Of a stretch of 35,451 bases of DNA, positions 1-35,451 are shown one piece after another (position 1 is the first letter of the stretch; the number at the start of each line of letters is the position of its first letter). A program made the translations under genes and the position numbers. The notes beneath the pieces are model-generated. The model saw only the letters and a list, made by a program, of their open reading frames with translations. It had not been told where the DNA came from and searched no databases. The stretch spans positions 1 to 35,451 of the forward strand of contig CAMYNC010000068.1 of NCBI GenBank assembly GCA_947259685.1, given 5' to 3'. Source of the DNA: an uncultured Desulfuromonadales bacterium (GTDB lineage Bacteria > Desulfobacterota > Desulfuromonadia > Desulfuromonadales > Geopsychrobacteraceae).

Positions 1-250
1 ATTTCAAAACCTCCCCCACCCTCCTAAAACTATGCCCATAATCAAGTGGGCCATGCGGCATCCGGTTCAACTTCGCGTTCATCTCATCAATATCAACATC
101 CCCCAGACCACCTTCATCCTGGACTCTCCATTTGATGATCTGGGCCATGTCATTCATGGCCACCAGCACACTCCGATCACTGGTCCTGGTAAACACCAAC
201 TCCAGGATTTCTCCCAAAGCCGAGCGAAGCAGAACAACTATGTGTATATG
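1..250 (-). pseudogene. C-terminal remnant of a DUF6933-like protein
   Basis: The minus strand is open from 250 to the window edge. The fragment includes TSDRSVLVAMNDMAQIIKW, then a glycine pair, VDIDEMNAKLNRMP and a GPLDYG motif. This order (NRSVLgSMND, then LN.xPM, then a final GY/DY) matches my memory of the C-terminal half of DUF6933 proteins, which have no known function. Upstream, an in-frame TGA at 251-253 precedes the fragment and there is no start codon, so the N-terminal half is missing or frameshifted. It reads leftwards and may end just beyond the window. The family match is from memory and moderate; that it is a broken coding remnant is better supported than its name. Confidence 0.4.
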
Positions 251-346
251 TCACAAACAGTACTACTGAATGCGTAGAGCCCGCCTTGGTGCTAAGGTTT
301 ATATGAATGTCTTGAATAAAAAGTAATCTCTGAAGGACGATGAGAT

Positions 347-1285
347 ATGCAAAGCGGGAGCAAGAAAGCGGCGGTTATTGTCAGCTATATTGTATGTGTT
401 TTAATTCTTCCGGCCGCCTTAACACTGCAGACAGTAGTCGACCCTGGCATCCTGGTTGTTCAATCGGACAACCCAACACCACTGGGCTACACAGTAAGTC
501 TGAGCCTGTTCATTCTTCCCATATTATCGATTGGCTGGTGGTTTTTCCGAAACCCGAAAATTCGTATGCAAAAAAAAGCGTTCATTTTGACAGTGGCGCT
601 GCTGTTTCCGTTAGGAGTGATATTGGATGTATTATTCGCAAGCGCTTTTTTTGTTTTTGATAACCACAATGCTGTTTTAGGAATTTCACTGCCCGCAGTC
701 AATGGGCGCATCCCTATAGAAGAAATTATCTTTTATCTCAGCGGCTTTATTGCGATCTTGCTTATTTACGCTTGGGGTGATGAGCTATGGTTTGAACTAT
801 ATAACATTCCCGATTACAAAAATGAGTCACAAAAACTAGAGAAAATTCTCCGCTTTCATCCCAGTTCACTCATCATAGCCGCTCTGTTAATTGCCGGTTC
901 AGTAAGCTACAAAATCTGGTTTTCCGGCGAACCCGGTTTTCCCTGGTACTTTATCTATTTGACCGTTGTGGCCCTGGTGCCTTCACTCGGTTTCTATCAT
1001 TGCGCCAAGAATTTTATCAATTGGCGCGCATTCAGTTTTACGCTCATTATCATCGTATTGATCAGCCTGTTATGGGAGGTCACCTTAGCCTTACCATATC
1101 AATGGTGGGGATTTCAAAATACCGCAATGACGGGAATTTATATTGATGCTTGGCATGGGTTGCCGATAGAGGAAATCGTGCTCTGGTTTTCCGTGAGCTA
1201 TGCCACCATTATTCTCTACGAAGTTATCAAAATCTGGCTGGCATCGAACAAGACAATCAATCAGGCATTCCTTGGGCGCCATTAA
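347..1285 (+). CDS. lycopene cyclase domain protein (tandem CrtYc/CrtYd-type)
   Basis: Polytopic membrane protein of 312 aa with about seven hydrophobic segments. It carries the domain of heterodimer-type lycopene cyclases (CarR/CrtYc-CrtYd) twice: each half has a PIEE signature, IPIEEIIFYL near residue 123 and LPIEEIVLWF near residue 275. The acidic pair lies on a membrane helix and is the conserved core of this cyclase class, which cyclises the ends of lycopene to beta-ionone rings. A GAAGGA ribosome site precedes ATG 347. No phytoene synthase, desaturase or other carotenoid gene lies nearby, so the substrate is unproven; stand-alone members could act on other isoprenoids. The gene is followed directly by a dispersed repeat. 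Confidence 0.8.
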   Translation: MQSGSKKAAVIVSYIVCVLILPAALTLQTVVDPGILVVQSDNPTPLGYTVSLSLFILPILSIGWWFFRNPKIRMQKKAFILTVALLFPLGVILDVLFASAFFVFDNHNAVLGISLPAVNGRIPIEEIIFYLSGFIAILLIYAWGDELWFELYNIPDYKNESQKLEKILRFHPSSLIIAALLIAGSVSYKIWFSGEPGFPWYFIYLTVVALVPSLGFYHCAKNFINWRAFSFTLIIIVLISLLWEVTLALPYQWWGFQNTAMTGIYIDAWHGLPIEEIVLWFSVSYATIILYEVIKIWLASNKTINQAFLGRH

Positions 1286-1325
1286 CCCATTTTTTTCGGC
1301 AAGTAACAGACCTGGGCAACGCCGC

Positions 1326-1697
1326 CCCTTCGAGTGCCGCCAAGTGGAGGAGATTTTCAGCCAGCAGCCCAGGGACGCATGTCTGAGCGTAGCGAGTTTT
1401 CGTATCCTTCCTGGTTGGCAATTTCCACAGTGAGGAAACCCCGGAGGGCCTGGTGAGCCATTCAGCTGACCGAGCGAATTGATTCTGAGGGATTTTGATT
1501 TCTATTAAGGCATCGTCGAGGAAGGCTGAGCCGCGGCGCTCCGTCGACGAGTCGCAACACAGACAGGAGTTAAAAGAACCACCAGCAAGAGTTGGGATCA
1601 GCCGATTGGTTCACCTTGAGTGGGGCGGCCTTCTTTGGTTACTTTCTCTCGGGCGAGCAGAGAAAGTAGCTCGCCGGGCGGGGCGACTCCCGCCGAA
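1326..1697 (+). repeat. dispersed repeat family 1, copy A (full length)
   Basis: First of ten copies in this window of an approximately 375-bp element. Landmarks in order: GTGAGCGCCGCC (here degenerate), a long imperfect hairpin whose arms carry GGAGATTTCCAGC and GCTGGAAATCTCC, the very conserved block GATGTCTGAGCGNAGCGAG, a middle part with CGCTCCGTCNANGAGTCGCA, then a hairpin with arms ACTTTCTCT/AGAGAAAGT, and a GGCGGGRCGACTCCCGCC hairpin. It has no convincing protein. Together with about 170 bp after it, which holds only a short open stretch on the minus strand, it fills the gap between the cyclase and the TIR-TPR gene. Confidence 0.85.
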
Positions 1698-1867
1698 GTT
1701 GATTTTAAAGGTATCATCCCCAGGCGCGGATCATTTGAACCCGGCGGGTGTCAAGATAGTTATCGCCTCAGTCTTATTATGCCGCTTCAGCAATTTCATC
1801 AGCATCATTAATAACCATTGTATGGCTCAGGCGTTGCGACTGCGAAACGATCGAGTCAGTCCGACCT

Positions 1868-3508
1868 CTAACGACCATTCGGTTCCTGCCGGTGGATTGA
1901 AAGTCCAATGCGCTCGGCCTCCGCGAGCGCCCTTTGCGCATCGTCCGCTTTCCCAGCCTCCCGCAGGGCGATGGAAAGCCCGAAGTAGGCTTCTGCCCAA
2001 TCGTCCCGGAGCTCAAGCGTTTTTCGGAAAGCGTTAATTGCTTCCTGTGATTTGCCGCTTTCCAAAAGTGCTCTGCCTAAATTAAAGTGGGTCAGGCCCG
2101 ATTCGGGAGCCGCTTCGACCGCAGCACGAAAGGTCCGAAGCGCCTCGTCTGACTTGCCAAGAGCCCACAGAACTTCTCCCAGGCCGTTCAGTACATCTGG
2201 CCAATCGGGAGCGAGTTCCGTGGCCGCGGTGAAACTGGCGACCGCATCGTCTAATTCCCCTGCATCCAGGTGAGCATACGCGAGACCATATCGTAGCTCA
2301 GGCCAATCCGGTTCCATCTCTCCTGCACGAGTCAGCACCTCCTTGGCCTCTCGACTCCGACCGGTTTGTCTCAGCGCATTGCCAAATTCCAGATGACGGT
2401 AGACGTTATCTGGCTCGAGCTCCATGGCTTTTTGAAATTCTAGAACCGCTTCTATATGCTGACCACCCGTCCACAGTGCCCACGCAAGGCCGGAGTGGGC
2501 TGCGGGCTTTTTCTCGTCGGCCGCCGTGGCGAGCCGATAGGACTCGATCGCTTCTCCAAGATTACCGACATCGAAAAGAGCCGAGGCAAGATTGAGATGG
2601 ATATCGTGACGTACCGACTTGGATCGCGGCTGGAGAGATGTCGCCCGGCGAAAAGCGGTGATGGCCTCGTCGAGACGGTTTTGATTTCGGAGAGTCACTC
2701 CGAGGCTCATCCAAGCTCGCGAGGCAAAGTCATAACCTAGACTGTTATCCGCGGGGTCCTCGTCCGTGGGAGCATTCTCCACTGTTCTCCGGAAGATCTC
2801 TATGGCTTCGCCAACCTCACCCTTCTTACGTAAAGCCAAGCCGAGGTGGTAAAGAGTATTTAGGTCGTTGGGCTTACCATCGATGCGCTGGCGATAAGAT
2901 TGAATCAGCGCGTCGAGCTTCTTGCCACTAGCCATCATTCCTCTGTCCGTTGTAATTGTGCAGCTGGGTTGAATGGGCGGCCTGGCCCAATCAAGATGGG
3001 GACTTTTCTCCACCGAATTTGGCCCGCCGGGGAACTGTGGCTTTTCAGGAAGGGAATGAGAAGCCGAACCTGGAAAAGCAGGCTCTGTCTGCGGCTTGCC
3101 TCTTTCGCCCGTGAGGATCTGAACGATCCTGGCCAACAAGTCGTTTTCGGCTGTCTCTTCCTCCAGGCCCACCAGATCAATATAGACCACGGCTGCCAGC
3201 AAGCCGGATAGGGTGCACTCTTGGACCCGGACGGGAATCAAAAGGCCTTTTTCGCCGGTCGGGTCCTGCTTGAATGCCGCCGCCCATTCCGGTTGGGTAT
3301 AGAGGGCCTTGAGGTAGTCCTCGGAAAGAACGGCGATGGTGCGTTCGGCTTCTTTGGTGGCTTTATCCATCTCCAGGATGAAATTGCCCCCGGCCTTGAA
3401 ATCCCACGCCTGGATGATGCTGGTGTATCCCGCCTCTTCAAGCTGCCAAGCGATCCACTCCGCCCATTTGCGGTCGGCTTTGTTGTAGCTGATGAAGAAG
3501 TCGGCCAT
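1868..3508 (-). CDS. TIR domain-TPR repeat protein
   Basis: 546 aa. Residues 1-135 form a TIR domain of the bacterial TIR_2 type (opening DFFISYNKADRKWAEWIAWQ, then SIIQAWDF, ERTIAVLSEDYL, QPEWAAAF). The Glu of QPEW is in the place of the catalytic Glu of NAD-cleaving TIR domains. A 60-residue Pro/Ser-rich linker follows, then about nine tetratricopeptide repeats from residue 200 to the end (ALRKKGEVGEAIEIFRR, LGRALLESGKSQEAINAF and similar). There is no signal peptide, so it should be cytosolic. AAGGGGGGAAAG precedes the ATG. TIR-TPR proteins are known or suspected antiphage or signalling NADases, with TPRs as sensors or scaffolds. It stands alone, with no obvious operon partner. NADase activity is inferred. 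Confidence 0.85.
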   Translation of the reverse strand: MADFFISYNKADRKWAEWIAWQLEEAGYTSIIQAWDFKAGGNFILEMDKATKEAERTIAVLSEDYLKALYTQPEWAAAFKQDPTGEKGLLIPVRVQECTLSGLLAAVVYIDLVGLEEETAENDLLARIVQILTGERGKPQTEPAFPGSASHSLPEKPQFPGGPNSVEKSPHLDWARPPIQPSCTITTDRGMMASGKKLDALIQSYRQRIDGKPNDLNTLYHLGLALRKKGEVGEAIEIFRRTVENAPTDEDPADNSLGYDFASRAWMSLGVTLRNQNRLDEAITAFRRATSLQPRSKSVRHDIHLNLASALFDVGNLGEAIESYRLATAADEKKPAAHSGLAWALWTGGQHIEAVLEFQKAMELEPDNVYRHLEFGNALRQTGRSREAKEVLTRAGEMEPDWPELRYGLAYAHLDAGELDDAVASFTAATELAPDWPDVLNGLGEVLWALGKSDEALRTFRAAVEAAPESGLTHFNLGRALLESGKSQEAINAFRKTLELRDDWAEAYFGLSIALREAGKADDAQRALAEAERIGLSIHRQEPNGR

Positions 3509-3640
3509 AACTTTCCCCCCTTAAAACCCAGGTGAAATGTAAAGGACAGATTGAATGATTAAAAGTCTAACGAAATTGATCGGTTTGGTAGAGGAAAAAC
3601 TTGGGTTTGATCGGATTTTATTGAATTTTGCACTGTTCTT

Positions 3641-3681
3641 CCCCCATGTGAGCGCCGCCGGGCGGGACGACTCCCGCCGAC
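3641..3681 (+). repeat. dispersed repeat family 1, copy B (internally deleted)
   Basis: Only the two ends of family 1 are present, fused: CCCCATGTGAGCGCCGCC runs straight into GGGCGGGACGACTCCCGCC. It abuts a family 2 copy, the same order as at 7475-7830 and (more loosely) 8778-9362. Confidence 0.7.
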
Positions 3682-3682
3682 T

Positions 3683-3962
3683 TTGCTTCTGAAATAGCAT
3701 CGCTAGATTCTAATCTTTGATTATCCCCTCCATTTCCATCCCAAACCTGCATAACCGTACAGACATCGTAACCTTTACGGACAAGAATCTCCCCAAGGAA
3801 TGGCCTATCGGCACCCTGCCCCCAGCTGCGAAACTTTTTTATCTTTTTTTTTTGAATCTGTAACCAACCTGTAATCGCTGCCCCCCTAAACTCTCGATTA
3901 ACCAAGCACATCAAATCGCCGAGAGGAAGATGGTCGCGTCACTTGGCCACTTCCACCAAACT
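3683..3962. repeat. dispersed repeat family 2, copy 1
   Basis: Approximately 280-bp element also present at 9098-9362 and in shorter form at 6012-6112 and 7681-7830. Conserved plus-strand core: CCATCCCAAACCTGCAT followed by CCGTACANACATC and ACCAGAATCTCCCC; distal block GGTCGCGTCACTTGGCCACT. On the minus strand all long copies encode the same peptide core (FLGEILVRKG, DVCTVMQVWDG), preceded by LQIQKK and KKFRSW, with differences mostly at silent or conservative positions. This suggests a decayed or mobile small gene rather than pure structural DNA. It occupies most of the 670-bp gap between the TIR-TPR and radical SAM genes. Confidence 0.65.
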
Positions 3963-3990
3963 TAATTTTGAGTGGTTTTGTATAGATGTC

Positions 3991-4173
3991 CCTGGGATCT
4001 TTTCAGGGCCTGCGCTCTGCTACCGCTTGCGAGGCAACCGAGAGATCATTCATTTACCTTGGTTTCCAAAACTGGAGAAATTGGGAAGAGCGTCCCGCCA
4101 CTTGTGGATCAACGTGATTTTTGATGACGAGATTGTATTGTCTGTCGGGTTTTTTATTAAGCTAAGGAGTTAA
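3991..4173 (+). pseudogene. possible DUF2442-like remnant
   Basis: An open stretch directly before the radical SAM gene encodes a peptide containing REIIHLPWFPKLEKL and, further on, SRHLWINVIFDDEIVL. This is reminiscent of DUF2442, whose members have a sLxWFPrL motif followed by a W..lDEDi..e.L ending. The open frame has no clear ribosome site and starts inside repeat family 2, so if real it has lost its start. Weak evidence. Confidence 0.2.
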
Positions 4174-4178
4174 TCATT

Positions 4179-5333
4179 ATGAAAGCGATTCTCAGTTTAA
4201 CTCACAATTGCAACCTCAACTGCCCCTATTGCTACTCAGGCAAGAAATTTAAAAAAAACATGTCTTTTGCCACGGGAAAGAAGGCCATCGATTTTGCAAT
4301 GGGGATGGCAAAGCCTCATGAACGACTGGAGTTCGGCTTTTTCGGAGGAGAGCCCTTATTGCAGTTTGATTTGATACGCAAATTGGTTGCTTATATCCGC
4401 CATAGAGTAAAAAAGAAATCTAATCCTATTGATCTTAATATCACGACAAACGGAACGTTACTCACTCCAGAGATTTTAGAATTTATTAGGCAGGAGAACA
4501 TCGGTCTTTGTATCAGCATCGATGGACCAAGAGAAGTACATGATCGTAATCGAAAATTTAATAACGGGGTGGGGAGTTTTGCAACTGTCATTGAGAAAAT
4601 AGAATTGGCCAAGTCATCTGTACACAAGATACAGGTCAACGCGGTCTATGACCAAGATAATATTAATACCTTGGCCGATACAGTGAAGTTTTTAATTAAA
4701 CTTGGTATTGGGGCAATTCATGTGAACCCTAATATATCGACGGCATGGGACAAGGTAAGTTTCGAGCTATTAGAAAAGAGTTACAATGCAGTGGCCGAAT
4801 TGTATATAGATAATTATCGAAATGGGCGAGAAGTGGCCATTAATCTAATTGACAATAAAGTAATCGTATTTCTTAAAAAGGGTTATGATTTGTCTGACCG
4901 GTGTGGAATGGGTGAGACAGAATGGGGAATCGCTTCGAGTGGCAATATTTATCCGTGTGAACGATTCATCGGTGGGGATGATAGTAACGAGTTCTGCCTT
5001 GGTAACGTCGATACAGGCTTGGATGGTACTCGCCGCTGTAGAGTATTGAAGCGCCGAGGGAACCATAATGCAGAATGCGCCACGTGTTCGCTTCAGAAGT
5101 ACTGCATGAACTGGTGTGGTTGTACCAACTTCTTCATGACTGGTGATCCTCGTCTGTCGAGTACCTTCTTATGCCTAAGCGAAAAAGCTTCCATCAAAGC
5201 AGCCAACCACGTTCTCAATACGCTAAAAGAAGAAAATCTATTTTTAGATCATTTTTATCGATACTTAGTAAAGGGGCGCCAATGCCTAGAAAGCAATGCG
5301 GACAAGGAGAAAGTCAATGACAGAGAAAATTAA
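4179..5333 (+). CDS. radical SAM/SPASM peptide-modifying enzyme
   Basis: 384 aa. The radical SAM cluster motif is CNLNCPYC (Cys11, Cys15, Cys18) and the SAM-binding GGEP is at 56-59. A C-terminal SPASM domain has Cys at 242, 260, 273, 287, 300, 303, 309, 313, 315 and 332, enough for two auxiliary Fe-S clusters, with the typical GNIYPCERFIG and CATCSLQKYC stretches. This layout is that of anaerobic sulfatase-maturase-like enzymes that modify side chains of ribosomal peptides or proteins. There is an AAGGAG site before ATG 4179. The stop overlaps the next gene by 17 bp, indicating translational coupling. No sulfatase, PqqD-like leader-binding protein or exporter is nearby, so the target is unknown; the overlapping 141-aa protein is the best candidate. 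Confidence 0.88.
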   Translation: MKAILSLTHNCNLNCPYCYSGKKFKKNMSFATGKKAIDFAMGMAKPHERLEFGFFGGEPLLQFDLIRKLVAYIRHRVKKKSNPIDLNITTNGTLLTPEILEFIRQENIGLCISIDGPREVHDRNRKFNNGVGSFATVIEKIELAKSSVHKIQVNAVYDQDNINTLADTVKFLIKLGIGAIHVNPNISTAWDKVSFELLEKSYNAVAELYIDNYRNGREVAINLIDNKVIVFLKKGYDLSDRCGMGETEWGIASSGNIYPCERFIGGDDSNEFCLGNVDTGLDGTRRCRVLKRRGNHNAECATCSLQKYCMNWCGCTNFFMTGDPRLSSTFLCLSEKASIKAANHVLNTLKEENLFLDHFYRYLVKGRQCLESNADKEKVNDREN

Positions 5334-5742
5334 ATTTAAGACGGAAATAGAGTTTCAGGGGACACCGGACGAGTTAGCCAGAGTAGTAGAGGGACTCAAT
5401 AACCTCCCGGTACGGATTTCTGTAGATAGATTTCCATTACCATTCCCTTGTCCTGGCGGCTGGCCTATCCCCTTGTCCCGGATAATGTCTGATGAGCGAA
5501 TAACGGAACTTATCGAGGGTCGTCCCAGCTTTTCGGCAAAAATCCTCAATGGCATCAATGGAGGCATCCGAGACGCCCATCTGCATTTCCAGGATAAGGT
5601 CGTGTTAGTTGACAAGGAAGGGTTCAGCAAAGTTGTTGGTATGGCCGCTGAGGGACTTGCTCAGGAACTTGCCGCCAAGGCCAACTATCCAGAGACAATT
5701 GGTGCTTTGCGTGGACTTAACGAAGTGGCAGGTAGATCATAG
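5317..5742 (+). CDS. small partner or substrate candidate of the radical SAM enzyme
   Basis: 141 aa; no family recognised. I start at ATG 5317, inside the end of the radical SAM gene, because AAGGAGA lies 6 bp upstream; the longer frame from 5296 lacks a site. Residues 1-35 are a charged segment (KIKFKTEIEFQGTPDELARV). A proline- and aromatic-rich stretch follows (FPLPFPCPGGWPIPL, with the only Cys), then a polar C-terminal half with DAHLHF and a short hydrophobic helix. The single Cys-Pro-Gly-Gly-Trp region between a folded-looking N-terminus and tail is a plausible modification site, but there is no repeated core or clear leader. Coupling to the maturase is seen; substrate status is inference. 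Confidence 0.75.
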   Translation: MTEKIKFKTEIEFQGTPDELARVVEGLNNLPVRISVDRFPLPFPCPGGWPIPLSRIMSDERITELIEGRPSFSAKILNGINGGIRDAHLHFQDKVVLVDKEGFSKVVGMAAEGLAQELAAKANYPETIGALRGLNEVAGRS

Positions 5743-5776
5743 GCAATTTAGAATCAGGCCTACAAACAAAAAAGAT

Positions 5777-6124
5777 ATGTGGGTATTTCACCCAACCATT
5801 GGGCATTGGCGCTCCTTCTATCTTTTGATTGCTCTGCTAAAAAAAGAAATAGAAATGCTCGCCCCTGAAACCTGGCTATCTGACATGGTCAAGGGGGAAA
5901 GGAAGAACCAACGAAAAACCCGTAAAGATTCAGACATTGCAAAGTTGGTTGCGTTGGGAGCCAAACTGGCCTCATGCGATGAAGAAGACTTATCAGTAGT
6001 TGGGAATGTTGGGCCCCTCCCCTCCCTTCCATCCCAAACCTGCATCACACTACAGACAGCGGAACCTTTACGGACCAGAATCTCCCCAAGGAAGGGCCTA
6101 TCCGCTCCCAGCGAACCTTTTTGA
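5777..6124 (+). CDS. uncertain short ORF running into repeat family 2
   Basis: The frame from ATG 5777 begins MWVFHPTIGHW and continues with LKKEIEMLAPETWLSDMV and SDIAKLVALGAKLASCDEEDL, which has coding-like composition up to about residue 78. The remainder is simply the plus strand of repeat family 2, so the original gene, if there was one, was cut at about 6005. There is no strong ribosome site. The rest of the gap to 6281 holds an AT-rich stretch and nothing else I can name. Confidence 0.25.
   Translation: MWVFHPTIGHWRSFYLLIALLKKEIEMLAPETWLSDMVKGERKNQRKTRKDSDIAKLVALGAKLASCDEEDLSVVGNVGPLPSLPSQTCITLQTAEPLRTRISPRKGLSAPSEPF
6012..6112. repeat. dispersed repeat family 2, copy 2 (core only)
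   Basis: Contains CCATCCCAAACCTGCATCAC, then ACTACAGACA, CCTTTACGGACCAGAATCTC and CCAAGGAAGGGCCTATCCGC, matching the core of the longer copies at 3683 and 9098. It lacks the distal GGTCGCGTCACTTGG block and is not preceded by a family 1 copy, unlike the other three. Confidence 0.6.
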
Positions 6125-6281
6125 TGGCGCGCAAACGACCGACGAGGAAGAGTATTTTTCCTTTTCGAGAAGTGGACTGAGGTTCTGTGCCGCCTGAATC
6201 GAATCTTCCCGTCTTCATTGCTGTCTATAACGAGACCAAAATATAATCTAAGTATTATTTTTCCCTTGTTTTAAATAATAT

Positions 6282-6316
6282 CTATGTTATAAATATTCCA
6301 AAGAAAAATAACATAG
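6282..6316 (+). promoter_or_regulatory. inverted repeat upstream of the XRE-Fic pair
   Basis: CTATGTTAT (6282-6290) and its exact complement ATAACATAG (6308-6316) are separated by 17 bp in a strongly AT-rich stretch ending 10 bp before the TTG start of the XRE gene. A binding site for the autoregulating XRE protein is the natural reading. The 3' arm also supplies TAGGGAT, the only ribosome-site candidate, so binding or RNA folding could also affect translation. Confidence 0.55.
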
Positions 6317-6326
6317 GGATTATAAA

Positions 6327-6803
6327 TTGAAATCTAAACATCGCCAAATTATGCGAGAGCAGCTGGATAATACCTTTGCTCAACTGTCCAAGGTCAAGGG
6401 ATTGCAACCACCAGTCAAAGGGTGGTTGCGTTCGATCCGTGAAGCGTTGGGGATGACAGGTAAGCAGCTGGGCGAACGCATCGGCGTCAGTCAGCCGCGA
6501 GTCGTACAGATGGAGAAGGACGAAATCTCTGGTGCCGTCACCCTGAAAACCATGCGCCAAGCCGCAGCGGCAATGGATTGCATCTTTGTCTATGCTGTCG
6601 TTCCCCGAACCAGCCTGGAAGATACCATCCGAGAGCAGGCCCTCAAAGTAGCCGAAAAGCGTCTTTCCCGTACGTCCCATACGATGTTGCTCGAAGATCA
6701 ACAGGTGTCGAACGATGAGCGGCAAAAGATGCTCCAAGCCAAGATCGATGATCTGACTCGCGAGATGCCGAAGGATTTCTGGACGGAAAATGATGGATTT
6801 TGA
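6327..6803 (+). CDS. mobile mystery protein A (XRE-type, antitoxin-like)
   Basis: 158 aa protein matching the mobile mystery protein A family. An N-terminal helix (REQLDNTFAQL) is followed by PPVKGWLRSIREALGM and an XRE helix-turn-helix at about residues 35-80 (GKQLGERIGVSQPRVVQMEK). The distinctive C-terminal part contains MDCIFVYAVVP and LEDQQVSNDE. I accept the TTG start at 6327 because family members begin with this basic segment; the next ATG, at 6351, would remove it. It overlaps the Fic gene by 14 bp. It probably represses the shared promoter and neutralises the Fic partner, as inferred from other XRE-Fic pairs. Confidence 0.85.
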   Translation: MKSKHRQIMREQLDNTFAQLSKVKGLQPPVKGWLRSIREALGMTGKQLGERIGVSQPRVVQMEKDEISGAVTLKTMRQAAAAMDCIFVYAVVPRTSLEDTIREQALKVAEKRLSRTSHTMLLEDQQVSNDERQKMLQAKIDDLTREMPKDFWTENDGF

Positions 6804-7377
6804 CTATCCCGAAGGGGCAACACCGATCGACCATGATGAGGCACAGGGTCTTTTGCTGCCCCATATCAGAACCAAAACCGAGCTCGATCGCTGGGAGCAG
6901 GAGAACATCCTTGAGGCGGAAGACACCGTCTTCAGGCGGCGGCAAAAGAATGTCCTGACCGAGAAGTATGTTTGTACTCTACATAAGAGAATGTTCGGAC
7001 ATGTCTGGCGCTGGGCAGGTGAGTTTCGCTGCAGTCAGAAAAACATTGGGATCGAATGGGTGCAAATACCAACCGCCCTGCGCCAGTTATTCGATGAGGT
7101 GAATGGCTGGCTGGAGTTTAACTCTTTTCCGCCTGATGAGATCGCAGCCAGGTTTCACCACCGGCTGGTCGCTATTCATGCGTTTCCCAACGGCAATGGG
7201 CGCCATGCCCGCCTGATGGCCGATATTATCCTGGTGCATTTGCTTGATCGGCAGCGCTTCAGCTGGGGTCAGGATAGCCTGACCAATGCCGGCGACTGCC
7301 GGCGCAGCTACATTGATGCTTTGCGTGCCGCCGATCGGCACGATTATGAGCCTCTACTGGCCTTTGTTCGTTCATAA
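6790..7377 (+). CDS. mobile mystery protein B (Fic/DOC family)
   Basis: 195 aa. The Fic motif HAFPNGNGRHAR (residues 130-141) fits the active-site consensus HxFxxGNGRxxR, with catalytic His130 and the phosphate-binding GNGR intact. The N-terminal part has the family's PLPH-like segment (GLLLPHIRTKTELDRWEQEN) and ends of the Fic fold (MFGHVWRWAGEFR). Fic enzymes transfer AMP or other nucleotide groups to target proteins; mobile mystery B is repeatedly found on mobile elements with protein A. It starts at ATG 6790 inside gene A with AAGGA upstream, so the two are translationally coupled. The motif is complete, so an active toxin is likely; the target is unknown. Confidence 0.87.
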   Translation: MMDFDYPEGATPIDHDEAQGLLLPHIRTKTELDRWEQENILEAEDTVFRRRQKNVLTEKYVCTLHKRMFGHVWRWAGEFRCSQKNIGIEWVQIPTALRQLFDEVNGWLEFNSFPPDEIAARFHHRLVAIHAFPNGNGRHARLMADIILVHLLDRQRFSWGQDSLTNAGDCRRSYIDALRAADRHDYEPLLAFVRS

Positions 7378-7417
7378 ATTCAAAGAGCAAGAAAGACCAC
7401 AGACCCAGGAGCAATTA

Positions 7418-7480
7418 ATGTTCGGCAACCTGAAGAATTTTAAAGCCATTCTGCGGGAGATGTTTCCGGTCATTCCCCAT
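7418..7480 (+). pseudogene. start of a gene cut off by a repeat
   Basis: AGGAGCAATTAATG gives a good start, and the frame reads MFGNLKNFKAILREMFPVI before passing into repeat family 1 at about 7475, where coding character stops. It looks like the first 20 codons of a gene whose remainder was replaced. No family can be named from so little. The following 450 bp to 7927 are repeats plus a short unassigned stretch. Confidence 0.35.
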
Positions 7481-7684
7481 GTGAGTGCCGCCGAACGAAG
7501 GGTATTTCAGCCAGCAGCCTAGGGACGGATGTCTGAGCAAAGCGAGTTTTCGTCTCCTTGCTGGCTGGAAATTCCCAGAGAGAGGGAACCCCGAAGGGGC
7601 AAACGTTGGGGCGGCCTTCTTTTGATGACTTTGCTTGGCCGAGCAAGAAAAGTCATTCGCCTGGCGGGACGACTCCCGCCGACC
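7475..7684 (+). repeat. dispersed repeat family 1, copy C (middle deleted)
   Basis: Shows GTGAGTGCCGCCGAACG, the hairpin arms around CAGCCAGCAG and CTTGCTGGCTG, GATGTCTGAGCAAAGCGAG, and the terminal GGCGGGACGACTCCCGCC hairpin. The approximately 170-bp middle part seen in copies A, H, I and J is absent. It is directly followed by family 2. Confidence 0.85.
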
Positions 7685-7830
7685 TTACTTCTGAAATAGC
7701 ATCGCTAGATTCGAATTTTTGATTTTCCCCTCCCTTTCCATCCCAAACCTGCATCACCGTACAAACATCGAAACCTTTACGAACCAGAATCTCCCCCAGG
7801 AACGGCCGCTCCGCCCCCCCCCTCAAACTC
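7681..7830. repeat. dispersed repeat family 2, copy 3 (truncated)
   Basis: Carries CTTCTGAAATAGCATCGCTA and the CCATCCCAAACCTGCATCAC core, nearly identical to the copy at 3683, then diverges after a run of nine Cs at about 7817. The minus strand again gives FLGEILVRKGFDVCTVMQVW. Confidence 0.6.
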
Positions 7831-7927
7831 GCCCCAAAAATTGCTGAAAGAAATGGCTTCGGGGTCAAGTCATGCAAAGCCGCAAACATGTCACTGCAAA
7901 CCTAGGCCACTTAAACTTCACCTTCTC

Positions 7928-8611
7928 TTATTGGCTATTCTCTGCCCTTCTTTGGCGAATTCGCCTGACCAATACTGGCAAAACTATGGCTGCAAAAATG
8001 ACAAGCCAAGGCAAAGGACAAAACGGAAAACAGGTCAACCGCTCTATAAACTCTTTGATATTCAGAAAAGTACCTTTGTCAGTTGCCTGCTGCCATTCTC
8101 CATTGAACACCGAAATACGGGTCTCTGGTGGCACGGGTAACAGCATTGTTTCAAGCCTTACATAATTCGAATGAATATAACCAAGGTTTTCATGGACTTC
8201 GAGAGTGGGATGGGGCGGATTCTGTTGGTGAAGCACCAGGTGGTCAATTGGAGAATTGTGTGGTGTCACAATTGCTGAGATTGCTGTAATTGTATTTCGA
8301 TCTTCTGACAGCGTGACCGTTCTATTTACAAAGGCTGGGTGCGCATGTGAAAGTGTCAGTGGACTTTCACTGCGAACCGCTGTGCCGCCAGTGATCTGCA
8401 AGGATTCAATATCTGAATCTATGGCCTGGCCAGCGGTAACAGCTGCATTACTTAACCACAACTCTGCCACAAGGGGGATGTGAAAATCATCAGCGGGTTG
8501 TTCGGTCACTCTAAATTCATATTTGACTGCGGCGTTCACTGAGGCGGTGAACAATACCCCGACAAAAACGAAAGCCAATCCCAGATGGATAGCCTGCCGT
8601 TGATTCGCCAT
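7928..8611 (-). CDS. exported protein with C-terminal membrane anchor
   Basis: 227 aa; no family recognised. I start at ATG 8611, which has GAGGGGG upstream; a longer frame to 8881 only reads through a repeat. The N-terminus is a clear Sec signal (basic start, GLAFVFVGVLF, cleavage probably after SVNA). The middle looks like a beta-rich extracytoplasmic domain. The C-terminus has Cys-Pro motifs (CFPFCPLP), one membrane helix (LVIFAAIVLPVLV) and a basic tail (RRIRQRR), the layout of anchored or sorting-type C-termini, although no standard sorting motif such as PEP or LPXTG is visible. It is monocistronic and flanked by repeats on both sides. Confidence 0.7.
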   Translation of the reverse strand: MANQRQAIHLGLAFVFVGVLFTASVNAAVKYEFRVTEQPADDFHIPLVAELWLSNAAVTAGQAIDSDIESLQITGGTAVRSESPLTLSHAHPAFVNRTVTLSEDRNTITAISAIVTPHNSPIDHLVLHQQNPPHPTLEVHENLGYIHSNYVRLETMLLPVPPETRISVFNGEWQQATDKGTFLNIKEFIERLTCFPFCPLPWLVIFAAIVLPVLVRRIRQRRAENSQ

Positions 8612-8777
8612 ATTCGCCCCCTCTTTTTGCCAGCGATCGCTGCAACACCTCAACCGTTGACGGCTTCGCGGGTAGCTCTTGATTTTCGGGCCGGTGTATT
8701 TAACTAATACCAGAGCATCATGAGAGTTCAAGCCTATAGCTGGGAAGGAATCTGGGGCAGGATTCAATTCGATAACA

Positions 8778-8948
8778 GGCAGCCCAGGGACGGATGTCTG
8801 AGCGCAGCGAGTTTTCGTCTCCTTGCTGGCTGGCAATCTCCGCAGTGAGGGAACCCTGAAAGGGCAAACGGTGGGGCGCATCTCTTTGGTTACTTTCTCT
8901 CGGGCGATCAGAGAAAGTAACTCGCCGGGCGGGACGACTCCCGCCGAA
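8778..8948 (+). repeat. dispersed repeat family 1, copy D (left end and middle missing)
   Basis: Begins inside the left hairpin (GCAGCCCAGGGACGGATGTC), keeps GATGTCTGAGCGCAGCGAG, the GTTACTTTCTCT/AGAGAAAGTAAC hairpin and GGCGGGACGACTCCCGCC. The 160 bp between it and the signal-peptide gene hold only that gene's probable promoter region. Confidence 0.8.
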
Positions 8949-9097
8949 CTTGGTTTTCAGGTTGGAAACTGAGCTTGATTTCTCCCTCCCCTACTCCCAC
9001 CTCACCACATAACCCCAACCTCCCCAGCATCCTCAGGAACAATAGCCGAAATCGGATCAAGAACCCTCTCAACATCCCCAATAGACAACTCCGCCAG

Positions 9098-9362
9098 AGC
9101 CCCCTGCCCTCCCTTTCCATCCCAAACCTGCATCACCGTACAAACATCGAAACCTTTACGAACCAGAATCTCCCCAAGGAATGCCCTATCCGCACCCGAC
9201 TCCCAGCTGCGAAACTTTTTTATCTGTTTTTTTTGAATCTGTAACCGACCTGTAATCGCTGCCCCCATAACCTCCTGATTAACAAAGTAAATTGCCCCGA
9301 GGCAAATTGGGGACCGAGAGGAAGTTGGTCGCGTCACTTGGCCACTTCCACCAAACAGGAAA
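9098..9362. repeat. dispersed repeat family 2, copy 4 (longest)
   Basis: Matches copy 1 over its length, including the CCATCCCAAACCTGCATCAC core, the T-run followed by GAATCTGTAACC, and the distal GGTCGCGTCACTTGGCCACT block. On the minus strand the frame extends on both sides of the shared peptide core: upstream AIYFVNQEVMGAAITGRL, downstream LAELSIGDVERVLDPISAI. This is the best copy for judging whether family 2 was once a gene. Confidence 0.65.
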
Positions 9363-9388
9363 CTTAAGAAGAAAAAAGGAGGATCGCC

Positions 9389-9643
9389 ATGCCGCACTAT
9401 GCACAAGGGACAACAGGTTGGACGAAGCTGAAGAGTTACCAGGCACTATGGGACCCGAAGATCGATCTCGGAAAATTCTACTTCACAACATTTAAAGGTG
9501 TTCGCCAGGAGACGCCGTACATGACCGCAGAGAACTTCGCACGAGTTCTCGACATCCTGCGTAATGAGGAACCAGTTTACGGTAATGCCAGCACGGGATC
9601 GGTAACCACGACAACCGAGGAACTCGGGGAAGAGGAATCTTGA
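9389..9643 (+). CDS. small conserved-looking protein, first gene of the DUF6345 locus
   Basis: 84 aa, acidic C-terminus. The start is marked by AAAAAAGGAGGATCGCC before ATG 9389. The C-terminal part FARVLDILRNEEPVYGNAST, followed by a Thr run and a Gly-Glu-Glu end, resembles short bacterial hypothetical proteins with an (R)NEKPxY...GEEE ending, as far as I recall; no function is known for these. The ribosome site is nearly the same as that of the DUF6345 gene 264 bp downstream (AAAGGAGGATCAG), suggesting common history. The 263-bp gap between them holds a possible 15-codon frame with GAGAGGAGG upstream (TTG at 9838), nothing larger. Confidence 0.6.
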   Translation: MPHYAQGTTGWTKLKSYQALWDPKIDLGKFYFTTFKGVRQETPYMTAENFARVLDILRNEEPVYGNASTGSVTTTTEELGEEES

Positions 9644-9906
9644 TCAACTGCGGAGGCTCTCCAAACGAGAAGCCAGACAAAGTCAACTCTTCGGCGAAGA
9701 GGTGAGTCGAAGACGACGGGTCTGTAGAAAAGGATGCGCCAAAGAATATTAATCCTTTTGGTACGTTCGGCCTTTTGGTTTGACGGACTCAAAGATGACC
9801 TCATGCTTCAGATACCCTAAAGAGAGGAGGTGCTTTATTGAGAACCATTACTCGGATGATTTCAAATCAAGCGAGAACTATCTAAATCAAACGAAAGGAG
9901 GATCAG

Positions 9907-10656
9907 ATGGCAAGGTTTGGCGTTGAAGGCATACGATATTTTAGTAATGCGCGAGCTGCTAGCGTTAGCACCGCCGGGGATTTGACCTATACATTTAATC
10001 GTTGCAATGGTTTTGATAGCAAACTCCGGGGTGCAGGCCATACTCGCAATTTCTATTGGGCAAACACAGATTGTTGGGAAACAGATATACGTGATTCGGA
10101 TTTGGGAGGAGATGATGTCCACTGGGTCGACGCCATTGACATCTTTTGGATTGAGACTCACGGAAACAATACAGCAGGAGGCCAGGCAAGATTGCTCTAT
10201 GACACCCCACATGATAATTGGCGAACTTTTTCTGGCCAGTGGCAACTCGGTGAAAATTGGAATGCTGAGTGGGTAATGGCTTACTCATGCCATACTGTCG
10301 ATCGCGGTAATGTCGGAGGGTTATGGAATATCTTTTCCGGAATGCATATTTACTGCGGAGCCTGGGACGACATGTGGGCTGGCTGGACAACTGAAGAATG
10401 CGGTGAGGATGTGGGTGACAATTTGACTGATGGTGACACTGTGTCAGAGGCCTGGATAGACGGTGTTTCAGATTGGTGGCATGACAACCACCCCATAACT
10501 GTTTGTGTCGGTAATGCGGCCACCTGGAATGGAGGAAATATCCGCTGGGACCTAAGCTATCTTAATCGGGATCACTTATGGGGCCATGGCAATGTGGACC
10601 CGGATTTACCGCCATCTCAGCAGGCTTGCTTACTATGGCGTTGGGCGGAGGGCTAA
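9907..10656 (+). CDS. DUF6345 caspase-like protein
   Basis: 249 aa, no signal peptide. The pattern fits DUF6345: a strand with IFWIETHGNN (His85-Gly86), a second with EWVMAYSCHTVD (Cys128), then GLWNIFSGMHIYCG, a glycine-rich loop and a helix with TVSEAWIDGVSDWW. His-Gly at the end of one strand and Cys at the end of the next is the dyad layout of the caspase/gingipain/CHAT protease fold. Unusually rich in Trp (about 17). Start ATG 9907 has AAAGGAGG. It is followed after 3 bp by the 304-aa gene. Catalysis is inferred from the dyad and not proven; the protein could be a non-proteolytic member of the fold. Confidence 0.75.
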   Translation: MARFGVEGIRYFSNARAASVSTAGDLTYTFNRCNGFDSKLRGAGHTRNFYWANTDCWETDIRDSDLGGDDVHWVDAIDIFWIETHGNNTAGGQARLLYDTPHDNWRTFSGQWQLGENWNAEWVMAYSCHTVDRGNVGGLWNIFSGMHIYCGAWDDMWAGWTTEECGEDVGDNLTDGDTVSEAWIDGVSDWWHDNHPITVCVGNAATWNGGNIRWDLSYLNRDHLWGHGNVDPDLPPSQQACLLWRWAEG

Positions 10657-10659
10657 ACC

Positions 10660-11574
10660 ATGAAAGAAAAAAAACTAATCGAAAAACTGGTTAACAGCGT
10701 AAAAGATGTTCCTTTGGAAGCAGAAATTTTTGCAATACGACAACATTCTTTGGAAGAGTTAAAACGGCGCACAAAAGCTTTTTTGGCAATGGTGGGAGAC
10801 GCATACAACCTGCCACTTTCAAGAGGCGACTGGATTGACGAACAGGGTCGCACACTCATCCGTTTACCTCAAGGAGCCCGAGCGGTGATTTTTCACGCAT
10901 CCGGGGCGATGAAGTTTGTGTCGGGTCTGAATCCAATGGAAGCACTCTTCAAGAAGACATTGGAACGGGAAGAGCTAATAAAACTTGTGGAAGAAACAGC
11001 TGACAGCCTCAACATTTCAACGTTTGTCAAAAAAAACGAGTCTTTATCTTTTGAACGGCTATGGCAAATTAAGGCTTGTGCGGCCGATCGAAAAGGGGAA
11101 GCTGTGGATCCCGTCCTTTGCAGGATTGTTGGCGCTTATCGTCACTTCGTTGCTGATTTACCCGTGTGGGGCGCGGCGTCCATTGCAATCAAACTTGCAG
11201 AAGAAAGGAGACTCGACTCCTTAACCGTCCAGATTCGTCACTCCACCGACGAGGTCATTAATAGAGAAAAGATACTCCCACCTGAGGAGGCAGCCCGCCA
11301 GATCATTCTGCAGCTTAAAACACTAATGGGCAAATCAGAAATTCCCGTTAGTGAATTTGCCAAGCTCGATGAGCTGCACTTTGGCTACCTCAGCCTTACA
11401 AAACGAAAAGTTCAACGCGTTTTAGCCCCGGCCTACATCACATCTATTAGGATAGTTGGACAGGAAGAAGCTCAGGCTTATTTATTCGCAATACCGGCGA
11501 CAGATAAAAACTATCTACCCTTGTGCCGGTCAGGAAGTGAAGCACTATTGACCCCCTTACGATGTGCTGGGTAG
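10660..11574 (+). CDS. partner protein of the DUF6345 gene, function unknown
   Basis: 304 aa, no membrane segment or signal peptide. The ATG lies 3 bp after the DUF6345 stop, so the two are coupled. Residues 1-130 are helical and charged; residues 160-300 alternate strands and helices (VWGAASIAIKLAEERRL, LAPAYITSIRIVGQEEAQAY, LFAIPATD). The second half recalls the N-terminal part that precedes DUF6345 in longer single-chain proteins (a strand with Gly, a helix, then PAYI and a closing strand). I therefore suspect a split version of that architecture, with the order reversed. This resemblance is from memory and weak. No active-site motif is seen. Confidence 0.75.
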   Translation: MKEKKLIEKLVNSVKDVPLEAEIFAIRQHSLEELKRRTKAFLAMVGDAYNLPLSRGDWIDEQGRTLIRLPQGARAVIFHASGAMKFVSGLNPMEALFKKTLEREELIKLVEETADSLNISTFVKKNESLSFERLWQIKACAADRKGEAVDPVLCRIVGAYRHFVADLPVWGAASIAIKLAEERRLDSLTVQIRHSTDEVINREKILPPEEAARQIILQLKTLMGKSEIPVSEFAKLDELHFGYLSLTKRKVQRVLAPAYITSIRIVGQEEAQAYLFAIPATDKNYLPLCRSGSEALLTPLRCAG

Positions 11575-11606
11575 AAAGCATTTTAGCTGAAAAAATATTG
11601 TTGTTA

Positions 11607-11640
11607 TTGAGGTGACATTCTTAAGAGAATGTCACCTCAA
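11607..11640 (+). terminator. perfect 15-bp hairpin after the DUF6345 locus
   Basis: TTGAGGTGACATTCT and AGAATGTCACCTCAA flank a TAAG loop, 33 bp after the stop of the 304-aa gene. The stem is perfect and stable, but no T-run follows on the plus strand, so termination may be inefficient or the site may serve as an operator. Confidence 0.6.
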
Positions 11641-11673
11641 CGGATAATAGGTTAATTGTATGGGAGGTGAATT

Positions 11674-11709
11674 ATGACTATCACGAAAATAGGGCTTCTC
11701 ACAGATTGA
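11674..11709 (+). pseudogene. 12-codon ORF with a strong ribosome site (cut gene or leader)
   Basis: GGGAGGTGAATTATG is one of the best ribosome sites in the window, yet the frame stops after MTITKIGLLTD. A short distance later repeat copy E begins. It is either the start of a gene removed by rearrangement, as at 7418, or a leader peptide for eutBC; the repeat in between makes the first more likely. The gap 11575-12024 otherwise holds the hairpin and the repeat. Confidence 0.25.
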
Positions 11710-11752
11710 AGCGTTAATTCTTCCACCCATATTTGTATTCCAAATCACCTGT

Positions 11753-11870
11753 CCCCTCCCATGTGAGCGCAGCCGAACGAAGAAGATTTCCAGCGAGCAG
11801 ATTTGGGACGGATGTCTGAGCGCAGCGAGTTTTCGTGCCCTTGCTGGATGGAAATCTCCGACGAGGAACA
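11753..11870 (+). repeat. dispersed repeat family 1, copy E (left half only)
   Basis: CCCATGTGAGCGCAGCCGAA, hairpin arms GAAGATTTCCAGC and GGAAATCTCC, and GATGTCTGAGCGCAGCGAG are present; everything to the right of the first hairpin is missing. Its right neighbour, about 11857-11910, resembles 6141-6195 (GACGAGGAA, then CGAGAA and CTGAGGTTCT), hinting at a further degenerate shared segment. Confidence 0.75.
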
Positions 11871-12024
11871 ACACCTTCTCCTTAGCGAGAAAAGGCCTGA
11901 GGTTCTCAGCCATCCCTTCACCCCGAGCTTTCCCATTTTGATCGCCATAGTTGGGAAGCCGATGCCCTCGTTTCGGAGTATAATTACGATATTGTGGATG
12001 CCGAAGCCTGATCAAGGGAGCCCC

Positions 12025-13401
12025 ATGTCGTACAGACAAAGTCTTGGCTGTCGGACGTATGTTTTCGAGGATCTGAAAACCCTTCTCGCCAAGGCGTCGC
12101 CGGCCCGCTCTGGCGACACGCTGGCAGGCCTCGCTGCGGCCACCACCGAGGAGCGAGTTGCTGCCCAGATGGCACTGGCCGAGCTGCCCTTGACCACCTT
12201 CCTCACCGAAGCAGTCGTCCCTTACGAAACGGATGAAATCACCCGGCTTATTCTCGATAGTCACGACGCTGAGGCCTTCGCTCCAATCAGCCACCTGAGC
12301 GTCGGCATGTTCCGCAACTGGCTCCTTTCAGAGGCGGCCGACAGCGACTCTCTGGAAGCTCTGGCTCCAGGCCTTTCCCCGGAAATGGTGGCTGCCACCT
12401 CGAAAATCATGCGCCTGCAGGACCTGGTGCTGGTGGCCAGCAAATGCCGGGTCGTCACTCGTTTCCGCAACACCATCGGCCTGCCGGGACGCCTTTCGAC
12501 CCGGCTGCAGCCCAACCATCCCACCGATGATCCCAAGGGGGTCGCTGCCAGCATCGTGGATGGCCTGTTCTACGGCAGCGGCGATGCGGTCATCGGAATC
12601 AACCCGGTCACCGACAACCAGGAGGCGGTCTCCAGGCTCCTCCATCTGCTGGATGAAATCCGGCAGCGCTACGAGATCCCCACCCAGTGCTGCGTTCTAA
12701 CCCACGTGACCAACACTCTCAGCGCCATCGGCAGAGGTCTTCCCGTGGACCTGGTTTTCCAGTCCATCGCCGGAACCGAAGCGGCCAATGCAAGTTTCGG
12801 CGTTTCCCTGGCCCTGCTTGACGAGACCCACCAGGCCGCCCTGGCTCTGGGGCGCGGCACCCTCGGCAACAACCTCATGTATTTCGAAACCGGCCAGGGC
12901 AGCGCCCTTTCGGCCAACGCCCACCACGGAGTCGACCAGCAGACCTGCGAGGCCCGGGCATACGCCGTTGCCCGGCGCTATCAGCCGCTACTGGTAAATA
13001 CGGTGGTCGGATTCATCGGCCCCGAGTATCTTTACGATGGCAAACAGATCATCCGGGCTGGCCTGGAGGACCATTTCTGCGGCAAGCTGCTCGGTCTGCC
13101 CATGGGCTGCGACATTTGCTACACCAACCACGCCGAAGCTGACCAGGACGACATGGACAACCTTCTCACGCTCTTTGGGACGGCCGGCGGGACCTTCATC
13201 ATGGGGGTTCCTGGCGCCGACGACATCATGCTCAACTACCAGAGCACCTCTTTCCACGACGCTCTTTACCTGCGCTCCCTCCTCGGTCTGCGTCCGGCAC
13301 CCGAATTCGCCGAGTGGCAACTCCGAATGGGGCTCACCGATGATCAGGGGCTGCTCATTCCCGTCGATAAACGCCACAAGCTTCTGGAGGGCCTCGCATG
13401 A
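12025..13401 (+). CDS. eutB: ethanolamine ammonia-lyase large subunit
   Basis: 458 aa, the usual length. EutB forms the alpha subunit of the adenosylcobalamin-dependent ethanolamine ammonia-lyase (ethanolamine to acetaldehyde and ammonia) and holds the TIM-barrel active site. Family hallmarks: GSGDAVIGINPVTDN near residue 190, FQSIAGTEAANASFG, YFETGQGSALSANAHHGVDQ and CDICYTNHAEADQDDMDN. I start at ATG 12025 (AAGGGAG upstream) because the frame extending to 11803 reads through a repeat. It overlaps eutC by 4 bp (ATGA). No eutA reactivase, shell protein, aldehyde dehydrogenase or permease is adjacent, so this is the short, compartment-free form, or the rest is elsewhere. High GC and strong codon bias. 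Confidence 0.97.
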   Translation: MSYRQSLGCRTYVFEDLKTLLAKASPARSGDTLAGLAAATTEERVAAQMALAELPLTTFLTEAVVPYETDEITRLILDSHDAEAFAPISHLSVGMFRNWLLSEAADSDSLEALAPGLSPEMVAATSKIMRLQDLVLVASKCRVVTRFRNTIGLPGRLSTRLQPNHPTDDPKGVAASIVDGLFYGSGDAVIGINPVTDNQEAVSRLLHLLDEIRQRYEIPTQCCVLTHVTNTLSAIGRGLPVDLVFQSIAGTEAANASFGVSLALLDETHQAALALGRGTLGNNLMYFETGQGSALSANAHHGVDQQTCEARAYAVARRYQPLLVNTVVGFIGPEYLYDGKQIIRAGLEDHFCGKLLGLPMGCDICYTNHAEADQDDMDNLLTLFGTAGGTFIMGVPGADDIMLNYQSTSFHDALYLRSLLGLRPAPEFAEWQLRMGLTDDQGLLIPVDKRHKLLEGLA

Positions 13402-14234
13402 AAGAGATGACTACGCCGGGCTCACCGGTCACCCTGGATCCCTGGGCAGAACTGAAGCGATATACCGATGCCCGCATCGCCCTGGGCCGATGCGGCGTCA
13501 GCCTTCCCACGGCAAAGCTCCTGGAATTTCAGCTGGCCCATGCGCGGGCGCGGGACGCCGTTCACCAGCCTTTTACTTCAGAGGAGCTCACTAGACAACT
13601 GGCAGAGCTCGGCTTGACCACGATTGTGCTGCACAGCGCCGCCGCTGGCCGCCGGGAGTACCTGCAAAGGCCCGATCTCGGCCGCCAACTGGCCCCTGAA
13701 AGTAGGGAGCACCTCCAGTGCAGCGGCCCCGCAGCCGGGGATGCTCCTCTATACGATCTGGCGCTCGTGGTGGCGGATGGTCTCTCCGCGCCGGGAGTCC
13801 ATGCCAGCGCTGTTCCTTTGGTCAGGGCCTTTCTTCCCCTCGCCCGAGCCAGGCACTGGCGCCTGGCTCCCGTCTGCCTGGTGACGCAGGGGCGGGTTGC
13901 CATCGGAGACGAAATTGCCAGCCTTCTCAAAGCGCAGGCGGTCGCCATTTTAATCGGCGAACGCCCAGGGCTCAGTTCCCCCGACAGCCTGGGCATCTAT
14001 ATGACCTACGACCCGACTCCGGGCACCACCGATGAACGTCGCAACTGCATTTCGAACGTGCGCCAAGCCGGACTTTCACCTGCTGTTGCGGCTCAGAAAC
14101 TCTGCTACCTGACCAGTGAGGCCTTGCGCCGCAAGCTCTCCGGAGTGAATCTAAAGGACGAACTCTCGCTCCCCGAGCTCTCGCGTCAGATGACGAAACT
14201 CCTGGGGGAGGACGATCGTTCAACGGCACAGTGA
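13398..14234 (+). CDS. eutC: ethanolamine ammonia-lyase small subunit
   Basis: 278 aa; partner of EutB that closes the cobalamin-binding cleft. Recognised by WAELKRYTDARIALGRCGVS, the following ELAHARARDAV-like helix (QLAHARARDAVH), DLALVVADGLSAPGVHASA, LLKAQAVAILIGERPGLSSP and the conserved end SLGIYMTYDP, then NCISNVRQAGLSP. The start ATG overlaps the eutB stop, so equal production by coupling is expected. The N-terminal targeting peptide that directs EutC into microcompartments is not evident: the protein begins almost directly with the catalytic-partner domain, in line with the absence of shell genes. Confidence 0.96.
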   Translation: MKEMTTPGSPVTLDPWAELKRYTDARIALGRCGVSLPTAKLLEFQLAHARARDAVHQPFTSEELTRQLAELGLTTIVLHSAAAGRREYLQRPDLGRQLAPESREHLQCSGPAAGDAPLYDLALVVADGLSAPGVHASAVPLVRAFLPLARARHWRLAPVCLVTQGRVAIGDEIASLLKAQAVAILIGERPGLSSPDSLGIYMTYDPTPGTTDERRNCISNVRQAGLSPAVAAQKLCYLTSEALRRKLSGVNLKDELSLPELSRQMTKLLGEDDRSTAQ

Positions 14235-14375
14235 CACAAGAAGATATAGGGAAGCATCCCAGTTTTTTGACCTAGCTGCCGTTCGGGTGCGGGGAGACAG
14301 AGCCTCCGGGTCGGGGATTTAAAGCGGAATATGCAAAACGTCCATTGGTGATTTGTTGAGGGTTTTTCCTCCCTA

Positions 14376-14579
14376 TCCCCTGTGAGTGCCGCCGAACGCA
14401 GGAGATTTCCAGCAAGCAGATAACGGATGTCTGAGCGAAGCGAGTTTTCGTCTCCTTGCTTGCTGGTAATCCCCATAATGAGGGAACCCCGCAGGGGCAA
14501 ACGATGGGGCGCATCTCTTTGGTTACTTTCTCTCGGGCGAGCAGAGAAAGTAACTCGCCGGGCGGGGCGAAACCCCGCA
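14376..14579 (+). repeat. dispersed repeat family 1, copy F (middle deleted)
   Basis: GTGAGTGCCGCCGAACGCAG, GAGATTTCCAGCAAGCAG, GATGTCTGAGCGAAGCGAG, the GTTACTTTCTCT/AGAGAAAGTAAC hairpin and a final GGCGGGGCGAAACCCCGC. It lies between eutC and the methyltransferase pseudogene; the 210 bp after it show no clear gene. Confidence 0.85.
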
Positions 14580-14790
14580 AAAACTTCCAGAATCGTTGTT
14601 CCCTCTTCCACCTCTTTACCTTTTCTGCCAAGCAGCTCCCTGCTATCATAAATTTTCCTGGGGAAACCACTGAAACTCCCATTGAATACACGACCTATAA
14701 TTTTCTGCTTGGGATGCTAAAATCAGTATCTCAACATTGATTCGGTTCTCATCACCCGGCCATTAAACTTCCTATAAGGCTACCGGACAA

Positions 14791-15746
14791 ATGAGCCATA
14801 CCTCTTTTGCAGATTTTCTCGAAAACTCTGACTGCATCCTCGGCGAGGGTGCGGTCATCGAGCGTCTCCGGCGAAACAACGACCTGGAACTCGACCCCTT
14901 TCTGGTCAATTCGGCCTTTATCTATGAAGATGCGCAACGCTTAGCCTTGGAGACCATCTGTCGGCAATACCTGGACATAGGTCGGGAGTTCGACTTGCCG
15001 CTCCTGATGTCCACACCAACCTGGCGGGCGAGCCGGGAGCGGATCGAAGCGAAGCGGCTGGCTACGCCGGTGCCGATGTGAATGGCGACAACTTCAGGTT
15101 TCTTGATGCGCTACGGAAGGAGTACGGAGGCTACGCAGAGAAAGTTGTCATTTGCGGTTTGATGAGCTGCCGCGGAGAAGCTTATGGTGCTGCTGACGCG
15201 CTGTCGGTTGGCGAGGCGCATAAATTCCACACCTGGCAGGCTGAAAGGTTGGCAGACGCAGGGGTTGATTTTCTCCTCGCTGCCACCCTTCCGGCTTTGA
15301 GCGAGGCAATCGGCCTGGCTTTGGCTCTTGCCGCAACCGGTCATCCTTTCATCATGAGTTTCGTGGTTCGCCCTGAAGGGACACTGCTGGATGGTACGTC
15401 ACTGAGAAAAGCCATCACTTCAATTGATGCCGCCGTGACTCCACGGCCTTTGGCCTATCTGATCAACTGCACCCATGCCTCCTTTGCCAGAGCAGCTCTG
15501 GATCATAAAGACACTTCTTCTTCCCTGGTACGGCAACGGACCATCGGCCTGTTGGCCAATACTGCTGCACTAAGCCCCGAACAGCTGAACGATAGCCCCA
15601 GTCTGGTGGAGGAAGATCCGAAGGCCTTCGGCAAAGCTGTCGCTGGGTTGCACCGGGAACTGGGCTTGAAGGTTCTGGGTGGCTGCTGCGGAACCAACGA
15701 TCGGCATATTCGATCTTTAGCCGCACAACTTGCAGCAGAAATCTAA
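14791..15746 (+). pseudogene. homocysteine S-methyltransferase family gene, frameshifted
   Basis: Two frames together make one complete protein. 14791-15081 encodes the N-terminus (SDCILGEGAVIERLRRNNDL through STPTWRASRERIEA) and 15078-15746 the rest (VNGDNFRFLDALRKEYGG, INCTH, GGCCGT, the Cys residues that bind zinc). The frames part at GAAGC (15046-15050) repeated as GAAGC (15051-15055). Removing one copy restores an uninterrupted IEAAGYAGADVNGDNF, as expected for the family. The enzyme would transfer a methyl group to homocysteine or a related thiol. Either a recent knock-out, a slipped-strand switch, or a sequence error; all catalytic parts are otherwise intact. The stop abuts a repeat copy. 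Confidence 0.88.
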
Positions 15747-15747
15747 C

Positions 15748-15814
15748 TGATGTCTGAGCGCAGCGAGTTTTCTTATCCTGGCAGGCTGGAAGTCACCAGA
15801 GGGAGGGAACCCCG
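15748..15814 (+). repeat. dispersed repeat family 1, copy G (fragment)
   Basis: Starts with TGATGTCTGAGCGCAGCGAG two bases after the methyltransferase stop and ends with GGGAGGGAACCCCG. Both outer parts are lost. The remaining 220 bp before 16037 hold no gene I can support. Confidence 0.7.
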
Positions 15815-16036
15815 TTTATGTGTTTTTGGTTTTCTATCTTCCAACATAAATTGTAGTTAATCGGGGAGGCGGTCACCGTCAAAACTTACTAGTTTTGCGC
15901 CCTCTTCTCATTCATTGTCAGCATGACTGGCGTAACGGTCGCGGGGAAGCAGCCAAAGAAACCCACAAAAAGACATCTAGTGCTAAAATGGTAGTCTAGA
16001 CAATAATTGCTCCATCACTAAGTAAGGGGTAGGTCT

Positions 16037-16258
16037 ATGCTGCTACATATTGTACACAAAGATGGCAGGTATGATTTTGTGAATACATCGGCGCTGCCAT
16101 CCATGATTGAAGCCAGGGAGATCATAAAATTCAAGCGATCTGACGGTTGGGTAAATATTGATTCGCCGTATGTTCGCAAGGCTGGCAGCCCCCAAAACCA
16201 TACGGGCCCAGAGAGAAGATCGCACCACTATACGGGCTCTGATAGAAGGCTGCACTAA
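16037..16258 (+). CDS. small conserved hypothetical protein with GPERR motif
   Basis: 73 aa. Begins MLLHIVHKDGRYDFV, then IIKFKRSDGWVNI, and ends with a Tyr/His-Gly-Pro-Glu-Arg-Arg type motif occurring twice (HTGPERR, YTGSDRR). Small proteins of this shape (short beta unit plus a YxGPERR tail) are, as I recall, common in Geobacter and relatives and are of unknown role. AAGGGGTAGGTCT precedes the ATG. No operon partner. The tandem arginine motif looks like a recent partial duplication. Confidence 0.7.
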   Translation: MLLHIVHKDGRYDFVNTSALPSMIEAREIIKFKRSDGWVNIDSPYVRKAGSPQNHTGPERRSHHYTGSDRRLH

Positions 16259-16422
16259 AGTGCTGATCCATCCTGCTTGGCCGCAACCCCCAAATTGGTG
16301 ACGAAATAGAAATCCCCTCTCGGAAAATTCTGACGTTTAAACCTAGCCAAGTTCTCAAGGGAGTCATTAACGGAAATGAGACTCTTTTCCGTTCCCCCAC
16401 TTAGATCAAAATATCCAGCGAA

Positions 16423-16453
16423 AAACGCCCACGGCTTCTTTAGCCCTGGGCGT
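16423..16453 (-). terminator. terminator of the HU gene
   Basis: AAACGCCC and GGGCGTTT form the outer stem, with GGCT/AGCC inside, about 35 bp after the HU stop on the minus strand. T-rich flanks on both sides make it usable in both directions. Confidence 0.7.
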
Positions 16454-16487
16454 TTCTCATCTTTTGCAGGAGGGCTCTGGTGAAAGA

Positions 16488-16760
16488 TTAGTTCACCGCA
16501 ACCTTGAGCTGCTGCCCCGCTTTAAACTTTGCTGCTTTTGATGCAGGGATATTAAGCAATTCACCTGTTTGAGGATTTTTCCCGGTCCGCGCTGCACGCT
16601 GTGACACGCTGAAAGTCCCAAATCCGATCAAGGATACTTTATCTCCCGCTTGAAGGGCCTCAGTGATTGACTCAGTGACAGCAGCCAACGCCTTTGCCGC
16701 ATCTGCCTTACTCAATCCCGCCTTTGTTGCGATTGCATCGATCAGTTCAGATTTTTTCAT
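16488..16760 (-). CDS. HU family DNA-binding protein
   Basis: 90 aa, the standard HU length. Reads MKKSELIDAIATKAGLSKAD, then the core GDKVSLIGFGTFSVSQRAAR, then the DNA-embracing arm NPQTGELLNIPASKAAKFKA. HU bends DNA and compacts the nucleoid. I use ATG 16760, with AAGGAGA upstream, not the longer frame from 16802. Single gene with its own terminator. It marks the last chromosome-type gene before the mobilization module, although HU genes also occur on plasmids. Confidence 0.95.
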   Translation of the reverse strand: MKKSELIDAIATKAGLSKADAAKALAAVTESITEALQAGDKVSLIGFGTFSVSQRAARTGKNPQTGELLNIPASKAAKFKAGQQLKVAVN

Positions 16761-16914
16761 TCTCTTCTCCTTTGTGTTGGTTTCAACGACTGAATACTTC
16801 AAGTCGCGTTATCCCAAGTGAACTTGCCACTTCTTGAGCAAAGGCTATTCTAGCTGCCCTACTCTGTCACCTTCAATATAGATAGACAAATAATCGGACC
16901 AGCGCCCCCGACTT

Positions 16915-17907
16915 TCAACGTTTCCGCTCCGGCCCCTTCTGAGACGGGGTCTGTTGTTTAGTCTTTTCCTGGCGCAGCTGCTTCGCAAGCCGCTCCTGGA
17001 TCTGGTGACGCTCAGTCTTAAGGGCGGGCATGGTCTTGACGAATTTTAGGACATCTTCTGCAAGGGTTTGATCTTGTGGATCTGAACTTTTTGCAAGGTC
17101 TTTTGCGACGGTCAACCAGCCTTTCCGGATGCCGGTTTGCCGGTGTTTGATTTTCTCTTCCCAGGGCCTTCCCTCTTCGGCTTTCTGGCTGTGTTCATTG
17201 AGGGCTGCCCTCACCTTGGCTTCATCAACCCTGGGCCGTTCTCCCCTCTTTCGTAGCGAGAGTATGGCTTGGCGGGTTGGTTTGCGCACGACGCCACGCG
17301 GGGCGCGGGCGGTGGCTTCGGCCTCGATACCCTGCTGGCGGAGTTTTTTAGCAAAGGTTTCCCGCCACTTCTGCGGTTGCCCCTTTTTTACATGCAACCT
17401 GGTGCCATCATAGCCCAGGTTTTTCACTGTTAAATGGACATGCGGGTGTTTTTCGTCTTTGTGCAGGACGAAAAGATATTGGTGGTTTTCGGCAAAGGTG
17501 TCTTTGGCGAACTCACGCGCCGCTTTCTTGACTCCTTCCGGGTTGGTTCCGGGTGGCATCGAAAGGATCAGATTTGTGCTGTCGCGGGTGTTGCGGTTAC
17601 GCTTACCGCCATCCTGAATCCATTCTTCGGCAAATTCCGCCACGTCCTCACGCCCAGAAACGATGGAGCCGCGTTCGTCTTCGGCTTCAAGTTTTCCTTT
17701 CCGGGTGATGTAATCAAGGTGGATTCTCAGGTGCCCTCCCCCTTTGGCGTTCCCGGTCATTTTCACCATGACTTCCGGGGTGCGTCGGACCACGCGGGAA
17801 ACGCGGGCTCGGGCGCTCCCGAAATTCAGGTTTTTGGCTTTGGCGCGACTGGTTTTCGGTTTACCTTCTAACAGCCCCTCGGCTAATCCGTAGGCGGCAT
17901 TACTCAT
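16915..17907 (-). CDS. MOBP-type relaxase (mobilization nuclease)
   Basis: 330 aa. The relaxase cuts one strand at oriT and stays linked to the 5' end during transfer. The three-histidine metal site is clear: HKDEKHPHVHLTVKN, at about residues 149-163. The N-terminal region (VRRTPEVMVKMTGNAKGGGH, then LDYITRKGKLEAED) contains the expected conserved segment before it. The Tyr nucleophile is probably among those in the N-terminal third. The C-terminus is basic and Gln-rich. I choose ATG 17907 (GGAG 9 bp upstream) over TTG 17913; it overlaps the preceding gene by 8 bp. Rather short, with no helicase or primase domain, so the element would be mobilized by a conjugation system from elsewhere. Confidence 0.88.
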   Translation of the reverse strand: MSNAAYGLAEGLLEGKPKTSRAKAKNLNFGSARARVSRVVRRTPEVMVKMTGNAKGGGHLRIHLDYITRKGKLEAEDERGSIVSGREDVAEFAEEWIQDGGKRNRNTRDSTNLILSMPPGTNPEGVKKAAREFAKDTFAENHQYLFVLHKDEKHPHVHLTVKNLGYDGTRLHVKKGQPQKWRETFAKKLRQQGIEAEATARAPRGVVRKPTRQAILSLRKRGERPRVDEAKVRAALNEHSQKAEEGRPWEEKIKHRQTGIRKGWLTVAKDLAKSSDPQDQTLAEDVLKFVKTMPALKTERHQIQERLAKQLRQEKTKQQTPSQKGPERKR

Positions 17908-18421
17908 CGTCAATACTCCAACGGTTCATGCTTTGGTCGATCAGGCGGGAGACTTCGCGCCGATGGGCTGCAAAATCACCCGCAAGCTCTTTGATCTCAG
18001 CTCGCTTGAGCCGTTCCCCTTCCCGAAAGTCTACGTTGATTGCGCGGGCGATTTGGTTGAGGTTACGGCCGATGGCGGCGAGTTCCCGGTTTGATTCTCG
18101 TAAGACCTCGATCTCGGCAGCGCTAAAGGTCGGCTCCCGAAAAAGAACGCTTCGCACCAGGCCGACAATCCAGGCGGTGTGCCGGGTGAATCCATCGCCT
18201 CGGCTGCGCTTGGTCATGCGGTCAAATTCCTTCTTGGTGAAGCTTAGGGTGGTTCGGGAACTGCGGTCGATCCGTTCCGATTCTAGCCCCTCTCCTTTCA
18301 CACCTATGACCTGGTTGACCATCCGCCGCAGCAGTTCAGTTTCGGTCATGCCTTGAGCTTTGGCAAGATTCCGAAATGCTGTCTTTTGATCGCTGTCAAC
18401 TTCGGCTTTGATCAGTGGCAT
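17900..18421 (-). CDS. MobC/TraJ-like relaxosome accessory protein
   Basis: 173 aa. The N-terminus resembles a ribbon-helix-helix (PLIKAEVDSDQKTAFRNLAK, then TETELLRRMV), and the C-terminal part holds the MobC signature ELAAIGRNLNQIARAIN. Such proteins bind near oriT, melt the DNA and recruit the relaxase. It overlaps the relaxase start by 8 bp and is transcribed from the promoter at 18481-18508, next to the candidate nick site. Confidence 0.85.
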   Translation of the reverse strand: MPLIKAEVDSDQKTAFRNLAKAQGMTETELLRRMVNQVIGVKGEGLESERIDRSSRTTLSFTKKEFDRMTKRSRGDGFTRHTAWIVGLVRSVLFREPTFSAAEIEVLRESNRELAAIGRNLNQIARAINVDFREGERLKRAEIKELAGDFAAHRREVSRLIDQSMNRWSIDDE

Positions 18422-18457
18422 TTTCTTCGTTTTTCAGTGAATGAAAAATTTCGTTTC

Positions 18458-18536
18458 GGGGAGGGGGGAACAATGAAAAAAGTATAAAGTATCTTTTTAT
18501 GCTGTCAAGCGAATCCTGCACTATTCCCCCCTCCCC
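18458..18536 (+). other. candidate origin of transfer (oriT)
   Basis: A perfect 13-bp inverted repeat, GGGGAGGGGGGAA (18458-18470) and TTCCCCCCTCCCC (18524-18536), encloses ATCCTGC at 18513-18519. The nick sequence of MOBP plasmids such as RP4 is YATCCTG/Y, so the predicted cut is between G18518 and C18519 on the plus strand (the Y before ATCCTG is an A here). It lies just upstream of the mobilization genes, where oriT is expected. Confidence 0.55.
18481..18508 (-). promoter_or_regulatory. promoter of the mobilization operon
   Basis: On the minus strand TTGACA (18508-18503), 16 bp, TATACT (18486-18481): a near-consensus sigma-70 promoter. It sits inside the candidate oriT, so relaxosome binding would repress it, a common form of mobilization-gene autoregulation. 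Confidence 0.7.
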
Positions 18537-18567
18537 CTAAAATTTTCGTTTAAACGAAAATTTTAGG
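18536..18567. repeat. 32-bp perfect palindrome 1
   Basis: Two 16-bp halves, left CCTAAAATTTTCGTTT, right its exact complement. The centre TTCGTTTAAACGAA (18545-18558) recurs in palindrome 2 and, with four centre bases changed, in palindrome 3. It touches the oriT repeat on one side and a GC-rich hairpin on the other. Possible ParB/KorB-type partition site or resolution site. Confidence 0.9.
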
Positions 18568-18598
18568 CCTTCCCTGCCATCAACGGGCAGGGAAGGCC
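18566..18598. terminator. perfect 13-bp GC-rich hairpin
   Basis: GGCCTTCCCTGCC and GGCAGGGAAGGCC flank a 7-nt loop, directly beside palindrome 1 (2 bp shared). There is no T-run, so it may be a structural part of the transfer or partition region rather than a terminator. Confidence 0.6.
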
Positions 18599-18627
18599 GT
18601 GGGGCCGAAAATTCTTTGCATCCGGCC

Positions 18628-18790
18628 TGAGCTACCCACAGGCAAACGGGCCGCAAGCAGATATCCACAAAGAGCCGGGGGAGCCCTAGCGCGCCACATT
18701 GGCGCGGCTCCCCCTGGTTCGCTGCGCTCACTCTCTTTATGGATATCTGCGGCCCTACACGCTCAGGCGTGTTTGCCTATGGATAGCTCA
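18628..18790. repeat. long imperfect hairpin 1
   Basis: A 163-bp interrupted dyad. Outer arms TGAGCTACCCACAGGCAAAC and GTTTGCCTATGGATAGCTCA pair with two G-U-type differences; the next arms hold GCAGATATCCACAAAGAG and CTCTTTATGGATATCTGC; the inner arms CGGGGGAGCC and GGCTCCCCC close on a short GCGCC/GGCGC tip. Related hairpins lie at 22459 and 27198, each near a TTCGT...ACGAA palindrome. Fills the gap between palindrome 1 and the SprT remnant. Confidence 0.8.
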
Positions 18791-18821
18791 GCATCCCTGC
18801 CCCTCGGGGCAGGAGGAGCGC

Positions 18822-19339
18822 ACCGATGAAGTGGCGATAAATCCGCGCTATTTTGCTGTGGTGCCGATAGAGAAAGTCATGCAAACCATCGTCCATGAGC
18901 AGGTGCATTTATGGCACCACCATTTCGCCAAGCCTGGCCGGCGCGGTTATCATAACCGCCAATGGGCGGACAAAATGGAAGAGGTCGGGCTGATCCCCTC
19001 GGCAACGGGGCAACCAGGCGGCGACCGGACCGGGGATAAGATGAACAATTATATCGCTGCCGACGGCCGGTTCGATGGCTCATGCCGGCAGCTGGTAACG
19101 ACATCAAGGTCTCCTGGATGGATCGCTTTCCAGAGGTCGGCAGTTTAGAGCTGGTCAGCGGCCCGGCGCTGGAATTGGAAGGGGTTTCGCTTGCTGAAAA
19201 TTTGGAGCTGGGGCAACCGCAACCGAACAAGTCTAACCGGGTGAAATGCTCCTGTCCTGGTTGCCGGGTCAATATCTGGGGCAAGCCAGATTTGAACCTG
19301 ACCTGCAATGATTGCGAACTGGTCTTTAATCCTCAGTGA
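18822..19339 (+). pseudogene. SprT-like zinc metalloprotease, truncated and frameshifted
   Basis: The frame from about 18822 encodes TDEVAINPRYFAVVPIEKVM, then the metalloprotease motif HEQVHLWHHHF (HExxH), YHNRQWADKM, and GLIPSATGQPGG, all typical of SprT-like proteins on plasmids. Coding then moves to another frame near 19090-19105: the C-terminal part (IKVSWMDRFPE onward) ends with a four-Cys zinc ribbon, CSCPGC and CNDC with VNIWGKPDL between. The N-terminal third, including the start, is missing: homology begins some 30 bp after hairpin 1. It is thus doubly broken. It reads opposite to its neighbours, which supports a rearrangement at the hairpin. Confidence 0.75.
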
Positions 19340-19411
19340 AACGCTGAAAAGCGGCTGTCCAGATTGAAGGAGGGGAGCCAAACAGAAAAGGCCCCAGGGG
19401 TTGGTAGGGGC

Positions 19412-19867
19412 CTATCGCTCCAGCTCTTGCGGTTTCTGTTCCTGCTGTTGCGCTGCCATGATCTGTGGTGAACGATTGGGTTTACCGTATTCGAGATTAT
19501 AGGATAAACGGTTGTTGGTGGTCTCCATGAACTGCTCTTGGTCTTCTTTGTTTGCAAAATGCCTTTCGGCATATTTCCCGGCCAGGCCTTGAACAAGGAG
19601 AGCATCACGAATCGTTTGATCATTGGGATACTTCTTTAAAAGGTCTTCCGTTGCCAGGGCTTTGAAATCATCGGCCTTGGCCCGGAAATGACCGGTTTTT
19701 CTTTCAACAAATTGAAACTCAAGCCCTTCGGTCGGGACCGCGTAACCCTCTACAGTTTTACCGGTTTGAGCGTTTTTGACCGTTGCCAGGGTGGGGTCTT
19801 CATAGGTTTTTTCCTTTACCTCGGCGCTGCGGCGGCGCTTATCGGAATCAGTAACAATGATTTCCAC
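19412..19867 (-). CDS. protein sharing its C-terminal tail with the zeta toxin
   Basis: 151 aa, GTG start at 19867 with AAGGAAA upstream. Residues 1-75 are a charged, strand-rich domain I do not recognise (MEIIVTDSDKRRRSAEVKEK, TVEGYAVPTEGLEFQF). Residues 76-151 are a clear paralogue of the last 75 residues of the zeta toxin next door: DLLKKYP.DQ, then ALAGK-like, then FMETTNNRL, and the tail KPNRSPQI, QQQEQKP, LER. The rest of the toxin is absent, including the P-loop. It follows the toxin by 31 bp on the same strand. A shared docking or export signal, or an immunity/decoy role, would explain the pattern; both are inference. Confidence 0.75.
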   Translation of the reverse strand: MEIIVTDSDKRRRSAEVKEKTYEDPTLATVKNAQTGKTVEGYAVPTEGLEFQFVERKTGHFRAKADDFKALATEDLLKKYPNDQTIRDALLVQGLAGKYAERHFANKEDQEQFMETTNNRLSYNLEYGKPNRSPQIMAAQQQEQKPQELER

Positions 19868-19898
19868 TTGAAATTTCCTTCTGGGGATGAGAACCGGC

Positions 19899-20837
19899 TT
19901 AGCGTTCCAGCTTCGGCGGTTTCTGCTCCTGCTGCTGGGTTTCCTTGATCAGCGGCGAGCGATTGGGTTTGTTGTGGGCGATATTGTGAGCCAGGCGGCT
20001 ATTCGTCGTTTCCATGAAACGCTGTTGATCGACCTGATCGGTAAAATTCTGCCCCACGAATTTTCCGGCCACTTCCCGAATTGCCAAGGCATCGAGAATC
20101 GCTTGATCGCCTGGATATTTTTTTAAAAGATCTTTTTTTTCAGAAGTCAGAAAGGTTTTTGCTTTCTCGATGTGGTCTTTATCTATTCCACCACTTGCCT
20201 TGATTTGCTTGGGATCGAGCTTGTTCAGTAACCGCTCGGTCACCCAATGGGGTGGATTATTCAGATAAATAACCGTTTTCCCTTCCTTGATCGCTGTAAT
20301 TAACCGCGTTGGATCATTGTCGCTTGAGTTGTCATAGACCTGGGCCAGATCAGATTGCTTGATTGCCTCTGGCAGGAGGTCCATAACCCGCTCATAACGG
20401 GACAGGGTTTTTTCTTGCGGAACATCATGCCCGCCCTTTTGTACCCGATCCTTTACCCGCTCCAGGTTTATTAATGGGTCGTCTGTGCCAACAAAATAAA
20501 AACGAACATCATAACCGCGCTCTTTTGCCTCGCGCATAAAATCAACTTTGCTCGGATGAGACATGACCGACTCAAAAGAGAGACTACGACCATCATTCAG
20601 CGCCGCCTGGCGGCGTTGATCAGCTATGGTTTGAGCTGTTTTGTTGGCGGTAAAAAAGTCTTGTGGGGTAGGGGAACTCTGGTTTTTTAATAGCTCCTGC
20701 GTGATTTCATCAGGATTGATATATTCCCCAAGATCTAAACCTTGGGAACGTAACAAATCTGTGGCGGTGGTTTTGCCGGACCCGTTGGGGCCGGCGACAA
20801 CCACCAGAAAAGGGGATGGTTTTTCAGTGTCCTCCAT
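19899..20837 (-). CDS. zeta toxin family P-loop kinase
   Basis: 312 aa. Walker A GPNGSGKTT at residues 16-24, then YINPDEITQEL, ARRQAAL-like helix (DQRRQAALNDGRSLSFESVM) with the acidic substrate-binding segment, and DVRFYFVGTDDPLINLERV, RYERVMDLLPEA: the set of motifs seen in zeta/PezT toxins, which phosphorylate UDP-N-acetylglucosamine and block wall synthesis. Family members carry about 220-270 aa; the extra C-terminal 75 residues form the tail domain also found in the neighbour at 19412. The ATG at 20837 has no strong ribosome site, which fits low expression of a toxin. The small gene 79 bp upstream is its likely antitoxin; a classical epsilon protein is absent. Confidence 0.87.
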   Translation of the reverse strand: MEDTEKPSPFLVVVAGPNGSGKTTATDLLRSQGLDLGEYINPDEITQELLKNQSSPTPQDFFTANKTAQTIADQRRQAALNDGRSLSFESVMSHPSKVDFMREAKERGYDVRFYFVGTDDPLINLERVKDRVQKGGHDVPQEKTLSRYERVMDLLPEAIKQSDLAQVYDNSSDNDPTRLITAIKEGKTVIYLNNPPHWVTERLLNKLDPKQIKASGGIDKDHIEKAKTFLTSEKKDLLKKYPGDQAILDALAIREVAGKFVGQNFTDQVDQQRFMETTNSRLAHNIAHNKPNRSPLIKETQQQEQKPPKLER

Positions 20838-20916
20838 GTTTCAATCCATATCATTGCATTGAAGGCGACTCTGGCCCAAAGGGCCGAGCTTCTGCTTCAT
20901 TAATCAAAAAGCGATT

Positions 20917-21117
20917 TTACTTTTCTTCGGGCTCCTGGTCTAGCACCTTCAAGACTTCTTCGCGGCCGTCGGGCCAGGTTCGAATAATCTTGCCGTCCCT
21001 GGAGCCGGTTGTCGGCAGGCCCATTGCTTTCGACTCAGCAACAGCCTCACGACCAGCGGCAGCAAACAAGGTTGCCGTCTCTTCTAGCGTTAGATCAACT
21101 AAGCGACGTTTTTTCAT
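20917..21117 (-). CDS. putative small antitoxin of the zeta toxin
   Basis: 66 aa. Reads LVDLTLEETATLFAAAGREA, then ESKAMGLPTTGSRDGKI and RTWPDGREEVL. Short proteins with GLPTxGxxDGxIxRTxPDGR are, to my recollection, regularly encoded just upstream of zeta-like kinases on proteobacterial mobile elements. It lies 79 bp before the toxin on the same strand, in the order antitoxin-toxin. Weak TATAACT -10 box and AGGG upstream of the ATG. The antitoxin role is inferred from position. Confidence 0.7.
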   Translation of the reverse strand: MKKRRLVDLTLEETATLFAAAGREAVAESKAMGLPTTGSRDGKIIRTWPDGREEVLKVLDQEPEEK

Positions 21118-21268
21118 GGTTAACCCTAGTTATAGGTTTGATCGTCTTCCGCGTGTTTTAGACCATACGCAATTCACAATGAGGAATAATCACCCCGATA
21201 AACGCCATGAATCAATAGCGAGAACAAGGTTCATAGACCCCCCACTTTCTCCTGGATATTATCAATAT

Positions 21269-21514
21269 TTAAAGGTTCTGACAAGAAAACCCTATATATA
21301 GACAACCTTCAGACCCTTTAGAATCCGTCAACAGAACGAGCCCTAAAATTATCGCGGTTAAAAGTATGCCGCCAACGACAATCCAAGGGCCAAGGGTTTT
21401 AACCAGGCTTGCGGAAAGAGCAACCCCGGCAAAGGAAAGCTTGCCGATATCGAAAAAGAATTTCGAGGGTTCTTCTCTCTGCTTTTTTTTATTTAATCTC
21501 ACACCCCATTTCAT
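21269..21514 (-). CDS. small membrane protein
   Basis: 81 aa. A basic N-terminus (MKWGVRLNKKKQREEPSK) is followed by a moderately hydrophobic stretch (FAGVALSASLV), one strong membrane helix (WIVVGGILLTAIILGLVLL) and a short tail with two Cys. The basic end should stay inside. No family recognised. The AGAGGCAG site before the ATG is fair. It may be the third gene of the TSCPD operon (57-bp gap). Confidence 0.55.
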   Translation of the reverse strand: MKWGVRLNKKKQREEPSKFFFDIGKLSFAGVALSASLVKTLGPWIVVGGILLTAIILGLVLLTDSKGSEGCLYIGFSCQNL

Positions 21515-21571
21515 GACGCTGCCTCTAACCTCAAGTCATTGAAATTCTGAGACGCACCCGCTGGAGGTTTT

Positions 21572-21730
21572 CTAAATGGGGCTCAAGTCCTTTAAGCTCT
21601 TCCGGCAATCAAAACCATGAGCAACCGCAATAACTATTTCATCAGCAATAAGACCTTCAAGCATCCGCTCAGCAAGCTTGGCCTTGTCCAGCTCCGGCGC
21701 CTTTAAGTCTTCCATCGTTACACCACTCAA
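21572..21730 (-). CDS. small protein coupled to the TSCPD gene
   Basis: 52 aa from TTG 21730, one base after the TSCPD stop, with GGGAGG 8 bp upstream. Alternative starts are ATG 21751 (inside the upstream gene, no site) or the longer frame from 21838. The protein reads GVTMEDLKAPELDKAKLAER and MLEGLIADEIVIAVAHGFDC: mostly helical and acidic. The tight spacing suggests function with the TSCPD protein. No family recognised. Confidence 0.55.
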   Translation of the reverse strand: MSGVTMEDLKAPELDKAKLAERMLEGLIADEIVIAVAHGFDCRKSLKDLSPI

Positions 21731-21731
21731 T

Positions 21732-22103
21732 TTAGCTTCCTCCCTCATCATTATTTTTAGGTGCATACTCTTGAATCGCTCGGCCAATGGCATCAACACA
21801 AGATGGCACTTTATTTTTTTCACATACTGGACCGTCATAAGCTGGTTGCTTGTGACAACTAATACCCCTCAACCCTTTAGCAATGTCCAAGGGATCAGCA
21901 CCGCTCCGAAGAGCAATAGAAGAGATAACCGCCATGCCCGCTGTTGTCGCAGAAGTACAACCGCCCCCTTTTCCTAGCCGAGTAAAAATTTCAAATATTT
22001 TTCCATCCTTAACTGTGATCTGGATGTAGATCTTGCCGCAAGGACAGGGAATTTCAGGGGTCGCGCTGGGTAGCTTCTTTGGTCTGGGCTGTTTTGGTGT
22101 CAT
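21732..22103 (-). CDS. TSCPD domain protein
   Basis: 123 aa. After a Pro/Lys-rich N-terminus it has CPCGKIYIQITVKDGKIFEI, RLGKGGGCTSATTAGMAVIS, LRSGADPLDIAKGLRGISC and, near the end, CVDAIGRAIQEY. This is the TSCPD domain found at the C-terminus of class II (NrdJ) ribonucleotide reductases and as a stand-alone protein in phages and mobile elements. Four conserved Cys suggest metal binding or redox activity. The stand-alone form has no settled role. GAAGGAGGGATAAGAGAA precedes the ATG; the promoter at 22136-22164 carries the module's spacer palindrome, so it belongs to the same regulon as the genes at 24.9-26.8 kb. Confidence 0.82.
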   Translation of the reverse strand: MTPKQPRPKKLPSATPEIPCPCGKIYIQITVKDGKIFEIFTRLGKGGGCTSATTAGMAVISSIALRSGADPLDIAKGLRGISCHKQPAYDGPVCEKNKVPSCVDAIGRAIQEYAPKNNDEGGS

Positions 22104-22135
22104 TTCTCTTATCCCTCCTTCGTTGCTATGTGTAT

Positions 22136-22164
22136 ATAATAGTAATATTATATAATGCAGTCAA
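22136..22164 (-). promoter_or_regulatory. promoter with spacer palindrome, copy 1
   Basis: Minus strand: TTGACT (22164-22159), 17 bp, TATTAT (22141-22136). The perfect palindrome ATTATATAAT (22147-22156) lies inside the spacer, 5 bp before the -10. Controls the TSCPD operon. Confidence 0.75.
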
Positions 22165-22458
22165 GCAAAATATGTGGAAAAGGTATTTATTTTAGGTAGT
22201 TAAGTTGGCATGAGCATTGCGATTTTCCCTTATTAACAAGCCTTTGACCTGCCCGCTTGACGGAGCGGGCGAACGTGCCGCCAGTGGATCCGGACTTCCC
22301 CCCGCGACTCAAAGCGCTTGATGCTTTTAAGCTGTGGGGTTGCACTGAGGCGGCTTTATGCCTGAGTGCCGCTTGTGGGCAGAAGCCGGAGCCGAAGGCT
22401 CGGGTGAATGCCCCAGGCCTGCGCCCTCGATCTTCCAGGCCTGTGCCCCCAGATCGTC

Positions 22459-22614
22459 CATAGGCAAATGCAATAGGACCGCAAAGCCCCAGGAAGAGGC
22501 GAGGAACGAAGCTAAGGGGGAAAGCGCCCTACATAAGGGGGAAAGCGCCCTACACAGCGCACGTTTCCCCCTGCCCTTCCTGGGACTTTCGTTCTGCGGG
22601 CCGTTTGCCTGTGG
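22459..22614. repeat. long imperfect hairpin 2, with internal tandem duplication
   Basis: Outer arms CATAGGCAAATGC and CCGTTTGCCTGTG, middle arms CCCCAGGAAGAGG and CCCTTCCTGGGA, inner arms GGGGGAAAGCGC and GCGCACGTTTCCCCC. Near 22514-22555 the unit TAAGGGGGAAAGCGCCCTAC is present twice in tandem; the otherwise equal hairpin 3 has it once. Confidence 0.8.
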
Positions 22615-22656
22615 GCGAGCTGGCCCCGAAGGGGGAAGGGTTTGACCTGGTTAGAA

Positions 22657-22706
22657 GTGCTTTGTTTTAGCTATTTCGTTTAAACGAAATAGCTAAAACA
22701 AAGCAC
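22657..22706. repeat. 50-bp perfect palindrome 2
   Basis: Left half starts GTGCTTTGTTTTAGCTATTT and ends CGTTT; the right half is its exact complement. Core TTCGTTTAAACGAA (22675-22688). The arms contain TTTAGC and GCTAAA, the half sites of the KorB operator (a ParB relative) of IncP plasmids, here spaced further apart. Located some 460 bp after the end of parB. A 50-bp gap-free palindrome is rare and unstable unless selected. Confidence 0.92.
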
Positions 22707-22885
22707 ATAAGACGTGGATCAGCTAGGCCGTTTCCCTGTTTTTGGTTTTGTGTCTCTAGGGTTTTCCCAATCCACGGGAATAATAATCCATTCGACCGCC
22801 GAAGGCGGGGCAAGGCGAAGCCGCAGCCGTCTTGACAGGTTCTGCCCTTGGTGAGACCATCGACAAAGCCGGCAGCAAAAAACTC

Positions 22886-22959
22886 CGCGCCGGACGGGAC
22901 TCGAACCTGCAACCTTTCGCTTCGTCAAGGCGATGCTCTATCCGTTGAGCTACCGGCGC
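22886..22959 (-). tRNA. divergent tRNA, apparent anticodon GAC (Val)
   Basis: A cloverleaf fits: acceptor GCGCCGG/CCGGCGC perfect, D-arm GCTC-AACGGATA-GAGC, T-loop TTCGAGT, no encoded CCA. Irregular points: the anticodon stem TCGCC/AGCGA has a C-A opposition next to the loop, so the loop may be 7 (TTGACGA) or effectively 9 nt; the variable loop has 6 nt; the T-stem GCAGG/CCCGT has an A-C mismatch and a G-U pair. The body resembles tRNA-Arg rather than tRNA-Val. It may be a decayed element-borne tRNA, an unusual decoder, or the site where the element integrated. Confidence 0.65.
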
Positions 22960-23104
22960 ATTTTGCCGATCCACCAAGGGCAGGTTCTGTCAAGACTCGA
23001 ATACAAACAGCAGGGGTGGGTGGGGGATTGGGAGGTTGACTTTTCCTTGTTTTTTAGTACATCAACAGCAGTCAAGGCGATGTTGAGTTACCGAGTTTGA
23101 AAAG

Positions 23105-23135
23105 AAAAACCCCCTCAGCGCGAGGGGGTTTTTCT
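23105..23135 (-). terminator. terminator of the par operon
   Basis: GAAAAACCCCCTC and GAGGGGGTTTTTC flank AGCGC, 35 bp after the parB stop. Perfect stem with T-rich ends on both strands. Confidence 0.85.
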
Positions 23136-23169
23136 TTATTTAGCAAAAAAATCTTCAGCAGTAGGTAAA

Positions 23170-24150
23170 TTAAATTTTAACCCTCCCTGCAATCTCCTGC
23201 AGGCGCTTAGCTGCAACTGCCCTAAAGTCTGGGTCAGTAACTTTTTTGAGGTAGTTTTCCAGTGGACCCAAGAGCCGTTCAAGCTGCTCATAAAGCGCCG
23301 TTTCCAGGTCTTCCCCAGGTTTCCCCGGAGAATCAGCCGACGATAGATTTTCAACCAGCGCAGAACCGGCGACCGGCGACGAAGTATCAGCCGTTAGAGC
23401 CGAAACCGAAGGCTCTTTCCCCTCTGCCCCTGCTGCGGCCAGGCCCTGGTCCTCGACCTTGGCCGGCAAAGTTTTTTGCTCTTTTAGATCTGCGATAAAA
23501 GTCTTAACTTCGGCCTGTGAAATCTTGCGATCACCCCGGCAGAAGGATTCTACATCGTCCGGAAAAATCTTAGCGGTTCGATGCAATGCAGCCAAGGCCT
23601 GAATGTCTCGGTTGCGCGAAGAATCATAGAGCTCACGAACGCAATCAGGCAGCTGAAAGAAAACCGCATGATCAGAAACGTAGCTGGCAGGCTTGCCAAG
23701 CATCTTGGCAATCTGCCCTTTTTTGTCTCCCGATTCTAAACGGCGCTCGATGAAGTGAGCGATTTCCAGCGGCGTCAGATCCTCGCGCTGAATATTCTCA
23801 ATAGCTTGATCATAGCCATTATGATCATCATCGATAAATGCCGGGATCTCGGTTTTTTCAGCCTTAAGGCTCCCCCAATAGCGGCGCTCGCCGTGATTGA
23901 TATAGTAGATCCCGGCCTCGTTTGCCGGCTTGACCGAAATCGGACTTTTTACTCCGCGCTCGCGGATCGATGCCGCCAGCTCGGCCAAGCGCTCTTGGTT
24001 GATCTCCTGGCGCGGCTGATCTGGATCCGGCAAGATTTTATCAAGGGGGATCAACAGCGGCTTGCCGCTGCTGCCCGCTTCCAGGTCGGTTTCTGCCAAG
24101 AAATCAGCGGGGTTAAATCCATCTAAACCGCTTAAATCAACACTGTTCAT
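23170..24150 (-). CDS. parB: ParB/KorB-type partition protein
   Basis: 326 aa. The N-terminal ParB domain has LIPLDKILPDPDQPRQEINQ, then SISVKPANEAG-type strands and the arginine motif INHGERRYWGSLKAEK (CTP-binding box), with AIENIQREDLTPLEIAHFIE after it. The helix-turn-helix is KKGQIAKMLGKPASYVSDH, close in style to KorB. A Ser/Ala/Pro-rich linker and a C-terminal dimerisation segment follow (LYEQLERLLGPLENYLKKVT). It loads on a centromere and works with ParA for segregation; KorB relatives also repress plasmid genes. It overlaps parA by 4 bp. The palindromes at 18536, 22657 and 27406 are the candidate binding sites. Confidence 0.9.
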   Translation of the reverse strand: MNSVDLSGLDGFNPADFLAETDLEAGSSGKPLLIPLDKILPDPDQPRQEINQERLAELAASIRERGVKSPISVKPANEAGIYYINHGERRYWGSLKAEKTEIPAFIDDDHNGYDQAIENIQREDLTPLEIAHFIERRLESGDKKGQIAKMLGKPASYVSDHAVFFQLPDCVRELYDSSRNRDIQALAALHRTAKIFPDDVESFCRGDRKISQAEVKTFIADLKEQKTLPAKVEDQGLAAAGAEGKEPSVSALTADTSSPVAGSALVENLSSADSPGKPGEDLETALYEQLERLLGPLENYLKKVTDPDFRAVAAKRLQEIAGRVKI

Positions 24151-24896
24151 AGGTCAATCCCTCCCACTTTTTCAAAAACAACTTTGAAGGCAGCTTTAAA
24201 TTCTTTTCCGGCTTCTGCTGCTGCCGATTTTTTAAGTTTCCAGACCGGTATCCCCTCTGCTAATGCTTCCGGAATCGAGGACCGAAAGCCGATTTTCGCC
24301 GGGATAAGAAGGTCACTGTAATTCTTGACCAGCTCTGTAAAGGTGGCTTTTTGCCGCTCTGAGCGGGAGTTGAAGCGGTTGGGTAGCATCCCCAAAAAGT
24401 TCAGCTTCGGATTAAATTTCTGCTTAACGCCAAAGATCGTTTGCAGCATCATTTTAATACCGTCGATACTATATTCTTCCAGCTCTATCGGGGATAAAAC
24501 ATGATCTGCAACCACTAGGGCGGCGGTCATGCGCAGGCCCAAAGAGGGCGGAGTATCGATCACACAGTAATCAAAAGAGGTTCCAAGCTTGCCAGCCTGC
24601 TGTTTAAAATGGTTGATCACCTGGGCACTCTGGCGCTCTATGTCGGCCATTTTGGGATCGGCGGCGATCAGGGTGATGCCCTCATTTGCAATCACCTTAA
24701 CCGGCCCTGCCGAGAACAAAGAACTGGCGACCGCTCCGCAACCGTGAGGGCCAAGGGTCTTGCTGGCATTTCCCTGGGGGTCGATATCGATAAATAAAAC
24801 CGACTTTCCCGCCTCGGCCAGCGCCATAGCTAAATGAATACTGACGGTGGTTTTGCCAGGCCCGCCCTTTTGATTTGAGACCGTAATGGTTTTCAT
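24147..24896 (-). CDS. parA: ParA family ATPase
   Basis: 249 aa. Deviant Walker A KGGPGKTT at 10-17 with the signature Lys10, Walker A' VLFIDIDPQGNAS, and Walker B YCVIDTPPSLGLR. No N-terminal DNA-binding domain, so it is the short (type Ib or chromosomal-like) form, which usually leaves operon repression to another protein; the RHH gene 26 bp upstream is suited for that. It is overlapped by parB (ATGA). AAGGG precedes the ATG. ParA moves ParB-bound DNA over the nucleoid. Confidence 0.92.
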   Translation of the reverse strand: MKTITVSNQKGGPGKTTVSIHLAMALAEAGKSVLFIDIDPQGNASKTLGPHGCGAVASSLFSAGPVKVIANEGITLIAADPKMADIERQSAQVINHFKQQAGKLGTSFDYCVIDTPPSLGLRMTAALVVADHVLSPIELEEYSIDGIKMMLQTIFGVKQKFNPKLNFLGMLPNRFNSRSERQKATFTELVKNYSDLLIPAKIGFRSSIPEALAEGIPVWKLKKSAAAEAGKEFKAAFKVVFEKVGGIDL

Positions 24897-24922
24897 TTGA
24901 AATCCCTTTTAGATTCCAGCGG

Positions 24923-25321
24923 CTAATAATTGAGCTGCAAATAACCTCGATCAACGAGATAGCCGCGAATAATAATCTGTACCAGCCGCGCAAACACGCC
25001 CTCAGTTTCGACCGATGCTTTTTCCTTGATTCCCTGAACCACTTCTTCAGTCAAAGAAACCGGCTTGTTCTTAGCGGCCCCCTCTTTAATTGAGACCCAA
25101 CAGACTGGATAGTTTTGTGGATCTTCCAGGTAGAGCCGTAAAACGGCCTCCAGAAGATTTGAAAAATTGCCATTCATCTCTTTATCCGCCGCGGCTTGAA
25201 AATTCTCTCTCAACACCTGCGACAAGCTCACCGGATGATAAACTATCGTTCCCCGCTCCCCCCGTGCAGCGCCGCTGATTTCTTGCTTGATTTGCTCTGC
25301 GAGTGCCACATTGATACCCAT
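24923..25321 (-). CDS. tandem ribbon-helix-helix-like protein, first gene of par operon
   Basis: 132 aa. Two similar units can be aligned: YHPVSLSQVLRENFQAAADK with FSNLLEAVLRLYLED (residues 28-70) and KPVSLTEEVVQGIKEKASVE with FARLVQIIIRGYLVDRGYL (residues 86-130). Each has a short strand with V-S-L and two helices, the pattern of an RHH DNA-binding unit, so one chain could act like a covalent dimer. AAGGAG precedes the ATG. Its promoter has a variant of the spacer palindrome, and it is the best candidate for the repressor of the five promoters. DNA binding is inferred from pattern only. Confidence 0.7.
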   Translation of the reverse strand: MGINVALAEQIKQEISGAARGERGTIVYHPVSLSQVLRENFQAAADKEMNGNFSNLLEAVLRLYLEDPQNYPVCWVSIKEGAAKNKPVSLTEEVVQGIKEKASVETEGVFARLVQIIIRGYLVDRGYLQLNY

Positions 25322-25344
25322 TTAGAAAACTCCTTCCGATTCAT

Positions 25345-25371
25345 ATAATAGAAATATCATATAATATAAAA
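25345..25371 (-). promoter_or_regulatory. promoter with spacer palindrome, copy 4 (variant)
   Basis: Minus strand -10 TATTAT (25350-25345), preceded after 5 bp by ATTATATGAT (25365-25356), one base off the palindrome of the other copies; the -35 is weak. An imperfect operator before the presumed repressor gene would give loose autoregulation. Confidence 0.55.
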
Positions 25372-25396
25372 TTGGAAGGATTGACAGACTATTTAT

Positions 25397-26059
25397 TTAA
25401 TTCTCCTTCAAATCGAAAATAAAGCTGTTGCTGTCGAAGTGGTGACAGCAGATCGAAACCCGACTCTGCGCCCCATGAGTCCACCACCCTGAGGGGCTTT
25501 CCATGATCCGTTTTGCAAAGGCCTTAGCGTTCGGAATTTCACCCTGGCCAAAATTCCGGGCAGCATCACCAGCGTAATCATCCGAATACTGACCGTTACA
25601 AACCAATTCCCGCGCCTGGTTGTTGATCAAGGCCCGTAGAACGTGCCGAAGGGTCCATTTCTTCGGCTCTTCCTTTAAGGGCTTCATCACCGCCAGGTTA
25701 AAGGGAGAATACACGCGAATTGCCTTCATATCGTCCATATAGACCTTTGCGCCTTCAACCTGGATCGGGTCAAATTCTCTGACTCGGTCCGTCCAGGCTA
25801 GCGCAGCCAGTTCTTTAAAGATCAGCGACCAATCAAAGCCACGCCCATAAAGCCAGTTCAGCGCCCCGCCCTCTTCGGTGTCGTTGAGGCTGTAAGTGCG
25901 GCAAACCTTACCGGACTTCATAGCATTGCTTAGATCGGTGATTCGGACCTGCTCACGAAACCGTTCCATTTTTACTGTAACCGCTTCAAAGTACAGCTCG
26001 TCAAAAGAGTTACAGAGATCAATCGGTTCTACTGTCTGGTTTTTAGAGATAATTATCAT
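25397..26059 (-). CDS. hypothetical accessory protein of the plasmid module
   Basis: 220 aa. I start at ATG 26059 (MIIISKNQTVEPIDLC): the ATG at 26083 would turn the ribosome site ACGAAGGAGGGA, shared with the neighbouring genes, into coding sequence. No family is recognised. It is a soluble mixed alpha/beta protein with many aromatic residues (GGALNWLYGRGFDWSLIF, SPSGWWTHGAQ) and two adjacent Cys near the end (ICCHHFDSNSF). It is under its own spacer-palindrome promoter. Terminal overlap with the RHH promoter region is 75 bp away, with no terminator seen. Confidence 0.7.
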   Translation of the reverse strand: MIIISKNQTVEPIDLCNSFDELYFEAVTVKMERFREQVRITDLSNAMKSGKVCRTYSLNDTEEGGALNWLYGRGFDWSLIFKELAALAWTDRVREFDPIQVEGAKVYMDDMKAIRVYSPFNLAVMKPLKEEPKKWTLRHVLRALINNQARELVCNGQYSDDYAGDAARNFGQGEIPNAKAFAKRIMESPSGWWTHGAQSRVSICCHHFDSNSFIFDLKEN

Positions 26060-26089
26060 CGCCTTTCCCTCCTTCGTTGCCATATTGAT

Positions 26090-26118
26090 ATAATGTTTTG
26101 ATTATATAATACTATCAA
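26090..26118 (-). promoter_or_regulatory. promoter with spacer palindrome, copy 3
   Basis: Minus strand TTGATA (26118-26113), 17 bp, CATTAT (26095-26090), with ATTATATAAT at 26101-26110 in the spacer, again 5 bp before the -10. Confidence 0.75.
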
Positions 26119-26134
26119 GTGTAAACATATGAAA

Positions 26135-26536
26135 TTAAAGACCTTGCTGGTTCTTGATGTTCTCGAACCACATAGCAGCAAAAACGGCTTGGTCGGTCTG
26201 TTCAGCCTTAATAAATTTTGTGGGGTTTCCATCATCCCCAAAAATCACTGACTCTCTATAAACACCAAGACCAGAATTTGAAAAGCTGAGCGGATAAATA
26301 TTTGCGTCCCACCCCTGCAAGAATGTCATTTCCGGGTCAGAACAAAGATCGCCGTTCTGCTCATAATAGTGAGCAATAGAGAAGATCAGACCCCAATCGC
26401 ATTTATTGATGCACTCAACAACCACGGCCAGGAAAGTTCCGTCTGAATTATCAATACGCCGATGATTGCAAACCGTTGTCATGCCCCTGGTCATACCCTC
26501 AAACACCGCCCTGGCCTTTTGATTAATTGCTCTCAT
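26135..26536 (-). CDS. DUF6908-like protein
   Basis: 133 aa from ATG 26536, which has TAGGAGG at the right distance; the frame can be extended two codons to a TTG. The stretch WGLIFSIAHYYEQNGDLCSD followed by PEMTF and NIYPLSFSNSGLGVYRES is like DUF6908, a family of small proteins on integrative and conjugative elements (match from memory). The function is unknown. It is one of the small, separately promoted genes of this module. Confidence 0.7.
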   Translation of the reverse strand: MRAINQKARAVFEGMTRGMTTVCNHRRIDNSDGTFLAVVVECINKCDWGLIFSIAHYYEQNGDLCSDPEMTFLQGWDANIYPLSFSNSGLGVYRESVIFGDDGNPTKFIKAEQTDQAVFAAMWFENIKNQQGL

Positions 26537-26549
26537 TGCCAAACCTCCT

Positions 26550-26574
26550 ATAATGTCTTTATTATATAATAAAG
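26550..26574 (-). promoter_or_regulatory. promoter with spacer palindrome, copy 5 (extended)
   Basis: The palindrome is longest here, CTTTATTATATAATAAAG (26557-26574), and the -10 CATTAT follows (26555-26550). The site fits exactly into the gap between two genes, touching the stop of the upstream one. Confidence 0.7.
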
Positions 26575-26575
26575 G

Positions 26576-26827
26576 TTAGCTTAAAACGGCTTCCAGATCG
26601 CCGCGAATCGATTTATAAGCGTTGATTGCTTCATCCTTAGAATGAAAAGTCTTTCCATACCCCTGAAGCTGCGCCCCCTTCGGGATTCGAAAAAGAGTCA
26701 CATAATCAAATTCATCATTTGCGGTATGGACAAAAACCTCAAAATCAATTCCCCGATTTCCCAGAATGGTGAACTTTTTCATTTCCCGGCCAGGCCTTAA
26801 CAGGTCAACACCATTTTCAATAATCAT
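26576..26827 (-). CDS. small hypothetical protein of the plasmid module
   Basis: 83 aa. ACGAAGGAGGGATAATCTC precedes ATG 26827, the same leader as before the TSCPD and 220-aa genes. The sequence alternates strands and one C-terminal helix (EMKKFTILGNRGIDFEVFVH, DYVTLFRIPKGAQLQGYGKT, SKDEAINAYKSIRGDLEAVL), which suggests a small alpha/beta fold. No family recognised. Confidence 0.65.
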   Translation of the reverse strand: MIIENGVDLLRPGREMKKFTILGNRGIDFEVFVHTANDEFDYVTLFRIPKGAQLQGYGKTFHSKDEAINAYKSIRGDLEAVLS

Positions 26828-26858
26828 GAGATTATCCCTCCTTCGTTGCTATGGTAAT

Positions 26859-26887
26859 ATAATAGTCTTATTATATAATGTGGTCAA
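26859..26887 (-). promoter_or_regulatory. promoter with spacer palindrome, copy 2
   Basis: Minus strand TTGACC (26887-26882), 17 bp, TATTAT (26864-26859), with ATTATATAAT at 26870-26879. It is part of the long direct repeat. Confidence 0.75.
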
Positions 26888-27197
26888 GCAAAAATATGTA
26901 AAAAAGGTATTTATTTTAAGGAGTTAAGCTGGCATGAGCATTGCGATTTTCCCTTATTAGCAAGCCTTTGACCTGCCCGCTCGACGGAGCTGGCGAACGT
27001 GCTGCCCGTTGATCCGAATCCCCCGCCCGCTTCTGGATCACGTCCGCCCCTCTCTACTCAAAGCGCCTGGTGCCTTTAAGCTGTGGGGTAGCACTGAGGC
27101 GACTTTATGCCTGAGTGCCGCTTGTGGGCAGGAGCCGGAGTCAAAGCCGAAGGCAAAGACTCGGGTGAATGCCCCAGGCCTGTGCCCCCAGATCGTC

Positions 27198-27335
27198 CAT
27201 AGGCAAATGCAATAGGACCGCAAAGCCCCAGGAAGAGGCGAGGAACGAAGCTAAGGGGGAAAGCGCCCTACAACACAGCGCACGTTTCCCCCTGCTCTTC
27301 CTGGGGCTTTCGTTCTGCGGGCCGTTTGCCTGTGG
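27198..27335. repeat. long imperfect hairpin 3
   Basis: Same arms as hairpin 2 (CATAGGCAAATGC/CCGTTTGCCTGTG, CCCCAGGAAGAGG/CTCTTCCTGGGG, GGGGGAAAGCGC/GCGCACGTTTCCCCC). Here the middle arm is better matched (CTCTTCCTGGGG), compensating for a base that differs in hairpin 2, a hint that pairing is kept by selection. Confidence 0.8.
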
Positions 27336-27405
27336 GCGAGCTGGCCCCGAAGGGGGAAGGGTGCGGACCACTCGGGCCGTTAGGGCTGTTACTGATCCTG
27401 AAAAC

Positions 27406-27419
27406 TTCGTACGTACGAA
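27406..27419. repeat. 14-bp palindrome 3
   Basis: TTCGTACGTACGAA, the same outer TTCGT...ACGAA as palindromes 1 and 2 with four centre bases exchanged symmetrically (TTAA to ACGT). The extended arms of the other two are absent. Confidence 0.6.
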
Positions 27420-27605
27420 ATTGACCTGCCGAGAAAAACACTCCTGCAGAAGAACTTTTGACGGATGCAATTTTTTGCATCCGGACCAGAGCTATCAACA
27501 GCCAAAAGGGCCACAAACTGAAATCCTTGCCCACGGAATCGCCTGGACCCCTCAAAACAGAATCCACGGCCTTTAAGTGGATCCGTTTTGAGCTGTGCTG
27601 AAATC

Positions 27606-27650
27606 TTGAATTCTGCCCCGGATCAGGACCAGGTGCGGGGCAGAATTCAA
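27606..27650. repeat. perfect 15-bp stem-loop
   Basis: TTGAATTCTGCCCCG and CGGGGCAGAATTCAA around a 15-nt loop. No T-run. It may terminate readthrough before the KfrA gene or belong to an origin region; the sequence from here to 27830 is otherwise unassigned. Confidence 0.6.
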
Positions 27651-27858
27651 CAAGAAAATCCGCAACATATTGTGCGTCCGAAAGGAATTTTTCTACGAGA
27701 TCTGGTGGTTTGCGTTTGACCTGGGGCGTTGCAGGCTCTCCCGCAGAAAGGGGGAGCGGAAAACAGACGGCCCCTTGCCTGGTTGCAGCTAGGGGGAAGG
27801 CTTTCCCCCGTCTGATCGATTTAAAAGGTTGAGATGTATTCTCTTGCAATCTTTTTTA

Positions 27859-27879
27859 ATACCGGTATCATACCGGTAT
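27859..27879 (+). promoter_or_regulatory. tandem ATACCGGTAT operator of the KfrA-type gene
   Basis: Two 10-bp palindromes ATACCGGTAT (27859-27868, 27870-27879) separated by one base, 37 bp before the start of the KfrA-type gene; half-site-like TATT and TATC follow. A 11-bp phasing (one helical turn) places two dimers on the same face. Autorepression by the encoded KfrA_N protein is likely. Confidence 0.7.
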
Positions 27880-27915
27880 TTGGTATTAAAAAGTATCAAA
27901 CAAGGAGGAAAAACT

Positions 27916-28833
27916 ATGGCACGACCGGGGACTCCCTATCCAGTGGTAAAAGAGATTTGCAATAGACTGGCGGCTCAAGATATGCGGCCCTCCTACAGCC
28001 TGGTTGCTGCCCAACTCGACGGCAATCCATCTAAAAAGACCATCCTTGAACACATTGAACAATGGCGTAACGAACAGAAAAACGCCGCCACCGTACCGGG
28101 AATTTCAGAAACCGCTGTTACCGCCTTCAAAGCTGAAATAGCTGCCCACGTCCAAGCCTCCCAAGAAGGCCTTGAAATCGAACTGGCGGAACTTAAAGAA
28201 AGTAAACGAGAAGCCCTTGAGGCCCTGGAAGCGACTGAAAATCTAAACACAAATTTAGAAAATGAACTGCAGGAATTGAAAGATCAGCTCGCCGCCGATC
28301 AACAGGACCATGAAAAGACCCGCGCAGGCCTGACCTCAACAATTGAAAACCTGACGAATCAGGTAGAAAATTTACAGGCAGAACGTGATCAGCTCATAAC
28401 TTCCGGCGAAGCCGCCAGGACCGAAGCCGCCCGCGCACAGCTCCAACTTGACCAGACCGTGAAAGCGGTGGCCTCGGCTGAAAAACGAGAAACCGAACTC
28501 AACAAAAAGATTGAACGGCTGACGACTGAAAAAATCGACTCAGAAAAAACCGCCGCAGTAGCCGCGGCCCGGGTGGAAGAGTTAAGAGAAAAAACCACCA
28601 ATCTGAAAACAAGTCTGGATGAAATTAAAAAGGAATACCTCAGCCTCGAAACCACCCTGAATGAAACCCGCAAGGAAGTGACAACGAACGCCCTATTGAT
28701 CAAAGATGCCGACAAACGCGCTGCAGTGGCCGAACAAAAAGCCAATGATCTGACCGAAAAAACCAAGGATCTGAAAATCTCCCTGGATGAAGCCACGAAA
28801 AGAAATAAAGAATTGGAAAAGAAAAAGGGATAG
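27916..28833 (+). CDS. KfrA-type plasmid coiled-coil DNA-binding protein 1
   Basis: 305 aa from ATG 27916 (AAGGAGG upstream). Residues 1-60 fit the KfrA N-terminal DNA-binding domain (PYPVVKEICNRLAAQDMRPS, SLVAAQLDGNPSKKTILEHI). From residue 75 to the end the chain is a continuous coiled coil with heptads rich in Glu, Leu and Lys (LENELQELKDQL, ERDQLI, KIERLTTEK). KfrA proteins bind an operator in their own promoter and support plasmid stability and nucleoid-like scaffolding, together with partition proteins. It faces away from the minus-strand module and probably is one end of it. Confidence 0.85.
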   Translation: MARPGTPYPVVKEICNRLAAQDMRPSYSLVAAQLDGNPSKKTILEHIEQWRNEQKNAATVPGISETAVTAFKAEIAAHVQASQEGLEIELAELKESKREALEALEATENLNTNLENELQELKDQLAADQQDHEKTRAGLTSTIENLTNQVENLQAERDQLITSGEAARTEAARAQLQLDQTVKAVASAEKRETELNKKIERLTTEKIDSEKTAAVAAARVEELREKTTNLKTSLDEIKKEYLSLETTLNETRKEVTTNALLIKDADKRAAVAEQKANDLTEKTKDLKISLDEATKRNKELEKKKG

Positions 28834-29083
28834 TTTTTAGGCCCAATACGGGGACAGCTCACGAAATGGAAAAAATGTACGCCTTTCGGGAGATGGTCGT
28901 TTTTCAAAACTTACTACATTTAAAATTGACTCTGCCCTCACCAGGGTGCGCTGATCGGAAATTGTTTTTCCTGGATCGCGCCTGCGGCGCTTTGGACCGT
29001 CCCTCCTCCGCCGATTTCCGTTCGAAAAAAATTGGTTCGGGTAGACAGAACAAGGCCTTGTCCATGGTGCCTCCAAGATCTTT

Positions 29084-29617
29084 TCACTCCGGTTCCACCT
29101 GCAGGGCGACAAGGTAGCGCGAGACCATGTTGTACGTTGCGATAATACCGACCAATTCATTCATCTGCTGATCATCGGGCAGAGCGGCACGAGCAGCGGC
29201 GAAGGTGGTATCGCTGACATGGATGGAAATGGTCACCTCCCTGGCCAATTTGAGAATAGCGCGGTCGCTTGCATCGAAAAATAAAAGCTCGTCATTATCG
29301 CTTTTGAGATACCGCAGGGCATCCAGTTCCTCTTGTGTGCCGCCAACCCGCAGAAACTCCGGGACGTGGTGATGGTATTCGTAGGCGGCATCGGTCAGGA
29401 CCGCCACGGCACAGATGGCCAATTCCTGGATGCGGGCGGGAAGAGAAAGCTTTCCGCGCACCTGGCGGAGGAGGCTGTTCCAGCCCTTGGCAAAGGGAGG
29501 GCTGTTAAGCAGCATGCGATCAAGATTGAGTAATTCGCCATCCCGGCGGGCCAGGATGCTGTCGATCAGGTCACGTGGTTCGTCGATATCGCGTGGAACA
29601 TAAGGAATGCGTGGCAC
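29084..29617 (-). CDS. carboxymuconolactone decarboxylase family protein
   Basis: 177 aa from GTG 29617 (AAGGAG 8 bp upstream). The AhpD/CMD-like helical fold is shown by LLRQVRGKLSLPARIQELAI, AYEYHHHVPEFLRVGGTQEE and AREVTISIHVSDTTF. The peroxidase CxxC of AhpD is absent (the position reads TDAAYEYHHH), so it is closer to the decarboxylase-like branch; the His cluster could bind a substrate acid. The role in the cell is unknown. It stands alone between the two KfrA-type genes. The 250 bp between it and KfrA 1 hold nothing I can name. Confidence 0.85.
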   Translation of the reverse strand: MPRIPYVPRDIDEPRDLIDSILARRDGELLNLDRMLLNSPPFAKGWNSLLRQVRGKLSLPARIQELAICAVAVLTDAAYEYHHHVPEFLRVGGTQEELDALRYLKSDNDELLFFDASDRAILKLAREVTISIHVSDTTFAAARAALPDDQQMNELVGIIATYNMVSRYLVALQVEPE

Positions 29618-29828
29618 CTGGATACTCCTTCTGTTCGGGATGCCCCCTTAGGGAGGAATAACTAATTATAACCGATCGTATCCAGAACCCATTGTAGCAC
29701 TGCCGAAGTGAGATATAGGGGGGAAGGTGCGAAGAGAATATTTCCGTCTCAAATCTTGCAAAATAGAAGCCGACCCCAGCAAGCGGCCACTTTTGCCCTT
29801 TCAGTAATAAAACCCCGACTTTTGAAAG

Positions 29829-29868
29829 ACACGAGGCCCCAGATCGACATCGACTTGGGGCCTCGTGT
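29829..29868. terminator. 13-bp hairpin before KfrA 2
   Basis: ACACGAGGCCCCA and TGGGGCCTCGTGT around a 14-nt loop, followed by TTTGC on the plus strand and CTTTC on the minus strand. A bidirectional terminator is plausible; it insulates the KfrA 2 promoter. The rest of 29618-29828 shows no gene. Confidence 0.7.
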
Positions 29869-29872
29869 TTTG

Positions 29873-29912
29873 CTTGTCTTGTGTATTTTTTGATGTATTA
29901 TACATTTTACAA
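29873..29912 (+). promoter_or_regulatory. promoter and operator of KfrA 2
   Basis: TTGTCT, 16 bp, TATTAT, with the -10 inside the dyad ATGTATTATACAT (6+1+6). The overlap of a palindrome with the -10 suggests autorepression. The site does not resemble the ATACCGGTAT pair of KfrA 1, so the two are probably controlled separately. Confidence 0.55.
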
Positions 29913-29930
29913 TCAAAAAAAGGGAAAGCA

Positions 29931-30608
29931 ATGAGCACATCTGCTACTGAAAAAATTCAGGGAAAAGTTTTTGCTGCCGCTGAAAGCTTGCATGCCGGAG
30001 GGGTGGCCCCGACGATGGAGAAAGTCCGCGAGAAGATTGGCGGGGGCAGCTATTCGACGATTGGACCGTTGCTGAAACAGTGGAAACTTGAAAAAGCACA
30101 GGCAGAAAACCCGCTTGGTGACCTGGAGATGTCGCTTGGGACTGTGATCGACCTGAAAAAAATCCACGAGATTGCGCTTAAAAGGGCACGCAGGGAACTG
30201 GAGCAGGAACGTGCAGCAATTCAGCGCGTAGCGGATGAGGCGCAAGAAGAACTTGCCGTGGCGCTGGAGCGGAACAATGATCTGGCCGGCAGCAATGACC
30301 ATCTCCGCGAACAGTGTGCATACCTCGAAAAAGATCGAGGCGTACTGCAGGCGCAAAATGAAATGCTGACGGCTCTCAGTGAGTCGCTGCGGGGTGAGAT
30401 TCAGATCCTGCGGGAGCAATTACACAACACGCGCAATCAGGAAGTTGAGTCCAGGGTGGCTCTCGCGGCGTGTACCGAAAAACTGGCGGGTAAAACAGAC
30501 TTGGTTGATGAACTCAACCGGCATCTTGTGTCAATGCAAGAAGACAGGGCGCAACTGATAGAACGTATCCGGCATCTCGAAGAAAAGCAGCCCAAAGGTG
30601 AGTCGTGA
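29931..30608 (+). CDS. KfrA-type plasmid coiled-coil DNA-binding protein 2
   Basis: 225 aa from ATG 29931 (AAAGGGAAAG upstream); the frame open to 29865 includes the promoter. KfrA_N domain at residues 8-60 (EKIQGKVFAAAESLHAGGVA, TMEKVREKIGGGSYSTIGPL), then coiled coil to the end (LEQERAAIQRVADEAQEEL, REQCAYLEKDRGVLQAQNE). Only distant similarity to KfrA 1, so not a recent duplicate. It overlaps the next gene by 4 bp (GTGA), giving a two-gene operon. Confidence 0.85.
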   Translation: MSTSATEKIQGKVFAAAESLHAGGVAPTMEKVREKIGGGSYSTIGPLLKQWKLEKAQAENPLGDLEMSLGTVIDLKKIHEIALKRARRELEQERAAIQRVADEAQEELAVALERNNDLAGSNDHLREQCAYLEKDRGVLQAQNEMLTALSESLRGEIQILREQLHNTRNQEVESRVALAACTEKLAGKTDLVDELNRHLVSMQEDRAQLIERIRHLEEKQPKGES

Positions 30609-31153
30609 GGCGCAGCGGGGCGAAATTCATTTGGTGTGACCTTTATCAGGCACGTAGGCCGTTGCCCCGCTGTCCCCAGTGTAAAAAATTCCCGTGTAAA
30701 AGTCTGAAGCGTTCTGATATCGAAAGCATAAATAAGGATGGCAGCCTGGTTCTATATGTCGCCAAACTCATCCGCGGAAAGGTCAAGGATATGTTGTTTC
30801 TCTTGGACAATGAAGGCAATCTCAGCGTGCACAAAGGGGATCTGGATACCCTGCCGCAGAAAAAGGCTGATGAAACCAAGGAAGTCTATGAGGTCCAGTT
30901 TTATTACGAACAAAAGATAACCTGGGTCGACAAAGCCAAATTGGACAAATCCCCTACCAAGGAATTCGGTACCCAGCACTGTGTTGTCGAACTACAGGAT
31001 GGCGGTTATCAGGTAAAGGATATTGACCCGGGGATGCCGGATGAGACGATTATCAAAATCTTCCCCATAAAAAAAGCTTGGGTAAAACAGTTCACTCCAG
31101 TAAAGGTAAAAGTCGAAGATGCACCCAAGAAGGCACCCCAAAAAACATCCTAG
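30605..31153 (+). CDS. hypothetical protein coupled to KfrA 2
   Basis: 182 aa from GTG 30605, overlapping the KfrA 2 stop. A possible zinc knuckle near the N-terminus (CPQCKKFPC, Cys at about 23, 26 and 31 with Cys11 before) is followed by strand-rich segments (LVLYVAKLIRGKVKDMLFLL, VYEVQFYYEQKITWVDKAKL) and a basic tail. No family recognised. In the same frame, after the TAG, another 29 codons remain open (see 31154). Confidence 0.65.
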   Translation: MRRSGAKFIWCDLYQARRPLPRCPQCKKFPCKSLKRSDIESINKDGSLVLYVAKLIRGKVKDMLFLLDNEGNLSVHKGDLDTLPQKKADETKEVYEVQFYYEQKITWVDKAKLDKSPTKEFGTQHCVVELQDGGYQVKDIDPGMPDETIIKIFPIKKAWVKQFTPVKVKVEDAPKKAPQKTS

Positions 31154-31243
31154 GGAAGGCAGTGCGAATATGAGATCTCCGTGCCTACGCTTTATCGAAA
31201 GGTCGCGGAGATCAGGAAACGGTTTGCTGAAGAGTCAAATTGA
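31154..31243 (+). pseudogene. in-frame open stretch after the TAG, possible gene tail
   Basis: Continuing the previous frame past TAG gives YEISVPTLYRKVAEIRKRFA and a TGA at 31241. The peptide looks like a real protein end. It could be the original C-terminus lost by a nonsense change, or the end of another gene that was deleted up to this point. Between 31244 and 31810 only repeat copy H and 170 bp without a gene are seen. Confidence 0.3.
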
Positions 31244-31271
31244 GGGGTCTTGTGTGTCAAGGGAAGCTTAT

Positions 31272-31642
31272 TTCCCCTGTGAGCGCCGCCGAAGCCAGGG
31301 GATTTTCAGCTGGCAGATCAGGGACGGATGTCTGAGCGAAGCGAGTTTTCGTCTCCTTGCTGGATGAAAATCACCGCAGTGAGGGAACCCCGGAGGGCCT
31401 GGTGAGCCATTCGGTTGACCTCGCGAATTGATTCTGAGGAATTTTAATTCCTGTCAAGACGTCGACGATAAAGGCCCAGCCAAAGCGCTCCGTCAAAGAG
31501 TCGCAACATAGACAGGAATCAAAAGGACCAGTGGCGAGAGTTGGAATCAGCCGCATGGTTCACCTTGGTGGGGCGCTTCTCTTTGCTGACTTTCTCTCGG
31601 GCGAGCAGAGAAAGTTAGTCGCCAGGCGGGGCGACTCCCGCC
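31272..31642 (+). repeat. dispersed repeat family 1, copy H (full length)
   Basis: GTGAGCGCCGCCGAAGCCAG, GGGGATTTTCAGC hairpin arm, GATGTCTGAGCGAAGCGAG, CCTGGTGAGCCATTCGGTTG, CGCTCCGTCAAAGAGTCGCA, the TTTCTCT/AGAGAAA hairpin and GGCGGGGCGACTCCCGCC. Confidence 0.88.
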
Positions 31643-31810
31643 TTAATTTGACAATTGCTCCGTGGAGAAGAACTGTTAACATAACACAACATAACAACCT
31701 CAACTTACTTCGAAGCTTTTCAGTGAATTTTACTGAAACTTTTCATGACATACCCGGCCCTGAAAGCAGCTTGCCTGGCGGGCGAATCACGTCGAAATTC
31801 CTCCAGGCCT

Positions 31811-32689
31811 TTAAAGCTCCTCCCCGATCCTTGCCCACCTCACCATGAGATCCTTGCTGTCCCAAGACCAATAAACCTTTTCAGCTCGCCCACGAACTTT
31901 TTCTTCCACAACGAAACCCCAAAAACGACTGTCAAACGAATAGTCGCGGTTATCTCCCAGTACAAAATACATCCCCTCCGGTACCTCGGCTGCTTCCATA
32001 AAGTCACGAGGACCGCCCGCAGGGGGAATGACTTTGGTGTCTTGGTTGGAAGAATAATCTTCATTGACCAATTGATCGTTCACGAACAGTTGTTTGTTGC
32101 GTATCTCGATTTTGTCCCCTGGAAGACCGATGACCCTCTTGATGAAGTCTCGTGGTTGAGGTTTGCCTTCATCTGGCGGAAATTCAAAAACAATGATGTC
32201 GCCTCTGGAAATGGTATCGACAGACCTATCAACAAGAATATGGTCTCCGACCAGTAAAGTCGGAATCATGCTTGCGGCAGGGATTTTATAAGCTTTGACA
32301 ACCTCATTTCTGATATAGGAAGTCACCGCCTCATCAGCTATCAATCCTATTAGCAGGAAAATGGCGATGTAGACAATCGGACGGTTATAGCTCTTAGGTT
32401 GATATTTCTCTTTCAGTCTGCGGGCAGTTCTGAAGGCATCAACGAAAGCCAGAACATAAACGACAATTGAGACCAGAAATAACGCGGCAAGAACGACAAT
32501 GGGTAATCTTAAGGCGAGAAAGATCAGAATGAGGCTACTGAGAGAGGAGAGCAGATAAAAAATCGTCCCTTTTTGGAACTGCCCATTATAGACCTGCCCC
32601 AATCCCGGCATCAGCAGGCTCAACAGAATAGCAATCCATGGCTTCCGGGGTTTGCCTGGACGCTCTTTTCCCTCAAAATCAAAATCCAT
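31811..32689 (-). CDS. lepB: signal peptidase I
   Basis: 292 aa from ATG 32689 (GGAGGGTG upstream); a longer frame to 32767 has no site. It removes signal peptides of exported proteins at the outer face of the inner membrane. Catalytic Ser in IPAASMIPTLLVGDHILVDR, general-base Lys in RDFIKRVIGLPGD, box E GDNRDYSFDSRFWG. Before these it has an additional N-terminal part with a PRKPWIAILLSLLMPGLGQV segment, three membrane helices and an RRLKEKYQPKSY loop, as in the TM2-like, DUF5683-like extension of some deltaproteobacterial enzymes. It is monocistronic. The 270 bp upstream to the repeat show no gene. Confidence 0.95.
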   Translation of the reverse strand: MDFDFEGKERPGKPRKPWIAILLSLLMPGLGQVYNGQFQKGTIFYLLSSLSSLILIFLALRLPIVVLAALFLVSIVVYVLAFVDAFRTARRLKEKYQPKSYNRPIVYIAIFLLIGLIADEAVTSYIRNEVVKAYKIPAASMIPTLLVGDHILVDRSVDTISRGDIIVFEFPPDEGKPQPRDFIKRVIGLPGDKIEIRNKQLFVNDQLVNEDYSSNQDTKVIPPAGGPRDFMEAAEVPEGMYFVLGDNRDYSFDSRFWGFVVEEKVRGRAEKVYWSWDSKDLMVRWARIGEEL

Positions 32690-32960
32690 AACGAATTCAC
32701 CCTCCAAAACAGAATAAAATGTGAGCAAATTGGGCTGTTGCGGCTTTCTTGCAGCGCTAAAATTCACGACAGTCGGTCCTGAAGAAGAAAGTCCGACCGA
32801 TCATTTCAGACGATAGTCTACCGGCTAAGGCCGGGAATTTTCAAGCTCTTGAACAGATTCACCATCGTGAATTGGCTTCTTTACAAGGGCACAATTGGAA
32901 CATGCCCGGCGAAATTTGCCACTCCAACAATCAATTCATCGGTTTTCTGAGCAGTCCCCC

Positions 32961-33334
32961 TCCCCTGTGAGCGCCGCCGAACGCAGGAGATTTCCAGCAA
33001 GCAGATCAGGGACGGATGTCTGAGCGTAGCGAGTTTTCGTATCCTTGCTGGCTGGAAATTTCCGCAGTGAGGGAACCCCGGTAGGGCCTGGTGAGCCATT
33101 CGGTTGAATTACCGAATTGATTCTGAGGGATTTTTATTCCTGGCAAGACGTCGATGATGAAAGCCTAGCCATAGCGCTCCGTCGAAGAGTCGCAACGCAG
33201 ACAGGAATTAAAAGAACCAGCAGCAAGAGTTGGGATCAGCCGCATGGTTCACCCTGTGTGGGGCGGCCTTCTTTTGATGAACTTGCTTGGCCGAGCAGAG
33301 AAAGTAACTCGACTGGCGGGGCGATCCCCGCCGA
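32961..33334 (+). repeat. dispersed repeat family 1, copy I (full length)
   Basis: GTGAGCGCCGCCGAACGCAG through GGCGGGGCGATCCCCGCC. Preceded by TGAGCAGTCCCC; copy J has TGAGCAGCCCCC at the same distance, so the shared element may start some 25 bp further left. Confidence 0.88.
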
Positions 33335-33439
33335 TATCGCTTTTCAGGGTGGCATCAATAGACAGGAATTATTTAAACTTACAGATAGGGGGCTGCGGCC
33401 CCCTCCGCCGCCAAGGTCATTTTGGACATATCTGGGTTT

Positions 33440-33535
33440 AATGGTTATGATTTACGCTTGATTTTGGATTATCTTGGTCATCAAGATCCGAAACATACCG
33501 TTCAGTACACCCGCACCGCAGCCCAACGGTTTCAG
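33440..33535 (+). pseudogene. 3' fragment of a tyrosine recombinase (integrase)
   Basis: Encodes NGYDLRLILDYLGHQDPKHT followed by VQYTRTAAQRFQ, the C-terminal active-site region of tyrosine recombinases: the His of LGH and the catalytic Tyr of QYTR are both recognisable. The upstream parts with the two Arg boxes are absent. The fragment lies between full-length repeat copies I and J, only about 105 and 40 bp from them. It probably comes from an integrated element removed by recombination between, or insertion of, the repeats. A GGGGGC/GCCCCC hairpin (33387-33404) precedes it. Confidence 0.7.
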
Positions 33536-33572
33536 GTATTTCCCCGTTACCTGAGCAGCCCCCTATACTCCC

Positions 33573-33945
33573 TCGCCTGTGAGCGCCGCAGAACGAAGGA
33601 GGTTTTCAGCCGGCAGACCAGGGACGGATGTCTGAGCGCAGCGAGTTTTCGTCTCCTTGCTGGATGAAAATCACCGCAGTGAGGGAACCCCGAAGGGGCC
33701 TGGTGAGCCATTCGGTTGACCCGGCAAATTGATCCTGAGGGATTTTTATTTCTGACAAGGCGCCGACGATGAAGGCTTAGCTGCGGCGCTCCGTCAAAGA
33801 GTCGCAACGCAGACAGGAATTAAAAGAACCAGCAGCAAGAGTTGGGATCAGCCGTATGACTCACCTTGCGTGGGGCGCATCTCTTTGGTTACTTTCTCTC
33901 GGGCGGACAGAGAAAGTAGCTCGCTTGGCGGGACGATTCCCGCCG
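33573..33945 (+). repeat. dispersed repeat family 1, copy J (full length)
   Basis: GTGAGCGCCGCAGAACGAAG through GGCGGGACGATTCCCGCC, 612 bp downstream of copy I in the same direction. Ends 40 bp before the SANT-repeat gene. Confidence 0.88.
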
Positions 33946-33985
33946 AAATTTGTTCTTCATAGAATATAGAAAAGGATAATTTGTT

Positions 33986-34606
33986 TTGACAGCTCGTAAA
34001 CCCTGGACCTCCCCGGAACTTAAATATCTAAAGCGCCACATAGGTAAAATCAAATACAAAGAAATGGAGTTTTTGCTCAACAAGGGCCGATCTATCGACA
34101 CGATCAAAGAAAAAGCTTTAGCCTTGGGTTTAAGCGATCAAAGATCTCGCCCCTGGACGGACGAAGAGGATAAATATTTACAGGAACATTGCGGTAAAAA
34201 GACCTATAAAGAAATTGGTGAGTTCATAAATCGCAACCCTGGTGCTATCAGAATGAGAGCTTACAATCTTAATTTGAGCGCGAAAAAAAGAGGGCCACAG
34301 CCGAAAGAGGATTTTAAGGTTTGGACAAAAAGAGAAATTTGGTATTTAAAACGACATATAAATACAAAAAGTTACGATGAAATGAAATATCTTATTGAAT
34401 GTGGGAGAACACCTAGCGCTATTAGTGCAAAAGCGAAAAGTCTTGATATCGGGAAAAATAAAAGACGACCTTGGACTGAATCTGAAGATAAATATATTTT
34501 TGAAAATTATGGTGAGCTTTCTTATAAAGAAATGCAAAACCACCTATCGAATAGAACTGTTACAGCAATAAAAGGCAGAGCTTTAAAATTATTATCACAA
34601 TTATAA
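33986..34606 (+). CDS. four-repeat SANT/Myb-like DNA-binding protein
   Basis: 206 aa made almost wholly of four units of about 50 residues, starting at Trp7 (PWTSPELKYLKRHIGKIKYK), Trp57 (PWTDEEDKYLQEHCGKKTYK), Trp113 (VWTKREIWYLKRHINTKSYD) and Trp163 (PWTESEDKYIFENYGELSYK). Each has W-T-x-x-E-x-x-Y-L, a second helix with the K/D-E-M/I pattern and a third with a T/G-A-I-x-x-(K/R)-A-x-x-L recognition helix. This is the SANT/Myb layout: common in eukaryotes, in bacteria mostly known from single domains on phages. The start is TTG 33986 with AAAGGA 11 bp upstream; no better start exists. AT-rich and Lys-rich, unlike most genes in the window, so probably acquired by transfer. Confidence 0.75.
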   Translation: MTARKPWTSPELKYLKRHIGKIKYKEMEFLLNKGRSIDTIKEKALALGLSDQRSRPWTDEEDKYLQEHCGKKTYKEIGEFINRNPGAIRMRAYNLNLSAKKRGPQPKEDFKVWTKREIWYLKRHINTKSYDEMKYLIECGRTPSAISAKAKSLDIGKNKRRPWTESEDKYIFENYGELSYKEMQNHLSNRTVTAIKGRALKLLSQL

Positions 34607-34628
34607 TTTATAAAAGTTGTCAATTATT

Positions 34629-34652
34629 GAAGAATTATTTTCCATCCAGTTA
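34629..34652. repeat. right-end dyad repeat, partial copy
   Basis: GAATTATTTTCCATCCAGTT matches the right arms at 34993-35012 (GAATTATTTCCGTCCGGCT) and 35430-35451 (GTATTTTCCGTCCGGTT). The left arm is not found here. Confidence 0.4.
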
Positions 34653-34660
34653 ATTGCGTT

Positions 34661-34897
34661 TTAGAGGCTTTCTTGTTCGCAAGCTAGAACAATTTTACAT
34701 TCTTCACATATAAAAAATCGAGAAGGCTTTTGAATCAGCCATTTCAAACCTACCGTTAAAAATATCACTGCATACAGCAGCGATGCTGAATTGAACCCTG
34801 AAATTAGAATGACTAGCGGGATTGAAGCTAGCAATACTAGCGCCGCTGTTTCTTTTTTTAATATCACTATTTCTTTATTGCAGTTTGTACAAATCAT
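34661..34897 (-). CDS. small membrane protein with zinc-ribbon ends
   Basis: 78 aa. CTNC at residues 3-6 and CEEC at about 65-68 flank two membrane helices (TAALVLLASIPLVILISGF, SASLLYAVIFLTVGLKWLI). Split zinc-ribbon halves on the two termini would come together on the same (cytosolic) side of a helical hairpin. No family recognised. AGAGGC lies before the ATG. AT-rich, set between the dyad repeats. Confidence 0.6.
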   Translation of the reverse strand: MICTNCNKEIVILKKETAALVLLASIPLVILISGFNSASLLYAVIFLTVGLKWLIQKPSRFFICEECKIVLACEQESL

Positions 34898-34925
34898 TTT
34901 TAGCCTCTAGACAAAATGGGTCAAA

Positions 34926-35012
34926 ATACCTGGCGGCGACGCGAAGTTTTAGCCACCACCGCAATTTAGGGTTTATTTTTCAATTTATTGCAGAATTATT
35001 TCCGTCCGGCTC
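34926..35012. repeat. right-end dyad repeat, copy 2
   Basis: Left arm ATACCTGGCGGCGACGCGAA, right arm ATTATTTCCGTCCGGCT, 87 bp in total with imperfect pairing of CCTGGCGG/CCGTCCGG. Same layout as 35364-35451. It lies between the two small membrane-protein genes. Confidence 0.5.
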
Positions 35013-35040
35013 ATTATCTTTAGCGATTAGTGATGTTGGC

Positions 35041-35310
35041 TCATAAATTAACGGATAAAATACCAAGTAAAAAAGCAATAAAGAAAATAATTAATGCAAC
35101 GGAAAGCTTTTTGTGTAGCTTTAATAATTTAGAAACGTATAAGTTTGGGGGTTTTTTGCAAAAAGCTTGAATTTCTGCACTATGGCGACCAAATAATGAC
35201 TGGGGAGCTTCATAAATATTTAAAAATTCTGATCTAATTTTGATTGATATTAAATAGCTCAAAAACCCCAATATTGAAATAATAATAAGTGTAACTCTCA
35301 GAAAGAGCAT
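35041..35310 (-). CDS. small two-helix membrane protein
   Basis: 89 aa with helices LRVTLIIISILGFLSYLISI at the N-terminus and LSVALIIFFIAFLLGILSV at the C-terminus; between them a 45-residue soluble loop with FGRHSAEIQAFCKKPPNLYV. No family recognised. AAAGGTTG upstream of the ATG. Same orientation and setting as the gene at 34661. Confidence 0.55.
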   Translation of the reverse strand: MLFLRVTLIIISILGFLSYLISIKIRSEFLNIYEAPQSLFGRHSAEIQAFCKKPPNLYVSKLLKLHKKLSVALIIFFIAFLLGILSVNL

Positions 35311-35363
35311 GGTTGATAAACAACCTTTCTTATTTTATTAATTTTTACAGCTAACAGTTCAAT

Positions 35364-35451
35364 ATAACCGGAGGAGACGCGAACTTACGTGATCCACCTC
35401 AATTTTAGATTTTTCTTTACAATTTAACACAGACGTATTTTCCGTCCGGTT
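35364..35451. repeat. right-end dyad repeat, copy 3 (at window edge)
   Basis: Left arm ATAACCGGAGGAGACGCGAA, right arm GTATTTTCCGTCCGGTT, 88 bp. The outer ACCGGA/TCCGGT pair exactly. The element may continue beyond the window. Confidence 0.5.

Follow-up and report, generated by a model that had tools for sequence, protein, structure and literature searches.

The window, the whole stretch of 35,451 nucleotides that was analysed, carries three open reading frames in succession on the + strand, at the positions given for them in the original prediction. An 84-aa ORF (9389-9643) is followed by a gene for a 249-aa DUF6345 protein (9907-10656, + strand), a presumed protease of caspase fold, and by the gene for p304 (10660-11574, + strand), a 304-aa protein whose predicted fold makes it a tandem PepSY/FTP-like partner. 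The DUF6345 stop codon and the p304 ATG are 3 bp apart, as first described. The same string, AAAGGAGGATC, forms the ribosome-binding site of the DUF6345 gene (9894-9904, + strand) and stands ahead of the 84-aa ORF (9375-9385, + strand); these are its only two exact copies in the whole window, in agreement with the similar ribosome sites noted for the two genes, and the string is mostly the consensus ribosome site.

Copies of a 68-nt dispersed repeat (family D2), a non-functional part of the region, lie upstream (8770-8837) and downstream (11788-11855) of the locus, and two further copies are found in the window at 7505-7572 and 14403-14470. The locus had been described as an island between repeats. 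The repeats are real, but because copies also border eutBC, they do not set the locus apart as an island of its own. The eutB/eutC ethanolamine ammonia-lyase pair (11803-14234) is flanked by 68-nt copies on both sides. A second dispersed repeat, of 91 nt and 93% identical, occurs upstream of the locus at 7728-7818 and 9107-9197. Elsewhere the window contains plasmid-type genes, encoding ParA, ParB/KorB, two KfrA-like proteins, a MobA/VirD2-type relaxase and a zeta-toxin-like protein (23170-24896, 27829-30608, 16915-17913 and 19899-20837), and it probably belongs to a plasmid or conjugative element, so that the pair may here sit on a mobile replicon. It also encodes a TIR-TPR protein (1868-3508, - strand; TIR_2, E 6e-34) and a Fic protein (6790-7377, + strand; PADLOC candidate PDC-S04, E 3e-24).

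The 249-aa protein matches Pfam DUF6345 (PF19872) over residues 7-247 (E 3e-57; 194.1 bits against a curated cut-off of 26.9). DUF6345 is the sole family to appear, with no match to the Pfam CHAT or Peptidase_C14 profile up to E 1. A caspase-like fold had been named beforehand as a test of the prediction, and the structure model (pLDDT 96) has the caspase/CHAT fold (caspase-haemoglobinase fold), its matches including SAVED-CHAT (8tl0) and the caspases 3h11 and 4prz at about 10% identity. The proposed His85-Gly86/Cys128 dyad is present (H85, CAC, 10159-10161; C128, TGC, 10288-10290; + strand), and none of H85, G86 and C128 varies among the 85 aligned relatives from the window's subfamily. H85 and C128 come after predicted strands 79-83 and 122-126, a placement that agrees with clan CD. 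Judging from this model, DUF6345 would be a cysteine protease of clan CD (caspase/CHAT fold) in which the His and the Cys are conserved. In the 37 distant members that were read out, a His box and a Cys box are visible in most, the Cys box not being evident in a few (L125, L099). L125 (1339-2274), a weak DUF6345 member that has no evident catalytic Cys and is followed by a same-strand 365-aa frame, is possibly a pseudoprotease, as far as its sequence can tell. The subfamily alignments A1 (36 rows) and A3 (77 rows, to which seven loci were added) were drawn from 120 listed of 169 DUF6345 homologues. The homologue search admits solely proteins of 0.55-1.75 times the query length, so the length of about 250 aa of these 120 closest relatives says little.

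p304 belongs to no Pfam or NCBIfam family above cut-off, has no PADLOC match and is itself unmatched by Pfam FTP or PepSY up to E 1. Its structure model (pLDDT 90, with a C-terminal tail, residues 290-304, of low confidence) shows the tandem PepSY/FTP-like fold known from YycH, YycI, YpeB and the propeptides of metalloproteases. Among its fold matches 5coz ranks first, followed by YycH, YycI and YpeB (9a5d, 2fgt, 2o3o, 5boi) and then by propeptides; the matched chains of vibriolysin MCP-02 (3nqz/3nqy) and an Aspergillus metalloproteinase (4k90), which residue numbering suggests to be propeptides, give middling Z scores of 8.1-8.4. The signature LPVWGAAS occupies residues 167-174 (11158-11181, + strand). 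Matches to RNF31-UBA (E 0.19), a NusA-like family (E 0.027) and a PHROG (E 0.024) were taken as noise, and PDB sequence searches with the DUF6345 or the p304 profile returned nothing useful. The p304 alignments A2 (39 rows) and A4 (80 rows, plus eight loci) derive from 120 listed of 235 entries, one of which (P0121) is the window's own protein.

We scanned a single genome of each species, using a DUF6345 alignment assembled regardless of neighbours. In each of the 37 loci obtained, a p304 relative lies directly behind DUF6345 on the same strand (38 pairs). According to record titles, the hosts include a cyanobacterium, Massilia, Telluria, Variovorax, Paucibacter, Roseateles, Cellulomonas, Isoptericola, Pelolinea, Saprospiraceae, Bradyrhizobium, Mycobacterium and a Methanotrichaceae archaeon. 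With starts chosen by script, the gap between the two genes is 2-4 bp in 21 of 35 measured pairs and -8 to 129 bp in the other 14. Across 62 genomes of the genus Massilia, whose relatedness makes them non-independent samples, DUF6345 was detected in 22 (21 over the cut-off, the extra genome having a fragment under it only) and p304 in 21, all among those 22. Of the 194 genomes from the cyanobacterial centre's phylum, one, the centre genome itself, has p304, and four have DUF6345. Pairwise distances among DUF6345 and p304 proteins are correlated with a rho of 0.94 over 37 pairs (35 loci, the second L004 pair and the window, with L023 and L034 omitted), a value reached by 0 of 999 permutations, and the correlation is 0.89 when the set is thinned to roughly one per genus (16 pairs). 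The divergence of p304 is about 2.1 times that of DUF6345. The recurrence of the two genes is beyond chance, and the homology search proposed for the 304-aa gene, which was expected to co-occur with DUF6345 in other genomes, shows that p304 is a dedicated partner of DUF6345.

Duplicated and broken copies were also seen. On a single contig, L004 (1385-8372) carries a second complete DUF6345-p304 pair about 5 kb from the first. L034 has both genes broken into pieces and genome G377 has fragments of them, and broken copies also involve genome G376; in L023, DUF6345 is kept and p304 is shortened. DUF6345 is interrupted and the partner frame open in L073 and L074, and the reverse holds in L061 and L068. 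In L063, DUF6345 is interrupted with a partner frame remaining, both being interrupted or cut short.

More distant relatives extend this picture. DUF6345 occurs in 21 of 148 genomes from the phylum to which the Methanotrichaceae genome belongs, and most of these archaeal loci have, immediately downstream, a partner-like frame of about 250-335 aa. Profile comparison links p304 to 15 archaeal partners (95.1%, E 3e-8, over 246 columns), to A5, a set of 18 partners from three surveyed phyla (96.6%, E 5.9e-10), and to Bacteroidota partners (85.8%, E 5.4e-6); as controls, the DUF6345 profile scored 0.1% and 60 column-shuffled profiles scored 0.9% or less. Searched against Pfam up to E 1, A5 members match FTP (5 of 18, best E 4.4e-5), YycI (3 of 18, best E 6.7e-8) and DUF4901 (2 of 18, best E 5.1e-5). 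The single PDB match of the A5 profile, to a phage capsid (E 0.049), looks like chance.

The partner domain is also found within DUF6345 chains. It constitutes the N-terminal region of long chains such as L049 (667 aa), which archaeal partners match at 98.9% (E 1.2e-17); L049-type chains number 22 listed proteins including the query, with DUF6345 in 21. The direct match of p304 to this fused domain is weak (60%, E 8.7e-5), so the link runs via the intermediate family. In L065, L109, L116, L117, L119 and L120 the domain is C-terminal. Genome G1099 has DUF6345 within frames of 2301 and 2256 aa (L118/L121 and L122/L123), each with a partner-like frame adjoining. The 14 Chloroflexi-type chains (L085-L098; open frames of 717-857 aa) have an N-terminal region that hhalign relates to two intermediate families at 20.5% and 23.3% (E about 1e-3) and for which it finds no similarity to p304 (0.2%, E 0.38). 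An independent partner hit below 0.01 was obtained in L092 and in none of the other 13. This region may be a highly diverged pro-domain, a suggestion drawn from sequence.

A census of six phylum samples (1534 genomes) yielded 71 distinct DUF6345 genes, including six that the earlier scan had already supplied as seeds; it omits L121 and L123, the second pieces of L118 and L122. When partners were counted at E < 0.01 from partner profiles not trained on the same locus, a partner domain was present in the same chain or a nearby gene for 52 of the 71 genes, or 48 of 65 without the seeds. These 48 cases comprise 35 separate frames (in one, L069, the hit is upstream), 7 N-terminal domains and 6 C-terminal domains, the last two making 13 of 48 fused; in L061, L063 and L068 the partner is fragmented or truncated. 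Of the 19 genes for which none was counted, 13 are Chloroflexi-type chains, two are seeds with p304 itself (L044, L045) and two lie at contig ends (L050, L115). The last two, L070 and L125, are followed by a same-strand frame of 304 or 365 aa that the partner profiles do not match. DUF6345 with a PepSY/FTP-type partner occurs in archaea and in no fewer than five bacterial phyla. The first description of DUF6345 as usually part of longer chains proved half right, 30 of the 71 surveyed genes lying in frames of at least 450 aa (stop to stop).

In line with the reported lack of signal peptides, a scan of N-termini by simple hydropathy, as opposed to a signal-peptide predictor, was negative for the window's DUF6345 and p304. 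Within the window's subfamily, these two included, a strongly hydrophobic N-terminus was seen in the first 55 residues of 0 of 85 aligned DUF6345 and 0 of 89 aligned p304 proteins. For the distant sets, where the span was 75 residues and 21 of 37 distant DUF6345 proteins were taken, such an N-terminus was seen in all 15 archaeal partners, in 2 of 7 partners from Bacteroidota and in 19 of the 21 DUF6345 proteins. Since the window's DUF6345 and p304 have no signal peptide, a cytoplasmic site of action is presumed for both. Elsewhere among the DUF6345 branches, the partner domain is N- or C-terminal in the same chain, or is a membrane-anchored neighbour of a secreted protease.

The acidic 84-aa protein had been put forward as a possible target. 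It has no Pfam, NCBIfam or PADLOC match and weak PHROG matches only (best E 0.045), and no relative was found in the 37 loci, 12 whole genomes, phages or plasmids, the genome search having been run without a positive control. We therefore judge the ORF to lie outside the DUF6345-p304 pair, of which it is probably not a component; the lack of family matches and relatives speaks against it both as a partner and as the target. PADLOC assigned 0 families to the 84-aa, DUF6345 and p304 proteins at E 0.1. A neighbour test on 448 ORFs of the 37 loci, pair included and several loci having short flanks, found no third gene common to at least four loci except within Massilia/Telluria or within Cellulomonas: the clusters present in at least four loci are the pair, the antisense reading of the pair, Massilia/Telluria genes and Cellulomonas genes. 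The neighbour common to eight Massilia/Telluria loci is one that we take, on its sequence, to be molybdopterin-oxidoreductase-like. Neither viral_contigs, searched with patterns for close relatives only, nor the plasmid collection gave a match to the pair. Without a PADLOC match or a third gene widely common to the 37 loci, the suggested conflict or programmed-death role was not borne out.

A two-gene unit, a caspase fold with His and Cys, a fold shared with propeptides and fusions in both orders together point to a protease and its pro-domain. On balance, we lean towards a closely coupled zymogen-like pair, consisting of a caspase-fold cysteine protease and a trans-acting propeptide-type inhibitor/chaperone. 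p304, as a tandem PepSY/FTP-type domain, would act in trans as a folding chaperone and/or inhibitor of DUF6345. The protease would be synthesised together with its own brake and might be released by some trigger; we infer physical binding of p304 to DUF6345, inhibition or chaperoning, and proteolytic activity. Among the readings first offered, a protease with a regulator appears the best, a putative caspase-like protease being here encoded apart from a partner that is fused to it in other species. That part of the first interpretation survives, and the 84-aa target and the conflict role are not supported. It is plausible, if still short of probable, that DUF6345 and its partner constitute an undescribed prokaryotic zymogen system, in which a metalloprotease pro-domain family would stand before, after or beside the protease, and that the pair has moved to the cytoplasm here.

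Several observations count against the zymogen-like pair: p304 itself has no FTP or PepSY match in Pfam, it diverges faster than DUF6345, the partner frame persists beside an interrupted DUF6345 (L063, L073, L074), the direct match to the fused domain is weak, and the Chloroflexi-type region does not resemble p304. The strongest p304 fold matches, moreover, are regulators not known as protease inhibitors. According to PMC10653890, PepSY, part of a BLIP-like fold group, was originally characterised as an inhibitor of M4 proteases that acts intramolecularly, and the PepSY domains of YpeB are seemingly not what binds SleB, with CopD behaving likewise towards its partner. The main rival is therefore a role as activator or stabiliser, in which p304 would be a sensor of a ligand or surface to which it binds and would stabilise, localise or activate the protease instead of inhibiting it, as YycH/YycI do with WalK and YpeB with SleB. 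The ranking of YycH, YycI and YpeB ahead of propeptides, the hydrophobic N-terminus of all 15 archaeal partners and the faster divergence of p304 suit such a sensor, but fusion at either end of the protease and the FTP profile matches favour a pro-domain, a membrane anchor is seen in 0 of 89 members of the p304 subfamily, and just 2 of 7 Bacteroidota partners pass the hydropathy threshold. We consider a sensor or activator rather unlikely.

The faster divergence also fits p304 as a substrate of DUF6345, cleavage of which would free an active fragment. Adjoining protease and substrate genes occur in type III CRISPR systems, where CalpL cleaves CalpT (PMC11229360), and the low-confidence tail at 290-304 could be a cleavable end. 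Fusion of the partner domain with the protease, seen in 13 of the 48 confirmed non-seed cases, a fold common to protease propeptides and the absence of an effector-like family in p304 (Pfam, NCBIfam, PADLOC) make a substrate improbable. It is very unlikely that DUF6345 is a caspase-fold pseudoenzyme or scaffold complexed with p304, as the lack of an evident Cys box in L125 and L099 and the absence of 'DUF6345' and 'PF19872' from open PMC papers might suggest, given that all 85 aligned relatives keep H85, G86 and C128 and both boxes persist in most distant members. Least credible is a three-gene conflict or death module with the acidic 84-aa protein as target or antitoxin. AAAGGAGGATC does precede both the 84-aa and DUF6345 genes, and the plasmid-like window has TIR-TPR, Fic and zeta-toxin-like genes elsewhere, but 263 bp separate the 84-aa ORF from DUF6345, the 84-aa protein lacks relatives in the collections searched, and neither PADLOC (three proteins) nor the neighbours of the 37 loci indicate such a module.

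Known systems resemble the pair in part. SAVED-CHAT (8tl0) and the caspases (3h11, 4prz) belong to clan CD like DUF6345, which is only about 10% identical to them, has no SAVED domain and is paired instead with a PepSY/FTP-like partner. The FTP/PepSY propeptides of M4 and M36 enzymes share the predicted fold of p304 and act with a metalloprotease, whereas p304 is encoded by a separate downstream gene, lacks a signal peptide and has a caspase-fold protein as its partner. YycH, YycI and YpeB are membrane proteins that regulate a histidine kinase or a cortex-lytic enzyme; p304, in contrast, has no membrane anchor and is genetically tied to the presumed protease DUF6345, adjoining it in 37 of 37 loci and fused to it in relatives. 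Gingipain RgpB (4ief) is secreted with its pro-domain in the same chain, in cis, unlike the separate gene for p304 in the window. Yeats et al. in 2004 reportedly proposed PepSY as a general regulator of peptidase activity. A search of the open PMC library, whose coverage leaves subscription journals and preprints outside, returned no paper for 'DUF6345' or 'PF19872', and no paper on a PepSY-caspase pair was among the matches listed there, as judged by titles and the beginnings of abstracts.

Our analysis offers a testable function for two uncharacterised families, with DUF6345 as a candidate widespread caspase-fold protease and p304 as its putative trans-acting pro-domain. If this is true, regulation by PepSY/FTP domains extends from metalloproteases to cysteine proteases, and DUF6345-p304 would provide a small two-gene system in which to test it. 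A further question then arises, namely which substrates a caspase relative restrained in this way would cleave in the cytoplasm.
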